Assembly (NCBI GenBank): GCA_021849295.1
Contig: JAJZTA010000004.1
Location: 62,001 to 126,000 of the forward strand
Direction: 5' to 3'
Length of the DNA: 64,000 bases
Source: Pseudomonadota bacterium
GTDB taxonomy: Bacteria; Pseudomonadota; Alphaproteobacteria; Micavibrionales; UBA2020
Under the pieces are notes generated by a model that did no database searches, had not been told where the DNA came from, and was given only the letters and a program-made list of their open reading frames with translations. Both the position numbers and the translations under genes were made by a program. Positions 1 to 64,000 of the stretch are shown here, one piece after another (positions within the stretch are counted from its first letter, which is position 1; each line of letters starts with the position of its first letter).

Positions 1-1115
1 ATGCGCAGGTTGCCGTGGTTGGGGATGCCAATGATATCGCCCGCAAACGCCTCTTCCGCCACCTCGCGCTCCTGCGCGAAGAACATCAACGGATTGTGAA
101 CGGTGATCTGTTTTCCCGCGCGCACGTGATTGAGCTTCATACCGCGCTTGAAGTGGCCGGACGAAAGACGCGTGAAAGCGATGCGGTCGCGGTGCTTCGG
201 ATCCATGTTCGCCTGAATTTTAAAGACGAAGCCGGTGACTTTGTTTTCCGTCGTTTCGATCGTGCGCTCGACGGCGGGCTGCGGCTGCGGCGGCGGGGCG
301 ATTTTTTTGAGGCCGCCCAAAAGCTCGCGCACGCCGAAATTATTGAGCGCCGAGCCGAAGAACGCCGGCGACAAATGCCCTTCGCGGTAGGACTTCACGT
401 CCATCGGCTTGCAGGCGCCGCGCACCATCTCGACGTCCTCGCGCAGCTTGGCAGCGGCGTGTTCGGGCAGCAGCTTGTCGAGCTTGGGGTCGTCCAGCCC
501 CTTGCATTGCTCCGCTTCACCCAGCGTCGTGCCTTTGCTCCGCGCCATCAGCATCAGTTGATCGTCGAGAATGTCGTAGCAGCCGAGAAATTCCTTGCCC
601 ATGCCGATCGGCCAGCTGGCGGGCGAAACGTCGAGCGCGAGCGTTTTTTCGATCTCGTCCATCAGCGTGAACGGGTCCTGCCCTTCGCGGTCGAGCTTGT
701 TGATGAAGGTGATGATCGGCAGGTCACGCAAACGGCAGACTTCGAAAAGCTTGCGCGTCTGCGCCTCGATGCCCTTGGCGTGGTCGATGACCATGATCGC
801 GCTGTCGACGGCGGTCAGAGTCCGGTAAGTGTCTTCCGAGAAATCCTCGTGGCCCGGCGTGTCGAGCAGGTTGAACTTGATGCCGTCGTATTCGAACGTC
901 ATGACCGAGGAGGCGACCGAAATGCCGCGCTCCTGCTCGACCTTCATCCAGTCCGAGCGCGCCATGCGCATGTCGCGCCGCGCCTTGACCGCGCCCGCCT
1001 GCTGGATCGCGCCGCCGAACAGCAGCAGTTTTTCGGTCAGAGTCGTCTTGCCCGCGTCGGGGTGCGAGATGATGGCGAAAGTGCGCCGGCGGTGAATTTC
1101 ATCGTTCATAGTCAT
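1..1115 (-). CDS. prfC: Peptide chain release factor 3 (partial, runs off the left edge)
   Basis: Reverse-strand reading gives MTMNDEIHRRRTFAIISHPDAGKTTLTEKLLLFGGAIQQAGAVKARR...SDWMKVEQERGISVASSVMTFEYDGIKFNLLDTPGHEDFSEDTYRTLTAVDSAIMVIDHAKGIE, a translational GTPase of the RF3 type. Missing from the ORF track because it has no stop inside the window. Confidence 0.95.
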   Translation of the reverse strand, partial: MTMNDEIHRRRTFAIISHPDAGKTTLTEKLLLFGGAIQQAGAVKARRDMRMARSDWMKVEQERGISVASSVMTFEYDGIKFNLLDTPGHEDFSEDTYRTLTAVDSAIMVIDHAKGIEAQTRKLFEVCRLRDLPIITFINKLDREGQDPFTLMDEIEKTLALDVSPASWPIGMGKEFLGCYDILDDQLMLMARSKGTTLGEAEQCKGLDDPKLDKLLPEHAAAKLREDVEMVRGACKPMDVKSYREGHLSPAFFGSALNNFGVRELLGGLKKIAPPPQPQPAVERTIETTENKVTGFVFKIQANMDPKHRDRIAFTRLSSGHFKRGMKLNHVRAGKQITVHNPLMFFAQEREVAEEAFAGDIIGIPNHGNLR

Positions 1116-1118
1116 GGT

Positions 1119-1454
1119 TTAGAATATTTTACCCTCAAACGGATTTTCGCCGTCCGCGCTCTCGACCTCGATCACCCAGACATCGGGGTCGCGCGCGACG
1201 CCCTTCCGGATATACTCATCGGCGCGGGTTTCGTCAACGATTTCGCTGTCAAAGGGGTTGCTCCAGCCCAAATTCCCGTCCATATCGCGGCTCTGGTTGA
1301 GGATTTTCGTCTTTTTGTCGGGCAAGACGAGGCGCACAGTGACCGTGCCCGCCGCAGGCGCGCCTTTGTGGACGATATAAACCGGGATGCCCGCCGTCAT
1401 GCACTGGCGGAGATAGCCCGCGACCAGAAGCTCCGTGGGCAATCTCTCCGTCAT
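1119..1454 (-). CDS. DUF1491 family protein
   Basis: 111 aa, LPTELLVAGYLRQCMTAGIPVYIVHKGAPAAGTVTVRLVL pattern resembles the alphaproteobacterial DUF1491 family; adjacent and co-directional with prfC. Confidence 0.7.
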   Translation of the reverse strand: MTERLPTELLVAGYLRQCMTAGIPVYIVHKGAPAAGTVTVRLVLPDKKTKILNQSRDMDGNLGWSNPFDSEIVDETRADEYIRKGVARDPDVWVIEVESADGENPFEGKIF

Positions 1455-1457
1455 GTT

Positions 1458-3038
<1,581 letters not shown>

Positions 3039-3156
3039 GTCCCACTCCTTTTATTGTTAGCATGTAAATAACCAAAAACTGGTTAATGAACAGTTTCCAA
3101 CCGGCTTGAATAAAAGGATTTTTTAATTTCATAAGGCGAAAAAAACGGACATACGA

Positions 3157-3194
3157 AAAAAAAAGCCCATTTGCTTTACGGCAAATGGGCTTTA
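3157..3194 (-). terminator. Rho-independent terminator downstream of rpmB
   Basis: Perfect hairpin AAAGCCCATTTGC-TTTACG-GCAAATGGGCTTT next to a run of A on the plus strand (U tract in the rpmB transcript). Confidence 0.85.
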
Positions 3195-3217
3195 AAAGCT
3201 CTAAATATTCGTTCCGG

Positions 3218-3565
3218 TTAGGCCGTCTTTTGGGCGGCGGCCTTTTTGACCGTACGGCGGGGCTTCTTCGGCGCGGGTTCCGGCTTGCCGACCTTGGCGA
3301 CCAGTTGCTTGCGGAACTTGCGCAGGCGCACCGGCAGCTTCGTCGGCGCGGTACCCATCAGGAAGGCGTCGATGCCGCCTTTATGCTCGACCGTGCGGAT
3401 GCCGTTCGTAGTGCAGGTAACCGTGATGCTCTTCTTCAAACCCGTGCTGAAAAACGAGGCTTCCTGCAGGTTGGGCAGGAAACGGCGCTTGGTCTTGTTG
3501 TTGGCATGGGAAACCTTGTTGCCGACCATAGGGCCTTTTCCCGTGATTTCACAAAGTCTCGACAT
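3218..3565 (-). CDS. rpmB: 50S ribosomal protein L28
   Basis: [34 protein letters not shown] is the L28 signature; C-terminal basic extension. Confidence 0.96.
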
Positions 3566-3766
3566 TATCTTCATCCTTCTCGAAAAAACTTATAGACGGG
3601 CAACATATGTCAAGAAATCAAGCGCCGTCAAGCCTTTTTAAATCTAATATTTACATAACCTAATATTTACGCGAACGCAAGGCCGTTGTATACTGGGCGC
3701 AGCGGGGAGCGGATGCCCCGCCGTGCGGTCGAGGGGGATTTTCCGCTCCATTCACACGCCATATAT

Positions 3767-5173
3767 ATGTCCCTTGCAAAGGCCGCCATGCCCTTTTTGA
3801 ACAAGACGTCCCAAAAATCCATTCCCGTTACGCCCGTCAACACCGCCACATTGCAGAAATGGCTGAAAAAACAAAGCCAAACACGGCAAAACTGGGTTGC
3901 CGCCACAGGCTTTACCGCCGCCGCAGGAGCGATTCTGGCCCTGCCGGACGAAAACGGCGGGGTCGAGCGGGTGCTGTTCGGTCTGCCCGATCAGGGCACG
4001 CTTTACGCCTATGCCGCCCTGCCCGCGCAGTTGCAGGACAATGCCGCCGGATATTACATCGATGCGCGCCTGAACCGCTTTGAAGCCACGCAAATCTGCA
4101 TCGGCTGGGCGCTCGGCTGCTACCGTTTCGACCGCTACAAGAAAAACAATAAAAATTGCGCGCGACTCGTCTGGCCCGCCAACGCCGATAAAAAGGCCGT
4201 CGACGCCGCGGTCAAGGCCGTCGCGCTGGTGCGCGATCTCGTCAACACGCCCGCCAACGACATGGGTCCCGCCGAACTTGCGGCGGCCGCGAAAAAGCTC
4301 GCCGGCTCTTTCAAAAAGGCGCACGTGAGCGTCATCACCGGCGAAGACCTGTTGAAGAAGAATTATCCCGCCGTCTACGAAGTCGGCAAGGGCAGCCCGC
4401 GCACGCCGCGCCTGATCGATATCCGCTGGGGCAACCCGAAGCACAAGCGCGTGACGCTGGTCGGCAAGGGCGTCTGCTTCGATACCGGCGGGCTTGACCT
4501 CAAGCACTCCGCGGGCATGCTGCTGATGAAAAAAGACATGGGCGGCGCGGCGCACGTCTTCGGCCTTGCGCAGATGATCATGGCGCACAACCTGCCCGTT
4601 TGTTTGCGCGTGCTGGTGCCCGCGGTGGAAAACTCGACCGGCGGCAACAGCTACCGCCCGGGCGACATCATCCAGACACGCAAGGGCCTCAGCGTCGAAG
4701 TCGGCAACACCGATGCCGAAGGCCGCCTCGTCCTCGCCGACGCGCTTTGCGAGGCCAGCAGCGAAAAGCCCGCCCTGATCGTCGATTTCGCCACGCTGAC
4801 GGGCGCGGCACGCATCGCCCTCGGGCCGGACCTGCCCGCGATGTTCAGCAACAACGACCGTATCGCGAACGCGCTGCTGAAATCCGCGGCGCGCGTCGAG
4901 GATCCGCTGTGGCGCATGCCGCTGTGGCAGCCTTACAAAGCCTGGCTTAACAGCAAGATCGCCGACAGCAACAACGTCGCCTCCAACACCTATGCGGGCG
5001 CGAGCGTCGCCGCGCTGTTCCTCGAAAAATTCGTCGACGCGGACATTCCGTGGGTGCATATTGACACCTTCGCGTGGAACCCGTCCGCCAAACCGGGGCG
5101 ACCCGAAGGCGGCGAGGCGCTCGGACTGCGCGCCGTGTTCGACATGATACAAAGGACGTTCGGAAAAAAATAA
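3767..5173 (+). CDS. Leucyl aminopeptidase (M17 family)
   Basis: Contains GKGVCFDTGGLDLK, NTDAEGRLVLADAL and ATLTGAARIALG metallo-aminopeptidase motifs. ORF opens at 3686; a likely start is ATG at 3767 or 3788. Confidence 0.94.
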   Translation: MSLAKAAMPFLNKTSQKSIPVTPVNTATLQKWLKKQSQTRQNWVAATGFTAAAGAILALPDENGGVERVLFGLPDQGTLYAYAALPAQLQDNAAGYYIDARLNRFEATQICIGWALGCYRFDRYKKNNKNCARLVWPANADKKAVDAAVKAVALVRDLVNTPANDMGPAELAAAAKKLAGSFKKAHVSVITGEDLLKKNYPAVYEVGKGSPRTPRLIDIRWGNPKHKRVTLVGKGVCFDTGGLDLKHSAGMLLMKKDMGGAAHVFGLAQMIMAHNLPVCLRVLVPAVENSTGGNSYRPGDIIQTRKGLSVEVGNTDAEGRLVLADALCEASSEKPALIVDFATLTGAARIALGPDLPAMFSNNDRIANALLKSAARVEDPLWRMPLWQPYKAWLNSKIADSNNVASNTYAGASVAALFLEKFVDADIPWVHIDTFAWNPSAKPGRPEGGEALGLRAVFDMIQRTFGKK

Positions 5174-5183
5174 GCCGCGGGGG

Positions 5184-5924
5184 GTGACATCAATGCAATT
5201 CCAGATCGCCAGCCGCGCCGCCGACGTTTGCGGCGTACCGGATGCGGACGTCTTGCGCGGCAAGTACGAAACGCAGCTGGTCATGGGCGAGCTTTTCGAC
5301 GTCACGGAAGAAGCGGACGGCTGGTGCAGGGGCACTTGCGTGCACGACGGCTATGCCGGATACGTGGAGCGCCGCCACCTGACAAAAGAGATCACCGTGC
5401 CGACGCATATCGTCGTCACGGCGCGCAGCAACACCTATGTTTCGCCTTCGGTCAAATCGGCCTTCAGGGGTGCTTTGAGCTTCGGCAGCCTGATCAAAGT
5501 CACGGATATCGGGCAGGACTTCGTGCAGATGGAAGGCGGACACTGGATTTTCAAAAAGCACATAGCGGACATCGGGCACATCGAGAAAGACCATATCGCC
5601 ACGGGGAAAAAATTCCTCGAAACGCCCTATTACTGGGGCGGGCGCAGCGGCTTCGGCATCGACTGCTCGGGGCTGGTGCAGGTGTGCCTCGGCCGCGCCG
5701 GCCTCAAAACGCCGCGCGATTCGGAAGTCCAGGAACACGCCATCGGCCGCGCCGTCGATACGCCGCAAGCGGGCGACATCATCTTCTTCAGAAAACACGT
5801 CGGCATGATGGCGGACGACGTCAACCTGCTCCACGCCAACGGCACGCACATGAAGACCGTGATCGAGCCTCTCAGCGACGTCATCGCGCGGTGCGGCGAA
5901 GTCACCTCCATCAGGCGAATCTAA
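5184..5924 (+). CDS. SH3-like plus NlpC/P60 family cell-wall peptidase
   Basis: C-terminal half GTPYYWGGRSG-like (ETPYYWGGRSGFGIDCSGLVQVCLGRAGLKTPRDS) with catalytic Cys and HVGMM; N-terminal SH3-like repeats. GTG start 5184 or ATG 5193. Confidence 0.92.
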   Translation: MTSMQFQIASRAADVCGVPDADVLRGKYETQLVMGELFDVTEEADGWCRGTCVHDGYAGYVERRHLTKEITVPTHIVVTARSNTYVSPSVKSAFRGALSFGSLIKVTDIGQDFVQMEGGHWIFKKHIADIGHIEKDHIATGKKFLETPYYWGGRSGFGIDCSGLVQVCLGRAGLKTPRDSEVQEHAIGRAVDTPQAGDIIFFRKHVGMMADDVNLLHANGTHMKTVIEPLSDVIARCGEVTSIRRI

Positions 5925-5937
5925 CGGACGAGCAAAA

Positions 5938-5974
5938 GAAAAGAGCCGGTGCAAAACACCGGCTCTTTGTCTTT
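5938..5974. terminator. Bidirectional terminator between convergent NlpC/P60 and pilin genes
   Basis: AAAGAGCCGGTG-CAAAA-CACCGGCTCTTT stem with T-rich flanks on both strands. Confidence 0.85.
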
Positions 5975-5989
5975 AGCTCTCAAGAACGA

Positions 5990-6751
5990 TCAGTTCAGTT
6001 TGAAACCGACGTCGCAGTCGTTCGAGGTGCTTGCCTCGACATAGCCTGTCGCATTGGTCATGCAGTTTGCCGTATTACCAATACCGAGAACGCTGCCCGT
6101 CGTCGGGTTACCGTCATCCATCTTACGGTCGATCTGCGCGGCCTGACCCGGCGTCATCGAGTTCTGGCCCAAAGTGGTAGACGGGTCAGCCGTAGACATC
6201 GTGTCAAACGTATACAGACCGGACCAGTTCGTGCCCGCCGCCGTGACGTTGGACACAAGCAGCCCTGATCCGAGCTTGGATTGCGGCACGTTTCCGCCGA
6301 AAACGATCGTCGTCGTTGCCGTGCTGTTCAAAGCGCCATACGGATTCGAGACGCCCGACAGATAACCAGCTTCGGTCAACTCGGTAAAGAAGCAGATGTT
6401 CTCGGTACCCGTAGCCGACGTATAGAGGTTTGCCGGAGGCGTTGTCGTGTCGCCGGGCGTCACACCGACGATACCGTCACCGTTACCGTCGCATGTAGTA
6501 GCCGCCATGTTAGGCACGCGCGTGGCAACGCTCGGAACGTCACCCGGAAGACCCGAATAGGCGTCCTGGAAGCTCGTTTCCGCGGCCTGCAGGCCCTGGA
6601 ACTGCGTCATTTGCGCCGTGACGCGAGCGTTGTCGATAAGCTGTTGCCCCTTAAGGATACCGCCGATGAGAAGACCGATAATGACCAGCACGATGGCCAA
6701 TTCCACCAGCGTGAAGCCTTTCTGTTTGTGTAGCCTTGATAACTCTTTCAT
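5990..6751 (-). CDS. Type IV pilin-like protein with prepilin N-terminal methylation motif (candidate major pilin)
   Basis: KQKGFTLVELAIVLVIIGLLIGGILKGQQLIDNARVTAQ prepilin signal; 253 aa; stands alone with its own terminator. Confidence 0.9.
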   Translation of the reverse strand: MKELSRLHKQKGFTLVELAIVLVIIGLLIGGILKGQQLIDNARVTAQMTQFQGLQAAETSFQDAYSGLPGDVPSVATRVPNMAATTCDGNGDGIVGVTPGDTTTPPANLYTSATGTENICFFTELTEAGYLSGVSNPYGALNSTATTTIVFGGNVPQSKLGSGLLVSNVTAAGTNWSGLYTFDTMSTADPSTTLGQNSMTPGQAAQIDRKMDDGNPTTGSVLGIGNTANCMTNATGYVEASTSNDCDVGFKLN

Positions 6752-6825
6752 GATCCTAATAACTCCCTATGATGCGTTAAAATCCCACATGCCCCGCAAC
6801 CGCGAACAGTCGAAAAAACATGCCT

Positions 6826-6841
6826 TACAAGTGTGGTGCCC
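6826..6841 (-). promoter_or_regulatory. Candidate sigma-54 (-24/-12) promoter for the pilin gene
   Basis: Minus strand reads GGGCAC-CACAC-TTGTA, close to TGGCAC-N5-TTGCA, about 75-90 bp upstream of the pilin start; the -12 GC is GT, so the match is imperfect. Confidence 0.35.
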
Positions 6842-7300
6842 TCCTCCCCATAGTTCAATAAAAAAGTTAAGCCTTCGTTTAAATCTGAAAACCGTACGAA
6901 GAGATTATTCATCAATGTAGCAAAATGATACGCATTTATACTTCTATGTAAATGATGCGACACCATTCCTATCGTACTTTTAGCGACTGACCATTTTGAC
7001 AGATTGACAAAATGATTTATCAATTTGCACTGCTTATGGACATTCGCAGCCGGATGCACTATCTATCAGCATCCCGTCCGCAGACACTCGAAAGTTGCCG
7101 GTTGGCCGATTCTCGCAGTGGGAAATATCACAGGCCCGCCGCCTATTAAAAACAATAAGTTTCAATGTATTAACAAATCATTAAAACTTCTTTAAGCAAT
7201 ATTTCATTGATTAAAGATAAAATATTAGGTGATAGTCTTTAAAATGCCGGTGGCTTGTGTGCGGTGTAGTATGCCTGAAATATGGGGCGGGCAATTTAAA

Positions 7301-8560
7301 ATGAAAGAAATGTCAAAGCATAAGAGAGCACGCGGATTCACGCTGATTGAATTGTCGGTTGTTATCGTTATTATGGGCCTATTGATATCAGGGCTCGCTC
7401 TCAGTTATTACTCCTTTTATTCTTCGTATCAATATAAGGAAACCTATTCACAGCTCGTCCGCCTGAATGATGCCTTAAGCAACTTCGGCAGCAGCTCGAA
7501 GTCCCGCCTGCCTTATCCTTCCGACCCTACACAGCCGGTTGGAAGTCCGAATTCCGGATGCGAATGCGGTGTCTGCAATCCGTTGCTGGAACCCGCTGCC
7601 TGCTTCGCATTGCAGCACGTGGGTATGGGCGGATGCTTTCATAACATTTGCAAAGTGCCGGGCGGACGTCATACAAAAGCCAACCCGAACGCGGGCAATG
7701 ATCCGGTTTACATCGGAGGCTTTCCCTGGAGGACGATAGACCAGACCGTCACCACGAACTCCGGCCGCGCCGCCGTGGCAGACACGATAGATCCATGGGG
7801 ATACCAGATCAACTACGCCGTGTCCTCGGGCTCTCTTAATGCCAGCACTTACGGTCAGGGATATGGTGTGATCAACATTCAATCGGCGCCTGCGCCTGCC
7901 GGCATAGACCTCGTCCAGCCTCCGGACAGCGTAGACTATGTCCTCTGGTCGGCCGGCCCAAACCACATGGGCGCTTATACGTCGAACGGCGTTATCGGCG
8001 TACCCTGCACGGCAGGCGAGGCAGACTCCGAGAATTGTCTTCACCAGTATAACATGGTCGACGCGCTCTATAACCGCGTGCCGGGCGCTAATTATTTCGA
8101 TGATATCATGATGTACTCCTCGTTTACGCTAAGCCAGCTCTGGGTCTTCACTGCGCCGGGCAGCAACGATATCCACAACAAAAACCCCGGAAATGTCGGC
8201 GTCGGCACAGCCACTCCGTCTGAAGCGCTGGATGTAAACGGCACCCTATATTCTCAAGGGGAGGTTTCCATCGAACAAGTGTGTCCGAATGCAGCCAACA
8301 GCCCGAATTGCTGGAACCCCAACCTGCTGGCCGGGTCAGTACCGGGGTCGGGTCAACCGAACCCCAGCAACAACACCGTCGGGGTCGTATGTCCTGGGGC
8401 CGGTCCGAACCAAACGTATTACATCACGGGCCTGCAAAACGGAAAAATCCAGTGCAGCAGTCATCCGGTAGCATTGCCGCAAGCCTCGGCGAACACCAGC
8501 TGCTCGAATGGCATGGCCTACGGTATCGGTTCTAATGGCCAAGTCCTTTGCGGTCCATAA
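7301..8560 (+). CDS. Large prepilin-like protein 1 with tail-fibre-like C-terminal motif
   Basis: RARGFTLIELSVVIVIMGLLISGLALSYY prepilin signal; C-terminal NVGVGTATPSEALDVNGTLYSQGEVSIEQVCPN and terminal Cys pairs. Confidence 0.85.
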   Translation: MKEMSKHKRARGFTLIELSVVIVIMGLLISGLALSYYSFYSSYQYKETYSQLVRLNDALSNFGSSSKSRLPYPSDPTQPVGSPNSGCECGVCNPLLEPAACFALQHVGMGGCFHNICKVPGGRHTKANPNAGNDPVYIGGFPWRTIDQTVTTNSGRAAVADTIDPWGYQINYAVSSGSLNASTYGQGYGVINIQSAPAPAGIDLVQPPDSVDYVLWSAGPNHMGAYTSNGVIGVPCTAGEADSENCLHQYNMVDALYNRVPGANYFDDIMMYSSFTLSQLWVFTAPGSNDIHNKNPGNVGVGTATPSEALDVNGTLYSQGEVSIEQVCPNAANSPNCWNPNLLAGSVPGSGQPNPSNNTVGVVCPGAGPNQTYYITGLQNGKIQCSSHPVALPQASANTSCSNGMAYGIGSNGQVLCGP

Positions 8561-9882
8561 TGAAGGAGCGAAAAAAACATATGGCATACAGCCGCCAAAC
8601 ATCCCGCGGATTTTCTCTCGTCGAGGTTATGATCGCAGTCGCGCTCTTCGGCATTTTCACTGGCGTCCTCATACAACAGTACACCCAATGGCGCCTGAGG
8701 CAGATACATAACCTGACGACATCGCGGCAATTTGCGGTTCAAAACGCGCTGTCGCAATATGTTCTCGAATACGGCGCACTGCCCTGTCCGGCCGACCCTG
8801 CCATACCTCCGACAGCCCCGACCGCGGGTCAGGCGGATTGCATGAATCTGGACAACTACGATCATACCACCGGCGTCGGTCCGGCGTATCCGCCCAATAT
8901 CTCATGGCCGCACTGCAACGCGAATCAGGAATGTATCGTGGCCGGCGCCCGCGCGACAATAGACAACCCGACCTTTGACCCCAATACAGGTCAAAGGACA
9001 TATAACGACCCCGTTCTGATCGGCACGATCCCTTATGTTGCCTTGGGCGTCAGTTTGAATGATACGATCGACGGCTGGGGCAACCGCATGACCTACGCGG
9101 TGTCCTATTATGCCACCGATCCGAATTTATTCAACTACTCGACCCTCGGCGGTGCCATCAACATCGAAGACTTCGATACCGGCCAGAACAAGATCGCACC
9201 GATGCTGAACAACGATCTGGATCCGGGCTATCAAAGCGCCAAATCTTTCATGTTCGTCTTCCTGTCGGCGGGCCCCAACGGCCGCGGCGCCTGGAATTAC
9301 GAAGGCGCGCAGCCCAACCCCTGCCAGATGGGCGTGCCGATCGCCCTGGACTCGACGTACACGGGGCCTTCGACGGGACGGGACAATGAAAACTGCAACA
9401 ATGATTCCACGTTCCTTTACACCGCAAACAGCAGCTCTGCGGGCGCGCAGGATATCTATTCGACCGCCACCGGTCCTTTCTTCGATGACGACTACTTCAT
9501 GGTGTGGCAGCTCGATCTCTCTCAGGACGCATGGATGGCCTACTCTCAAAACCTTAAAAGGGCAGGGAATAAAACCGGCGGAAAAGTCGGCATCGGCACG
9601 TCGGCGCCGACTGTAAACCTCGACGTCATGGGCAACATCAAGGCCGACAACGTCCAGTCAGATATTTACTGCGACGAGACCACCGGAAAATGTTTCAATC
9701 AGCAGCTGCTCTCGCCCGGGCTGGATTGCAATAACGGGATCATGACCGGCATCGCCAACGGTCAGCCGCAATGCCAAACAATGATCGACTCATCGCAAAT
9801 TCAAAAGCCGCAGCAGTGCCCCCCGGGGGAATTCGTTACTTCAATTGTAAACGGAGTTATACAATGCAATTTTCCTCCTTAA
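8560..9882 (+). CDS. Large prepilin-like protein 2 with tail-fibre-like C-terminal motif
   Basis: SRGFSLVEVMIAVALFGIFTGVLIQQYTQWR prepilin signal; C-terminal GGKVGIGTSAPTVNLDVMGNIKADNVQSD. Start ATG overlaps previous stop (TAATG); alternative start 8581. Confidence 0.85.
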   Translation: MKERKKHMAYSRQTSRGFSLVEVMIAVALFGIFTGVLIQQYTQWRLRQIHNLTTSRQFAVQNALSQYVLEYGALPCPADPAIPPTAPTAGQADCMNLDNYDHTTGVGPAYPPNISWPHCNANQECIVAGARATIDNPTFDPNTGQRTYNDPVLIGTIPYVALGVSLNDTIDGWGNRMTYAVSYYATDPNLFNYSTLGGAINIEDFDTGQNKIAPMLNNDLDPGYQSAKSFMFVFLSAGPNGRGAWNYEGAQPNPCQMGVPIALDSTYTGPSTGRDNENCNNDSTFLYTANSSSAGAQDIYSTATGPFFDDDYFMVWQLDLSQDAWMAYSQNLKRAGNKTGGKVGIGTSAPTVNLDVMGNIKADNVQSDIYCDETTGKCFNQQLLSPGLDCNNGIMTGIANGQPQCQTMIDSSQIQKPQQCPPGEFVTSIVNGVIQCNFPP

Positions 9883-12227
9883 GAAACAGTCATAAGGATA
9901 ACAGCTTCATCCGGGGCTATACGCTGCTTGAGTTGGCCGTCGGCCTGCTCATTATGGGGGTCATGCTGGCCAGCATCAGCCATGTCTCCACCCAGTATTT
10001 GAAAGCCGAAAAGGAGAATACGACGCTGAACAACGAGAGCCTTCTCACCTCCGCCATCAACAGCTATCTGGCGGAAAAAGGCCACTACCCCTGTCCGGCG
10101 CCGTTCGTGCCGCGCACGGACACCGCAGACTACGGCATAGCCGGAGACTGCACGGACACCAGCGTCAACGTGGGCGAGTGCAACAAAAATGGCGGCACGG
10201 CGTCAGACAACTATTGCGTTCAGCAAAGCGACCGGGTGCTTTATCCGAAAATCCCGACCGCTCCCGGCTATCAACCTGCCGACTGGCCGCCCTCATGGTC
10301 TGTTAACAACGGCGGGCAGCCGGTCTGGCCGCCCCAGGCCTGGAACGGGCGCGTGCGCCGCGGTGAAGTGCCTTTCCGTACGCTCGGCATTCCTGAATAT
10401 GAAACGCTGGACGGCTACGGCGACGAATTTCAATATGTTGTCACGGAAAATCTGGCCGTCAACGGGCGATACAACAAGGATCTCGGCGGCATAGACGTTG
10501 TCAACGGCAGCGCCACCGTTCCGGTGACCGCAACCAACCTGACAGGCCATCCTTCTCTGGTTCCCACGCCGAAAGACAGCTCAAGCGGCGGGGCCGTGCA
10601 ATACATCCTCATCAGCAACGGCCCCGACAGGAGGGGCGCTTACACACAGTACAGCGACCTGAACCACCCCGTCTATCCGTGCCCGCTGATTACGGCGCCG
10701 TATGTCCCCTCCACACTGGACGCAGCCAACTGCCAGATCACCGCAGGAAACTGGACGGATGCCATTTACTACTCGGCCGAATACGCTCCGGCCTCCGGTC
10801 CGAGCCATTTCGATGATTTGATTAAATACTATACATCCACCACAACCCCGCTCTGGGAAGTGTCGAACGACACCAGCGGCTCCATCCACGACGTCCTTAA
10901 CGCGACCGACCAGCAGAACCACGGCAAAGTCGGCATAGACCGCTCTGATCTCGCCGTTCTCAATCCGGCACCTGATGCGGCACTGCAAGTCGGCAGCCCC
11001 AACTCCAACACCGTGGCCGTGCTGGCGCAACCCACGATCGCGGGCACGGGGGATCTGGTCACGCAAAACCTCTGCTCGCAAGGCTCTCTCAACAGCAATT
11101 GCGTTCAGGCCGACCTGAGCCCGACATGCCCGGGAGGCAAAATAGCCACCGGCTTTGAAGGGAGTAGCAACCACCTGAACTGTACCGATCATACAGCAAC
11201 GACCTGCCCCCCCAATGAACATATGTACGGGATAGACGCAAACGGGCAAATTCTCTGCTCGTCCACGCTGTCGTGCCCGAACAGCTCGACGTGGATGTGC
11301 GGCAATTGGGTCGGCATTACTTCCAAAAATGTCGGCGCGACGGAAACGGTGACGTCCGGCTACAATTCGTCAAAGACCTTCCAGTGCGAGGACCAGAACG
11401 GCCCGCAATGGGTTCTCCAGTCGCAAACCGGAAGTTGTACCCAGTGCAATCAAGGGTCGCAGACCAACAACATAAGCTGCAACCAATACAAAAACTGGTG
11501 GCCTTGTGGCAGTTGCTGGAGCGGCACCGTCCAACAGACGGTCACCACGAGCTGCAACCCGACGAACGTGCAGACGACTTACAGCAATACCGGCTCCTGT
11601 GTTTGCAACTCGACCTCCTACCCCCAGAACGGCATACAATGCCCGGCAGGGTTTACGGGGACCTACTCGACGAACCAAACATACGTCTGCGGCGCTAACC
11701 CAAGCACGCCCGCATCTGGACCGAATTACAGCTCGACCCAGTCGACCAGCTGCTTCTGCGACCCGACCGCGACGCAGAATCAAACGCTCAGCTGTCAGTC
11801 GGCGGGCTATAGCGACGGTTATTCCGGCCATGTGAAGCAAACACGCCAAATGCAGTGCACCTCGGCCAACACAGGCAACTGGGGTCAGTGGACGACTATC
11901 CCTAACGGCGATACCTGCACTTGCAGCAATATCATACAGTACCAGCAGATCGGCTGTCCCTCGCCGCAACAAGGCACCCAATACCAGCAGCGGCAGTTCG
12001 ATTGCAACGCGAACTCCTGGGGCAACTGGGTCACGACCAGCAACACCTGCGCTTCGCTCAGCTATCAATGGAGCCTCAGCAACGGCGAAATGCCGAGCGG
12101 GACAACCAGCATCTCTCAGTCCCCAACCCTCGGCTCCAGCTGCTCGACGAACGGCGCGGTGTCGCCCTGCTACGCGCCGACCGGAACCGGCAGTTACTAC
12201 AGTTACTCCAGCTGTATTTGCCAGTAA
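9864..12227 (+). CDS. Large prepilin-like protein 3 with Cys-rich tandem-repeat C-terminus
   Basis: IRGYTLLELAVGLLIMGVMLASISHVSTQYLK prepilin-like signal; ATG 9864 lies inside the end of the previous gene; long Ser/Thr/Gln/Asn/Cys-rich C-terminus. Confidence 0.85.
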   Translation: MQFSSLRNSHKDNSFIRGYTLLELAVGLLIMGVMLASISHVSTQYLKAEKENTTLNNESLLTSAINSYLAEKGHYPCPAPFVPRTDTADYGIAGDCTDTSVNVGECNKNGGTASDNYCVQQSDRVLYPKIPTAPGYQPADWPPSWSVNNGGQPVWPPQAWNGRVRRGEVPFRTLGIPEYETLDGYGDEFQYVVTENLAVNGRYNKDLGGIDVVNGSATVPVTATNLTGHPSLVPTPKDSSSGGAVQYILISNGPDRRGAYTQYSDLNHPVYPCPLITAPYVPSTLDAANCQITAGNWTDAIYYSAEYAPASGPSHFDDLIKYYTSTTTPLWEVSNDTSGSIHDVLNATDQQNHGKVGIDRSDLAVLNPAPDAALQVGSPNSNTVAVLAQPTIAGTGDLVTQNLCSQGSLNSNCVQADLSPTCPGGKIATGFEGSSNHLNCTDHTATTCPPNEHMYGIDANGQILCSSTLSCPNSSTWMCGNWVGITSKNVGATETVTSGYNSSKTFQCEDQNGPQWVLQSQTGSCTQCNQGSQTNNISCNQYKNWWPCGSCWSGTVQQTVTTSCNPTNVQTTYSNTGSCVCNSTSYPQNGIQCPAGFTGTYSTNQTYVCGANPSTPASGPNYSSTQSTSCFCDPTATQNQTLSCQSAGYSDGYSGHVKQTRQMQCTSANTGNWGQWTTIPNGDTCTCSNIIQYQQIGCPSPQQGTQYQQRQFDCNANSWGNWVTTSNTCASLSYQWSLSNGEMPSGTTSISQSPTLGSSCSTNGAVSPCYAPTGTGSYYSYSSCICQ
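11274..12050 (+). repeat. Coding tandem repeats (~50 aa units with conserved Cys) in pilin-like protein 3
   Basis: Units such as IQCPAGFTGTYSTNQTYVC...TSCFC, LSCQSAGYSDGYSGHVKQTRQMQC...DTCTC, IGCPSPQQGTQYQQRQFDC...NTC, ISCNQYKNWWPC...GSCVC. Confidence 0.75.
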
Positions 12228-12273
12228 CAGGGGTGATTTCTGGACCGGTTAGCCGATATACGGCGGCGCGCGC

Positions 12274-13401
12274 CTAGTCTTTGGCGGCACCTGATGTCCT
12301 GTTTTGCTTCTGGGGATCGTCTTCGGTCATGTTCGCCTGCCGGTACTGGGTCGGCGTGAGACTGGTGACGTCGCGGAAAGCGCGGTTAAACGACGCCAGA
12401 GAATTGAATCCCACCTCCGAGGCCACCACCTGTATGGGGATCTCCGGGCTCATCAGCATCCTTTTCGCATCTCCCACGCGGAACTCGTTAAGCAGCCGCG
12501 GCACACTCTTGCCGAAGGCCACGTTGATCACCCGTGAAAGCGTGTTCTCCGACACCTGCAGCTCGCGCGCAAGATCAGCGCGGCTGAAGGCCTGCTCGTG
12601 ATAGAGCTTGTCCACCTCCATCAGCTTTTTGACTTTGGCAGCGATCTCTTTTTCCTCCGCCGTCATCGTTTGTCTGGTGAAGCGGGTCGGCTTGTCGCTC
12701 AGCTGAACCGGCGACGGAAAGACGCGGAACAGCATCGTGCTCGCAAGATAGACGAAAGACAGGCCCAAAACGACAAGCAGCGTATCCGCCGTCGGCTGGT
12801 CCAGACTGTTCATGGAACGCAGGAACATGATGCCGACGGCACCCGCATTTGCAACGATCAGCACCATCACCAGCCAGTAGCGCTCCATGCCGCTCCTGGC
12901 ACTCCGCAAAGTGCTAAAAAGGTTTTTATGGCCCCACAGCGCCAGCATGGCAAGGCCGCCGGCAATCGCACCCAGCCATTGCAGCCAAAGAAACAAGCTC
13001 GGGCATAAAGTGTCTCCCGCTGTGCAAATGCCTGCCGTTTTATCAATAACGACCCCCGCCAGCAGCGACAGCGGCGCCAGCGTCAAAAACAGGAACTGCC
13101 GCCCTTCCGGCAGGCCCGCGCCCTTCGCGATTTGCAGAACCAGCAGATAGCACAAAAGCGGGCCCAAAACGCGCATAAACCACAATGCCAGTTGTATGCC
13201 CTGATCGTAGTCATGCAAGCGCATGGAAAACTGCAATGCAAAAGCCAGCCCTAGAACAAAGAAATAGGCCAGCGCCAGCGAGGCCTGTTTCCAGTCCCTA
13301 ACGCGGAACACGATATGCACGATAATCAGCACGCACTGGGCGAATCCCGTGATAGCCAACCATTCTATGACACTAAAGGTGTTTTCAAATATGGAAGGCA
13401 T
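12274..13401 (-). CDS. Membrane-anchored AraC-family transcriptional regulator
   Basis: Multiple hydrophobic segments in the N-terminal half followed by a C-terminal AraC HTH (FSRADLARELQVSENTLSRVINVAFGKSVPRLLNEFRVGDAKRML...VASEVGFNSLASFNRAFRDVTSLTPTQYRQ). Confidence 0.9.
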   Translation of the reverse strand: MPSIFENTFSVIEWLAITGFAQCVLIIVHIVFRVRDWKQASLALAYFFVLGLAFALQFSMRLHDYDQGIQLALWFMRVLGPLLCYLLVLQIAKGAGLPEGRQFLFLTLAPLSLLAGVVIDKTAGICTAGDTLCPSLFLWLQWLGAIAGGLAMLALWGHKNLFSTLRSARSGMERYWLVMVLIVANAGAVGIMFLRSMNSLDQPTADTLLVVLGLSFVYLASTMLFRVFPSPVQLSDKPTRFTRQTMTAEEKEIAAKVKKLMEVDKLYHEQAFSRADLARELQVSENTLSRVINVAFGKSVPRLLNEFRVGDAKRMLMSPEIPIQVVASEVGFNSLASFNRAFRDVTSLTPTQYRQANMTEDDPQKQNRTSGAAKD

Positions 13402-13404
13402 GAC

Positions 13405-14157
13405 TTAAGGCTGCCTCCCGCGCTCTTTCAGAATATGTTGCACTGCCTGCGGCGACATGCCGACCTGATGGATCAGAAAAAACGTCATATTGGAGATGTC
13501 TTGCGGCGAAATATCTTTCTGCGTGCGGAGCATATCGATCATGAGAGCGCGCGCCGCTTCCTTATCGCCCTGCTTTTCAAGAACGAATGCGGGCATCTGC
13601 CGCGCCCATGCGGGCATTTTGACGCTTTGCGGCATGTGCGCGAGGATCTGCGCCAGACGCAAGGCGAGGTTCTCGTTATACATCCGGTGCTGCGCAAGAT
13701 AGATCGCCTGCACAAGCCAGCGCCATTTGGCGCCGAACGGCTCCTGACCGACGGCGGCGAGATAACGGACGACGACCGCGATATCGGCCGGCACGCGCGT
13801 CGCCCCGAAATAATAGGCAGCCAGCGTCGGCACGTGGTCGGACACCGGATCAAGGCTGCTCAGGAGCAAAAACCACTTTCCCAGTTCGTGATAATTATAA
13901 TCCTTCAGAGGCGCCATGTTCACGCCGAGGTTACCGAGATTTTGCAATGACAAAGCAAGAATGCGGTATGAAAATTCCGGGTCGCCCAGCGTCATCATAA
14001 CGGCGCCTGTCCTGTCCGGCACCGGCGGCACGCCTGACCAGCGCTGGTAAACGTCATGGCTGGCGCACCAGAAGAGAAAGTTCACACAAAGAATGGCGGC
14101 AAGAACGAGCTTTATACCGCGCAGTCTGTCCTGCATTTTCCCCCTGCGGGCAGCCAT
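13405..14157 (-). CDS. Hypothetical membrane-anchored protein, translationally coupled to ABC permease
   Basis: 250 aa, one N-terminal TM segment, helical remainder; ATG overlaps the permease stop codon (TAATG). Confidence 0.75.
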   Translation of the reverse strand: MAARRGKMQDRLRGIKLVLAAILCVNFLFWCASHDVYQRWSGVPPVPDRTGAVMMTLGDPEFSYRILALSLQNLGNLGVNMAPLKDYNYHELGKWFLLLSSLDPVSDHVPTLAAYYFGATRVPADIAVVVRYLAAVGQEPFGAKWRWLVQAIYLAQHRMYNENLALRLAQILAHMPQSVKMPAWARQMPAFVLEKQGDKEAARALMIDMLRTQKDISPQDISNMTFFLIHQVGMSPQAVQHILKERGRQP

Positions 14158-14978
14158 TAAAATTGCCGCCGCGTAAAATCAAAAGCCGATGCCGCCAGCA
14201 ACAGCGCAACAAAAACCATCCCTTGCATCGCAATAAAACCGGTCACGCCCAAGTGCACTACCACCCAATGCGCGTAAACGCTTGCGTGCGGCATAAACTG
14301 CAAACCGGCAGATCTCCGCACGCCATAGACAAGCCATGTCGTCTGCCCCATCATGTCAAGGCGCGGCGTCACCATGGAAATCAGCTTCATCATACTGCCG
14401 ATAATGGCGTAAAACCAGTTCGTCGGTCCCTGACTGAGGACGCCAAGCAGCGTGCCTGTCGTGCGAGAAAGCGCGTAAAGCCCTAGTGTGGCAAGGGCAG
14501 AGCCCGCCGCGCTCGACAGCACCATGGAAAAAAACAATGCCGCCACAGCCATCATCGCGAACTCGGCAGCGAGGCTTGCGCCCCAGATCAGAAGCCCTTC
14601 CATGTTGGGATGCCCTATGACGCCGACCACGACGGTGATCATGGCGGCAATCAGAAAAGCCAAAAAGGAAAAGGCCAGCGCGTGACTGACGAGAAAAGAC
14701 AAACGCGAGATCGGCCGTGAAAGCAAAAACTCGACCTCTTTGTTTTCAAAGGCACGGCGGATGTAAAAGCAGCAAAACAGCACAAGGCCGATGACGCCAA
14801 GAAAGCGCAGACTGCCTGACCCGAAAACCAGCGCAAAACTGGCTCCCTCCGTGACGCTCGCCGACCCCATGAAGACGGACAGCGCAGCCCCCATCAGGAT
14901 CATGAGCGCAAGGGTTACCATCAGCCTGTCCCGCATCGCGGCAGTCAGCACGTATTTAACCAATGGTTTGGAGATCAT
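14157..14978 (-). CDS. ABC-2 type transporter permease
   Basis: 273 aa with about six hydrophobic helices; FENKEVEFLLSRPISRLSFLVSHALAFS is typical of ABC-2 permeases. Confidence 0.75.
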   Translation of the reverse strand: MISKPLVKYVLTAAMRDRLMVTLALMILMGAALSVFMGSASVTEGASFALVFGSGSLRFLGVIGLVLFCCFYIRRAFENKEVEFLLSRPISRLSFLVSHALAFSFLAFLIAAMITVVVGVIGHPNMEGLLIWGASLAAEFAMMAVAALFFSMVLSSAAGSALATLGLYALSRTTGTLLGVLSQGPTNWFYAIIGSMMKLISMVTPRLDMMGQTTWLVYGVRRSAGLQFMPHASVYAHWVVVHLGVTGFIAMQGMVFVALLLAASAFDFTRRQF

Positions 14979-14997
14979 ATAAATGACCTTTTAATCG

Positions 14998-16833
14998 TTA
15001 CATATTGAAGGGGCGCGTATCGTTGCCGAACTCCTTGTAAACGCGCCGGTCCACGGGTTGGACATTGGATCCCGGCACAATCGTCGCCTGCAGGAAGATA
15101 ATCAGCTCGCTTTTGTTGATGTTGTCGCCGTGATTGTGGAACAGGCTCCCCAGAAACGGCACATCTCCCAAGACAGGGACACCTATCTGATTGACCTGAT
15201 TGGAGTTCTGCATCAAGCCGCCCATCACCATTGTCTGGCCGGACTGCATCTTGATAACGGAATCCATCTGCTGCACGTCCATGACCGGTATCGGGCTGTT
15301 GGGCACGGCTGACAGAGGCAGGCCGGAACTCAGAATACTAAGAGCAATGGAGGGATCTTGAGCCTTATCGATTTCCTTCGTCACGGTCGGACGCACCGCC
15401 AGCATGACCTCGCCGGTACTGACATCGGCCGTCGGCGTCACGTTCATCAGGACGCCTTCGGGCGTCGATTCCTGCTTGGAGTTATAAGTAATCGTCGGAG
15501 GAACCCCAACGGCCGTGGACGGCGTCGTTGTCACCTTGATCTCGAAGTAGATCAGGTTCTTGGCTACGTTGACGACGGCAGACTGGTTATTCATCACCGT
15601 AATGCGCGGACTGGCCAGAGAGCGCACCGTGCCGAACTCGCTCAAGGCGGTAATCACAGGCTTGAACCCGTGACCAAGATCAAGATTCAGCGCAACAGCA
15701 CTGCCCGTCGTATCGGCGGGGCTAAACGGCGGCGCCGGCGTATTGATCGTAGCGGCAGGAATAAGGCGCGTCAGGTTTGCGCCCAATTGCCCCCAATCAA
15801 TACCAGTGGAATATTGGTCGTTAAGGGTCACCTCAAGAACCTTGGCTTGAATCAAGACCTGTGCCAGCGCCTGATGGAGGTAGTCGTCCAGATATTTCTG
15901 TACCAGCTTTTGTTGCCGTTGCGTGGCATAAACACTGATGATTCCGGTATCCTTACTGATAGAAAACGTCGCGGGCGCATTCTTCTGCGGCGCCGATCCA
16001 CCGGAAACAGAAACATTCAGCGACGGTGGCATATTCGATGGCTTTGGCGCAGGTGCAGGCGCGCCCGGCTTGCCGGGAAGTGCGGGCGGTGCAAGCGGCG
16101 GTACAACCGATGCCACGGGGTTATTCATGGTCGCCAGAGCCGTATAGTTGTCGGAAGCTTTCAAAATCTGGTCCATGCCGGATTTAAGATCCTTCCAGAA
16201 ATCCACGTCGTCTTTAATATCGACACTGAAGTTGGATCCCGAACTGGCGCTCGGACCGCCACCAGTGCCACCGGCACTGCCACTAGAGATACCTGTCTGG
16301 ATAGTGGACGTGCTTGTGCGCGAAAGGCTCATGTAATCGACTTTATAGTACTTGATATAAGGCCTATCGAGTTCGATACGCAGCACGTTGTTCTTGAACG
16401 TATAGCGCAGTCCAGCCATATTGCAGATGCGATCAACGACCTCGTTGAACGGACGGTCTTTGGCGGTAAAAATAATCGACCCCTGAATGTCGGGATCCAT
16501 TTCAAGGTCAACGCCCGCCTGATGCGCCAATTCAAACATCAGGTCGCGCAGCGATACGGTCTGGTCGACAGAAACCGTCACCAGCGGCGACGGCAGTTGC
16601 AAGTCGCTCGGCGTAGCGACGAAAGACTGGAACGGAGGCAGCGGCGCTTCTTTCGCGGTTTTGGGCTGACGCTGGGGCGACAGGCCATCACGATAATATT
16701 GCATGCTCTTGTTCGCGCTGCGGTCATATGTCATCTGGTTTTGGGCAAGAGTGCACCCCCCCAAAGATATGGTAGAAAGCATAGCGCCGAGAACTATATA
16801 GCTGACGCGGAAGGAGTAACGCGATTTTGACAC
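14998..16833 (-). CDS. Type IV pilus secretin, MshL/PilQ-like
   Basis: Lipoprotein-like start (LGGCTLAQNQ), N0/STN region (LRDLMFELAHQAGVDLEMDPDIQGSIIFTAKDRPFNEVVDRICNMAGLRY) and secretin domain (GVPVLGDVPFLGSLFHNHGDNINKSELIIFLQATIV). Confidence 0.92.
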   Translation of the reverse strand: MSKSRYSFRVSYIVLGAMLSTISLGGCTLAQNQMTYDRSANKSMQYYRDGLSPQRQPKTAKEAPLPPFQSFVATPSDLQLPSPLVTVSVDQTVSLRDLMFELAHQAGVDLEMDPDIQGSIIFTAKDRPFNEVVDRICNMAGLRYTFKNNVLRIELDRPYIKYYKVDYMSLSRTSTSTIQTGISSGSAGGTGGGPSASSGSNFSVDIKDDVDFWKDLKSGMDQILKASDNYTALATMNNPVASVVPPLAPPALPGKPGAPAPAPKPSNMPPSLNVSVSGGSAPQKNAPATFSISKDTGIISVYATQRQQKLVQKYLDDYLHQALAQVLIQAKVLEVTLNDQYSTGIDWGQLGANLTRLIPAATINTPAPPFSPADTTGSAVALNLDLGHGFKPVITALSEFGTVRSLASPRITVMNNQSAVVNVAKNLIYFEIKVTTTPSTAVGVPPTITYNSKQESTPEGVLMNVTPTADVSTGEVMLAVRPTVTKEIDKAQDPSIALSILSSGLPLSAVPNSPIPVMDVQQMDSVIKMQSGQTMVMGGLMQNSNQVNQIGVPVLGDVPFLGSLFHNHGDNINKSELIIFLQATIVPGSNVQPVDRRVYKEFGNDTRPFNM

Positions 16834-16892
16834 CTGAACGATCCCATCTCTTCGAGAAAATATGATTAACGATAACCCGCTTCGGATTATTG

Positions 16893-18023
16893 TTACAGAG
16901 ACAATCTGGATGTGTCAATGCCAAGCGACGACGAGGGCATCGCGCCCTGATCCGCCATCTGGTGCTGCTGGATTTTGATTTTCATATCCGCAGAATAGTC
17001 GGATTCCGACAATGCCGTTTGTGCGGTAATCAGCCCTTTTTTGTAGAGCTTCAAAAGCGACTGATCGAACGTGACCATGCCGGTCGTATTGTTGTTGGCC
17101 ATAACGTCGTGAATTTTACTGGTCTCGCCCTTCATGATGTGCTCTTTGACCAACGCTTCGTTGAGCAGGATCTCCGGAACCATCACCAGGCCGCCCTGCG
17201 TCCCCGGCACAAGCCTGAGCGCAATGATCGCCCTGAGGTTCATGCTCAGCGCGATGCGTATCTGATGGTGACGCTCCTCGGGGAAGAAGCCGATAATGCG
17301 CTCGATCGCCTGCGTCGCATTGGTGGTGTGCAGCGTCGCATAGCAGGTATGGCCGGTTTCGGCGGCCGCGATCGCCTGAATCATGACGTCCTGATAGCGG
17401 ATTTCGCCGACGAGGATCACGTCGGGCTTTTGCCGGAGGGCGTTTTTCAGCGCGACGCTGTAGGAGGCGGTGTCGATCCCCACTTCACGCTGCGTGATGA
17501 TGGCTTTTTTATGTTCGTGATAGAACTCGACCGGATCTTCGATGGTGATGATGTGACCGCCCATCATGGAGTTGCGGTAGTCCATCAGCGCGGCGGTCAA
17601 AGTCGATTTACCCGACGACGTCACGCCGCAAATCAGGATCAGGCCGCGCTTTTCCAGCGCCAGCTTTTCCATGAGCTTGGGCAAATACAACTGCTCGAAG
17701 TTGGGAATCCTGCTGGTGATGCGCCGGATGACGAGCGCCGGTTTCTGGCGCTGGCGCAGAATGTTGATGCGGAAACGTCCTTCCGCGCCAAGGTCGAGCG
17801 CCATGTTGAGTTCCATGCTGGTATCGAACTCGAGGCGCTGGCGGGGCGTCAGGATTTCCATCATGATCGCCTGAACGTCCTCTTCCTTCAGCGCGTCTCC
17901 CTCGAGCGGGTGGAGAATGTTGTCGATACGCAAGGTCGGCGGCACGCCGACCGTGAGGTAGATGTCCGACGCCTCCCGCTCCACCATTGCCTTGAGATAG
18001 TTGTATATCGCAGCACTGCTCAA
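16893..18023 (-). CDS. pilU: PilU-like type IV pilus ATPase
   Basis: GVTSSGKSTL Walker A, EDPVEFYHEHKKAIITQREVGIDT Asp box, LVGEIRYQDVMIQAIAAAETGH; divergent from but similar to PilT. Confidence 0.85.
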   Translation of the reverse strand: MSSAAIYNYLKAMVEREASDIYLTVGVPPTLRIDNILHPLEGDALKEEDVQAIMMEILTPRQRLEFDTSMELNMALDLGAEGRFRINILRQRQKPALVIRRITSRIPNFEQLYLPKLMEKLALEKRGLILICGVTSSGKSTLTAALMDYRNSMMGGHIITIEDPVEFYHEHKKAIITQREVGIDTASYSVALKNALRQKPDVILVGEIRYQDVMIQAIAAAETGHTCYATLHTTNATQAIERIIGFFPEERHHQIRIALSMNLRAIIALRLVPGTQGGLVMVPEILLNEALVKEHIMKGETSKIHDVMANNNTTGMVTFDQSLLKLYKKGLITAQTALSESDYSADMKIKIQQHQMADQGAMPSSSLGIDTSRLSL

Positions 18024-19204
18024 AATGAATATCCTTCCTCGCCCGGCGGGTGCGCGGCGGGTGCGCCGGGCGCCGCGGCGGGCGCCCGCGGCGCGGCGGC
18101 TGGCGCGGGTTTGCGCATCATCGGCTGTTGCGGCGGCGGCGGCGCTTTCGGCGCAGCATCGTCGGCCGATTCCGCCTCGGCGCCCGATTTCAGCGCGTCG
18201 CGCGCGGTCTCGGCCGTAATCAGCCCGTGCTCCTGAAGATCGTGGACGGCATCTTCCATCGTCTGCATGCCGTAGCGTGCACCGGTCTGGATCATCGAGT
18301 AGACCTGCGCCAGCTGGTTCTCGCGGATCAGGTTGCGCACGGCGTTGGTGCCGACCATGATTTCGTGGGAAGCGACGCGTCCGCCGCCCGCTTTGGGCAA
18401 CAGCGCCTGCGCGACGACGCCTTGAATGGAGCTGGCCAGCATCGCGCGCACCATTTCTTTTTCCGCCGCTGGGAAAACGTCGATGATACGGTCGATGGTT
18501 TTGGCGGCGTTGTTCGAGTGCAGGGTTCCGAAGACAAGGTGACCCGTTTCGGCGGCGGTGAGTGCAAGAGCGATCGTTTCATAGTCCCGCATTTCGCCGA
18601 CCAGAATGACGTCAGGGTCTTCGCGCAGCGCGCTTTTAAGCGCGCGGGCGAATGATTTGGTATCGTTGCCGACTTCACGGTGGTTGACCAGCGCCATTTT
18701 CGACGGATGGAAAAATTCGACCGGGTCCTCGACGGTCAGGATGTGCACGGCTTCGTGTTCATTGATATGGTTGATCATCGACGCCAGCGTGGTCGATTTG
18801 CCGCTGCCCGTCGGCCCCGTGACAAGCACGAGCCCCTTTTCAAGTTCCGCGAGCCTGCGGATAACGGGCGGCAGCGAGAGCTGCTCCATGGTCGGGATTT
18901 TCGTCGGAATGACACGGAATACGGCGGCGGAGCCCTGCCGGTTGGTGAAGGCGTTGACGCGGAAACGCGCGTCGGGACCGAAGGCGATGGCGAAGTCGAT
19001 TTCGAAGTCGCGCTCGTACTCCGCGCGCTGGTCTTCATTCATGACCTGATACAGCATGCCGCGAATATCGTCGCCCTGCAGGATGTCCGGCTTGACTTGG
19101 CGCAATACGCCGTCGATGCGCACTTTCGGATTATTGCCTCCGCTCAAGTGCAAATCCGATGCCTTGTTGTCGAGCGTAAACTTGAGAAACTCTGTAATAT
19201 CCAC
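18020..19204 (-). CDS. pilT: PilT type IV pilus retraction ATPase
   Basis: GPTGSGKSTTLASMI, EDPVEFFHPSKMALVNHREVGNDT, and the PilT-specific AVRNLIRE motif. Confidence 0.92.
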   Translation of the reverse strand: MDITEFLKFTLDNKASDLHLSGGNNPKVRIDGVLRQVKPDILQGDDIRGMLYQVMNEDQRAEYERDFEIDFAIAFGPDARFRVNAFTNRQGSAAVFRVIPTKIPTMEQLSLPPVIRRLAELEKGLVLVTGPTGSGKSTTLASMINHINEHEAVHILTVEDPVEFFHPSKMALVNHREVGNDTKSFARALKSALREDPDVILVGEMRDYETIALALTAAETGHLVFGTLHSNNAAKTIDRIIDVFPAAEKEMVRAMLASSIQGVVAQALLPKAGGGRVASHEIMVGTNAVRNLIRENQLAQVYSMIQTGARYGMQTMEDAVHDLQEHGLITAETARDALKSGAEAESADDAAPKAPPPPQQPMMRKPAPAAAPRAPAAAPGAPAAHPPGEEGYSF

Positions 19205-19325
19205 GACTTGCCCCCTGTTGTGTCATCCCCGTATATCCACCTTCAAGAGTACGCAAATACCCTGAAAGAATGGTAAATATATATTAACATAAGGTTAAAA
19301 AAGCGCTTTATTCACGCGCAGAATG

Positions 19326-20111
19326 TCAAAGCGATATGAAATGCGGCGGGAAAAGGCACAAAACCACGATAAAAGCGATGATCAGCGACGGGCCGAAAGG
19401 CACTTCGGCCTCTCCCGTGCGCTTCTTCCACAAGAGCGCCAAAACAACCCCCGCTCCGCCGGAAACGACCATCAGCAGCGATGCCGCCATCGCGTTCAAC
19501 CCCAGCCAGAATCCGGCGGCGGCGAAAAACTTGACGTCGCCCAGCCCCAGCGCCTCGCGCTTCAGGACGGCAAACGCGCCCCGCCGCAACAGCCAGGCAA
19601 AGCCGCCATAAAGCAGCGCACCGGCCAGCGGCGGCACGATATGCGCACTAAAAAAAACCACCGGATGCGCGGCCAGCGCCGCATTGACGGCAAACGCCGC
19701 CACGCCGATAAGCAAGATGGCAAGGTTCAGGCTGTCGGGAATAATCTGGTGCCCGAAATCGATGTCGATGATGCTGACCAGCACGGGCGCCAGCGCGAAC
19801 ACGGCGATCGTTTGCGGTGTCAGTCCGTAAACGAAGAAAAAAAGCATGCACACCCCCAGCGTCGCCAGCTCGATCAGAGGATAGCGCACGCCGATGCGCG
19901 CGCCGCAGTGGCGGCATTTGCCTTTGAGGAAAAGCCATGAAAACAGCGGTATGAGATCCGGAAGGCCAAGATTGTGATGGCAGGACGGACATTGCGAATG
20001 CACGCGCGTCACCATGGAGATTTCACGCGGCAGACGATGGGACAAAGCCGTGGCGAAGCTGCCGAAGATCAGCCCCAGCCCCGCTGCAATCACCGCCTTG
20101 ATATAGAACAT
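19326..20111 (-). CDS. pilD: Prepilin peptidase (A24 family)
   Basis: FGSFATALSHRLPRE, two CxxC pairs (CPSCHHN, CRHCGAR), DIDFGHQIIPD and GLGDVKFFAAAG aspartate motifs. Confidence 0.95.
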   Translation of the reverse strand: MFYIKAVIAAGLGLIFGSFATALSHRLPREISMVTRVHSQCPSCHHNLGLPDLIPLFSWLFLKGKCRHCGARIGVRYPLIELATLGVCMLFFFVYGLTPQTIAVFALAPVLVSIIDIDFGHQIIPDSLNLAILLIGVAAFAVNAALAAHPVVFFSAHIVPPLAGALLYGGFAWLLRRGAFAVLKREALGLGDVKFFAAAGFWLGLNAMAASLLMVVSGGAGVVLALLWKKRTGEAEVPFGPSLIIAFIVVLCLFPPHFISL

Positions 20112-20118
20112 GCCGGCT

Positions 20119-21432
20119 TTACCGGAGTGTCGATAAACGCTGCCTTATATCGTCAAGCGGCAGGGATGCGTTCAGAGCGCCTTCGCTCGCGAGGTCCAAA
20201 ATGCGGCGGTACAGTTCCGCGGCACGGGATGTCTTGCCAAGATGGTCATAGACAACGGCGCGGTTGTAAAGGATAACGCCGTCGCCCGGCTCCAGGGCAT
20301 CCGCCATGTCGAGATACTTCAGCGCGTTGCTGTAATCTCCGGAAACGCCGTAGAGCATCCCCAGCTGCGCCGTGACCGCGGCGTTGGCCGGATAGAGGTG
20401 ACGCAATTTCTGCATCGCGTCGATCGCCGACTGCGTGTTCTCGCCCTTGATCAGGCCGAGGGTGTTGGTCATCGCCGACACGCTCTCCGGATCGAGTTTC
20501 AGGATGCGTTTGTAAGTATCGAGCGCGGCGCCTGTCTCGCCCAGTCTTTGCAGCGCGACGGCACGGCCCATCAGGACGCGCAGGTCGGTCGTATTGCGGT
20601 GGAACAGGTCGTCGAACAACCCCAGCGCCGCCGCATAATGCCCGTCGGACAAGGCTCGACGCGCGGACGAAAGCCGCGATTCGTAGCTACTGTCCGTGCT
20701 GTAATCCCTGTGCACGACCAGATATTGCGTCGGCAACGGGCGCACCTGCGCCGGCGTCGCCAGAATGTCGGTGACGCGCAGACCTTTATCCGTCGCCGCG
20801 CGGTTTTTCGCACGCATCGCGCGGATGCTGGCTGCGGACGGCTTGGCCGTACTGCTTGCGTTCTCGCCCGCTTTCAGCTTGGAGGCGCTTTGAACAATGG
20901 CCATCTCGGCGGGAGACGGCTGGGCGGAGGATGTGCCCATCTCGGCGGCGGGCGCGATCGCCGCCGCAACATTATCCAAAGACGGCTGGGCGGAAGAAGG
21001 TCCCGCAGACGCGGGGATCGATGGCACCATTCCCGAAACGGCAGCCCCCGAAGATGCGTCCGTGCCGGACATGGGCGTTCCGGAAGACGCCGTCCCCGAA
21101 AATGAAGCGTTCGCGTCCGACGATCCGGAGGCTGCCGGCGCCACATTTATCAGCGGCGCCATTTGCACCTGCGGTACCGAGGGCGATACCTGCGCTGCAT
21201 TTGACGGCTGCGCCAGAGTCGCGGAAGACGGCGGCTGGGCCATGCTTGTGGGCAGTGACGGCGTCGCCATCCTCGGCGGAGCCGATGTCGCAGTGATCTG
21301 TGCCGGCGCCATCGGCGTTGCCGTCTGCGCCAGAGCAGACCCCGGTGCGCTGGCCGCAAGCAACAGGACAAATCCGGCTTGCCGCAACACAGCCGACTTG
21401 CCCTCAACACGTTTTACCCCAGACATTTTCAT
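20119..21432 (-). CDS. TPR-repeat protein with Ala/Ser/Pro-rich linker, pilus-operon associated
   Basis: Signal peptide, low-complexity linker with SSAQPS repeats, C-terminal TPR motifs (AALDTYKRILKLDPESVSAM, NALKYLDMADALEPGDGVILYNRAVVYDHLG). Confidence 0.85.
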   Translation of the reverse strand: MKMSGVKRVEGKSAVLRQAGFVLLLAASAPGSALAQTATPMAPAQITATSAPPRMATPSLPTSMAQPPSSATLAQPSNAAQVSPSVPQVQMAPLINVAPAASGSSDANASFSGTASSGTPMSGTDASSGAAVSGMVPSIPASAGPSSAQPSLDNVAAAIAPAAEMGTSSAQPSPAEMAIVQSASKLKAGENASSTAKPSAASIRAMRAKNRAATDKGLRVTDILATPAQVRPLPTQYLVVHRDYSTDSSYESRLSSARRALSDGHYAAALGLFDDLFHRNTTDLRVLMGRAVALQRLGETGAALDTYKRILKLDPESVSAMTNTLGLIKGENTQSAIDAMQKLRHLYPANAAVTAQLGMLYGVSGDYSNALKYLDMADALEPGDGVILYNRAVVYDHLGKTSRAAELYRRILDLASEGALNASLPLDDIRQRLSTLR

Positions 21433-22211
21433 GATTCATAAACCCCTGCAGAATTCTCGATAATTTTTAGAAACGCCCGCTCCAGACTGTCGTTTTTCAT
21501 TTTTTCCCTCAGTTCCGCTGGCGTTCCGAGGAACCTTAAAGACTTATCATGTATTATGCCGATCCTGTCGCACAATTCATCCATATCCGACAAAATATGC
21601 GTGCTTAAAAATACCGTCATCCCCTGGTTACGGCAAGCAACAATCTCGTCTTTTACCAGAACGCGCGCACGCGGATCAAGACCGCTCATGGGTTCGTCCA
21701 AAATCAGCAGCGGGCACCCTGTCAGCCAGCTGCCCATCAGGCCGAGTTTCTGGCGCATGCCCTTGGAATAGGTATTGACGCGGCGGCCCAGCGCCTCGCG
21801 CGACAGGGAAACGCGGTCGGCGGCCGCCAGCACCGCCTCTTTGTCGAAGGAGCGTTTGTAAAGATCAAGCGAAAATTTGATGAACTCGAAACCGCTCAGG
21901 AAAACCGGCGGCTCGAACTTCTCCGGCAGGTAGGCGATCATGGATTTACTCTCTTCGTCGCCACTATCCCGCCCGAACAGCAAAACCGATCCCGCCGAGG
22001 ATTCCATCAGGCCGAGGATGATCTTGATCAGCGTCGTCTTGCCCACGCCGTTCAGCCCGATGAGGCCAAACGTCTCGCCCTTGCGCACATCGAATGAAAT
22101 ATTTTCGATCACGTTGGCACCGCGGCCGTAATGCGCCGAAATGCCGTCGATGGCTATTGCGGCCGCAGCGGTTTCCTGCGCGGGGGATGTCATTTTTCTT
22201 GCCCCCACCAT
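21429..22211 (-). CDS. ABC transporter ATP-binding protein embedded in the pilus operon
   Basis: GLNGVGKTTLIKIILG Walker A, NTYSKGMRQKLGLMGSWLTGCPLLILDEPMSGLDP signature and Walker B; 4-bp overlap with the TPR gene, 1 bp from the PilP-like gene. Confidence 0.93.
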   Translation of the reverse strand: MVGARKMTSPAQETAAAAIAIDGISAHYGRGANVIENISFDVRKGETFGLIGLNGVGKTTLIKIILGLMESSAGSVLLFGRDSGDEESKSMIAYLPEKFEPPVFLSGFEFIKFSLDLYKRSFDKEAVLAAADRVSLSREALGRRVNTYSKGMRQKLGLMGSWLTGCPLLILDEPMSGLDPRARVLVKDEIVACRNQGMTVFLSTHILSDMDELCDRIGIIHDKSLRFLGTPAELREKMKNDSLERAFLKIIENSAGVYES

Positions 22212-22212
22212 A

Positions 22213-22752
22213 TCAATGCGCCCCCGGCAACAACACGCCCGACGTGATATCGTATGTCTGGTTCGGACGCAGCGTCAGCGCAATAACCTCGTTCAATCCG
22301 ATGTCGTACCATTGGAGATGCACCCGTGAAGACGGGCTGACGTGGATGGAAACGATTTCAGGCAAAAGGTTGGCAGGCGTCACCTTCTGGCCGTTCATCC
22401 AGACCACCCAGTCGCCCGGAGCGCGGTAGTAAACGCCCGACAGGCGAATGATGCGGCGCTTTGGAATAGGAGTCTTTGACTCTTCCACCGCCTTCTTGAG
22501 AACGTTTCCTTTCAGGGCCTGTTCGATCTCTGCAATTTCCAGCGGCGAGAAGAAGAAGGATCCGCGAAAAATCTTGTTGATTTCAGATTCCGGCGTCGCC
22601 GCTACGCCGGTAGCCGTCTTCGAAGCCGCGGGCTTCTCCGAAGCCATTTGCATCATGGCTGGCATGTGCACAGCAGGCTGCGCGGCAAGTGCCTGCGCGC
22701 CCCAAAGACATATAAAAACAGCCAAAACCTGCGCCCGTTTCACCACTATCAC
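22213..22752 (-). CDS. PilP/GspC-like pilus accessory protein (tentative)
   Basis: Secreted/anchored 179 aa protein in the position of PilP; RIIRLSGVYYRAPGDWVVWMNGQKVTP resembles pilus/T2SS periplasmic connector domains. Confidence 0.5.
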   Translation of the reverse strand: MIVVKRAQVLAVFICLWGAQALAAQPAVHMPAMMQMASEKPAASKTATGVAATPESEINKIFRGSFFFSPLEIAEIEQALKGNVLKKAVEESKTPIPKRRIIRLSGVYYRAPGDWVVWMNGQKVTPANLLPEIVSIHVSPSSRVHLQWYDIGLNEVIALTLRPNQTYDITSGVLLPGAH

Positions 22753-23408
22753 CGCCCCCTGAATCCGTTAGAGCCATTTTTTTTGGCGGGTGCGTTCGGC
22801 ACCAAGGTTATCCATTCAAACACAACAGAGGCGTTCACAAAGTTAACCTGTTTCCCGTCAGAGAGGAGTTTCAGTGTCTGCGAGTCCACTTTTGCGGCCC
22901 GCTGGATTTTCATTTCCTGCAGGCGCGTGTCGACAGGGAAGACTTTGCTAATAGACTGCGCCAACATATATATGTTGGCATCAAGCGGAGAACTGATGTG
23001 ATCCACAGAAATCCGACTACCGAGCAACTCATAATGGATAGAGTCGGCATCACGGTTCGTAACCTTGGTCGCGGCCGCAACATTGTAGGAGAAACTGGAA
23101 ATCCCCGCCGCCTCGCGCAGTTTGTTGATCTCGTTCTCGAGCATAAAGCGGTTGTGCGTCAGGAAAAAACCGTCCTGTTGCATCTGCTCATACTTCGGCA
23201 TATTCGCCTTCATGAAAGCCGCGGCGCGTTTAGCGCCCGCGATCTGTGCATTGAGACTAGATATCTGGCCTTGCGTAGATTGCGTTTGCGACTGTGCCTC
23301 GCTGAGCATCGGCCCGACGGCGAAGAAATAAATCCCTGCCGCCACCAGATTCATCGCAATGATGCAGGCAATAATGATGATACGTCTTAATCCGACAAGC
23401 TTTATCAT
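22749..23408 (-). CDS. PilO/GspM-like pilus assembly protein (tentative)
   Basis: 219 aa with one N-terminal TM and coiled coil, overlapping neighbours by 4 bp at each end, located between PilM/N-like and PilP-like genes. Confidence 0.6.
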   Translation of the reverse strand: MIKLVGLRRIIIIACIIAMNLVAAGIYFFAVGPMLSEAQSQTQSTQGQISSLNAQIAGAKRAAAFMKANMPKYEQMQQDGFFLTHNRFMLENEINKLREAAGISSFSYNVAAATKVTNRDADSIHYELLGSRISVDHISSPLDANIYMLAQSISKVFPVDTRLQEMKIQRAAKVDSQTLKLLSDGKQVNFVNASVVFEWITLVPNAPAKKNGSNGFRGR

Positions 23409-24976
23409 AGCGGTGGCCCACTTAACTCAATCGCGGCGCCGCTATCCGCCGTGTTGGAACTGTTTGACCCGGCGGGCGACGCGCCCGACGCCCCCTGGAA
23501 TCCGCCGGCTGCGGATACGTTACCGAATTGGTGCTTGATATCAACCATGTAACCAGGGAATTTGCCTTGCAATATCGTCACCATCCCGTTCACGCGGTCG
23601 ACCTTCTGCTGCAGGCTCAGAGCGCCCGTAATATCGAACTTGAAGCTTATCTTGACCTTGCCCGTTTCCTTCTTCCTGCTGAAGAAGTTCTTTTTTGGGG
23701 CCGGCGGACTATATCCGATCGTGAGTTCGTTCAACTTGATATCGTTCGCCAGCGCTCCGCGCAAAAGGTTCAATATCGGCGTGATATTGACCCCCTCGTC
23801 GTCGACCGACTTTTTAATAGACAGTATTTTTTTAAGGACGTCGGGCTTGAACGGATAAGTATCAAATATTCGCGATTCCTTGGCGTATTCACTCTTCAAG
23901 TAATCGAGTTGCGAATACAACCCCGCCAGATTGCTCTTCACGGCCATGTAATTGGTGTACTGCATGCCGATGAAGCCGCTTCCAGCCAGAAAAGTCAGCA
24001 TAAACAAAATGGAAAGAATTTGCAGCACCTTACGCGGCACCATGATGCGCTTGACGCTGGGCACGGTGATCGGGATCGTCAGCGCCCTCTTACGGCCCGC
24101 CCAGGCGCAATGCACCGCGTCGCCGAAATTGGTTTCGCCCAGCGATGCGCCCTTCATCCCCAGCGCATTCAGCGCCTCGACGGGCGTGAGACAGCGGAAA
24201 TTCGTTACCGGCAGAGATTTGTCGCTGAAAAACTGCTTTTCGATGTTGCTGCAAATCACCATCACGTCGAGGCCCTCTTCCGCCGTATAGCCGAAGCGGG
24301 CGATATAGGTGAGCGTAGCCTTGAACTCGCGCATGACTTCATCCGCCCAGGCAGGGCCATAGGTCCCCGCCTCCGACGTCGGCGTGATGCGGGTCAGAGC
24401 CAGCGTGCCGTTTTTCACGACGACCTGACGCAGGCCGCCCGTCTCGTGCTGGCTGATCAGCACCGCCCAGCGTGACGGCTTCTCCGCATTCTCGAACGTT
24501 TTTGCGGCGAGCGTCTTGACTAGCCCGACGGATTCCGCGGGCAGCAAGCCAAAGCCGGAAATAAGCACGCCCGCATCCAGCATGTCGGCGGCAAGCTCGT
24601 CGAGGCGGTCCGTCTCGGGCAGCGCGACGAACAGGTAAAAGGGCTTCTCTTTCGGCGGCTTGACCAGCATCGAGGCGCGCACCGGATAGCTCGGGAAGGC
24701 CTGATCGAGCTTGCGTTTTATATACTTCGAGCGGTCGAAGGGCGTCAGTTTCGGAAGCTGATCTTCCTTGCGGTAGGTCTGGTCGGCACCGTCGAACAGG
24801 ATCAGCACAGGAGCCTTACTGCCCCCCTCGAGGATCTCCGTCAACTGACGGTTGAAATCGGGCATCTCCCACGACAGCGCGGCTTCGCGTTCGATGCCGC
24901 GTGATGTCGGGCCGAACAGCGTGACACCCTCGCCGCCGACCATCAAGACCCGTTTCTTTGAAATCGAAAAGCCCAT
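23405..24976 (-). CDS. PilM/PilN (GspL)-like pilus assembly protein
   Basis: Actin-like N-terminal half followed by a TM segment and periplasmic PilN-like region (LQILSILFMLTFLAGSGFIGMQYTNYMAVKSNLAGLYSQLDYLKSEYAK); 523 aa. Confidence 0.65.
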   Translation of the reverse strand: MGFSISKKRVLMVGGEGVTLFGPTSRGIEREAALSWEMPDFNRQLTEILEGGSKAPVLILFDGADQTYRKEDQLPKLTPFDRSKYIKRKLDQAFPSYPVRASMLVKPPKEKPFYLFVALPETDRLDELAADMLDAGVLISGFGLLPAESVGLVKTLAAKTFENAEKPSRWAVLISQHETGGLRQVVVKNGTLALTRITPTSEAGTYGPAWADEVMREFKATLTYIARFGYTAEEGLDVMVICSNIEKQFFSDKSLPVTNFRCLTPVEALNALGMKGASLGETNFGDAVHCAWAGRKRALTIPITVPSVKRIMVPRKVLQILSILFMLTFLAGSGFIGMQYTNYMAVKSNLAGLYSQLDYLKSEYAKESRIFDTYPFKPDVLKKILSIKKSVDDEGVNITPILNLLRGALANDIKLNELTIGYSPPAPKKNFFSRKKETGKVKISFKFDITGALSLQQKVDRVNGMVTILQGKFPGYMVDIKHQFGNVSAAGGFQGASGASPAGSNSSNTADSGAAIELSGPPL

Positions 24977-24977
24977 T

Positions 24978-26192
24978 TTAACTCGTCATCTTACCCAGAT
25001 TGTTGTAAATCGGACCGAAGACGGCCGCTGCGATCCACAAGACGATCAGACCCATGATAACCGTCATCGTAGGCTCGATCATTTGAATCATGGCGTCAAT
25101 GGCGTCGTTCACGTCTCTATCGTAAAATTCTGTCACCTGCTCCAGAACGCCGGTCAAGTTGCCTGATTCCTCGCCGACTTTCACCATGCGCGTGACTAGC
25201 GTCGGGAACTCGCCGGACTTCGCCATGGAATCCGACAGCGCAAAGCCTTCCTGCACGCGTTCCCGCACCGTCGCCAGTGCTCCTGTCAGAACAAGATTGG
25301 TCACTGTCAGCTTGGCGGCGTCGAGACATTTCAAAATTTCCAGACCGCTGCTGAAAAGGATGCCGAACGTCGAGCAAAACTGCGCCAGTGAAATCTTGCG
25401 GATCAAATTCCCCGACACGGGCGCGTTCAGGAACATGTAGTCCGTATAATACCGGAATCCTTCCGATATCACGCGTCCGATCTTGAACAGGATATAGAAC
25501 AGGATCATGCCCAAGATGATGTAAATGGCATATTTACCCATGAAATCAGAGGTGGCGATCAGCGCCCGCGTCTGTACGGGCAGCTTCATGTTCATATCTT
25601 TAAGGAAGCTCACGATTTGTGGAACGACCTGCACCATCATCACGTAAACGACACCCGTAATAACGACGAGAAGAACTTTCGGATAGCGCGTCGCTTTCTT
25701 GATCTTGCTGCGCATGGCGTCCACCCATTTGAGGTGGCGGATCACCTGCCCGAAGGACGTCACCATGTTACCCGTTTCCTCGCCGGCAGCGATCAGGGAG
25801 ACAAATATATTCTCAAAAACCGTCGGATGACGGGCCAAAGCGGCGGAGAAGGATTGCCCTTCCGCCACCTCGCGGTAAACATCCGACATGATGTCGCGCA
25901 GCCGCGGCGCTTCCGTGGTGTCGCGCACATCCGACAAACCTTCCAGCAACGGCACGCCCGCCTTTTGCAGCTGCTCCAGATGGACGAACATCTGCACCAG
26001 ATCGCGGATCTTGATTTTCTTGGCAAAGATGTTGACAATACCGCTGGCCTTCTCGGACATTTCCTTGCAATCGATCAGCGCAAGGCCGCCCTCTTCAAGG
26101 CGCGACGACAGGTCGGACTCGTTCGCGGCGGCGATCACGCCACGGATAGGCCGGCCCTTGGCGTTTATAGCCCTATAACTGAATTTCGGCAT
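24978..26192 (-). CDS. pilC: Type II secretion/type IV pilus inner-membrane platform protein (GspF/PilC)
   Basis: MPKFSYRAINAKGRPIRGVIAAANESDL; FSAALARHPTVFENIFVSLIAAGEETGNM; VGEESGNLTGVLEQVTEFYDRDVNDAID. Confidence 0.94.
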   Translation of the reverse strand: MPKFSYRAINAKGRPIRGVIAAANESDLSSRLEEGGLALIDCKEMSEKASGIVNIFAKKIKIRDLVQMFVHLEQLQKAGVPLLEGLSDVRDTTEAPRLRDIMSDVYREVAEGQSFSAALARHPTVFENIFVSLIAAGEETGNMVTSFGQVIRHLKWVDAMRSKIKKATRYPKVLLVVITGVVYVMMVQVVPQIVSFLKDMNMKLPVQTRALIATSDFMGKYAIYIILGMILFYILFKIGRVISEGFRYYTDYMFLNAPVSGNLIRKISLAQFCSTFGILFSSGLEILKCLDAAKLTVTNLVLTGALATVRERVQEGFALSDSMAKSGEFPTLVTRMVKVGEESGNLTGVLEQVTEFYDRDVNDAIDAMIQMIEPTMTVIMGLIVLWIAAAVFGPIYNNLGKMTS

Positions 26193-26403
26193 CTAGCCTC
26201 CGACCCATCGCAACCAAAACATTATGACGGCAATCCCCCCCAGCCATATCCTACTTAAGATATTGTTACATGAATTATATAGCCAAGCCAAGACATTAGG
26301 AAGCACAGGACCTGCCCGATACGGCTTTGCCACAAAGCGAGACGCTACGGAAATGTTCCGCTCCTGAAGAACAGGATTTTATTTTCTGGGAATTGTAAGG
26401 GGC

Positions 26404-26838
26404 CTAGAAGGTCTCTGCATCGGAGGAGGATTCTTCAGCAACAACGGTCTCTTCGATGGCCGTCTCCTCGGCGTCTTCGGAAATCTCGCCGAAATCTTCT
26501 TCCTGCATCGCGCCGCCTGCCACGTCGGCTTCAACGGCTTCCGCCGCCGCCGCGACCCATTCGTTTTCCCCCTCCATAATGTCGATGACTTCTTCTTCAT
26601 CTTCTTCGATCTCGATGACCTTCTGATGATTTTTGATGAGGGATTCCGTCAGGTTTTCAATGGAAATGTCCGTATCCGCGATCTCGCGCAGGGCGATGAC
26701 CGGGTTTTTGTCGTTATCTTTTTCCACCATAATCTCGGCGCCGGAGCCGATTTCACGCGCGCGTTGCGAAGCCGCCATAATCAGCTCGAAGCGATTAGGG
26801 ACTTTCAGGACACAATCTTCAACCGTAACACGCGCCAT
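26404..26838 (-). CDS. rpoZ: DNA-directed RNA polymerase omega subunit
   Basis: [33 protein letters not shown] is the omega signature; long acidic C-terminal tail. Confidence 0.95.
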
Positions 26839-26955
26839 AATGACAAACCTTTCTGAAAAAATGCGAAGTACCAGCAACTTGCTATAAGTCTTTACCCTTC
26901 ACTTTGCAAGATTATTTTTAAAATCACCAAATTTTTTGATCTCGGTCATTTTTTC

Positions 26956-26985
26956 TTGACAGTTCGGGTCCAGAATGAGTATATG
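26956..26985 (+). promoter_or_regulatory. Candidate sigma-70 promoter for the NYN-domain gene
   Basis: TTGACA followed 18 bp later by TATATG, about 40 bp upstream of the ATG at 27024. Confidence 0.5.
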
Positions 26986-27023
26986 TCCAATTGTATTTAA
27001 GTTTACCATAGGATGCACCAATC

Positions 27024-27635
27024 ATGAAAAATAATAACAATAACAATGAATTAACTTATCTCGATTTCTTTTATCCCGAGGAAAAGCTGGCTGTTTTCAT
27101 CGATGGCGCCAACCTTTACGCCGCGGCCAAGAATCTGAATTTCGATATAGATTACAAGCGCCTGCTAAGCTGGATTTCGGGGCAAAGCCGCCTCGTGCGC
27201 GCTTTTTACTACACGGCGCTGCTGGAAGATCAGGAATATTCCCCGATCCGCCCGCTGATCGACTGGCTGGACTACAACGGCTACACGATGGTGACCAAGC
27301 CGGCCAAGGAATTCACCGACCATACCGGCCGCCGCAAGGTGAAGGGCAACATGGATATCGAACTGGCCATCGACATGATGGAGCTTGCGGGCCGCGTCGA
27401 CCATATCGTGCTGTTCTCGGGCGACGGCGACTTCCGCCGCCTTGTCGAATCCGTCCAGCGCCGCGGCGTGCGCGTAACCGTCATCTCGACGACACGCACC
27501 CAGCCGCCGATGGTCGCCGATGAATTGCGCCGTCAGGCCGATCACTTCATCGACCTGATCGATCTGGCCGAATCCATCGAGCGCGCCGACTCGGGTTCCC
27601 AAACGGCGCAGGTCATTACCGGCGGCATGGCATAA
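27024..27635 (+). CDS. NYN-domain (LabA/DUF88-like) putative RNase
   Basis: KLAVFIDGANLYAAAKNLNFDIDYKRLLSWI, KGNMDIELAIDMMELAGRVDHIVLFSGDGDFRRLVESVQRRGVRVTVIS: conserved acidic NYN residues. Confidence 0.92.
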   Translation: MKNNNNNNELTYLDFFYPEEKLAVFIDGANLYAAAKNLNFDIDYKRLLSWISGQSRLVRAFYYTALLEDQEYSPIRPLIDWLDYNGYTMVTKPAKEFTDHTGRRKVKGNMDIELAIDMMELAGRVDHIVLFSGDGDFRRLVESVQRRGVRVTVISTTRTQPPMVADELRRQADHFIDLIDLAESIERADSGSQTAQVITGGMA

Positions 27636-27656
27636 ATCATATCTTCTGTTTTTTGA

Positions 27657-28712
27657 CTAGTCCTTCTCGGCGACAGGCGGCGTGGTGCTGCCTTTCATGA
27701 CGCCTTCCAGCGCCGCGATCGCGTCCGTGAGCGGCTGCACGAAGATCTCCGCGTCGCGTATGACTTTTTCCACCAGCGCGACGGCCGATTCCAGCGGAAC
27801 GCCCGGCTCGATGTTGATGTATTCCTGTTCCATCGGCAACGCCGCGTAAAGCTTGGACAGCCGCGCCGCGAGCTTCATGTCCAGCAACGAGAGCTTGCTG
27901 ACGCTGGCCTCGAACACGGCTTTACTCAACGCCGGATGCTTTTGCACGATATCTCCGGCCTCCTTGTATTTGGGCGTTTCCGTCGTGCTTTTCAGGTTGG
28001 CGAGCATGTCGCGGTAAATCGTCAGGAAGGCCTCGATCCGGTTTTTGTTTCCGGCGAGCTCGCCCTCCAGCGTCGAGGCCAGCACATGCTTCTCGCGCGC
28101 GAGAAGCTGTGTTTCCTTGCTGCGCGTCTGCTCGAACTCTTCCTTCTGCTGCGTCTCGAGGCTTCTCAGGCGGAACAGAACGACGAACATCATCAGCAAC
28201 ACCGCCGCGACCGGCAAAATACCCAGGAACATGCGCGTGCCCTGCGACATGCCGTCGCTTTTCACGACCTGCTTCCATATGCCCGCAGCGTTGTGCCGCG
28301 CCGCCTGCTGCGCTTCCAGATAGGAGGGAACGGCGCCGACGTTCTGCCGCCGGTCGACGACCACGAAGCCGTGGTTCAGCAAAGACAGTCCGAGATCGTC
28401 GCCGCGCGCCGAATTGCAGCGCGCCACCACATTCGTCGACGTGCCGCCCACCGCCTGACAGGTGACGGGCGAGCCGTCGATCAGATTGTCCATCAGGTCG
28501 AGCGCCTTCAGCTCGATGGCCGGAGACATGACGGGTTTCACGCCCCACAGCGTGATGGTCAGCCCCTGCCCTTGCAGCGTCACCGGATCGACCGCCGTGA
28601 CCGTGCGGGAGAATTTGCCCGAATCCGCGCTCGCGGCAGACGGCGCCATCACCGTCAATGCCATGGCAAGGCAACAGAACAGCAAACATCCCGAAAACAA
28701 ATATCTGCGCAT
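27657..28712 (-). CDS. Thermonuclease (SNase)-like domain protein with TM and coiled-coil C-terminus
   Basis: GKFSRTVTAVDPVTLQGQGLTITLWGVKP and LEAQQAARHNAAGIWK resemble SNase-like folds; followed by TM helix LPVAAVLLMMFVVLFRLR and charged helical region. Confidence 0.6.
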   Translation of the reverse strand: MRRYLFSGCLLFCCLAMALTVMAPSAASADSGKFSRTVTAVDPVTLQGQGLTITLWGVKPVMSPAIELKALDLMDNLIDGSPVTCQAVGGTSTNVVARCNSARGDDLGLSLLNHGFVVVDRRQNVGAVPSYLEAQQAARHNAAGIWKQVVKSDGMSQGTRMFLGILPVAAVLLMMFVVLFRLRSLETQQKEEFEQTRSKETQLLAREKHVLASTLEGELAGNKNRIEAFLTIYRDMLANLKSTTETPKYKEAGDIVQKHPALSKAVFEASVSKLSLLDMKLAARLSKLYAALPMEQEYINIEPGVPLESAVALVEKVIRDAEIFVQPLTDAIAALEGVMKGSTTPPVAEKD

Positions 28713-28736
28713 GATTTTAAGTCCCCTTTTCCCGCG

Positions 28737-29219
28737 TCAATATCTTATCTTGTCCGGTTTCTTTTCCCATTCCTCGAAAACAGCCCACGCTTCTCCGGAG
28801 AGAAGACGGCTGGTTTCCTTTGTGCGCTTTTCCAGCGGCAAAGTCACTTCACGATAAAGGAAATCGTCGTCAAAGCCGATCGCCGCGGCGTCCTTGCGCG
28901 TGTTGGCATAGTAAAGACGGTCGATCCGCGCCCAGTAAATCGCGCCAAGACACATCGGGCACGGCTCGCAGCTGGTGTAAATGTCGCAGCCCTCGAGCGA
29001 GAAGTTTTTTGCGACGCCGCAGGCGGAGCGGATGGCGGTAATTTCGGCATGCGCCGTCGGGTCGTTGATGGACGTCACCTGGTTCCAGCCCTCGCCGATA
29101 ATCCTGTCGCCGCGCACGATCACGGCGCCGAAAGGCCCGCCTGCGTTGGCGTTCATTTTCTCGCGCGACAGGGCGATGGCGCGGCGCATGAATTCTTTCT
29201 GCTGCTCCGGAACATCCAT
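28737..29219 (-). CDS. Nucleoside/guanine deaminase (CMP/dCMP deaminase superfamily)
   Basis: TAHAEITAIR and TSCEPCPMCLGAIYWARIDRLYYA zinc-binding motifs. Confidence 0.93.
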   Translation of the reverse strand: MDVPEQQKEFMRRAIALSREKMNANAGGPFGAVIVRGDRIIGEGWNQVTSINDPTAHAEITAIRSACGVAKNFSLEGCDIYTSCEPCPMCLGAIYWARIDRLYYANTRKDAAAIGFDDDFLYREVTLPLEKRTKETSRLLSGEAWAVFEEWEKKPDKIRY

Positions 29220-31544
29220 CTATTTCACCGTCTCGCGGCTGCGGGGCGGAGCAGGTTTTTTGTCCGCGCCGCCTTTCGTGCCGTCTTTTTGCGAGTGATA
29301 TTTGAAGGTCAGGGCGCCGTTTTTCACGTCGATATTGACGGCGCCGCCCTTGGTCAGCTTGCCGAACAGCAGTTCGTCGGCCAGCGGCTTCTTGACGGTC
29401 TCCTGAATGACGCGGCCGAGCGGCCTTGCGCCCATCGCCGGATCGTAGCCTTTTTGACCGAGCCATTGGCGCGCTTCATCGCTCAACTCAATGGTCACGC
29501 CGCGGTCGCCCAGTTGCGCTTCGAGCTGCATGATAAACTTGTCGACGACGCGGCCGATGGTTTCCGGCCCGAGCGGCGCGAAGGGAATGATAGCGTCAAG
29601 GCGGTTGCGGAATTCCGGCGTGAAGGCGCGGTTGATCGCCTCCTCGTCCGCGCCCTCGCGCGTCGCCGTGCGGGCGATGCCGATGGAGGCCTTGGCGAGT
29701 TCACTCGCCCCCGCGTTGGTCGTCATAATGAGGATGACGTTGCGAAAATCGATGGTCTTGCCGTTGTTGTCGGTCAGCTTGCCGTAGTCCATCACCTGCA
29801 GAAGGATATTGAACAGATCGGGGTGCGCCTTCTCGATCTCGTCGAGCAACAGGACGCAATGCGGATGCTGGTCGACTTTATCCGTGAGAAGTCCGCCCTG
29901 ATCGAAGCCGACATAGCCCGGCGGCGCGCCGATCAGGCGCGAAACCGAATGGCGCTCCATATATTCCGACATGTCGAAGCGGATCAGCTCCAGCCCCAGC
30001 GTCTTGGCCAGTTGCCGCGCCACTTCCGTCTTGCCGACGCCCGTGGGGCCGGAGAACAGATAGCTGCCGATGGGTTTTTCCGGCTCGCGGAGGCCCGCGC
30101 GCGAAAGCTTGATAGCGGCGGAGAGAGCCATGATGGCAGGGTCCTGCCCGAAGACCATCGTCTTGAGGTCGCGCTCGAGGTTGGAGAGCAGCTCCTTGTC
30201 GTCCTTGGTGATCGTCTTGGGCGGAATGCGCGCGATCTTGGCAACGATCATCTCGATGTCCTTGATGGAGATATTCTTCTTGCGCTTGTCCTCGGGCAGC
30301 AGCATCTGCGCCGCGCCCGCCTCGTCGATCACGTCGATGGCCTTGTCCGGCAGCTTGCGGTCGCCGATGTAGCGCACCGAAAGTTCGACGGCGGCGCGCA
30401 AGGCTTCCTCGGAATAATGCACCTTATGATGGTCTTCGTAATAGGTTTTCAGACCTTTGAGGATGCGCACGGTGTCTTCCTGCGACGGCTCGTGCACGTC
30501 GATCTTCTGGAAGCGGCGCACCAGCGCGCGGTCTTTTTCGAAGTGGTTGCGATATTCCTTGTAGGTCGTCGAACCGATGCAGCGCAGCGAGCCGTTGGAG
30601 AGCGACGGCTTCAAAAGGTTGGACGCATCCATCGCGCCGCCCGACGTCGCGCCCGCGCCGATCACGGTGTGGATCTCGTCGATGAACAAAATCGCGCCTT
30701 CGACCAACTGCAATTCTGTGAGCACCGACTTGATGCGCTCCTCGAAATCGCCGCGGTAGCGCGTGCCCGCAAGCAGCGAGCCCATATCGAGCGCGTAGAT
30801 CGTGCAGCCTTGCAAAACTTCCGGCACGGCGCCTTCGGTGATGCGTCGGGCCAAGCCCTCGGCAATCGCCGTTTTACCGACGCCGGGGTCGCCGACGTAG
30901 AGCGGGTTGTTTTTGGTGCGGCGGCAGAGGATCTGGATGGTGCGGTCGACCTCGTGCTCGCGGCCGATCAGGGGGTCGATGCCGCCCGCGATCGCCTTGT
31001 TGTTGAGATTGATGCAATAGGCGTCGAGCGCCTCGCGCCCCTTCTTGATCATGTTCTCTTCGGACACGTCGGCGTCCGCGCCCTCCGTGGTGCGCGTTTC
31101 GCTCGCGCCCGGCACCTTGGCGATGCCGTGGGAAATGTAGTTCACCGCATCGAAGCGCGTCATCTCCTGCTGCGTCAGCATGTAGACGGCGTTGCTCTCG
31201 CGCTCGGAGAACAGCGCCACCAGCACGTTTGCGCCCGTCACTTCCTCGCGCCCCGAAGATTGCACGTGGATCGCGGCGCGTTGCAGCACGCGCTGAAAGC
31301 TCGATGTCGGCTTCGCCTCGTCGGCGCCGGGATGGATGAGGTTTTGCAGTTCCGTATCGATGTAATGATTCAGCTCCTGCCGCAGGATCTCGATATCGAC
31401 GCCGCAGGCGCGCATCACGGCGACGGAGTCCTGGTCTTCCGTCAGCGCGAGCAGCAAATGCTCCAGCGTTGCGAACTCGTGACGCCGCGCGTTCGCGTAA
31501 GCCAGCGCGCGGTGCAGCGTTTGTTCAAGATTGCGTGAAAGCAT
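29220..31544 (-). CDS. clpA: ATP-dependent Clp protease ATP-binding subunit ClpA
   Basis: Two AAA modules ([30 protein letters not shown]), Clp N-domain, next to clpS. Confidence 0.97.
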
Positions 31545-31576
31545 TTGTTATTCCTTCTTACCCGACGGCGTTGCCG

Positions 31577-31939
31577 TCATTCTTTCTCCATAGTGCATTG
31601 TAGCGGATGTTCGTTCTTGCGGGCGTAATCCATCACCTGACTGACCTTCGTTTCGGCAACTTCATACGTGTAAACTCCGCAGACGCCCACGCCGCGACGG
31701 TGGACCTGAAAAGTGATTTCCGTCGCTTCTTCCCTATTCTTGCTAAAAAACCTTTCCAATATATGAATGACGAACTCCATCGGCGTAAAATCGTCATTTA
31801 ACAAAAGAACGCGATACATCGCGGGCTTTTTGGTTCTGGTGCGCGTGCGCGTCAGCACGCCTGTGTCCGTCCCCCCCGGCGGCGCGCCCTCACCCTCGTC
31901 TGCAGCCGACATAAACCTATTTAAATCAAATGGTTGCAT
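31577..31939 (-). CDS. clpS: ATP-dependent Clp protease adaptor ClpS
   Basis: [58 protein letters not shown]. Confidence 0.97.
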
Positions 31940-32159
31940 AATCCGTAACTTCTTCGAAGACTTTCATCATAAGAGCCGCGGGAAGCGTAGGTCAAACGGT
32001 TTAAAAATCAAGCGCGCCGAATTATCCACAGCCTGCCGCTTTCCACGTTTTTTGCAACGCGCGCGAAAAGCTTTCTGGACAAAAAAAGGTGAAAAGCATA
32101 CGATTTATCGTTATCTAAATGCGACTGATGCGTTATTATCGAAACGCGAGGGGTGTTCA

Positions 32160-33539
32160 TTGTCGGCGGACAATTCCATTTTTCTAAATACAAAGCGTTT
32201 TTTCGCGGCCGCTTTCGCCGCGACCCTGCTTGTCGTAACCACGAACGTTCCCGCCGCGCAGGCGCGTTACCATCATTACTATCGCCGCCATCATCATTAC
32301 TATCACTATTTCAACCATCAGATCGAACGCCGTCTGCCGGACCGTTTTGCCTATATCGTGGTCGAAGCCACGACCGGCTACGTCCTCGAGTCCTTTCATG
32401 CCGACCACCGGCTCTATCCTGCGTCATTAAGTAAACTGATGACACTTTACCTGACCTTCGATGCGCTGGACAGCGGCCAGTTGCGGCTGGACGATTACGT
32501 CCCGGTGTCGCGCCAAGCGGCGGCGCAAGTGCCGTCGAAGATCGGCGTCATCGCCGGCGGCCATATCCGCGTCGGCGACTGCATCCGCGCCATCACCACC
32601 CACTCGGCCAACGACTGCGCCTACGTGCTGTCGGAGGCCGTTGGCGGCACGGCAAGGCATTTCGCCAAAATGATGACGGCCGAAGCCCGCCGCCTCGGCA
32701 TGCGCAACACCCACTTCGTCAACCCCACCGGCCTCTATAACAAAGAACAATATTCGAGCCCGCGCGACATGGCCATTCTCGCCCGCGCCCTGCTCCGCAA
32801 CCACCCGAACGATTACCACTATTTCAGCGTACAATCCTTTACCTACGGCGGCGAAACCTTCCCCAACGGCGACGAACTGCTGAAGACCTATCCCGGCATG
32901 GACGGCCTCAAGACCGGCTACGTCTACGCCTCCGGCTACAATCTCGTTTCCTCGGCCGTGCACGACGGCACGCGCCTGATCGGCGTTATCTTCGGCGGGC
33001 GCACCATCCGCAGCCGCAACAGGGAAATGGTCAAGATCCTCAATAACGGCTTCGCGCGCGTCCGCCACATCCGCCTGACGACACTGCTGAACGCGCAAGG
33101 CGCGCAAAAGCTGGTCCTGCCGTCGCAGCGGCCCTTCGATATCCCGACGGGACATGAGATCAAGGCGGGTCCGCAGGAAGACAGCAACATTCCGGCGCCG
33201 ATGCCGCAAATCCAGCCCGTGGCCGTAACCGTCGCGCAGCAACAAATGAACCCCGACGGCGCAGGCTATGACGCCGCCCCGCGCATCGCCAGCATGAACC
33301 ACGCCGGCAACTGGATGATCCAGATCGGCTCCTTTTACAGCCGCCATACCAGCGAGCAGGCGCTGCAGACGGCGAAATCCTCGCTCCGCGGCGCCGTTAG
33401 CGGCGTCGATTCCATCGCTCCGCTCATGACGGTGCGCGGCATCGTCTATCGTGCGCGGCTCTCCGGCCTCGACCACCGCTCCGCCGTGCGGGCCTGCCGC
33501 ATTATCAAAGGCAACTGCATTGTCCTCTCGCTGGAGTAA
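32160..33539 (+). CDS. D-alanyl-D-alanine carboxypeptidase (S11) with C-terminal SPOR domain
   Basis: SLSKLMTLYLTF (SxxK), HSANDCAYVLSE (SxN), DGLKTGY (KTG); C-terminal NWMIQIGSFYSRHTSEQALQTAKSSL SPOR-like. No in-frame ATG near the signal peptide; TTG at 32160 preceded by GAGGGG. Confidence 0.92.
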   Translation: MSADNSIFLNTKRFFAAAFAATLLVVTTNVPAAQARYHHYYRRHHHYYHYFNHQIERRLPDRFAYIVVEATTGYVLESFHADHRLYPASLSKLMTLYLTFDALDSGQLRLDDYVPVSRQAAAQVPSKIGVIAGGHIRVGDCIRAITTHSANDCAYVLSEAVGGTARHFAKMMTAEARRLGMRNTHFVNPTGLYNKEQYSSPRDMAILARALLRNHPNDYHYFSVQSFTYGGETFPNGDELLKTYPGMDGLKTGYVYASGYNLVSSAVHDGTRLIGVIFGGRTIRSRNREMVKILNNGFARVRHIRLTTLLNAQGAQKLVLPSQRPFDIPTGHEIKAGPQEDSNIPAPMPQIQPVAVTVAQQQMNPDGAGYDAAPRIASMNHAGNWMIQIGSFYSRHTSEQALQTAKSSLRGAVSGVDSIAPLMTVRGIVYRARLSGLDHRSAVRACRIIKGNCIVLSLE

Positions 33540-33546
33540 CGCGATC

Positions 33547-34026
33547 ATGCGCAAAATTTTTATGGGCTTCGCGCTGCTGGCGCTCTGTTCAGCCGCGGGC
33601 ACGCAGGCACGGGCAAACGAGCTTATCTTCCGTCAGGACGCCGGCCTCACCAACGCGGAATACTATCTCGCCAACGGCAAATACAGCGCCGCGATCCTCT
33701 CCGCCAGAAGCGTGCTGCAGCGCCACCCCACCAGCGCCGACGCCTATACCTATCTCGGCTACGCGCTCGACCGGCTCGGCCAGACCGACGCCGCGGAAAA
33801 GGACTTCAAACAGGCGCTGGCGATCGACCCGACGCATCTCGGCGCCAACGCCTATCTTGCCAAGATCTACCTGCAAAAAGGGGAAATGTCCCGTGCCATC
33901 GAGCAGATGCAGGTCATCCGCATGACCTGCGGCCGCACGATCTGCGCGGAGCTGGAATCCGTGGAAAGCGCGATCGACAACTACAAGAGCGGCAAGAAAC
34001 CGGACAAGCCCGCCCCCAAAAAATAA
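33547..34026 (+). CDS. TPR-repeat secreted protein
   Basis: MRKIFMGFALLALCSAAGTQARA signal peptide; NAEYYLANGKYSAAILSARSVLQRHPTSADAYTYLGYALDRLGQTDAAEKDFKQALAIDPTHLGANAYLAKIYLQKGE TPRs. Confidence 0.85.
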   Translation: MRKIFMGFALLALCSAAGTQARANELIFRQDAGLTNAEYYLANGKYSAAILSARSVLQRHPTSADAYTYLGYALDRLGQTDAAEKDFKQALAIDPTHLGANAYLAKIYLQKGEMSRAIEQMQVIRMTCGRTICAELESVESAIDNYKSGKKPDKPAPKK

Positions 34027-34048
34027 GCCATCAGGTGGTGCTTTCTAC

Positions 34049-34076
34049 TTGACATAATTATACATCCTGATAAATT
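34049..34076 (+). promoter_or_regulatory. Candidate sigma-70 promoter for galU
   Basis: TTGACA-N16-TAAATT, 57 bp upstream of the galU ATG. Confidence 0.45.
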
Positions 34077-34132
34077 AGTAACATAATTTTTAAAAAGTTA
34101 TGTCATTGATATATTAAAGGGAATCAGCGAAA

Positions 34133-35086
34133 ATGAACCGGAATTTCAAAAAAGCAGCCCAAAAACCCTGCCGGATAGACACGGTCGTTATCCCGATCGC
34201 CGGAAAAGGCACCCGCCTGCTCCCTACGACGAAAGCTATCCCTAAGCATTTCCAGACCGTCGGCGGCATTCCGCTGATACAATACGCCGTGGAAGAGGCC
34301 AAACGCGCCTGCATCAAAAAGTTCGTCTTCATCATCGATACCGACCCGCTCAACAAGGCCCTCATCGAAAAGCATTTTCTGCCGCAAGCCGGCCTTGAGG
34401 AGCATCTCCGCGCCAAGGGCATGACGGACACGCTCGAGCAGATCGAGCGCCTTGAATTGCAACCGGAGCAAATCGCCTTCGTCGTCCAGAAAAAGCAAAC
34501 CGGCCTGTGGAACGCCGTCAAATCGGCGCGCAGCGAAATCGTCGGCGACACCTTCGCCGTCATCACGCCGGATGATCTGATTTTGCCGGCCATGGCGGGG
34601 CTGCCGGATCTTGCCAGGCACCACCGCGCCGGTGGCGCCACGATCAGCGTCGAGCAGGTGCCGCAAAAAGATATCTCAAAATTCGGCATCGTCAAATACG
34701 GCGACGTCGGCAAGGACGGCGTTTTCAGCGTGGAAGACGTCGTCGAGAAGCCCGCCCTCAAGGACGCGCCTTCGGACATGGCGATCGCCGGACGCTACAT
34801 TTTGCCGACATCGCTCTTCGACCGCTACGTTCCCGACCGCGCCGCCACAGTCAAACAGGAAATCTCCATCGCCCACGCCCTGCAGGCCGTCGCGCACGAC
34901 ATACCGGTCGGCGCGGTTCTGATCCCCGGCAAAAAATACGACGGCGGCAGCAAGCAAGGTCTTGCGCTCGCCAACATCGCCCTGTACGCCGAGGATCCGG
35001 AGCTCGCCCCCGCGCTCCAGCACGCCGTATCGAAAAGCCGCAAGCGCGAACTCGCGCGTCAGGGCCTGCACGTCGTCGGCGCGTAA
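34133..35086 (+). CDS. galU: UTP--glucose-1-phosphate uridylyltransferase
   Basis: VIPIAGKGTRLLPTTKAIPKHFQTVGGIPLIQYAVEEA; VVEKPALKDAPSDMAIAGRYILP. Confidence 0.95.
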   Translation: MNRNFKKAAQKPCRIDTVVIPIAGKGTRLLPTTKAIPKHFQTVGGIPLIQYAVEEAKRACIKKFVFIIDTDPLNKALIEKHFLPQAGLEEHLRAKGMTDTLEQIERLELQPEQIAFVVQKKQTGLWNAVKSARSEIVGDTFAVITPDDLILPAMAGLPDLARHHRAGGATISVEQVPQKDISKFGIVKYGDVGKDGVFSVEDVVEKPALKDAPSDMAIAGRYILPTSLFDRYVPDRAATVKQEISIAHALQAVAHDIPVGAVLIPGKKYDGGSKQGLALANIALYAEDPELAPALQHAVSKSRKRELARQGLHVVGA

Positions 35087-35246
35087 AAAGCTCTCATTCG
35101 ACAATGCCTTTGCGCTTGTCCGCGAACAGGTGATTTTTATTCATAACCCCGAAACAATAAAAAACCGGACAACAAAAAGAAAGAGTATTGTAGTATCCTG
35201 TATTCACCGCCGGTTGCGGGCGGCGGTATTACACTTTAAGGGATTC

Positions 35247-36578
35247 ATGCGTCCGTTTTTTTCCATTCTTGCGCTTCTGGCTTTCGTCATGACCTTGCGT
35301 CCCGCGCATGCGGCAACGCCCGACGAGGCCGAGCGCCTTTACCGCGCATACGGAGACGCGGTTTATCAGGTCAAAGTCATCGACATAACCTCGGAGAAAA
35401 AAAACGCGCTCGGCACCGGCTTCCAGATCACGCGCGACGGCCTGCTGGCCACCAATTACCATGTCGTCTCCGAGGCGCTGCACAATCCCAGCCACGACCG
35501 CCTCGTCTATGTCAGCAACAAGGGCGTCACCGGCGCGCTGACGATCGAAGACGTGGACGTCATCCACGATCTCGCCATCGTCAAAATGCAAAAGCCGGGC
35601 AAACAATGGCTCAGACTCGGCACGTCGCGCCTGCCCAAGGGAACGGCGCTCTACTCCATCGGCAATCCCAACGATCTCGGCTTTACCATCGTGCCCGGCA
35701 CGTTCAACGGCCTGTCTTACGACAGTTTCACCAAAAACATCCACTTTTCCGGCTCCATCAATCCCGGCATGTCAGGCGGCCCCGCTCTTCAGCGCAACGG
35801 CAGGGTCGCCGGCATCAACGTCGAGACGGCGGGCAACGGCATCGGTTTTCTCGTGCCCGTCGAGCATCTAAAAACGCTGCTGGCGCACGACAGCAAGATG
35901 CCCCCGGACTATGATTTCACCGCCCATGCCGACGATCACCTGCAGCAACAGCTGCTGGCCAGCCAGAACAGCAATATCGGCGAGCTGCTGTCGGACAAGC
36001 ACTGGGAAAGCATGCCCTTCGGCCCCGTGCGCGTGCCGGGCCATATCAACAAGGCGCTGAAATGCTGGGGCGACAGGAACACGAGCACCGACCGTCTCGA
36101 CGCCTACTTCTCCATCTGCATGACGCAGGACCGTCTGTTCCTCTACGAGGGCTTCTATACCGGCTCCGTTCTCTACCGCTACGACTACTACATCCCGAAA
36201 AAAAACGTCTCCCTGCTGCAGTTTTACAGCTTCTATCAGAACCAGTTCGCCACGCCCGAGGCTGACTACCAGAACGCCAAGCAGGGCGACGTCACCAACT
36301 TCGCCTGCAACAGCAGCTTCATATGGCATGCCGGCTTCCGCTGGAAGGTCAGCTTCTGCATCCGCCAGTACAAGCTCTACCCGAAAATATTCGACATGCA
36401 CCTCTATATGGCGTTGATCGGCGCGGGCCGAAAAGGATTTGTCGTCACGCTCATGGCGCAGGGCGTCTCGCAAGAAAACGCGCTCGCGCTCGCCCGCCGG
36501 TTTATCGAAGAGATCAAGCCGCGCAAGGAAAAGACCGCCTCTCTCCCGAAAAAACACGGGACGGGAGGCAAGGGATGA
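35247..36578 (+). CDS. Trypsin-like serine protease (S1C-like), secreted
   Basis: Signal peptide; catalytic triad context TNYHVVSE, DVIHDLAIVKM, NPGMSGGPAL; unknown C-terminal half. Confidence 0.88.
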   Translation: MRPFFSILALLAFVMTLRPAHAATPDEAERLYRAYGDAVYQVKVIDITSEKKNALGTGFQITRDGLLATNYHVVSEALHNPSHDRLVYVSNKGVTGALTIEDVDVIHDLAIVKMQKPGKQWLRLGTSRLPKGTALYSIGNPNDLGFTIVPGTFNGLSYDSFTKNIHFSGSINPGMSGGPALQRNGRVAGINVETAGNGIGFLVPVEHLKTLLAHDSKMPPDYDFTAHADDHLQQQLLASQNSNIGELLSDKHWESMPFGPVRVPGHINKALKCWGDRNTSTDRLDAYFSICMTQDRLFLYEGFYTGSVLYRYDYYIPKKNVSLLQFYSFYQNQFATPEADYQNAKQGDVTNFACNSSFIWHAGFRWKVSFCIRQYKLYPKIFDMHLYMALIGAGRKGFVVTLMAQGVSQENALALARRFIEEIKPRKEKTASLPKKHGTGGKG

Positions 36579-37597
36579 AGCTGATCCTCGAAGTGCGCAA
36601 TCACGAAGACGACACGCGGCACTACAGCTTCTCCGACTTTCCCGTCCGCATCGGCCGCGCCTTCAACAACGACGTCATCGTTTCCGACCCCTTTGTCAGC
36701 CCGCACCACCTCTGCATAGACCGCGAAGGCGACGCCTACACGGTCGTCGACACGGGCAGCGAGAACGGCTTCTCCATCAACGGAGAGCCTAAATCCAGCG
36801 CAAAGACAGAGCTGCGTTCGGGCGACAAGCTCTTGCTCGGTGAAACGGGCATTTTCGTCTACACGCCGGACCATCCCGTCGCCGATACGCTGCCCCTGCG
36901 CAGGGAGCATCAGCTTTTCGGCTGGATCGCCGTCACGCGCAACGTCTGGACCAGCTTTCTGGTGGCTTTGATTTTGACGTTCGAATGGGCCTGGCTGACA
37001 ATCTTTACCCCGGACGGGGAAGGACTGGCTCTGACCAGCACCACCGCCACCGCCGCAGGGATCATCATTTTCTGGGCCACCGTCTGGTCGGTCGCCGGAC
37101 GGCTGACGCGCCGCCACAAAGCCAACTTCCAGAGCCATGTGGCGCTGGCCTCCCTGTGCATGATCGTGAGCCGGGTCGCCTGGTACGTCGGCTCCTACAT
37201 CAACTTTCTCACCAGCGACAACTGGCTGTCGCAGGCCGTCACTTACGGCTTCAATTCCGTCCTGCTGGGCTTTCTGCTCTACGGCAGCCTGACCCTTGCC
37301 TCCAAAATGCCGCACAAGCGCAAAGTTGCCGTCGCCGCGCTGCTGTCGCTGGGCCTCACGGCCAGCGCTTTCCTCTTCAACACGCTCAGCACCCATAAAT
37401 TCAACCAGCAGCCGGTCTATTCGGCCTCGCTCGAACCTTATCTCGACAAACTCGCGCCGACGCAGACGGTCGGCGCTTTCATGAAGGACAACAACAGCCT
37501 GTTCGCAGCGGACACGTTCGTGCAGGTTGCCAAGTCGCATAAGGCGGCGCAAAGCAAAGCCCCCGTGATCCCCTTTCAGCGTTCCAAGCATAAGTAA
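36575..37597 (+). CDS. FHA-domain membrane protein
   Basis: FPVRIGRAFNNDVIVSDPFVSPHHLCIDREGDAYTVVDTGSENGFSINGEP FHA motif plus several TM segments; 4-bp overlap with protease gene. Confidence 0.9.
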   Translation: MKLILEVRNHEDDTRHYSFSDFPVRIGRAFNNDVIVSDPFVSPHHLCIDREGDAYTVVDTGSENGFSINGEPKSSAKTELRSGDKLLLGETGIFVYTPDHPVADTLPLRREHQLFGWIAVTRNVWTSFLVALILTFEWAWLTIFTPDGEGLALTSTTATAAGIIIFWATVWSVAGRLTRRHKANFQSHVALASLCMIVSRVAWYVGSYINFLTSDNWLSQAVTYGFNSVLLGFLLYGSLTLASKMPHKRKVAVAALLSLGLTASAFLFNTLSTHKFNQQPVYSASLEPYLDKLAPTQTVGAFMKDNNSLFAADTFVQVAKSHKAAQSKAPVIPFQRSKHK

Positions 37598-37910
37598 GCT
37601 TTTCGTTTTCAGTCGAATCGCGCCCGCCGCTTCCTGCCCTGAAAAAAGCATGCAAAAACGCAAAGTGACAGTATTTAGATTATGTATAATTAAAATACAT
37701 AGTCCTGACGCGTCGTGATCCACCTATCTCCCTCATAAGTCAGTAATAAATGCCATTATTGCATCCTCATTTTATTTATTTTATGTAAATTTTTGAACGA
37801 AATATAGACTCCATACGTCCGCCATGCTACCAATCTCTCTGTTCCATTTTACCGAAATAGCATAACGGCGTTCGCACGTCCGTCATGCCGCATACCAAGG
37901 CTTAAGAACG

Positions 37911-38489
37911 ATGACGATCGAGAAGAAAACCATCCGCAGCGATATTCCGGGCAGCCATGTGTTCCTGAACGCCAGCACCAGCCACGTAGGTTCGCCGGCG
38001 GATGATATGCGCCGTCTGGTCGTCGCCCGCGACATCACGCTCAGCGGCAATATCAGCGCCTGCCACACGCTGGTGATCGAAGGCGCGGTCGAGGCGGAAA
38101 AATTCTCCGGCAGCCGCATGGATATTCTCGGCTGCGGCCTGTTCAGCGGCACCGCCGAAGTGCGCGACTGCGTCATCGCCGGACGTTTCGAAGGCAAACT
38201 CATCGTCCGCGGACGCCTGACCGTCAAATCCACCGGCCGCATCTCCGGCAACGTCGAATATGGCGCGCTGGAAGTGGAAACCGGCGCCAAAATAGAAGGG
38301 AAAATGATCCCCGTCACCCAACCCGAAGCGCATGAAGCCGCTCCGGCGCTGACCGTCATGCCCTCCGCCCAGACCGAACCGGAAGAGAAGACGCAGAAAC
38401 GCAAACACAACATCGAACCCCTGTTTTCCGATGAAGAAGACGCAACCGGACGCTCCGCTATCTACCGCCGCGCCGTGCGTGCCGGATAA
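37911..38489 (+). CDS. Bactofilin (polymer-forming cytoskeletal) family protein
   Basis: LSGNISACHTLVIEGAVEAEKFSGSRMDILGCGLFSGTAEVRDCVIAGRFEGKLIVRGRLTVKSTGRISGNVEYGALEVETGAKIEGKM beta-helical repeats. Confidence 0.9.
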   Translation: MTIEKKTIRSDIPGSHVFLNASTSHVGSPADDMRRLVVARDITLSGNISACHTLVIEGAVEAEKFSGSRMDILGCGLFSGTAEVRDCVIAGRFEGKLIVRGRLTVKSTGRISGNVEYGALEVETGAKIEGKMIPVTQPEAHEAAPALTVMPSAQTEPEEKTQKRKHNIEPLFSDEEDATGRSAIYRRAVRAG

Positions 38490-38501
38490 GGAAACGGCAT
38501 C

Positions 38502-39071
38502 ATGCAGATGAGCCTCGCCGAAAATACCGATTTCAACGATTTTTTCACCGCCGCCACGGCGCTGGTCGACAGAAGCTTCATGCTGTTTTACCGCCATGTG
38601 CGCAAGAACGCGCGCCGCATCTCCAACCTCGTCCTCGCGCTCGTACCGGTAATGGTGCTGATGGTCGGCAGTTGCAAGACGCCGCAATCCGCCTACGTCG
38701 TCGGCAGCACATCCGGCCCCGTCAGCGCGCAACAACTGCAAAGCGACCTGTTTCCCGGCGCGGGCGGCAAGAACTTCCGCCCCGCCGCGGGCTATATCGC
38801 GGAGGCACGGGACTTCGTCGACAGCGAGCCCCATGCCCTGCTGCTGCTGACGCGCACGGACATCGGCTATATTTTCGGCACGCCGTCGTTCCGCCGCCAC
38901 GACGCCAATGCGGAAGTCTGGCAATACAAAACCCGCAGCTGCGTGGTCGATTTTTATTTCTACGGCGTAAAGCCTGCGTCCTTCGTCGATGCGCGCCTCA
39001 AAAACCAGTCTCCGGTTTCCGGCCATGAGGAAAGCAGGTGCCTCAGCCAGATCAACGGCACCAGCGCCTGA
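38502..39071 (+). CDS. Hypothetical protein, possible lipoprotein
   Basis: Possible internal start at 38580 giving MLFYRHVRKNARRISNLVLALVPVMVLMVGSC signal/lipobox; directly follows the bactofilin gene. Confidence 0.65.
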   Translation: MQMSLAENTDFNDFFTAATALVDRSFMLFYRHVRKNARRISNLVLALVPVMVLMVGSCKTPQSAYVVGSTSGPVSAQQLQSDLFPGAGGKNFRPAAGYIAEARDFVDSEPHALLLLTRTDIGYIFGTPSFRRHDANAEVWQYKTRSCVVDFYFYGVKPASFVDARLKNQSPVSGHEESRCLSQINGTSA

Positions 39072-39077
39072 AGCCCT

Positions 39078-39713
39078 TTATTCTTTTGTCTTGTCCTTGT
39101 AAGCGCAGAGATCCCTGACGACGCAGGCAGGGCAATCGGGCTTTCGCGCCTTGCATACATAGCGCCCGTGCAGGATCAGCCAATGGTGCGCATGGCGCAG
39201 ATATTCGTCAGGCACGACCTTCAGAAGCTTTTCTTCCACCTCTTCCGGCGTTTTGCCGGACGCGAGCCCCGTGCGGTTACCGACACGAAAGAGGTGCGTA
39301 TCGACCGCAATAGTCTTTTCTCCGAACGCGATATTCAGCACGACGTTCGCCGTCTTGCGCCCGACGCCGGGCAGCTTCACCAGCGCCTCGCGGGTACGCG
39401 GAACGGCGCCGCCATGCTCTGTCATTAGAATTTTCGACAGGGCGATGATGTTTTTGGCTTTTGAATTATAAAGACCGATGGTTTTGATGTATTTTTTCAA
39501 GCCCGCCTCGCCGAGCTTCACCATCTCCGCAGGCGTGGAAACGGCCTTGAAAAGCGCGCGTGTCGCCTTGTTGACGCCGGTGTCCGTCGCCTGCGCCGAC
39601 AGCACCACAGCCACCAACAAGGTGTAATCATTGGTGAATTCCAGCTCGCCCTCCGGCTCGGGCCTCTGCTTTTGCAGGCGGGCAAAAAAATCTTTTACTT
39701 TCTCCGGCGTCAT
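39078..39713 (-). CDS. nth: Endonuclease III
   Basis: LPGVGRKTANVVLNIAFGEKTIAVDTHLFRVGNRTGLA HhH-GPD and C-terminal Cys cluster CKARKPDCPACVVRDLC. Confidence 0.96.
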   Translation of the reverse strand: MTPEKVKDFFARLQKQRPEPEGELEFTNDYTLLVAVVLSAQATDTGVNKATRALFKAVSTPAEMVKLGEAGLKKYIKTIGLYNSKAKNIIALSKILMTEHGGAVPRTREALVKLPGVGRKTANVVLNIAFGEKTIAVDTHLFRVGNRTGLASGKTPEEVEEKLLKVVPDEYLRHAHHWLILHGRYVCKARKPDCPACVVRDLCAYKDKTKE

Positions 39714-39749
39714 GGCTAGATTTTAGCATTCAATGCAAAAGGCGGCAAA

Positions 39750-40283
39750 ATGAAAGTCATCACCCATACGTCCTCCCGCGCCGCGCGCGGCAAAAACCTC
39801 ACTATCGTGTGGGGAGAACATGATTTTCCCGTCGGAAAGATTCTCGTCGCCCTGATGGCGGAAGGGCTCTGCTGGCTTGGCATCAACTGCGGCGTCAAAA
39901 AGCTGCGCGAAAACTGGCAGGGCGCGGAACTCATCGAAGACAAGGCGGCGACCGCCAAGGCCGCGCGGGAGATCGCCCATCTGTGGCCGCAAAATCTCGA
40001 CAAGCTCTCCGTCCCCGTCGTTTTGTACGGCACGGCCTTCCAGCTCAAAGTGTGGAAGGAACTGCTGAAAATCAAATCCGGCACGACCGTCACCTACGGC
40101 CAGATCGCCCGCAAGATCGGCAAGCCCGCGGCGATGCGCGCCGTCGGCTCAGCGGTCGGGAAAAACACGGTCTCCATTGTCGTGCCCTGCCACCGCGTGG
40201 TGAACGAGGCTTCCGGCAAAATCAACTATGGCTGGGGTCCGGCGCTCAAAATCGCGCTGCTCAAAGGCGAAAAAGCCGCCTGA
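39750..40283 (+). CDS. Methylated-DNA--protein-cysteine methyltransferase
   Basis: VVPCHRVVNEASGKINYGWG active-site motif, TVTYGQIARKIGKPAAMRAVGSAVGKN. Confidence 0.95.
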   Translation: MKVITHTSSRAARGKNLTIVWGEHDFPVGKILVALMAEGLCWLGINCGVKKLRENWQGAELIEDKAATAKAAREIAHLWPQNLDKLSVPVVLYGTAFQLKVWKELLKIKSGTTVTYGQIARKIGKPAAMRAVGSAVGKNTVSIVVPCHRVVNEASGKINYGWGPALKIALLKGEKAA

Positions 40284-40298
40284 AAAAAATACCATACA

Positions 40299-40343
40299 AA
40301 AAAATATCCCGCCGAGAGGTTTTCTCTGTCGGGATATTTTTTT
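40299..40343. terminator. Bidirectional terminator between convergent genes
   Basis: AAAATATCCCGcCGAGAG-GTTT-(C)TCTCTGTCGGGATATTTTTTT hairpin with A/T tracts on both sides. Confidence 0.85.
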
Positions 40344-40356
40344 GCAGCTGGATGAA

Positions 40357-40716
40357 TTAGATCTTGAAGTGGCCTTTTTTATCCGGGCCGCCTTTGGGCT
40401 TTTTGTTCTTGGCAGCCGGCTTGGCTGCATCCTGCTGGACCGGCTTCTCCACGCCCTGTTGCTCGGGATTGGCATGTTCGTTGAACTTATCCACGACCTT
40501 GCCGATGACGCGGTCGAGTTGTTTGCCTTTTTCATCGACCTTTTCAAAGCCTTTGGCAATCATGGCATTGCCGATGTCCATGTATCCTTCGGCCGTTTTC
40601 TTGGCGTCTTCGGCCATTTTTTTGGCTTTCGCGGCGGCTTTTTTGGCTTCGGCGGTCGCTTTGCCGGCTTTGCCTACGAAATCCATAAACATTTTGCGTC
40701 CATCTTCAGGGTTCAT
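40357..40716 (-). CDS. Lys/Ala-rich helical protein (phasin-like composition), unknown function
   Basis: 119 aa, KATAEAKKAAAKAKKMAEDAKKTAEGYMD helical segment, basic C-terminus; followed by a terminator. Confidence 0.7.
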   Translation of the reverse strand: MNPEDGRKMFMDFVGKAGKATAEAKKAAAKAKKMAEDAKKTAEGYMDIGNAMIAKGFEKVDEKGKQLDRVIGKVVDKFNEHANPEQQGVEKPVQQDAAKPAAKNKKPKGGPDKKGHFKI

Positions 40717-40869
40717 GATTTTATATCCTTCAAAATTATTACCATTTTCAGGCGACGGGGGATGCTATCGCAAGAATCTTTCCTCTATTGGCAGGCACTA
40801 TAGGAAGGTCGCCTTTATATGTCAATAGAAAAAGTGGTCCTGTTTCTATCCTATTGAAACACAATATTT

Positions 40870-41655
40870 TTATTTGTCCAGCACATTATGCATGGAATAT
40901 AAACCGGCAGGCTGATCCTTTAGCCATAAGGCCGCTTTGACCGCGCCTTTGGCGAAAATAGCGCGGTCCGTGGCGCGGTGGGTCAGCTCCAGACGCTCTC
41001 CCAGCCCCACAAACGTGACCTTGTGCTCACCGACGATGTCGCCACCGCGCGAAACCGTCATGCCGATGGCGCCCGTTCGCCGCGGACCGACGCTCGGCAC
41101 ATGGTAGACAAGGGATTCGTCCAGTTTTACATTACGGCCTTTAGCGGCGGCGCGCGCCACAGCCAGCGCCGTGCCGGAGGGCGCATCCACTTTGTGGCGA
41201 TGGTGCGCCTCGAAAATCTCGATATCGAAGGTCTCGTCCAGTTTGGCCGCCGCCTGCTCGACCAGCGCGAGCAGCAGATTGACGCCGATGCTCATATTGG
41301 CCGTGTAAAAAACCGGTGTTGTTTTTGCGGCCGCGATCAGGGCTTCTTCTTCCACTTTGCTGAGACCTGTCGTGCCGACCACCAGCGGCTTGCCGTGTTT
41401 TGCCGCGAGACCCGCGTGCGCCGCGCAGGCGTCCGGCGCCGTAAAGTCGATCAGCACATCGCAGGCATCGAAGGCGGCGTCTACGTCCGTCGTGATCTTG
41501 ACGCCGTCCGCGACGTCGTTGCCGAGATGCTCGCTATCCGTCTGCTCGACGGCCGCGCCCAACTGAATCTTGTCCTGCTTTCCACCCGCTGCGATTTCGG
41601 CAATAATCATCTTCCCCATACGGCCGCCCGCGCCCAGAACACCGATTTTCGTCAT
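40870..41655 (-). CDS. dapB: 4-hydroxy-tetrahydrodipicolinate reductase
   Basis: IGVLGAGGRMGKMIIAEI, FEAHHRHKVDAPSGTALAVA, YHVPSVGPRRTGAIGMTVSRGGDIVGEHKVTF. Confidence 0.96.
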   Translation of the reverse strand: MTKIGVLGAGGRMGKMIIAEIAAGGKQDKIQLGAAVEQTDSEHLGNDVADGVKITTDVDAAFDACDVLIDFTAPDACAAHAGLAAKHGKPLVVGTTGLSKVEEEALIAAAKTTPVFYTANMSIGVNLLLALVEQAAAKLDETFDIEIFEAHHRHKVDAPSGTALAVARAAAKGRNVKLDESLVYHVPSVGPRRTGAIGMTVSRGGDIVGEHKVTFVGLGERLELTHRATDRAIFAKGAVKAALWLKDQPAGLYSMHNVLDK

Positions 41656-41779
41656 GATTGTCGCTCCTTTTGCCAGAAAAGCACTATAACTGACCCGTCT
41701 TTACGGCACAACTGCCAAACAATTTATTAATGATTACCCTATAAGATATCGGGGGGGCCAACCAAGAACGGAGAGAGAC

Positions 41780-42100
41780 ATGACTGAACCGGAAAATGCC
41801 ACGACGGCGGAGGAAGTCGTTCCCGGCTTCTGGACGCTCGTCCATGTATGGTGGTCCATTACATGGAGATCGATACTGTGGCTCGCGCTTGCCGAGGTCG
41901 TCCTTTTCATTTTCTTCTTTGTCGTGGGCATGGTCGGGCGTTTGGCAGGCGTGGATCTGCAGGCCGTAAAACCCGTTTTAAAAATGACAGGATTCATCAT
42001 GGGAATGGGCTGCGGCATCTGGAGCTTTGTGATGGCCTTCCGCGCGATTCTCGGCAAAAGCTTTTCAGGCTGCAAACTGCTGTTTCTGAAATCGGCGTAA
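41780..42100 (+). CDS. Small hypothetical membrane protein
   Basis: 106 aa, two to three TM segments, good ORF between dapB and dnaJ. Confidence 0.6.
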   Translation: MTEPENATTAEEVVPGFWTLVHVWWSITWRSILWLALAEVVLFIFFFVVGMVGRLAGVDLQAVKPVLKMTGFIMGMGCGIWSFVMAFRAILGKSFSGCKLLFLKSA

Positions 42101-42102
42101 CG

Positions 42103-43266
42103 TCAGTCTTTCAGATCTTCCCACAGGTTCTTGACGCGGCCGAAAAAGCCGTGCGACTGGGGATTGGTCTTGGCGTCGCTGCCCTCGCGCACAAATTCCT
42201 GCAGCAGTTCTTTCTGCTTTTTCGTCAGGTTCACCGGCGTCTCGACCGCCACTTCGACGAACATATCGCCGCGCGACGGGCTGCGCAGCACCGTCATGCC
42301 CTTGCCCTTGAGGCGGAATTGCTGCCCCGTCTGCGTGCCCGCGGGAACGGTGACCTTGACGCGGTTGCCGTCGATCGTCGGCACCTCGATCGTGCCGCCG
42401 AGCGCGACGGTATGCACGGGCACCGGCACGCGGCAGTATAGATTGGCCGCCTCGCGCTGGAAGAAGGGATGCGGCTTGATCGACAGGAACACGTAAAGAT
42501 CGCCCGACGGCCCGCCGCGCACGCCGGACTCGCCCTCGCCGGCCAGACGGATGCGCGTTCCGTCTTCGATGCCCGCGGGAATGGTGACTTGCAGGGTCTT
42601 CTCCTTGCGCACACGCCCCGAGCCGCCGCAGGTCTTGCACGGATTTTTGATGACCTGTCCCGCGCCGCCGCAAACCGAGCAGACGCGCTCGACGGTAAAA
42701 AATCCCTGCTGCGCGCGCACGCGCCCGGAGCCGCGGCAAGCATCGCAGGTTTCGGACTTGGAGCCTTTTTCTGCGCCGCTGCCGCTGCACGTGCCACAGC
42801 TTTGCCATGTCGAAACGCGAACCGGCGCTTCCTTGCCGTTAAAGGATTCCTCAAGCGTGATCTCCATCTCATGACTAAGATCAGCCCCGCGCCGCGCACC
42901 GGAACTGCCGCGCGCACCCTGCTGCGCCGCACCGCCCATGAAATCGCCGAACATTTCTTCGAAAATATCGCTGAAGCCGCCCGCGCCGCCGAAGCCGGAA
43001 AAGCCTCCGCCCGCACCTGCGCCGGGACGCGGCCCGCCGCCCTGAAAGGCGCCATGGCCGAAGCGGTCGTAAGCGGCGCGCTTCTGCTCGTCCTTCAGAA
43101 CGTCGTAGGCTTCGTTGACTTCCTTGAACTTATGCTCGGCGTCCTTGTTGCCGGGGTTTTTGTCCGGGTGCAATTTTACGGCCAGCTGGCGGTAAGCTTT
43201 TTTGAGCTCGGCCTGACTGGCTTTGCGGTCGACACCGAGAATTTCGTAATAATCTTTTTTGGACAT
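42103..43266 (-). CDS. dnaJ: Molecular chaperone DnaJ
   Basis: J domain with HPD, Gly-rich region, four CxxCxGxG zinc motifs. Confidence 0.98.
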
Positions 43267-43336
43267 TGTTTTTACAACCCGTCACCGCCGCCGGCCGCAA
43301 GCCTCAAGGCCTGCGACCGGTGATGCGGTAACCGTT

Positions 43337-45292
<1,956 letters not shown>

Positions 45293-45629
45293 AATTTTCT
45301 CTCCTTTTCCTGGCAGATTTTCAAGGACAGCCTCGGAATTCAAGCACCGCCCAAAATCCCCATATATTACTATGATACAGCTTATTCAGTGGAAAAACCA
45401 CACTGTATTCATATCAAAAAAAAGACGGTTTTGTAGTGAAATTTTAGCAAAAGCGACCGGAAAATTTTCGCTGGGTGTATGTGATGATTTTCATAAGCTA
45501 TGCGACGATAAATAATTTTGGAAACATTATGGATTTATCTTTTCTACCGACAAAAACCATTGTAGAGTAACCTCCATTGCGGTTAGATAATTCTTCCACT
45601 ACTCCAAAGAAAGAAAAGGACAAACAGTC

Positions 45630-45845
45630 ATGCTGAGCAACATTTTCAAGAAACTCGTTGAAGACGTCGCCATCGGCCTCGCCGCCGCGGCCACGCCCGC
45701 CATTATTGAAGGCGTTCAAAAACATGGCCCCGCCGTCGCCAAAGGCGTTGCCGATGCCGTTCACGAACAAGCCCCGAAAGTCGCCAAATCCGTGAAGGAA
45801 GGCGCCAAGAACATCAAGGGCAAGTTCAAGGGTCCGAAGAAATAA
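45630..45845 (+). CDS. Small basic amphipathic protein of unknown function (71 aa)
   Basis: MLSNIFKKLVEDVAIGLAAAATPAIIEGVQKHGPAVAKGVADAVHEQAPKVAKSVKEGAKNIKGKFKGPKK; preceded by AAAGGAC, followed by strong terminator. Confidence 0.7.
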   Translation: MLSNIFKKLVEDVAIGLAAAATPAIIEGVQKHGPAVAKGVADAVHEQAPKVAKSVKEGAKNIKGKFKGPKK

Positions 45846-45867
45846 CTCCCCGAGAGATTGCACACGC

Positions 45868-45902
45868 AAAAAAGCCTCCGGAACGTCCGGAGGCTTTTTT
45901 TG
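45868..45902. terminator. Rho-independent terminator after the 71-aa gene (also trails trxA)
   Basis: AAAAAAGCCTCCGGA-ACG-TCCGGAGGCTTTTTTT. Confidence 0.9.
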
Positions 45903-45918
45903 TCGTTAGGAGAAGCGC

Positions 45919-46242
45919 TCAAATAGAACCTTCGACCCACTTGAACAGCTCGGACTTCGGCAACGCGCCGACCGTCTGCGCCACCAGCTCGCCGTTCTTG
46001 AAGATCATCAGCGCAGGAATGGAGCGCACGCCGAAACGGCTCGGGAATTCGGGATTTTCATCGACATTGACTTTGACGACCTTGATATCCGCGCCCTTTT
46101 CGGCGGCCAGCGCCTCGACGCTCGGGCCCAGCTGACGGCAGGGGCCGCACCACTCCGCCCAAAAGTCCACCAGCACGGGACGCTGCGACTGCAGCACTTC
46201 CTTTTCAAAATCGCTGTCGGTAACTTTCTGTGCCAATTCCAT
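45919..46242 (-). CDS. trxA: Thioredoxin
   Basis: VLVDFWAEWCGPCRQLGPSVEALA; IPALMIFKNGELV. Confidence 0.98.
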   Translation of the reverse strand: MELAQKVTDSDFEKEVLQSQRPVLVDFWAEWCGPCRQLGPSVEALAAEKGADIKVVKVNVDENPEFPSRFGVRSIPALMIFKNGELVAQTVGALPKSELFKWVEGSI

Positions 46243-46283
46243 ATTCTGATCCTCCTTAGTTATAATAACACCGCCAGCCTAAA

Positions 46284-49200
46284 CTATAGCGCGTAGGGGT
46301 CAAGCAGATTCGCGGGAAGCGGCATCAGCAAAGGCCCGTCCGTCCACAACAGCGCGCATTTGATCGTATGCTGCGGATATATATTCTGAATAACCGAGCG
46401 GTACGCCGCCATTTGTTTCAAATAGATCGCCGGCACGTCCTCTGCTTTCTGCGGCGGGGGGCGGTTGGTCTTGTAATCAATAATGAGTACTTCTTCATCG
46501 GTGACGCGCATGCGGTCCATCTGCCCCGAAAGAATTTTGCTGCCCGCCAGACCGACCACCGGCACTTCGGCGCGCGAACCCGCAGCAAAGATCGGTGCGA
46601 ATTCAGGATGACGCAGCACGGCGAGAATCTCCGCCGCCAGAGACTCCTGCGCCGCCAACGGCATCGCCAGCGCCGGCCGCACCAGATATTGCCTGATTGT
46701 TTTCTCCCATTTCTCCTTGGGCAGTTGCGGGAGGATTTCAAGGACGCGGTGAACGACGATCCCGCGCCCGAACCGCCCGCCGTCGTCCGCCGCCAGCGGG
46801 CCTTTGACCGCCGGCTCGTCGTCATCCGGCCTTGAGGGCGCGAGCGGCTGCACCGGCTGTGGCTCTTCCGGCAGGGCGCCGCCGACCCAGTCCGGCAACG
46901 GCGCGCGCACTGCGCTTTGCGCATCCGCGTTTTTCTCCGCAAGCATGATAACGGGTGCGGCCTCTTGTTCGTATTCAATCCTGCGGGCCTGTTCCTCGCC
47001 ATCGAACGGCACCTCTATGGCAGCCTCCGGAAAGGATTGCGCGACGAGATTATACCAGCAATCCTGTTTCGGCCCGCGCACGCCGTGATAGCCGCAAACA
47101 TAAAGCCTGTCTTCCGCACGGGTCAGCGCGACGTAGAGCAGACGGCGGTATTCCTCCTCCTGCCGCGCGCGCGAAACCGCCTGACGCTCGTTATAGGCGG
47201 GCGCGGCGAACTCCGCCCGCGGCGACCACAACGGCACGCCCTTTTCGTCCTCCGGCCACAAAAGATGAATACGGCCTTTATAATGGTCGTGCATCTTCTT
47301 CACCGTATCCGGCAAAAAGACGATCGGCGCCTGCAGGCCCTTGGACGCATGCACCGTCATGATGCGCACCTGATTGGCTTTGCCCGGGTCCTGCTCGCGC
47401 TTGATCTCCGTCTCGCCGCGTTCGAACCAGTCGGCGAATTTCTGCAGGGACGGCGTGTGGCTTTGCTCGTAGTGCAGACAACTGTTGAGAAACTCGTCGA
47501 GCGCGTCCTGAATGTCATACCCCAAACGTCCGTAGAATGCGCGACGTCCGCTGATCTTGTCGGCGAAACAGGGCGTCGCCAGCGCTTCGGCGAAAAACGC
47601 GTACGGCGTCGCCGTGCCCGCCTTGCCAACCTGGCCTTGCAGCCATGCCGCCACCGCCGGATTTTTCTTCCGCACCGAGTCCCACAGCGATCCCGCCCGC
47701 GCATAGCTCAGCTCAAACAGGTCTTCTTCGGAAAGACCGACCAGCGGCGATTTCAACACCGTCGCAAGCGTCAGATCGTCGCTCGGCAGCAACGCGAAGT
47801 GCGCCAGCGCCAACAAGTCCATCACCGCGATTTCCTGCGTCAGCGTCATGCGGTCGACGCCCGCCACAGGCACGTCATGGCTTTTGAGCGCGCGCATCAG
47901 CCATTGCACAAAAGGCCCGCGCGACTGCACCAGAACGAGAACATCCCCGGGGCGGATCGGGCGCGACCGCGCGTTCAGCATTTCCCCCGTGTCAATCCAG
48001 CCTTTGATCGTGGATGCGATTTTCTCCGCCAGCCGCGCCGCGGCATTGTCGCCCGCGTCGATATCCACCGGCATGCGCCACGGCTCCGCGTCTTCTTTCT
48101 TTTCGGTCTTGATCAGCGGCCACAATTCGACCCTCCCCGCCTGTCCTTTGCGCCATGGCATATGCAGCACGTCGCGCTCGGCCACGCCCTGACGCGCAGC
48201 AGGATCCTTGAAAACGCCATCCACCACCTCCAGCACCGCGCGCGTCGAGCGGAAGGAATATTCGAGGAACACCTCCCACCCCTGCTGCACTTCCTGCACG
48301 CGCTCGCCGAAAAAGCCCTTCATCCGCGCGAATTCATATGGATCGGCGCCCTGAAAACTGAAGATCGACTGCTTTTGGTCGCCGACGACGAACAAAGTGC
48401 GCAAAACATCCTCGTGCGCGCCGCGCCCGGCGAAAAACTCGTCACTTAAAGCCTGCACCACGCGCCACTGGTTGCGGCTGGTGTCCTGCGCCTCGTCGAC
48501 GAGGATATGATCTATGCCCTCGTCGAGCTTATACAACACCCACGGCACCATCTTCTCGGTGGCGAGCAGCTCGCATGCCTTGATGATCAGATCGTCGAAA
48601 TCGAGACGGTCGCGCATGCTTTTGTGCCGCGTGTAGCGCCCGACCATCGCCGAGGCCACCCTTAACAGCGCGGCATTTATTTTGGCCAGCCGCACGGCGC
48701 GAAGTTGCTTCAGGTAACCGTCCAGCCTTCCGGCCTCGCGCTCCATCACGGAGAGAATGTCCGGATAAGCCCCGACCGTCGCATTGGTCGCCATCTTTTT
48801 GGCGACTTCGCCCGCCTGCGTGAAGTACGCGCGGCAATATTGGCTAAACAGAGCGGGGCGGTTTTCCGGCTGCTCCAGCCACGGCTGCATGCAGGCGGCC
48901 TTTTCCTGATCCGTCTTGCTGCCGTTCAATAACGCCCGTAAGGCCTTTTTCAGCTCCTCCTCGTGCGGCACATCGCAGGCATGATTGATCACATCCTCTT
49001 CCGTCGTTTTTTCATCCAGACGCAAATGGCTATAAAGCGCCGCAATGGTTTTTTCCGCGCGGCCTTCGGCGTCGCCGTGATATTTGAGGATTTCAGTGAG
49101 CAGGCTGCGCTTCGACATGATCTGCTGCATCAGGCCGGACATCGCCGCGGCATCGAGATGCAGCGCCAGCTCGTTAAACGCCAGCGCCAGTGGCGCGGCC

Positions 49201-49760
49201 GGATCGTCGCGCGCATCGTCGGAGATGCTGTGCAAACAGCGCGTGAGATACTCAACGGCGTCCTGCTCGTCCATCAACTCGAAGTGCGGCGGCAGACCCG
49301 CCTCGATCGGAAAACGCTTCAACACCGACTGGCAGAAGGAATGGATCGTCATGATCTTCAAGCCCCCCGGCGTATCGAGCACGCGCGCGAACAAACGCCG
49401 CGCCTCTTCAGCCACAGCGTCAGTCGGCGGCGTGCCGATCAGTCTCTCCAAAGCGGCCTGCAAATCGGCATCCGACATCACCGACCATTTGCTCAGGCTC
49501 TCGTAAATCCGGTTCGACATTTCCGCTGCGGCTGTCTTGGTAAAGGTCAGGCAGAGGATTTTTCCGGGGAGCGTCGCTGGCTCGCCGCTATTCCTCGGCA
49601 GCATCAAACGCAAAACGCGGTCGATCAGAACTTTCGTTTTCCCCGTGCCCGCCGACGCGCCGACCCAGACGCTGCGCTCGGGATCGGACGCCTCCGCCTG
49701 CCGGAGACCGGCGTCTTCTTTTCTGCCGATGCCTTCTTTTTTTGAAGTCTGCGCGCTCAT
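46284..49760 (-). CDS. addA: Double-strand break repair helicase-nuclease AddA
   Basis: WVGASAGTGKTKVLIDRVLRLML, UvrD-like motifs, C-terminal nuclease LIIDYKTNRPPP. Confidence 0.96.
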   Translation of the reverse strand: MSAQTSKKEGIGRKEDAGLRQAEASDPERSVWVGASAGTGKTKVLIDRVLRLMLPRNSGEPATLPGKILCLTFTKTAAAEMSNRIYESLSKWSVMSDADLQAALERLIGTPPTDAVAEEARRLFARVLDTPGGLKIMTIHSFCQSVLKRFPIEAGLPPHFELMDEQDAVEYLTRCLHSISDDARDDPAAPLALAFNELALHLDAAAMSGLMQQIMSKRSLLTEILKYHGDAEGRAEKTIAALYSHLRLDEKTTEEDVINHACDVPHEEELKKALRALLNGSKTDQEKAACMQPWLEQPENRPALFSQYCRAYFTQAGEVAKKMATNATVGAYPDILSVMEREAGRLDGYLKQLRAVRLAKINAALLRVASAMVGRYTRHKSMRDRLDFDDLIIKACELLATEKMVPWVLYKLDEGIDHILVDEAQDTSRNQWRVVQALSDEFFAGRGAHEDVLRTLFVVGDQKQSIFSFQGADPYEFARMKGFFGERVQEVQQGWEVFLEYSFRSTRAVLEVVDGVFKDPAARQGVAERDVLHMPWRKGQAGRVELWPLIKTEKKEDAEPWRMPVDIDAGDNAAARLAEKIASTIKGWIDTGEMLNARSRPIRPGDVLVLVQSRGPFVQWLMRALKSHDVPVAGVDRMTLTQEIAVMDLLALAHFALLPSDDLTLATVLKSPLVGLSEEDLFELSYARAGSLWDSVRKKNPAVAAWLQGQVGKAGTATPYAFFAEALATPCFADKISGRRAFYGRLGYDIQDALDEFLNSCLHYEQSHTPSLQKFADWFERGETEIKREQDPGKANQVRIMTVHASKGLQAPIVFLPDTVKKMHDHYKGRIHLLWPEDEKGVPLWSPRAEFAAPAYNERQAVSRARQEEEYRRLLYVALTRAEDRLYVCGYHGVRGPKQDCWYNLVAQSFPEAAIEVPFDGEEQARRIEYEQEAAPVIMLAEKNADAQSAVRAPLPDWVGGALPEEPQPVQPLAPSRPDDDEPAVKGPLAADDGGRFGRGIVVHRVLEILPQLPKEKWEKTIRQYLVRPALAMPLAAQESLAAEILAVLRHPEFAPIFAAGSRAEVPVVGLAGSKILSGQMDRMRVTDEEVLIIDYKTNRPPPQKAEDVPAIYLKQMAAYRSVIQNIYPQHTIKCALLWTDGPLLMPLPANLLDPYAL

Positions 49761-52753
49761 TCCGTCACATCCTCCCCGCCGTCATCGTCGCCGGACACGC
49801 CCCATTCCTTCACGCGCGCGAGATGGTCGTAATCGGAATACTGCGGTTTCGCGTCCGCGCGCGGCAGGCTCAAATACGGCGTCGCCGGATCATCGAAGCG
49901 CGCGACAAGGTTGCGCAAGCCCTCTTCGGCATCCGTGATCATGTCTTCGATGCTATATCCCTTGGGCTTGACTTCTTTCTTTTCCACGGGTACGCGTCCG
50001 CTGCCCGTCACCTTCCAGTAGATCAGCGCGCTGACGTTTCCGTCCTTGACTTTTTCGAACCCGCCGCGCCGCAGCATCAAAGCCTCCAGCGGCAGTTGCG
50101 AGGAAAGTCCGGCCTTGACCGCACTGTTCTGCGGCACGAAACCGGATTTGTAATCGATAATGGCGTAAGTGCCGTCGCGGCATTTATCGATGCGGTCGGC
50201 CTTGCCGGTCAGGGTAAACGGTTTTCCTTCCACATCGAAAGACCAGCTGCCCTCCGCTTCGGTGAGATAGGGCTTGGCTTCCTCACGCCACTGCCGCTCC
50301 TGCCGGACGAATTCGGCGGCGATCTTTTCAAACCGCGGCCACCAGAAGGCCTCGACTTCCTGCGGGATGCGCAACTCGGACAGCGCGGCGCGGCCAAAGC
50401 CTTCAAGTTGTTTTTCCGCATCTTCCGGCAAGGCGTCCGGAAAGGCCGCGATGAATTTTTCCAAAGCCGCGTGGATAAACGTGCCGCGCTCCGCGCCCGC
50501 GGGGTCGGCATCCACGGGGTCGAGGGCTTTTAAGTTCAGAATATACCGCGCGTAAATCTGATACGGGTCGCGCATCCAGCTTTCGATGCGCGTAAAGGAG
50601 AGCTGGCGCGGACGCGCTTCGACGGGCGGCGTCGGCGCGGGGCGCGGCGCGGGCGCGAAGCCGGCGGGCGCATCGATGTCCCTCACCCACCGGCGGTATT
50701 TCAGCGCGCCCGTTTCCGGCCATGCGAGCCCGACGGCCTTCAAAACAGTTTCCAGCCGCAACAGCCAGCGCGCGGGCACGGTCGGCGTGCCGTCCAGCTT
50801 TTTGGCGCGGGTGATGATCACTTCCGGCGCGGCGGCGGCTTGCACAAAGTCGTGCGCGGCAAGGCCGATACCGTTTTCCGGCGACGTAAGGCCGAATTTT
50901 TTACGCATCGGCCGCGACATCCACGGGTCGTGCGCGGGCAGGTCCGGCCACGTGCCTTCATTCAACCCGCCCAAAATGACCATGTCAGCGCAATAAAGCC
51001 GCGCCTCGATCTGGCCGAGAATGCTCAAGCGCGGATGCGTGCCATAGCGCGAGCGCACGGTTTGCGCCTTCAAAAGCGTGCCGAGCAGCGAAACGTAATG
51101 CTCCGGCTGCAGCGGCGGAATGTCGCCAGCGGTTTTTAAAAGATCGCTCAGGAACGTCGCCGCCGCCTCTCCCGCGTCTCCGCGCCACAGGCGCAGAGCA
51201 CCGTTTTCGTCCACCGTGGTCGCCAAGGCCTCGGCCATGCGGATATGGCAGGAGAGCATGTCGGCGAACGGCACTTCTTCACCCGCCGCCATCATGCCGG
51301 TGAATTCCGCCATCGCTGCTTCAAGCCTGCCGACCCAAAGCAATAATTCTTCGCGCTTCGGATTGATCGCTTCGCGCAGGCCCGCAAACCCACGCGACGG
51401 GCGCGGCCCGCGCAGGACCCGCTGGTCGAGCGCCCGCACCATCGCGCGCATTTCCTTGGGCGGAAAACCCGCCGCCATGTAAGGATGTTTTAAAAACGCC
51501 AGCAGCGTGACGGGGGCGAGTTCTTCTTCCGCCATTTCCGCCGTCAGCATCAGCCACGAGCCGACGGAAAGCTCGGTCAGCGGCTGTCCGCCGGAATCGT
51601 CCACCTCGATCCCCCAGCGTTTCAGACTGAGAGAAACGCGCCGCGCGAGGCGGCGGTCGGGCGTGATGAGCGCGCAGGTTTTGGCCGGCGTTTCCAGCGC
51701 CTCGCGCATGATGAAGGAAATCGCATCCGCTTCTTCCTGCGCCGTGTCGCAATCCATGCGCGTGAAGCCTTCTAGCGCTTGCGGGGTGATGTCCTCCATC
51801 GCCAGTTTTCGCCAGTTTTCGGTCGTCTCTGCGGGGCGCAGCGCCTCGGAAAGCAAACGCACGCGGTCCGTATTGACCGGCATCTTTTTTCCCAGCGGCC
51901 ACGTTTGCACCTCTTCGCGCCCGATACCCACCAGCGCAAGGAGTTTTTTCAAATTCATCTGTGGATGGTCGTCGCCGAGAACATCCCAGCTTGCATCGTC
52001 GATGTTTTTATCCAGCCCCGGCAAGATCAACGCGCCTTGCGGCAGTTTCGCCGCCAGCGCCAGCAGTTCGGCCGCCGCGGGCACAGTAATGGTGAGCGGA
52101 TCGCCGACGGCGATGACGGGATTTTGCGGCGGATTTTTCTGCCACGCCTTGATCTGCGCTTCCAGCAGAAGGTTGCGCCGCGCCGCATAATCGATCACGC
52201 CGCGCGACTTTAAAACGTCCGGCCAGTTTTCGGTCAGGACTTTGAGGAAGGTCAGCGTCTTTTGCCAGTGAGCGGAAAAATCGCCCGGCACGAGGTTGGC
52301 GAGTCCGTCGAAGCTGAGGCGCTCGGTTTGCACTTCGTCGAGAAAATTCCCGAGCTCCTGCGCAAGCGCCACGGCCTGATCGAACGATTGCGGCAGGTTG
52401 GCCCGATCACCCGCGGTCTGGATGGTGCGCGCCAAGATTAGCTGCCGCTCCAGCCGCGATATGGCGGGCGGAATGTCGAGACTGCCGCTTACATCGTCTT
52501 CCGCCGCCTGAAACAGCGCCATTTCCTCGGCATCGATATCACCGATCGGGTGCAGCGCGGGCAGCAGGATCGCCTCACCGCCCGAAAGGCGCAAAAACGC
52601 CTCGCGCAACGTCCGGCAGGCGCGACGGCTGGGGAGCAATACCGTGTAATCTGTTAAAGACAGAGGATTGTCTTGCGCGCGCTCCAAAATGCCTTGCGCC
52701 AGCGCGTCGGCGAAGGAATATCCGGCGGGGATTGTGAAGACGCCGGACGACAC
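49757..52753 (-). CDS. addB: Double-strand break repair protein AddB
   Basis: PSRRACRTLREAFLRLSG N-terminus, PD-(D/E)xK nuclease AIIDYKSGFVPQNSAV; 4-bp overlap with addA. Confidence 0.95.
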   Translation of the reverse strand: MSSGVFTIPAGYSFADALAQGILERAQDNPLSLTDYTVLLPSRRACRTLREAFLRLSGGEAILLPALHPIGDIDAEEMALFQAAEDDVSGSLDIPPAISRLERQLILARTIQTAGDRANLPQSFDQAVALAQELGNFLDEVQTERLSFDGLANLVPGDFSAHWQKTLTFLKVLTENWPDVLKSRGVIDYAARRNLLLEAQIKAWQKNPPQNPVIAVGDPLTITVPAAAELLALAAKLPQGALILPGLDKNIDDASWDVLGDDHPQMNLKKLLALVGIGREEVQTWPLGKKMPVNTDRVRLLSEALRPAETTENWRKLAMEDITPQALEGFTRMDCDTAQEEADAISFIMREALETPAKTCALITPDRRLARRVSLSLKRWGIEVDDSGGQPLTELSVGSWLMLTAEMAEEELAPVTLLAFLKHPYMAAGFPPKEMRAMVRALDQRVLRGPRPSRGFAGLREAINPKREELLLWVGRLEAAMAEFTGMMAAGEEVPFADMLSCHIRMAEALATTVDENGALRLWRGDAGEAAATFLSDLLKTAGDIPPLQPEHYVSLLGTLLKAQTVRSRYGTHPRLSILGQIEARLYCADMVILGGLNEGTWPDLPAHDPWMSRPMRKKFGLTSPENGIGLAAHDFVQAAAAPEVIITRAKKLDGTPTVPARWLLRLETVLKAVGLAWPETGALKYRRWVRDIDAPAGFAPAPRPAPTPPVEARPRQLSFTRIESWMRDPYQIYARYILNLKALDPVDADPAGAERGTFIHAALEKFIAAFPDALPEDAEKQLEGFGRAALSELRIPQEVEAFWWPRFEKIAAEFVRQERQWREEAKPYLTEAEGSWSFDVEGKPFTLTGKADRIDKCRDGTYAIIDYKSGFVPQNSAVKAGLSSQLPLEALMLRRGGFEKVKDGNVSALIYWKVTGSGRVPVEKKEVKPKGYSIEDMITDAEEGLRNLVARFDDPATPYLSLPRADAKPQYSDYDHLARVKEWGVSGDDDGGEDVTE

Positions 52754-52754
52754 C

Positions 52755-53315
52755 TCAGTCCACCGCCCGCACTTCGACGACTTCGGGGATAAAGTGCTTC
52801 AGCAGGTTCTCTACGCCGTGCTTGAGCGTCGCGGTCGAGCTCGGACAGCCGGCGCAGGCGCCGCGCATAGTGAGGTAAACAATGCCGCTTTCGAACGAAT
52901 GGAACACGATATCACCGCCATCCGCCGCCACGACGGGGCGGACGCGTGTATCGAGCAGTTCCTTGATCTGCTTTACGATTTCGTCGTCATCTTCGGAGAC
53001 GGAGGACGGCGCGGGCGCGTCATGCTCTTCGGTCAGGACCGGCTGGCCCGTGGAAAAATGCTCCATCAGCGCTGCGAGGATTTGCGGCTTCAGCAGCGAC
53101 CAGTCGAAATCGCCCGCGCGGGTGACGGTGACGAAATCGCCGCCGAGGAAAACGCCTTCGACGCCGGGGATTTTGAACAGGCGCACGGCGAGCGGCGACC
53201 CTTGCTCCGCCTGGGCCGCATCCCTGAATTCCGCAACGCCCGAGGAGACGACTTCACAGCCGGGGAGAAACTTCAGGCTGGCGGGATTGGGGGTTTGCTC
53301 TGTTTGTATGAACAT
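52755..53315 (-). CDS. NifU-like/NFU iron-sulfur scaffold protein
   Basis: FIQTEQTPNPASLKFLPG N-terminal Nfu_N and MRGACAGCPSSTATLKHGVENLLKHFIPEVVEVRAV CxxC scaffold domain. Confidence 0.95.
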   Translation of the reverse strand: MFIQTEQTPNPASLKFLPGCEVVSSGVAEFRDAAQAEQGSPLAVRLFKIPGVEGVFLGGDFVTVTRAGDFDWSLLKPQILAALMEHFSTGQPVLTEEHDAPAPSSVSEDDDEIVKQIKELLDTRVRPVVAADGGDIVFHSFESGIVYLTMRGACAGCPSSTATLKHGVENLLKHFIPEVVEVRAVD

Positions 53316-54329
53316 TTAAGGCACTCCTTGGGTTGTCGAATAAACGAAATGCAGCTCCTCATCGGGAAAGACGCGCGGATGGATGGCATGCGCCGCCATC
53401 GCACCTTCCGAAAATCCGGTAAGGATGAGTTTCAGTTTGTTGGGATAGGTCGAGACGTCGCCGATGGCGAAAACGCCTGCGACATTGGTCTGCTGGGTCG
53501 CGGGATCGACGGGGATATGGTGCTGCTCGATGGTAATGCCCCAGTCGCCAAGCGCGCCCAGTTGCGGCACGATGCCGAACAGCGGCAGGAGCGCGTCCAC
53601 CTCCAGAATTTTTTTGTTGCCGTCGAGATCGGCCAGTTCCACCGCCGATAACGTGCCGCCCTCCCCCCTCAGGCCGTGCAACTGATAGGGAATGACCATT
53701 TCGACCTTTCCGCTCTCCGCGATCTTGTGCAATTTGTCCACGCTCTCCGGCGCGGCGCGGAACTTGTCGCGGCGGTGGACGAAATAGATTTTCTTCGCCA
53801 CATCGGACAAGGAAATCGCCCAGTCGACCGCGCTGTCGCCGCCGCCCGCGATCATCACGGTCTTGTCGGCAAAATCGCCGCACCGCCGCACCATGTAGAA
53901 AACGGATTTTTCCTCGTAAGCCTCCAGCCCTTCCAGCGGCGGCTTGTTGGGGCCGAACGCGCCCGCCCCCGCCGCGATGATCACCGCCGCGCAGGAAATG
54001 ACGATGCCGCCCGCCGTCGTCACCTCGAAACGGCCGTCATCCAGCGATTTGAGGTCCGAGACCTGCTGCTTGAGGTGATAAACGGGGTCGAACGGCTTGG
54101 CCTGATCTTCAAGATGCGTCACCAGATCGCCCGCGAGGATCATCGGATAGCCCGGAATGTCGTAGATCGGCTTTTCGGGATAAAGCGCCGTCAACTGCCC
54201 GCCGATATGGGCGAGGCTGTCGATCACATGGCATTTCATCTTGAGCATGCCGCACTCGAACACCGCGAACAGCCCCGTGGGCCCCGCGCCGACGATTACC
54301 ACATCCGTCGAATAGTGCTTTGACGTCAT
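53316..54329 (-). CDS. Thioredoxin-reductase-type ferredoxin/flavodoxin-NADP reductase
   Basis: VIVGAGPTGLFAVFECGMLKMKCHVID FAD and IAGGGDSAVDWAISL NADP motifs; lacks the CxxC of thioredoxin reductase. Confidence 0.9.
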   Translation of the reverse strand: MTSKHYSTDVVIVGAGPTGLFAVFECGMLKMKCHVIDSLAHIGGQLTALYPEKPIYDIPGYPMILAGDLVTHLEDQAKPFDPVYHLKQQVSDLKSLDDGRFEVTTAGGIVISCAAVIIAAGAGAFGPNKPPLEGLEAYEEKSVFYMVRRCGDFADKTVMIAGGGDSAVDWAISLSDVAKKIYFVHRRDKFRAAPESVDKLHKIAESGKVEMVIPYQLHGLRGEGGTLSAVELADLDGNKKILEVDALLPLFGIVPQLGALGDWGITIEQHHIPVDPATQQTNVAGVFAIGDVSTYPNKLKLILTGFSEGAMAAHAIHPRVFPDEELHFVYSTTQGVP

Positions 54330-54372
54330 CCCAATTCCTATTTAACGTGAATGAAGGCAGAGTATCAGAAAC

Positions 54373-54831
54373 ATGGGCACGGAAACACTTATAATTGAGA
54401 ATGAAGCCGCGCTGGCGGGGCTTGCCGCGCGCCTTGCGCCGCTGCTCAAAAAAGGCGACGTACTGACGCTGAAAGGCAACCTCGGCGCGGGTAAAACCGC
54501 CTTCGCGCGCGCGCTGATCCGCACGCTGGCGGGCCGCAGCGAAGAGGTGCCCAGCCCGACCTTCACGCTGGTACAGGTGTATGATTTTGCACCCTTTTCC
54601 GTTTACCACTTCGATCTTTACCGGCTGGAGGAAAAAGAAGTTGATATTCTGGAATTGGGATGGGATGATGCGCGCAAAGACGGCGTTTGTCTCGTCGAGT
54701 GGCCGGAGAGGCTCGGGATGCTTTTGCCCAGAGACCGGCTGGATATTGAAATATCTTTTCATAAATCAAAAGAAACGGCGCGGGAAATAACGCTTTGGCC
54801 GCATGGGACTTGGGAAGACCGTCTGCGATAA
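54373..54831 (+). CDS. tsaE: tRNA threonylcarbamoyladenosine biosynthesis ATPase TsaE
   Basis: LTLKGNLGAGKTAFARALIRTLAG; EVPSPTFTLVQVYD; YHFDLYRL. Confidence 0.95.
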   Translation: MGTETLIIENEAALAGLAARLAPLLKKGDVLTLKGNLGAGKTAFARALIRTLAGRSEEVPSPTFTLVQVYDFAPFSVYHFDLYRLEEKEVDILELGWDDARKDGVCLVEWPERLGMLLPRDRLDIEISFHKSKETAREITLWPHGTWEDRLR

Positions 54832-54869
54832 AGAGATTATTGTGATAGAAAGATAAAGAGAGGATTCAA

Positions 54870-55601
54870 TTGGAGATGTCCACGTACCCGAAAAAAGCCT
54901 TTGTCCTTGCCGCCGGAATGGGCCAGCGGATGCGTCCGCTGACGGACAACTGCCCCAAGCCGCTGCTGGTGGTGGACGGCAAGACAATGCTCGACCGCGC
55001 GCTGGACGCGCTTGCCGAAGCGGGCGTGGAAGAGGTTGTGGTCAACACGCATTATCTCGGGGAGATGATCGCCGCGCATTTGAAAAACCGCAAGCATCCG
55101 CGCATCACCATCAGCCACGAGACCGAACTGCTCGACACCGCCGGCGGCGTGAAAAAGAATCTGGCGTTTTTCGACAATGAACCGTTTTACGTTCTCAATG
55201 CCGACGTTCTCTGGACCAACGGCCGCGCGCCGACGCTGAAAAATATGGCGGACGCATGGGACGACGCGACGATGGACGTGCTGATCCTCCTGCATGAAGC
55301 GGCGGACATTCCGGCTTACGCGGGGCACGGCGACTATTATCTCGCCGCAGGCTCGGACAGGCCCGTCTTCGCCAAGGACATGCAAAAAGCCAACACGATT
55401 TTCGCAGGCCCGCGCATCGTGCATCCGCGCCTGTTCGACGACACGCCGGACGGAAAACTGGGCTTTTTACAGCTGTTCCACAAAGCGGAAAAAACCGGAC
55501 GGCTCGCCGCCGTGCTGCACGACGGCGAATGGCACCATGTCGGCACGCCAGAGGCGTTTGCGGAAACGAACCGGATTTTCGCGAAGAAAAAAGCCGTTTA
55601 A
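54870..55601 (+). CDS. murU: Nucleotidyltransferase family protein, MurU-like
   Basis: KKAFVLAAGMGQRMRPLTDNCPKPLLVVDGKTMLDRALDALAEAGVEEVVVNTHYLGEMIAAHL; follows tsaE. Confidence 0.8.
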   Translation: MEMSTYPKKAFVLAAGMGQRMRPLTDNCPKPLLVVDGKTMLDRALDALAEAGVEEVVVNTHYLGEMIAAHLKNRKHPRITISHETELLDTAGGVKKNLAFFDNEPFYVLNADVLWTNGRAPTLKNMADAWDDATMDVLILLHEAADIPAYAGHGDYYLAAGSDRPVFAKDMQKANTIFAGPRIVHPRLFDDTPDGKLGFLQLFHKAEKTGRLAAVLHDGEWHHVGTPEAFAETNRIFAKKKAV

Positions 55602-55602
55602 A

Positions 55603-56226
55603 TCAGCTCACTTCCACGACTTCATCGTCATCGTCCTCGACGACATCATCGTCTTCGACCTGCACTTCCTTGGCTTCTTTTTCTTCCGCGGCGGCGGCGG
55701 CGCGCATGCGGCTGGAAGACTGGTAGGCCATGCCCGCGTGATCGGGGCAATAGGGCGTGCCGGGGCGAATGCCGCGGCCGCAGAACGTGAAGTCGTCCTC
55801 GCGCGGGTCGCCGATCGGCCAGCGGCACATGCGCTCGGTCAGATCGATCAGCGCGACGCCGCCGCCCGGCGGGATCTCCTCTTTCTCCATCTTGTGCGGC
55901 TCGGCCAGTTCGGGGCGCAGCGGATTGCTCTTCACGCCGGAAACGACGACGGGCGCGGCCGTCTTTTTGGAGGCGCTCTTGGCTTTTTGCGGCGCAGCTT
56001 TCGGCGGTTCCTTCTTTTTGGGCGGATCTTTTTTGGCGACGGTTTTGACGGCGGGGCCGGTCTTCTTGATCGGCGACGGGCGGTTGGAAAGCCCCATGCG
56101 GTGCGCCTTGCCGATCACAGCGTTGCGCGTGACGCCCTTGCCGAGGGTCTTGGCGATATCGGCGGCGCTTTTGCCTTCCTTCCACATCTTTTTAAGCAGA
56201 GCGATCCGCTCATCCGTCCAGCTCAT
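55603..56226 (-). CDS. gcrA: GcrA family cell cycle regulator
   Basis: MSWTDERIALLKKMWKEGKSAADIAKTLGKGVTRNAVIGKAHRMGL; CRWPIGDPREDDFTFCGRGIRPGTPYCPDHAGMAY. Confidence 0.95.
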   Translation of the reverse strand: MSWTDERIALLKKMWKEGKSAADIAKTLGKGVTRNAVIGKAHRMGLSNRPSPIKKTGPAVKTVAKKDPPKKKEPPKAAPQKAKSASKKTAAPVVVSGVKSNPLRPELAEPHKMEKEEIPPGGGVALIDLTERMCRWPIGDPREDDFTFCGRGIRPGTPYCPDHAGMAYQSSSRMRAAAAAEEKEAKEVQVEDDDVVEDDDDEVVEVS

Positions 56227-56354
56227 TGACACACCCTTCTGCAATTACATAATGATATATTCAATTCCAAGACTGAATATAGCATCGAATCGCTATAAAT
56301 AAAGCGGTCTGTTTGAGGGGGAAAGCGGAAAATTTCAGGCGCGCGGCAAAAGTC

Positions 56355-57407
56355 TCAGGAGCGCAGCTCCAGTCTGACAAGGCGCGTGGCCAGCTTATTG
56401 AGATCCCGCCCCATGTAGTTGACGAGCTTGCGCGCGCCCCTGTCGTCCGACACGTCCACATATTGCACGTAATCGGGGTCCGAAGCGGTTTCGGTGGAGG
56501 TCCAGTACATCTGCGAGGTCGGGACGCCGGCGACTTTTTCAAACGTGTCGGCAAGGTCGCCGGTGTTGCGGGCCACAGTGAGGATGCCGAGCTTGTTGAA
56601 TTCGCCCGCGGGGTCCTTCGTCGCCATGATCTCCAGCGGCGGAATGAACCATTCGCCGTTGTAGGTATCTTTTCTCAGCGCTTTCAGCAGCGCATCGTCG
56701 CTGGCGTAGTCGCCGCCGTCATGACCGTGGAAATCTTTCAAGGACGCGACGCGCTTCGCAGCGTCATTGAAGGTGAGCATCAGTTTTTCATCGTCGTCGT
56801 CTTTCAGGTCTTCCGGCGCGGCATAGACGTTGAAAACTTTTCCGAGGCTCTTGCCTTTCTTGTCGCGCGGCTCCCATGTGCCGATAAAAACGCCTTTGTC
56901 TCCGACCGTCTGGCCGATCTGCGGGCCAGTGGCGGGCTGCGGCGGCACTTGCGTCTCTTCCTGCACTGGCTGTTCCGCAACCGGACGCGGCATGACAGGC
57001 GGCGTGACGGTCGGGGTCGTATCCCCCGTCGGCTTGATGCCGGAATCGCGCTGCATCGTTTCCTGCTGCAGCATTTCTTCGACATACTGCATCAGCTCGG
57101 CGCCGGATTTTCCGGCCTGCATGGCTTGTTTGATCAGTTCTTTGCGGCGAACCGCGGGATCTACCTCGACTTTTGCCGGCTCAGGCTGCGGCACGACTTC
57201 CGTCTGTCTGGCCGTTTCCGGCTCGGGCGCGACCACGGCGGGCGAAACCGGCTTGTCTTTCACGTTGCTTTCGATCTCTGCGACCTTGCTGCCGTTGACG
57301 TAGATGCTGCCATCGGCGCGCAGTTCGACGGTTGCCGTTCCCTTGCGGATAACGACATCGGCATCCGGTTCTATCGTGATGTGCGTTGGCTTGCCGACCC
57401 CATCCAT
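56355..57407 (-). CDS. Hypothetical protein with DUF1566/Lcl-like C-terminal region
   Basis: 350 aa; Pro/Val-rich middle; C-terminal MYWTSTETASDPDYVQYVDVSDDRGARKLVNYMGRDLNKLATRLVRLE resembles DUF1566-type ends. Confidence 0.6.
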   Translation of the reverse strand: MDGVGKPTHITIEPDADVVIRKGTATVELRADGSIYVNGSKVAEIESNVKDKPVSPAVVAPEPETARQTEVVPQPEPAKVEVDPAVRRKELIKQAMQAGKSGAELMQYVEEMLQQETMQRDSGIKPTGDTTPTVTPPVMPRPVAEQPVQEETQVPPQPATGPQIGQTVGDKGVFIGTWEPRDKKGKSLGKVFNVYAAPEDLKDDDDEKLMLTFNDAAKRVASLKDFHGHDGGDYASDDALLKALRKDTYNGEWFIPPLEIMATKDPAGEFNKLGILTVARNTGDLADTFEKVAGVPTSQMYWTSTETASDPDYVQYVDVSDDRGARKLVNYMGRDLNKLATRLVRLELRS

Positions 57408-57572
57408 GGATTCCGCCTTCGTAAATAGTGAATAATTCTAATGCGATGGATTGTATATCCATATTTATGTATAGTCAATAAAAATACTCCCGCGGGGAAA
57501 TGATATATAACTATATGATATTATTTATAATTTAAAGAATATCCCGTGTCAGTTCCGACTCAGGTCCTCCTG

Positions 57573-58613
57573 TCACTGCTCTTTATCCCGCTGCTCCTTG
57601 CGCCACCTGTAGTCGTGATGGATCGACATGGCGATCCATACCGGGAGCCACAGCCCGCCCGTCATAATCGTCAGGTTCATATGCTTTTTATAGTCGAACG
57701 GGGGCTTTTTCGGCTTTTGCTTGCCTCTTTCCTCTTCGATGATCTGCTGGAGCTTTCTTTGCACATCGTCGCTGACCGCCGCGCCCGAAGCTAATCGCGG
57801 CTCTGCCTGCGGACGCGCCTGCTGCATTACAGGTCTATGCTGGGGCTGAGCCGGTCTTTGCGGCTGAGACTGCTGCACGGCTGCCTGAGGCGCCTGCACC
57901 CGCGCCGGAAAGTGCTGCGCCAGAAACGCCGCGCTTTTCCCGATGACCTGCTGCGCCTGTTCCGGCGTCCAGCCGCTTTGCGCGTAGCCTTCCCAGCTTT
58001 CAACGGTGTGTTGCGCGGCTTTTTCCGCGATCGTCTTGCGGCTTCTCTCATCCGCGTATTCATCCGCCATGCACTGCATGACGTAGACGGGCGTTTTCAA
58101 CGCCGCGAGCTTGTCGGCCACGCGCGCGGTATAGGCCTCCTGCCAGAACCGCGCCTGCAGCTGCTGTCCTTTCTCGACGACGGGGCTTTCCGGAGGCGAG
58201 GGGAAATCTTCAAGCTGCAGCCGCGGCGCACAGCCAAAAACGGAAGAGATGAACGGCTTTTCCGCCGCCGCGGCGATCGCCGCCGCCGCGCCCACGCCCT
58301 GCCCCATCAGCGCGACCGCGTGGCCGTGGGCTTTGTAATCCTCGGCGATCGCGCAGATCGTCTTGACCCAGTCATAGAAACCAGACTGCAGAAAATCACC
58401 GTCGGAATTGCCGCTGCCGAACTGGTCGAAGCGCAGGGAAGATATGCCTTTCGCCGCCAATGCCTGCGCCGCGCGGACGAAAAAACGGTTATCGCCCGTG
58501 CTGGCGCCGCAAAGATCATGGCAGAAAATCACGACCTTTCCTTGCCCCGCATCCTGCAGGACGCACGGGATGTCGTGGCCGTTATATGCTTTGCTGTATA
58601 CCGTCTTCGTCAC
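57573..58613 (-). CDS. Alpha/beta hydrolase with C-terminal linker and TM segment
   Basis: KVVIFCHDLCGASTGDNRFFVRAAQALAAKGISSLRFDQFGSGNSDG; Pro/Gln-rich linker; C-terminal LTIMTGGLWLPVWIAMSI. Confidence 0.8.
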   Translation of the reverse strand: MTKTVYSKAYNGHDIPCVLQDAGQGKVVIFCHDLCGASTGDNRFFVRAAQALAAKGISSLRFDQFGSGNSDGDFLQSGFYDWVKTICAIAEDYKAHGHAVALMGQGVGAAAAIAAAAEKPFISSVFGCAPRLQLEDFPSPPESPVVEKGQQLQARFWQEAYTARVADKLAALKTPVYVMQCMADEYADERSRKTIAEKAAQHTVESWEGYAQSGWTPEQAQQVIGKSAAFLAQHFPARVQAPQAAVQQSQPQRPAQPQHRPVMQQARPQAEPRLASGAAVSDDVQRKLQQIIEEERGKQKPKKPPFDYKKHMNLTIMTGGLWLPVWIAMSIHHDYRWRKEQRDKEQ

Positions 58614-58625
58614 ACCAGACCTCCC

Positions 58626-59531
58626 TCAGGCGCGAAAGTCCAGTCCCCAGGCGCTGTAACGCTCCGGATCGTCCGTCCAGTTCTCGCGCACCTTGACGAA
58701 CAGGTTCAAATGCACGCGGCGCTCGAGAATCTCTTCCAGTTCCCTGCGCGCGGCTTCGCCGATCTTCCTGATCCGCGACCCGCCCTTGCCGAGGATGATC
58801 GCCTTTTGCGTGTCGCGCATCACGTAGATGACCTGACTGATCTTCACGCTGCCGTTGTCGAACTCCTCCCACGTTTCCGTCTCGACGGTGGAAGCGTAAG
58901 GCAATTCCTCTTTCAATTGCAGAAAAATTTTCTCGCGCGTGATTTCCGCGGCGAGCAGGCGGAGCGGCATGTCGGAGATCTGGTCCTCGCCGAACATCCA
59001 AGGGCCTTGCGGCATGCGGGCGGCGACATCCTTGAGCAGCGCCTCCACGCCGTCGCCGGTGGCGGCGGAAATCATGTAAATATCGGTAAAAACGCCGGTC
59101 TCCTGCATCTCCGCCGCGAGGGCGAGCAGCTTTTCCTTTTCGACGAGGTCGATCTTGTTCAGCGCCAGAACGACCTTCCGTTTTTGCTTTTGCAGTTTTT
59201 CGACGATGGCGCGGCTTTCGGAATTGATCTTGCCGCGCCCGATGTCGACGATCAGCAAGATGACTTCCGCGTCGTCCGCGCCCGCCCAGGCCGCGGAGAC
59301 CATGGCGCGGTCGAGCCTTTTGCGCGGCGTGAAGATGCCGGGCGTATCGACGAAGATGATCTGCGTGTCGCCGCTGTTGACGATCCCCATCACGCGCGTG
59401 CGCGTCGTTTGCACCTTGGGACTGACGATCGAGACTTTCGCGCCGACAAGGCGGTTGATCAGCGTCGACTTACCTGCGTTCGGCGCTCCGATGATGCTGA
59501 CAAAGCCGCAATGGCTGTTTTCGGCGCTCAT
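58626..59531 (-). CDS. era: GTPase Era
   Basis: GAPNAGKSTLINRLVGAKVSIVSPKVQTTRTRVMGI; KH domain KAIILGKGGSRIRKIGEAARRELEE. Confidence 0.98.
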   Translation of the reverse strand: MSAENSHCGFVSIIGAPNAGKSTLINRLVGAKVSIVSPKVQTTRTRVMGIVNSGDTQIIFVDTPGIFTPRKRLDRAMVSAAWAGADDAEVILLIVDIGRGKINSESRAIVEKLQKQKRKVVLALNKIDLVEKEKLLALAAEMQETGVFTDIYMISAATGDGVEALLKDVAARMPQGPWMFGEDQISDMPLRLLAAEITREKIFLQLKEELPYASTVETETWEEFDNGSVKISQVIYVMRDTQKAIILGKGGSRIRKIGEAARRELEEILERRVHLNLFVKVRENWTDDPERYSAWGLDFRA

Positions 59532-60226
59532 GCGTCCACCGCGCCGACCTTGCGGAGCATTTTCAAGGCGGCCTCTTTCTCGGCGGCGCGCTTGCTGGCG
59601 GCGACGGCGCTGGTCTTGCCGTGGCCCTTGACCCCCACTTCTATTTCGAACTGCGGCGCATGCGCCGAACCGGACTTGCCGAGCGTTTTATACTCGGGCA
59701 GCGGCAGGGCGCGCGCCTGCGCCCATTCTTGCAGCTGCGATTTGGCGTCTTCCGGCGGCCGCGTCTGCTCTTCGAGCGCCGTGCCCCAGAACCGCGCCAC
59801 AAACGCCTGCGCCGCCTCGAACCCGCCATCGAGGAAGATCGCGCCGATCAGCGCCTCCACGGCATCGGCGAGAATCTTGTCCTTCTTCTGGCCGCCCGAT
59901 TTCATCTCGCTGGTGGAAAGCCTGAGATGTTCCGCAAGCCCGATCTCGCGCGCGACCCTGACCAGCGCCTGCTGCTGCACAAGACTGGTGTGCCGCTTGG
60001 CGAGGCTGCCTTCCGCCTCCACGGGGAACGCGGAAATCAGCAGGTCGGCGACGGCAAGCCCCAGCACGCGGTCGCCCAGAAACTCGAGGCGTTCGTTGTT
60101 GTCTTTGGCGCTGCCCGCCGCCTTGCGCGCGTTTTTTTTCTGCGCGCTGGCATGGGTCAGCGCCGTTTCCAGCAGGGCCACGTTGGAAAAATCGTATCCT
60201 ATTTTTCCGCACAGCGCTCCTGTCAT
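59528..60226 (-). CDS. rnc: Ribonuclease III
   Basis: NERLEFLGDRVLGLAVADLL; ADAVEALIGAIFLDGG; dsRBD at C-terminus. Confidence 0.98.
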   Translation of the reverse strand: MTGALCGKIGYDFSNVALLETALTHASAQKKNARKAAGSAKDNNERLEFLGDRVLGLAVADLLISAFPVEAEGSLAKRHTSLVQQQALVRVAREIGLAEHLRLSTSEMKSGGQKKDKILADAVEALIGAIFLDGGFEAAQAFVARFWGTALEEQTRPPEDAKSQLQEWAQARALPLPEYKTLGKSGSAHAPQFEIEVGVKGHGKTSAVAASKRAAEKEAALKMLRKVGAVDA

Positions 60227-60227
60227 G

Positions 60228-61091
60228 TCACATCTTGTTCACGTTTTTGAAGAGGCGGCTGTAGCGGACGGCCCCGGGCCAGGCGATCAGCTTGCAGCCG
60301 AACGAACGCATCAAAGCGAAAGAGCCCGTGCGGTCGCACTGGTGGCCGATGCCCTTGGTCGAAAAAAAGACGAATTCCGCCTTGCCGATCAGGTTTTCCG
60401 CCGGAACGAAGCCGACGTCGTTCATGTCACGGCTGTCCTGCGAACGATCGCGGTTGTCGCCCATCATGAAGTATTCGCCTTTCGGCACTTTGTAGAGCGC
60501 CGTGTTGTCGTAGTACGAATGGTCGGATATCTCGTAAATATAGTGCTGCACGCCATTCGGCAGGGTTTCGACGTAGCGCTTGTAGATCTGCGAGCTGCCA
60601 TCGTCGGTCTTGTATTCGTCATCGACAAAGCGGCGCTCCACCATCTTGCCGTTGATATAGAGCCTGCCATCCTTCATCTGCACCGTGTCGCCCGGCAGGC
60701 CGATCACGCGCTTGATGTAGTCAATGCCGACCTCTTTTGGCTGGCGGAACACGACGATGTCGCCGCGCTTGGGTTGGGAGCCCCAGACACGGCCTTCAAA
60801 ATCGATGATGCCGAACGGAAAGGAATATTTGCTGTAGCCGTAGGCATATTTCTCGACGAACAGATAGTCGCCGATTTGCAGCGTCGGCAGAAGCGACCCT
60901 GACGGAATGTTGAACGGCTCGAACAGGAACGACCTGACCAGAAGCGCGATCACCGCCGCGACAAGGATCGCCTTGAAGAGTTCGTAAATATCGTCGCCTT
61001 CCTCTTCATCCTTGCCGGCGACTTTTTTGTTTTGCTCTTCCGCAACGGCCTGTTCCATATCTTCCCTTTTCTCTTCGCTATCCATGTCCAT
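60228..61091 (-). CDS. lepB: Signal peptidase I
   Basis: FNIPSGSLLPTLQIGDYLFVEKYAYGYS; YIKRVIGLPGDTVQM; YFMMGDNRDRSQDSR. Confidence 0.98.
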   Translation of the reverse strand: MDMDSEEKREDMEQAVAEEQNKKVAGKDEEEGDDIYELFKAILVAAVIALLVRSFLFEPFNIPSGSLLPTLQIGDYLFVEKYAYGYSKYSFPFGIIDFEGRVWGSQPKRGDIVVFRQPKEVGIDYIKRVIGLPGDTVQMKDGRLYINGKMVERRFVDDEYKTDDGSSQIYKRYVETLPNGVQHYIYEISDHSYYDNTALYKVPKGEYFMMGDNRDRSQDSRDMNDVGFVPAENLIGKAEFVFFSTKGIGHQCDRTGSFALMRSFGCKLIAWPGAVRYSRLFKNVNKM

Positions 61092-61093
61092 GT

Positions 61094-61531
61094 TTATCCT
61101 GCCGCCTCCGCGGAAATAACGACGAACGCGAGCGCCATGCCTCCTGCGGGCTTTTCTCCCGAAGCCTCGTCCGTCAAGCTCACATCTATGCGTGCGGTCA
61201 TACCCTGCGGCGTTATGGCGGTCAAACGGTCTTTCGCCCCGCCGGAGAGGACCAGCTGCGGTTGGCCGTCCGGACTATTGACCACGATAATGTCCTTTAA
61301 ATATATATCATCACGAATGCCAAACCCCAAGGCTTTGGCGCAGGCTTCCTTGGCCGCCCAGCGTTTGGCATATCCGGCGGCACGCAGGTGCGGCGCGGCA
61401 GCGGCTGATTTTTCAACCTTTTCAATCTCTTGCGCGCCAAAACACCGCTGCACGAACCGCTCGCCGTGCTTTTGCAGCGTCTCATCAATGCGCCCGATGC
61501 GCGTCATATCCGTACCGATACCGAGAATCAT
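61094..61531 (-). CDS. acpS: Holo-[acyl-carrier-protein] synthase
   Basis: MILGIGTDMTRIGRIDETL; YAKRWAAKEACAKALGFGI. Confidence 0.96.
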   Translation of the reverse strand: MILGIGTDMTRIGRIDETLQKHGERFVQRCFGAQEIEKVEKSAAAAPHLRAAGYAKRWAAKEACAKALGFGIRDDIYLKDIIVVNSPDGQPQLVLSGGAKDRLTAITPQGMTARIDVSLTDEASGEKPAGGMALAFVVISAEAAG

Positions 61532-61592
61532 ACCTGACCATAGCCCCAGGGCTACGCTGCCCTCAACATCTGTTTTCAATCTTATGGATAAT

Positions 61593-62159
61593 TCAGCCGT
61601 CTGCTTTTTTATGTCCGCGGCGCCCGATGCGCTCCTTGCGCTTTTCCTTGCCGCTTTTCACGATGCGCGACACGACGTAATAAGTGCCGGTCCAGACGAT
61701 GATCACTAGCGGCACGCTGCCGACCAGCATCGGCACGAGCAGCTCCATCGGCTTGTGCAGCAGATAGGAAAAGGTGAATTGCTTGTGCAACAGCGTGCCG
61801 GTCGCCGACCGCGCATCGTGGTGCCCGAGAATGGCCTGCCCGATCTTGTAGCAGGCGATCCAGATGAAGGGATAGGTCCAGGGGTTGCCCGACAGGATCG
61901 CCGCCAGCGCCATGGCGACCAGCGAGCCGCCGAGCAGCCAGGTGATCAGCCCGCCCAGCATGAGGTGAAACCCGACGAACGGCGTGAAGGAAATCGCCAT
62001 CCCCGTCGCGAAGCCCGAGGCGATGTAATAGGGCGTGCCCGGCAGGCGGGAAATGCGGTGCTTATAATAGAGCACGACGCGCCTGAAGCTCATCGACGGC
62101 CACATGGCCTGTCTCAGATGATGCCACCATGTGCGTTTCTTGCGTGATTTTAAAATCAT
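61593..62159 (-). CDS. DUF2062 domain-containing membrane protein
   Basis: GTPYYIASGFATGMAISFTPFVGFHLMLGGLITWLLGGSLVAMALAAILSGNPWTYPFIW. Confidence 0.9.
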   Translation of the reverse strand: MILKSRKKRTWWHHLRQAMWPSMSFRRVVLYYKHRISRLPGTPYYIASGFATGMAISFTPFVGFHLMLGGLITWLLGGSLVAMALAAILSGNPWTYPFIWIACYKIGQAILGHHDARSATGTLLHKQFTFSYLLHKPMELLVPMLVGSVPLVIIVWTGTYYVVSRIVKSGKEKRKERIGRRGHKKADG

Positions 62160-62160
62160 G

Positions 62161-62225
62161 TCATCGGCTCCGCGCGCGATTGACGGCGGTGATTTCCGGC
62201 GTGGCGCGCCGCAGCTTCGCTGCTG
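62161..62225 (-). pseudogene. Detached second copy of the RSH 3' end (about 15 codons plus stop)
   Basis: Minus-strand reading gives ISAAKLRRATPEITAVNRARSR-stop, identical over RATPEITAVNRARSR-stop to the C-terminus of the upstream RSH gene. Confidence 0.8.
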
Positions 62226-62250
62226 AAATTTTAATTTTAATGCGGGCCAC

Positions 62251-63999
62251 TTACCGGCTCCTCGCTCTATTGACAGCTGTAATCTCGGGCGTGGCCCGCA
62301 TGGCTGCAATAATATCGCTCAGGTGCTTTGAATCGCGGACGTAAACGTCGATCATCATGTCCCAGAAGTCGAGCGAACGGTTGGTAATCTTGAGATTGGT
62401 GATATTGCCGCCGTTCTTGCCGATGACGGTCGAGAGCGTGCCGAGGCTGCCCGGCGTGTTGGCGATGGTGACGATCAGCCGCCCGATGTGGCTTTCCGGA
62501 CTGTCCTCGCCCTCCTCCCACGCGATGTCGAGCCAGCGCTCCGGCGTGTCGGCGAAGCTTTCCAGCGTTTCGCAGTCGATGGTATGGATGGTCACGCCCT
62601 TGCCCGTCATGACGATGCCGACGATGCGGTCGCCCGGCAGCGGGTGGCAGCAGCGCGCGAAATGCAGCGCCATGCCGGGGATCAGCCCCTTGATCGGCAT
62701 GGGCGTGGCCTTGCTCTTCTGGTGCGTCTTCTTCTCGGCCTGCGTCACGATGTTTTGCAGCGTCGTCGTCGGCGCGGCGGGGCGGTGCTCGGGGTGCAGG
62801 CGGTAGAAGACCTCGCGGCTGCTGATATGGCCGGAGCCGATGCCGACCATCAGCTCCTCGGCGTTGTTGGCCTTGAACTGGCGGCAGAAGTCGTTGCTGA
62901 AGTTCTTTTCGTTATAGTCGTAGCCTTCCTGCTTCAGCACCTTTTGCAGCATGGCCTTGCCGAGGTTGAAATATTCCTTCTGCTGCTGCTGGCGCACGAA
63001 GCGGCGGATGCGCGCCTTGGCCTTGCCGGTGACGACGAAACGCTCCCAGTTGGGCGACGGCGTCTGGCTTTTCGAGGTGGTGATGTCGACCTGATCGCCG
63101 TTGACCAGTTGCGTGTTGAGCGGGATAATCCGCCCGTTGACCTTCGCGCCCACCGTCTGGTCGCCGAGCGTCGAGTGGACGGCGTATGCGAAGTCGATCG
63201 GCGTCGCGCCGCGCGGCAGGGCGATCAGGTCGCCGTTGGGCGTGAAGCAGAAGACCTGATCCTGAAACAGCTCCAGCTTGGTGTTTTCGAGGAACTCCTC
63301 CGGCTTGCCGGTATGCTCGACGATGTCCATGAGTTCGCGCAGCCAGCGGTATTGCCGCCCGTCGGTCTTGCCGCTCTGCCCCGCGCCGTTGGCCTGCTTG
63401 TAGGACCAGTGCGCGGCGACGCCGAGTTCCGCCTCCTCGTGCATCTCCGGCGTGCGGATCTGCACCTCGATGCGGTGGCTCTCCGGCCCGATGACCGTGG
63501 TGTGGAGAGAGCGGTAGCCGTTGGGCTTGGGCAGCGAGATATAATCCTTGAAGCGCCCCGGCACCGTCGGGTAAAGCCCGTGAATGACGCCGAGCACGTG
63601 ATAGCACTCCGCAATATCCTTCACGACGATGCGGAAGGCCATGATGTCGGAGAGCTGCTCGAACGAGATGTTTTTGCGCTGCATCTTCTTCCAGATCGAA
63701 TAGCGCGTTTTTTCCCGCCCGTGAATGTCCGCGGTGATGCCGGCGGCAGAGATTTTTTTCTTCAATTCCTCGATGATGCGCCCGACGACCGCCTCGCCGC
63801 CTTCGGCGCGCAAATAATTCAGGCGCGTCTGGATGCTTTCGCGCGCCTCGGGGTTCAGCTCGCCGAACGACAGGTCTTCCAGCTCCTCCTTGATGCGGTG
63901 GATGCCGATGCGCTCGGCCAGCGGCGCGTAAATCTCGATCGTCTCCATGGCGATGCGCTTGCGCTTCTCTGCCTTCTGGATGTATTTCAGCGTGCGCAT
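62251..63999 (-). CDS. RelA/SpoT-family (p)ppGpp synthetase/hydrolase (N-terminus beyond window)
   Basis: ISLPKPNGYRSLHTTVIGPESHRIEVQIRTPEMHEEAELGVAAHWSYK synthetase, TGS domain VFCFTPNGDLIALPRGATPIDFAYAVHS, C-terminal ACT. Confidence 0.97.
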   Translation of the reverse strand: MRTLKYIQKAEKRKRIAMETIEIYAPLAERIGIHRIKEELEDLSFGELNPEARESIQTRLNYLRAEGGEAVVGRIIEELKKKISAAGITADIHGREKTRYSIWKKMQRKNISFEQLSDIMAFRIVVKDIAECYHVLGVIHGLYPTVPGRFKDYISLPKPNGYRSLHTTVIGPESHRIEVQIRTPEMHEEAELGVAAHWSYKQANGAGQSGKTDGRQYRWLRELMDIVEHTGKPEEFLENTKLELFQDQVFCFTPNGDLIALPRGATPIDFAYAVHSTLGDQTVGAKVNGRIIPLNTQLVNGDQVDITTSKSQTPSPNWERFVVTGKAKARIRRFVRQQQQKEYFNLGKAMLQKVLKQEGYDYNEKNFSNDFCRQFKANNAEELMVGIGSGHISSREVFYRLHPEHRPAAPTTTLQNIVTQAEKKTHQKSKATPMPIKGLIPGMALHFARCCHPLPGDRIVGIVMTGKGVTIHTIDCETLESFADTPERWLDIAWEEGEDSPESHIGRLIVTIANTPGSLGTLSTVIGKNGGNITNLKITNRSLDFWDMMIDVYVRDSKHLSDIIAAMRATPEITAVNRARSR

Positions 64000-64000
64000 G

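Follow-up and report, generated by a model that had tools for sequence, protein, structure and literature searches.

Three consecutive genes in a 64,000-nucleotide stretch of DNA (hereafter, the window) from an 88%-complete MAG encode prepilins A, B, and C, which share one modular architecture, are conserved together as a set restricted to their lineage, and are not part of a shufflon. We propose, with a probability of about 0.6, that the three proteins together make up the tip of a type IV pilus, where they prime assembly and mediate adhesion, probably as a hetero-oligomer. The positions of the genes, of the segments within them, and of the neighboring pilus genes are given in Table 1.

Table 1. 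Modular prepilin genes, their segments, and adjacent pilus genes, in window coordinates.
Feature	Position	Strand	Basis and remarks
Putative major pilin, 253 aa	5990..6751	−	PF07963; a similar prepilin adjoins the trio in several family loci
Gene A, modular prepilin	7301..8560	+	419 aa; mature chain from 7334; PF07963; subfamily A
Capping-loop motif of A, GNVGVGTATPSEALDVNG	8189..8242	+	Sequence; profile match to Bdellovibrio fibers
Six-Cys module of A (three putative Cys pairs)	8282..8551	+	Alignment; Cys columns
Gene B, modular prepilin	8560..9882	+	440 aa; mature chain from 8608; PF07963; B clade 26/26
Capping-loop motif of B, GKVGIGTSAPTVNLDVMG	9580..9633	+	Sequence; weak PHROG tail matches to the segment
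Six-Cys module of B	9670..9867	+	Alignment; Cys columns
Gene C, long modular prepilin	9864..12227	+	787 aa; mature chain from 9915; PF07963 in genome search; C clade 31/31
Degenerate capping-loop segment of C	10923..10994	+	Alignment; strict motif in 4/34 C proteins
Six-Cys module of C	11073..11258	+	Alignment of 31 C proteins, with six invariant Cys
Cys-rich repeat extension of C	11259..12224	+	About 322 aa; C-x-C ... C-P-x-G-x-T-G ... W-x-x-W; alignment; predicted all-beta
MshL-like secretin	14998..16833	−	TIGR02519 1.8e-60, below its cutoff
PilT/PilU-family ATPase	16893..18023	−	TIGR01420 394 bits, above cutoff
PilT/PilU-family ATPase	18020..19204	−	TIGR01420 474 bits, above cutoff
Prepilin peptidase	19326..20111	−	PF06750 + PF01478
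PilC/GspF-type platform protein	24978..26192	−	PF00482 2.2e-52

Architecture of the three prepilins

The initial annotation described the genes as consecutive and overlapping on the plus strand, with oversized products and a TAATG junction between the first two, and the coordinates and lengths in Table 1 agree with this description. All three start with ATG; A and B share one A nucleotide, and the overlap of B and C is 19 nt instead of the 18 bp given originally. Promoter and terminator scans around the trio returned results near chance. The GC content of the trio is close to that of the window.

A class III prepilin start had been assigned to each gene, and a glycine at position −1, a glutamate at position 5, and a hydrophobic helix are found in A, B, and C alike. 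PF07963 matched A (1.7e-7) and B (4.4e-7) in the protein scan; its match to C was weak there (4.8e-3) and above the cutoff in the genome search (1.3e-4). N_methyl was the sole match in a Pfam scan of the three proteins and 69 members of the alignment described below. The AlphaFold model of A (mean pLDDT of 82, 38 sequences) is confident for the pilin core but weak over the C-terminal third. Residues 1 to 267 of this model adopt the globular pilin/pseudopilin fold, with the EpsG pseudopilin as the best match (Z of 6.3 over 97 residues, rmsd of 3.0 Å) and the CFA/III pilin at a Z of 6.1. The pilin-fold assignment is credible because these modest Z-scores are backed by conserved motifs, with the D-x-W/Y-G, S-x-G, and DD positions of the pilin core retained in the alignment. 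GspG profile matches cover the N terminus, and a core of the GspG/T4b type is common to A, B, and C. In the model of C (mean pLDDT of 72), a poorly predicted link joins the pilin core to an all-β extension. The matches of the A core support the view of these proteins as a pilin domain with an added C-terminal module.

We aligned 99 mature prepilins from the window and from 39 loci fetched from relatives. Conserved along the alignment are the helix, P-x-P, G-x-x-P, D-x-x-G with Y-A-V, S-x-G, a Cys pair ending in E-N-C, D-D, W, the V-G-x-G segment, and six cysteines; the motif columns align across the 99 proteins, and each module cysteine is present in 97 to 99 of them. The number of cysteines is even in 94 of the 99 proteins, the first module pair is missing as a pair in the B protein of one locus (L036), and two core Cys pairs co-vary (phi of 0.68 and 0.81). 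The even counts, the paired loss, and the co-variation of pairs support disulfide bonds. Such bonds fit periplasmic export.

The A and B chains terminate in the six-Cys module, and C continues past it with an extension whose length among relatives ranges from 197 to 520 aa. The NGxxxC segment, which had been placed at the end of all three proteins, is accordingly terminal in A and B only: in C, it (GIDANGQILC) lies ~320 residues before the end, because a Cys-rich extension of ~320 aa comes after the module. No known match was found for the six-Cys module, and neither the module nor the extension belongs to a Pfam family. The fold search with the C extension gave only scattered low-Z, blade-like matches (Z of about 4 or less). 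The module and the extension are two protein regions absent from every library searched. A constant N terminus combined with a variable C terminus was not seen in close relatives; the modules diverge about as fast as, or modestly faster than, the core.

Between the core and the module lies the motif that had suggested tail fibers. The pattern G-x-V-G-x-G-T-x-x-P-x-x-x-L-D-V-x-G, reported for two of the three proteins, is present in A and B, and C carries a stretched, degenerate version (GKVGIDRSDLAVLNPAPDAALQVG); counted by subfamily, the strict motif occurs in 22 of 34 A proteins, 21 of 30 B proteins, and 4 of 34 C proteins. A search profile covering the module region matched the solved trimeric Bdellovibrio fiber Bd2133 (8ond, E of 1.8e-10), and the same profile matched 8oml, 8ojn, 8ol4, and, weakly, myelin regulatory factor. 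The paper describing the Bdellovibrio MAT fibers identifies V-G-G/N-x-x-x-P-x-x-x-L as capping loops on trimeric β-helices and mentions MyRF too (PMC10769870). The Bdellovibrio matches are confined essentially to the capping-loop segment of ~25 to 35 residues. Foldseek found no whole fiber domain for A (best E of about 0.1 or worse), and a whole-fiber fold was rejected, with nothing at E ≤ 0.001 against the PDB and viral models. What stands of the proposed tail-fiber-type domain is therefore the capping-loop segment of Bdellovibrio fibers, without a whole fiber domain and with a six-Cys module that has no match. As far as profile similarity goes, the tail-fiber hint has structural meaning, limited to 25 to 35 residues, and the segment suggests a short β fiber built from three chains. 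Counting against a trimer are the shortness of the motif, its degeneracy in the majority of C proteins, and the low quality of the models in this region (pLDDT of about 35 to 70).

Conservation of the set across the order

A, B, and C split into three subfamilies, both in a tree and by profile scores. All three are present in each of 36 contig-complete loci sampled across the order, a count that excludes four loci cut by contig ends and records duplicated from another collection (L095 to L098); in locus L044, a 38-bit hit to the putative major pilin was not counted. The genes are arranged as ABC in 15 loci, BCA in 12, and BAC in 5, with rarer orders in the remainder: BCCA in two, CAB with B split in two frames in one, and BCABCA, a whole duplication, in one. 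Because the profiles were partly trained on the sequences tested, the sorting was repeated with training and test loci from different families. Trained on f1 and f5, the profiles assigned 19 of 20 f3 loci to A, B, and C; trained on f3, they did so for all 16 f1/f5 loci (35 of 36 overall). In a maximum-likelihood tree of the cores, all 26 B proteins form one clade (90.9/80) and all 31 C proteins another (87.9/98). A does not resolve as a clade once outgroups join this tree and may be the ancestral form. This behavior of A counts against the tip-complex proposal.

Since every locus has a single copy of each of the three distinct paralogs, a heterotrimer is the simplest arrangement. In its most specific form, which we advance tentatively, the proposal is of a heterotrimeric type IV pilus tip, in which the three paralogous pilins would be united in one short tail-fiber–like stalk with disulfide-bonded heads, which would take the place of PilY1 and the customary minor pilins and serve in the recognition of prey or other cells. 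A, B, and C might instead be adhesive pilins that function separately, with no assembly of the three together, so that each would form a homotrimeric tip of its own as an alternative to the others. TcpB and CofB are homotrimeric at the pilus tip (PMC9565799, PMC8179133), the pilin core resembles those of the CFA/III and TCP pilins, and the capping motif comes from homotrimeric fibers. With alternative tips, however, individual genes should have been lost or duplicated without the others, whereas no complete locus lacks any of A, B, and C, and nearly all have a single copy of each; we consider this second arrangement unlikely.

The six-Cys module was found in 104 of 142 genomes of the order, and exactly three modules are the commonest state (49 genomes). 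Among 94 genomes, consisting of relatives together with the window's own genome, 83 were matched in a search with A. The module is without a match in 38 of the 142 genomes, and the trio is lacking in G052, probably predator strain EPB; the trio is thus not universal in the order, which counts against its reading as a tip complex. Outside the order, the class-level sample yielded matches to the pilin core or its N-terminal part (best in genomes G203, G112, and G243) and two short matches near the motif segment. Within a phylum sample of 349 genomes, the whole six-Cys module was detected in this genome only, and three other genomes matched just the first ~30 positions of the module model, which correspond to the capping motif. 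The order includes the predator Micavibrio aeruginosavorus ARL-13, whose trio lies near 730.7 to 735.1 kb. In NCBI, Micavibrio is placed under Bdellovibrionota, and three of five named MAG relatives are labeled Alphaproteobacteria.

ARL-13 encodes three further neighboring prepilins at 896.9 to 900.1 kb, with a core like that of A, B, and C and a fiber-like tail after the capping segment but without the six-Cys module. These are not copies of A, B, and C: their cores do not sort into the three subfamilies and form a clade of their own (95.9/99), so three-gene sets arose at least twice in the order. Eight genomes encode related fiber-type prepilins, and in seven of them the six-Cys module is matched at most once (Fisher p of 0.003, post hoc and with non-independent genomes), suggesting that fiber-type prepilins and the six-Cys trio are alternative tips. 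The 2011 paper on the M. aeruginosavorus genome reported three operons and eight proteins with prepilin signals and named GMV0902 and GMV0903 as highly expressed (PMC3189940). Eight is also the number of family members (2+3+3) found here. By interpolation of gene numbers along the chromosome, GMV0902 and GMV0903 could be members of the second trio.

Pilus genes and the proposed tip complex

The pilus machinery genes lie ~2.5 to 14 kb downstream of the trio on the opposite strand, and the putative major pilin gene is divergent, upstream of the trio. No extension ATPase was identified within the window; T2SSE-family ATPases are present elsewhere in the genome. PF07963 detects at least four prepilins in this genome, one of ~250 aa plus the trio, and likewise in the 98%-complete genome G004; these counts are lower bounds because PF07963 detects only one of the three trio members in genome G044 and because the MAG is 88% complete. 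PilY1 (PF05567) gave no matches in this genome at its 88% completeness and was found in one of eight genomes, where it lies beside a separate, conventional minor-pilin set. The genome yielded no S74 chaperone. By analogy with the PilY1/minor pilins of Myxococcus and with TcpB, a priming and tip complex formed by the trio would fit the set of four prepilins and the scarcity of PilY1.

The GspG-like core, together with the GspG profile matches to the N terminus, would also be compatible with minor pseudopilins of a T2SS-like piston that exports enzymes, the trio having a GspIJK-like priming role and none in adhesion; GspI-J-K do form a heterotrimeric tip (PMC8179133). This possibility appears improbable, given that the genes adjoin two PilT/PilU-family ATPases (above cutoff) and an MshL-like secretin, as would be expected for a retractile pilus, and that pseudopilin domains are normally much smaller than these modules. 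That these are phage-derived or mobile fiber genes with a pilin leader, acting outside the pilus, is hardly credible despite weak PHROG tail matches to the capping motif: a phage or plasmid origin was rejected when the queries used found no related protein in phage, plasmid, and viral collections, and the family is anciently conserved across the order, has a GC content near the window's, and adjoins pilus genes.

Under the tip-complex reading that we prefer, A, B, and C would be minor pilins of the pilus whose secretin, ATPases, peptidase, and platform protein adjoin them. They would probably be translated from one message and then processed by the prepilin peptidase, and their N-terminal helices and GspG-like cores would place them together at the first positions of the filament. 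The trio would substitute there for a tip complex of the PilVWX-PilY1 type, priming assembly while its C-terminal modules face outward. The disulfide-bonded modules, above all the long extension of C, would provide the adhesive surface, for which prey or other cells are an obvious candidate target in the Micavibrio relatives.

Relation to known pilus tips and fibers

The core fold of the trio is that of GspG-type pseudopilins and T4b major pilins, such as EpsG and the CFA/III pilin, from which A, B, and C differ in having much larger loops and added modules. The nearby secretin is MshL-like, and A, B, and C gave no Pfam or NCBIfam match to MshO/P/Q. The resemblance to R64 PilV, which the initial annotation had invoked, is one of logic, a pilin N terminus bearing an adhesive C-terminal module. 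Unlike PilV, the trio has no inverted repeats, no Shufflon_N, and no C-termini that are hypervariable relative to the core. As had been stated, shufflon repeats are absent: positions 7000 to 12500 contain zero inverted-repeat pairs, on which ground a shufflon was rejected. Homology to Shufflon_N or the PilV constant region was not detected in the three proteins and 69 alignment members, nor was a shufflon recombinase among the subset of window ORFs scanned with Pfam.

TcpB of the Vibrio cholerae TCP and CofB of ETEC CFA/III are likewise large minor pilins, with a pilin domain followed by β-rich C-terminal domains and a proposed role as trimeric tip initiators (PMC9565799, PMC8179133). Each of them, however, is a single gene whose homotrimeric product has an H-type lectin-like domain, whereas the trio consists of three paralogs with a six-Cys module and a capping-loop motif. 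Neither a CofB/TcpB sequence match to the trio nor an H-type lectin-like domain was present among the matches listed, the model of A being weak in that part. PilY1 and the minor pilins of Myxococcus are similar in that a minor-pilin set has been proposed to act in priming and to occupy the pilus tip (PMC7541494); PilY1 was not found in seven of the eight genomes searched here, and the putative adhesive modules of the trio are fused to the pilins themselves.

Modular pilins are already known. Streptococcus sanguinis PilB and PilC carry modules grafted on a pilin, and a published survey records 264 architectures, among them a pilin with an S74 peptidase (PMC8179133). The trio differs in being a conserved three-gene set whose six-Cys module and Cys-rich extension have no Pfam family, and we found no counterpart to three paralogous modular pilins conserved as a set in the absence of PilY1. 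If the proposal is correct, the heterotrimeric tip would be a device for recognizing prey or other cells, with three-gene sets having arisen at least twice in one predator-containing order. For studies of how predators recognize prey, M. aeruginosavorus ARL-13, a predator that can be cultured, provides named genes of this kind. With the Bdellovibrio MAT fibers, the trio shares the V-G-x-G-x-x-P-x-x-x-L capping-loop segment, clear in A and B and degenerate in C (PMC10769870). MATs have a signal peptide and their own β-rich N-domain of ~130 aa, whereas the trio has a prepilin helix, a pilin core, and a single short motif, through which it would tie pilus tips to the trimeric fiber motif of Bdellovibrio adhesins.

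The trio's pilin core joined to other modules

At two loci of one genome from another order of the class (L108 and L110), the pilin core of the six-Cys trio is fused to WD40-like and FG-GAP repeats, which suggests that it is a general carrier for adhesive modules. At locus L106, the C-terminus of a prepilin of the same core family gave weak matches to phage tail fibre and tail collar PHROGs (9.7e-6 and 0.0015). The prepilin motif of the adjoining protein reads GFSLLAM, with the expected E5 replaced by A.

Prepilin-related and pilus-cluster genes
Feature	Location	Strand	Remark
Pilin core + WD40-like and FG-GAP repeats	L108 1682-3673		G203
Pilin core + WD40-like and FG-GAP repeats	L110 1752-4295		G203
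Core-family prepilin	L106 2000-3106	-	C-terminus with weak phage tail PHROG matches
Adjoining core-family protein	L106 3149-4708	+	von Willebrand A-like region, DTSGS-type
Second Micavibrio trio	L107 1365-4728 (G056:C1 ~896.9-900.1 kb)		Capping motif, fibre-like C-termini
Second Micavibrio trio	L115 2173-5539 (G052)		Capping motif, fibre-like C-termini
Split B gene	L041 9309-10271 + next frame		Open frames of 321 and 171 aa
ABC transporter permease	window 14157-14978		Inside pilus cluster
ABC transporter ATPase	window 21429-22211		Inside pilus cluster
Three ORFs	window 22213-24976		ABC ATPase to PilC-like gene

Second trio in Micavibrio and irregular loci

The second Micavibrio trio of prepilins arose independently of the six-Cys trio. 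Fibre-type pilins akin to it come largely from genomes that lack the six-Cys trio. The split B gene at L041 reflects either a broken gene or an assembly error. One genome (G064), in which the trio is doubled, carries on contig C8 a small cluster of conventional minor-pilin genes with a PilY1-like protein (L112).

Further genes of the pilus cluster

The three ORFs in the window, which had no Pfam matches and no convincing NCBIfam matches, possibly encode inner-membrane alignment proteins. The ABC transporter ATPase and permease are reminiscent of PilH and PilI of Myxococcus.

Follow-up and report, generated by a model that had tools for sequence, protein, structure and literature searches.

The PilG, PilH, and PilI proteins of Myxococcus xanthus have long been regarded as special to Myxococcus, and the job recorded for them, pilin export, reportedly goes back to mutant work of 1998. 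The pilA, pilG, pilH, and pilI genes form one operon, and PilG, PilH, and PilI make up an ABC exporter (PMC3546991) that has been catalogued as required for assembling the pilus and exporting PilA (PMC3924187). Deletion of pilG, pilH, or pilI causes an EPS defect that pilB-WA suppresses in each case, as it does in a pilA mutant, and the authors of that work, citing the 1998 study, described all three proteins as indispensable for moving pilin through the inner membrane (PMC3724824). A survey that selected by similarity and by distance from the cluster reported hits in almost all bacteria (PMC6060248), and the Micavibrio genome paper describes dispersed pil genes and leaves ABC transporters unmentioned (PMC3189940).

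The window, by which we mean the whole 64,000-nucleotide stretch of DNA that was analyzed, contains a minus-strand type IV pilus operon, apparently of the MSHA type, with 13 genes running from 26192 to 12274. Gene identities were assigned by Pfam and NCBIfam profile searches, by structure models, or by position and are given here in operon order, followed by the nearby pilin genes.
24978 to 26192, minus strand: PilC/MshG-type platform protein, operon gene 1 (Pfam T2SSF, E 2e-52)
23405 to 24976, minus strand: PilM+PilN-like fused protein, 523 aa (position and layout; kept between pilC and the pilO-like gene)
22749 to 23408, minus strand: PilO-like protein, 219 aa (position; one N-terminal hydrophobic segment; conserved order)
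22213 to 22752, minus strand: PilP-like protein, 179 aa (position; conserved order)
21429 to 22211, minus strand: ABC ATPase, putative PilH role (ABC_tran, E 2e-24; motifs; trees)
20119 to 21432, minus strand: TPR protein in an MshN-like position, 437 aa (TPR matches; 4-bp overlap with the ATPase gene)
19326 to 20111, minus strand: PilD prepilin peptidase (A24_N and Peptidase_A24)
18020 to 19204, minus strand: PilT-type ATPase (TIGR01420, 474 bits)
16893 to 18023, minus strand: PilU-type ATPase (TIGR01420, 394 bits)
14998 to 16833, minus strand: secretin, probably MshL-type (best NCBIfam match MshL, TIGR02519, 204 bits, below the cut-off of 250; Pfam Secretin)
14157 to 14978, minus strand: ABC-2 permease, putative PilI role, 273 aa (AF2 model; NosY and PmtD folds; PmtD by sequence)
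13405 to 14157, minus strand: one-TM helical-repeat helper, putative PilG role, 250 aa (AF2 model; 60-member alignment)
12274 to 13401, minus strand: membrane-anchored AraC-type regulator, last operon gene (HTH_18, E 9e-21)
5990 to 6751, minus strand: probable major pilin (FTLVELAIVLVIIGLLIGGILKGQ; open reading frame; N_methyl, E 8e-9)
7229 to 12227, plus strand: three large prepilin-like proteins of 443, 444, and 818 aa (N_methyl matches)

From pilC on, the successive junctions measure 1, -4, -4, 1, -4, 7, 121, -4, 59, 19, -1, and 3 bp. The tight spacing described in an earlier note on this DNA was reproduced: a single base pair separates the ATPase gene from the PilP-like gene before it, its other end shares 4 bp with the TPR gene, 19 bp lie between the secretin and permease genes, and the permease stop is shared with the start of the one-TM gene in a TAATG at 14157. 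On the basis of this spacing, the ABC genes are likely to be co-transcribed with the pilus genes. All coordinates in that account were correct, although the AraC-type regulator at the operon end had gone unmentioned; the separation of ATPase from permease also stood, except that the TPR gene lies between them in addition to the pilD-pilT-pilU-secretin segment that had been named. A promoter and terminator scan gave only a modest excess over shuffled sequences (13 versus 8.4 and 25 versus 19.1), uninformative for the operon limits. The regulator combines a long hydrophobic N-terminal half, with several TM segments, with the AraC-type HTH, and most related loci have such a regulator behind the helper gene. 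The PilM+PilN-like protein is a core pilus gene product by position, although none of 21 relatives gave a convincing sequence match to Pfam or the PDB, and a Pfam search of the PilP-like protein was without match. The pilin genes lie within ∼6 kb of the operon end; two of the three large prepilin-like proteins contain IGTxxPxxxLDVxG-like motifs reminiscent of the tail-fibre proteins of phages, and the C-terminal part of the largest (818 aa) is cysteine-rich. The PilB of the same genome is encoded on another contig (G000 contig C1, L259:7793-10168); it is 791 aa long, with an unusually long N terminus and an MshE-type c-di-GMP motif (NF053729, MshEN), and it presumably serves the pilus of the window. 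A PilB-like gene lies immediately upstream of pilC in many genomes of relatives.

The locus was compared across 55 genomes from 30 genera of the order to which the window's genome belongs, apparently Micavibrionales. The permease was present in 44 of the 55 genomes and in 26 of the 30 genera. Of 40 fetched loci, 32 have the complete nine-gene stretch that runs from pilP through the one-TM gene, always in identical order and on the same strand. Scanning the named contigs of genomes turned up 79 loci, titled Alphaproteobacteria, Rhodospirillales, Proteobacteria/Pseudomonadota, or Micavibrio; this set overlaps the 40 fetched loci and is not independent of them. The secretin gene immediately preceded the permease gene in every one of these 79, and the abcA-tpr-pilD-pilT-pilU-secretin-perm order was intact in 59 of the 60 contigs carrying both ABC genes, including two contigs whose secretin ORF is split; the single exception (L149) is without pilD-T-U. 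Among the 11 permease-less genomes, 10 were missing PilMN and the cognate secretin and retained at most distant secretins, and in the eleventh (G014), whose assembly is fragmented, PilMN is found at a contig end. Thus, the synteny and co-loss tests indicate that the ABC genes are not in the pilus operon by chance, and their order-wide conservation and joint loss with the pilus uphold the earlier claim that they are members of it. The same pilus cluster without ABC genes, which had been proposed as a counterexample to look for, was found nowhere inside the order; one divergent cluster of this kind occurs elsewhere in the class (G272).

Across 289 genomes of the class, the helper was detected in 10, PilMN in 10, and both in 9, leaving a single mismatch in each direction (Fisher p 3e-15, a statistic that ignores kinship). 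The genome behind the first mismatch is 80% complete. The second comes from G272 (1.5 Mb), where the exception is real: its PilC-MN-O-P cluster is divergent and has no ABC genes in the vicinity; other pilus genes are also lacking near this cluster (L312), which is possibly a reduced or different machine. In six further alphaproteobacterial lineages the ATPase gene stands at the end of pilB-C-MN-O-P (in L261 behind a pilB-C-MN-O cluster in which a pilP gene was not detected), and the permease and helper genes accompany the secretin in most, pilD in L254, and lie apart from pilus genes in L256. The ATPase half and the permease/helper half are ∼70 kb apart in G164. Judged from this distribution of gene orders, the split between ATPase and permease/helper is old.

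Pilus-linked modules were also found farther afield. Genomes of another class that carry the magnetosome protein MamA, and are probably Magnetococcia, have permease-helper-pilin-ATPase inside pilus clusters, with some ATPase copies (L265-L267) distant from any pilus gene. The class of G579, by inference gammaproteobacteria, has permease-helper-pilin-ATPase in L300 and permease-helper-pilin in L301 and L302. A second, more distant trio adjoins pilBCD or pilCD (L204, L296-L298) or pilins (L294 and L299, as well as L205 and L206 from family f177), and L295 is the only second-trio locus with no pilus gene nearby; in these relatives (L204-L206, L294-L299) the module genes are contiguous. Profile comparison of the first and second trios gave E 2e-15 for the permease and E 5e-6 for the helper, both single-comparison E-values, and unrelated-pair negative controls reached at most ∼5% probability. 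An O-antigen-ligase-like gene (Wzy_C, L299:2698-4326), a candidate pilin glycosylation enzyme, lies between two pilins and the helper-ATPase-permease trio of L299. The trio, which the earlier note had treated as a feature of one alphaproteobacterium, is indeed present there but extends to several Pseudomonadota lineages, and a pilus ABC part thought to be Myxococcus-specific is probably much more widespread.

The Walker A, signature, Walker B, and H-loop motifs of the ATPase are all intact and are conserved in 28 relatives. Its profile reached NosF at E 7e-50 and also matched lipid-moving ABCA proteins. In a first tree, all 32 ATPases of the window's type formed a single group (support 100/97), neighbored by three pilus-linked ATPases of a second type (98/88). 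In a larger tree the window-type group was again recovered (100/98), and the two pilus-linked types were jointly set apart from 15 other ABC-2 and related ATPases (95/92), the second type not being resolved as a single clade. The best ATPase profile scores were 222-406 bits in genomes with the module versus at most ∼172 bits in those without it, the sole exception being G281, an 80%-complete genome. A MacB-type exporter was also considered and rejected, the macB-like ATPase in L187 belonging to a different family (66 bits). The AF2 model of the permease (pLDDT 88) contains six TM helices besides an elbow helix and a coupling helix; its best fold matches were NosY and PmtD (Foldseek probability 1.00, TM ∼0.6, no E below 0.001); a sequence search reached PmtD at E 3e-4. 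The window permease alone gave a weak Pfam ABC-2 match, 22 of 61 relatives matched ABC2_membrane_2, and a search of plasmid records for its relatives was without match. The helper model (pLDDT 92.6) places a repeat made up entirely of helices (∼11) behind a single TM helix; comparison of its fold with the PDB returned weak TPR-like matches, PilF among them, none at E ≤ 0.001, and the helper is a member of no Pfam family.

At the level of genes and trees, then, the trio is conserved, linked to the pilus, and gained and lost with it, and its ATPase sits in a pilus-linked branch. As had been suggested, the ATPase, permease, and one-TM protein resemble PilH, PilI, and PilG in gene content and predicted topology, and it is highly probable from the genomic record that the three constitute a dedicated pilus module. 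Taken together with the pilin-handling steps that we infer for it, a PilGHI-like ABC module of the type IV pilus machine is the likely reading of the locus. In the inner membrane, two ATPases and two permeases would assemble into a NosFY-like exporter; the one-TM helical-repeat protein would sit on the periplasmic face of this exporter and serve as an acceptor or adaptor for pilins, and ATP hydrolysis would pass pilins, or their hydrophobic helix, to the assembly platform. Since all of these proteins would belong to a single machine spanning the envelope, the permease and helper genes would stay beside the secretin gene and the ATPase gene beside PilMNOP. That the module handles pilins specifically, which we suggest because pilin genes adjoin it in other lineages and because of the Myxococcus record and the likeness to PmtD, is a tentative proposal. 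Against the reading as a whole, the ABC genes in the window's order adjoin the secretin and PilP rather than a pilin, the ATPase copies L265-L267 are remote from pilus genes, and to our knowledge the pilins of well-studied pili enter the membrane by Sec/SRP with no ABC transporter involved.

The main rival is a mechanical reading modeled on NosDFY, in which no substrate is moved and ATP-driven motion would be relayed through the permease to the helper to remodel the secretin or the PilMNOP alignment complex. The NosY chains are the nearest folds of the permease, the ATPase profile matches NosF, the permease and helper genes lie beside the secretin in alphaproteobacteria, and a helical repeat is suited to protein binding; nevertheless, we consider this reading unlikely, as the module is beside pilins and not the secretin in Magnetococcia-like genomes and other Pseudomonadota, PmtD, an exporter, is roughly equally close, and the M. 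xanthus record favors pilin export. The trio might instead export a glycan or lipid that decorates the pilins or the nearby surface, the pilin itself not being moved. ABC-2 exporters frequently transport such substrates, and the ABCA matches of the ATPase and the ligase-like gene of L299 point the same way, but the conserved operon is without glycosyltransferases and the trio keeps its place among core pilus genes although neighboring genes differ greatly between genomes, which makes this improbable. Finally, with ∼20 ABC ATPases per genome and function not proven by gene order alone, the genes could encode an ordinary ABC exporter sharing just the promoter of the pilus operon; the fixed order throughout the order, the co-loss with the pilus, the pilus-linked ATPase group, and the recurrence of the same split in other alphaproteobacterial lineages render such a bystander very improbable.

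On the reading of a dedicated pilus module, a large group of Pseudomonadota type IV pili may depend on an overlooked third ATP-driven engine, an ABC transporter besides PilB and PilT, that would deliver pilins to the platform via a new family of helical-repeat helpers anchored in the membrane; we offer this with reserve. The permease is barely annotated at present. The pilus-linked ABC group and conserved helper occur in several lineages, among them relatives of predatory Micavibrio and of magnetotactic bacteria, and these could serve as model systems for testing why certain pili require an ABC transporter. In agreement with the earlier suggestion that the layout may be undescribed, we found no paper reporting the split layout in this pilus type in the literature searched, which lay mostly outside subscription journals.

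The locus shares with the MSHA pilus of Vibrio and Shewanella a TPR protein and an MshE-type ATPase (here elsewhere in the genome), and its secretin has MshL as best match, below the cut-off; it has pilT and pilU inside the operon, and we know of no ABC genes in Vibrio or Shewanella MSHA loci. PmtCD, the phenol-soluble modulin exporter, has a permease similar in sequence and fold to that of the window and moves amphipathic helices, PmtD exporting helical peptides, yet it is a Gram-positive peptide exporter without a pilus link. NosDFY has a similar permease fold, a similar ATPase, and a separate periplasmic partner; that partner, however, is the NosD beta-helix rather than a one-TM helical repeat, the process is different, and the pilus operon is without nos genes. 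M. xanthus PilGHI (TCDB 3.A.1.144.5), likened to the trio by the roles of its parts, also has an ATPase, a ∼250-aa ABC-2 permease, and an accessory protein in pilus operons; the window has the ATPase with intact motifs and the permease of this size beside pilus genes, together with a one-TM protein whose predicted topology is extracytoplasmic. PilGHI is tied to the pilin gene (pilAGHI), as is the helper-ATPase-permease set behind the pilins of the gamma locus L299, whereas in the window no pilin is adjacent and the ATPase gene, between the PilP-like and TPR genes, lies 6.4 kb and five genes from the permease and helper genes, in an alphaproteobacterial setting with a probable MSHA-type secretin and an MSHA-type extension ATPase.
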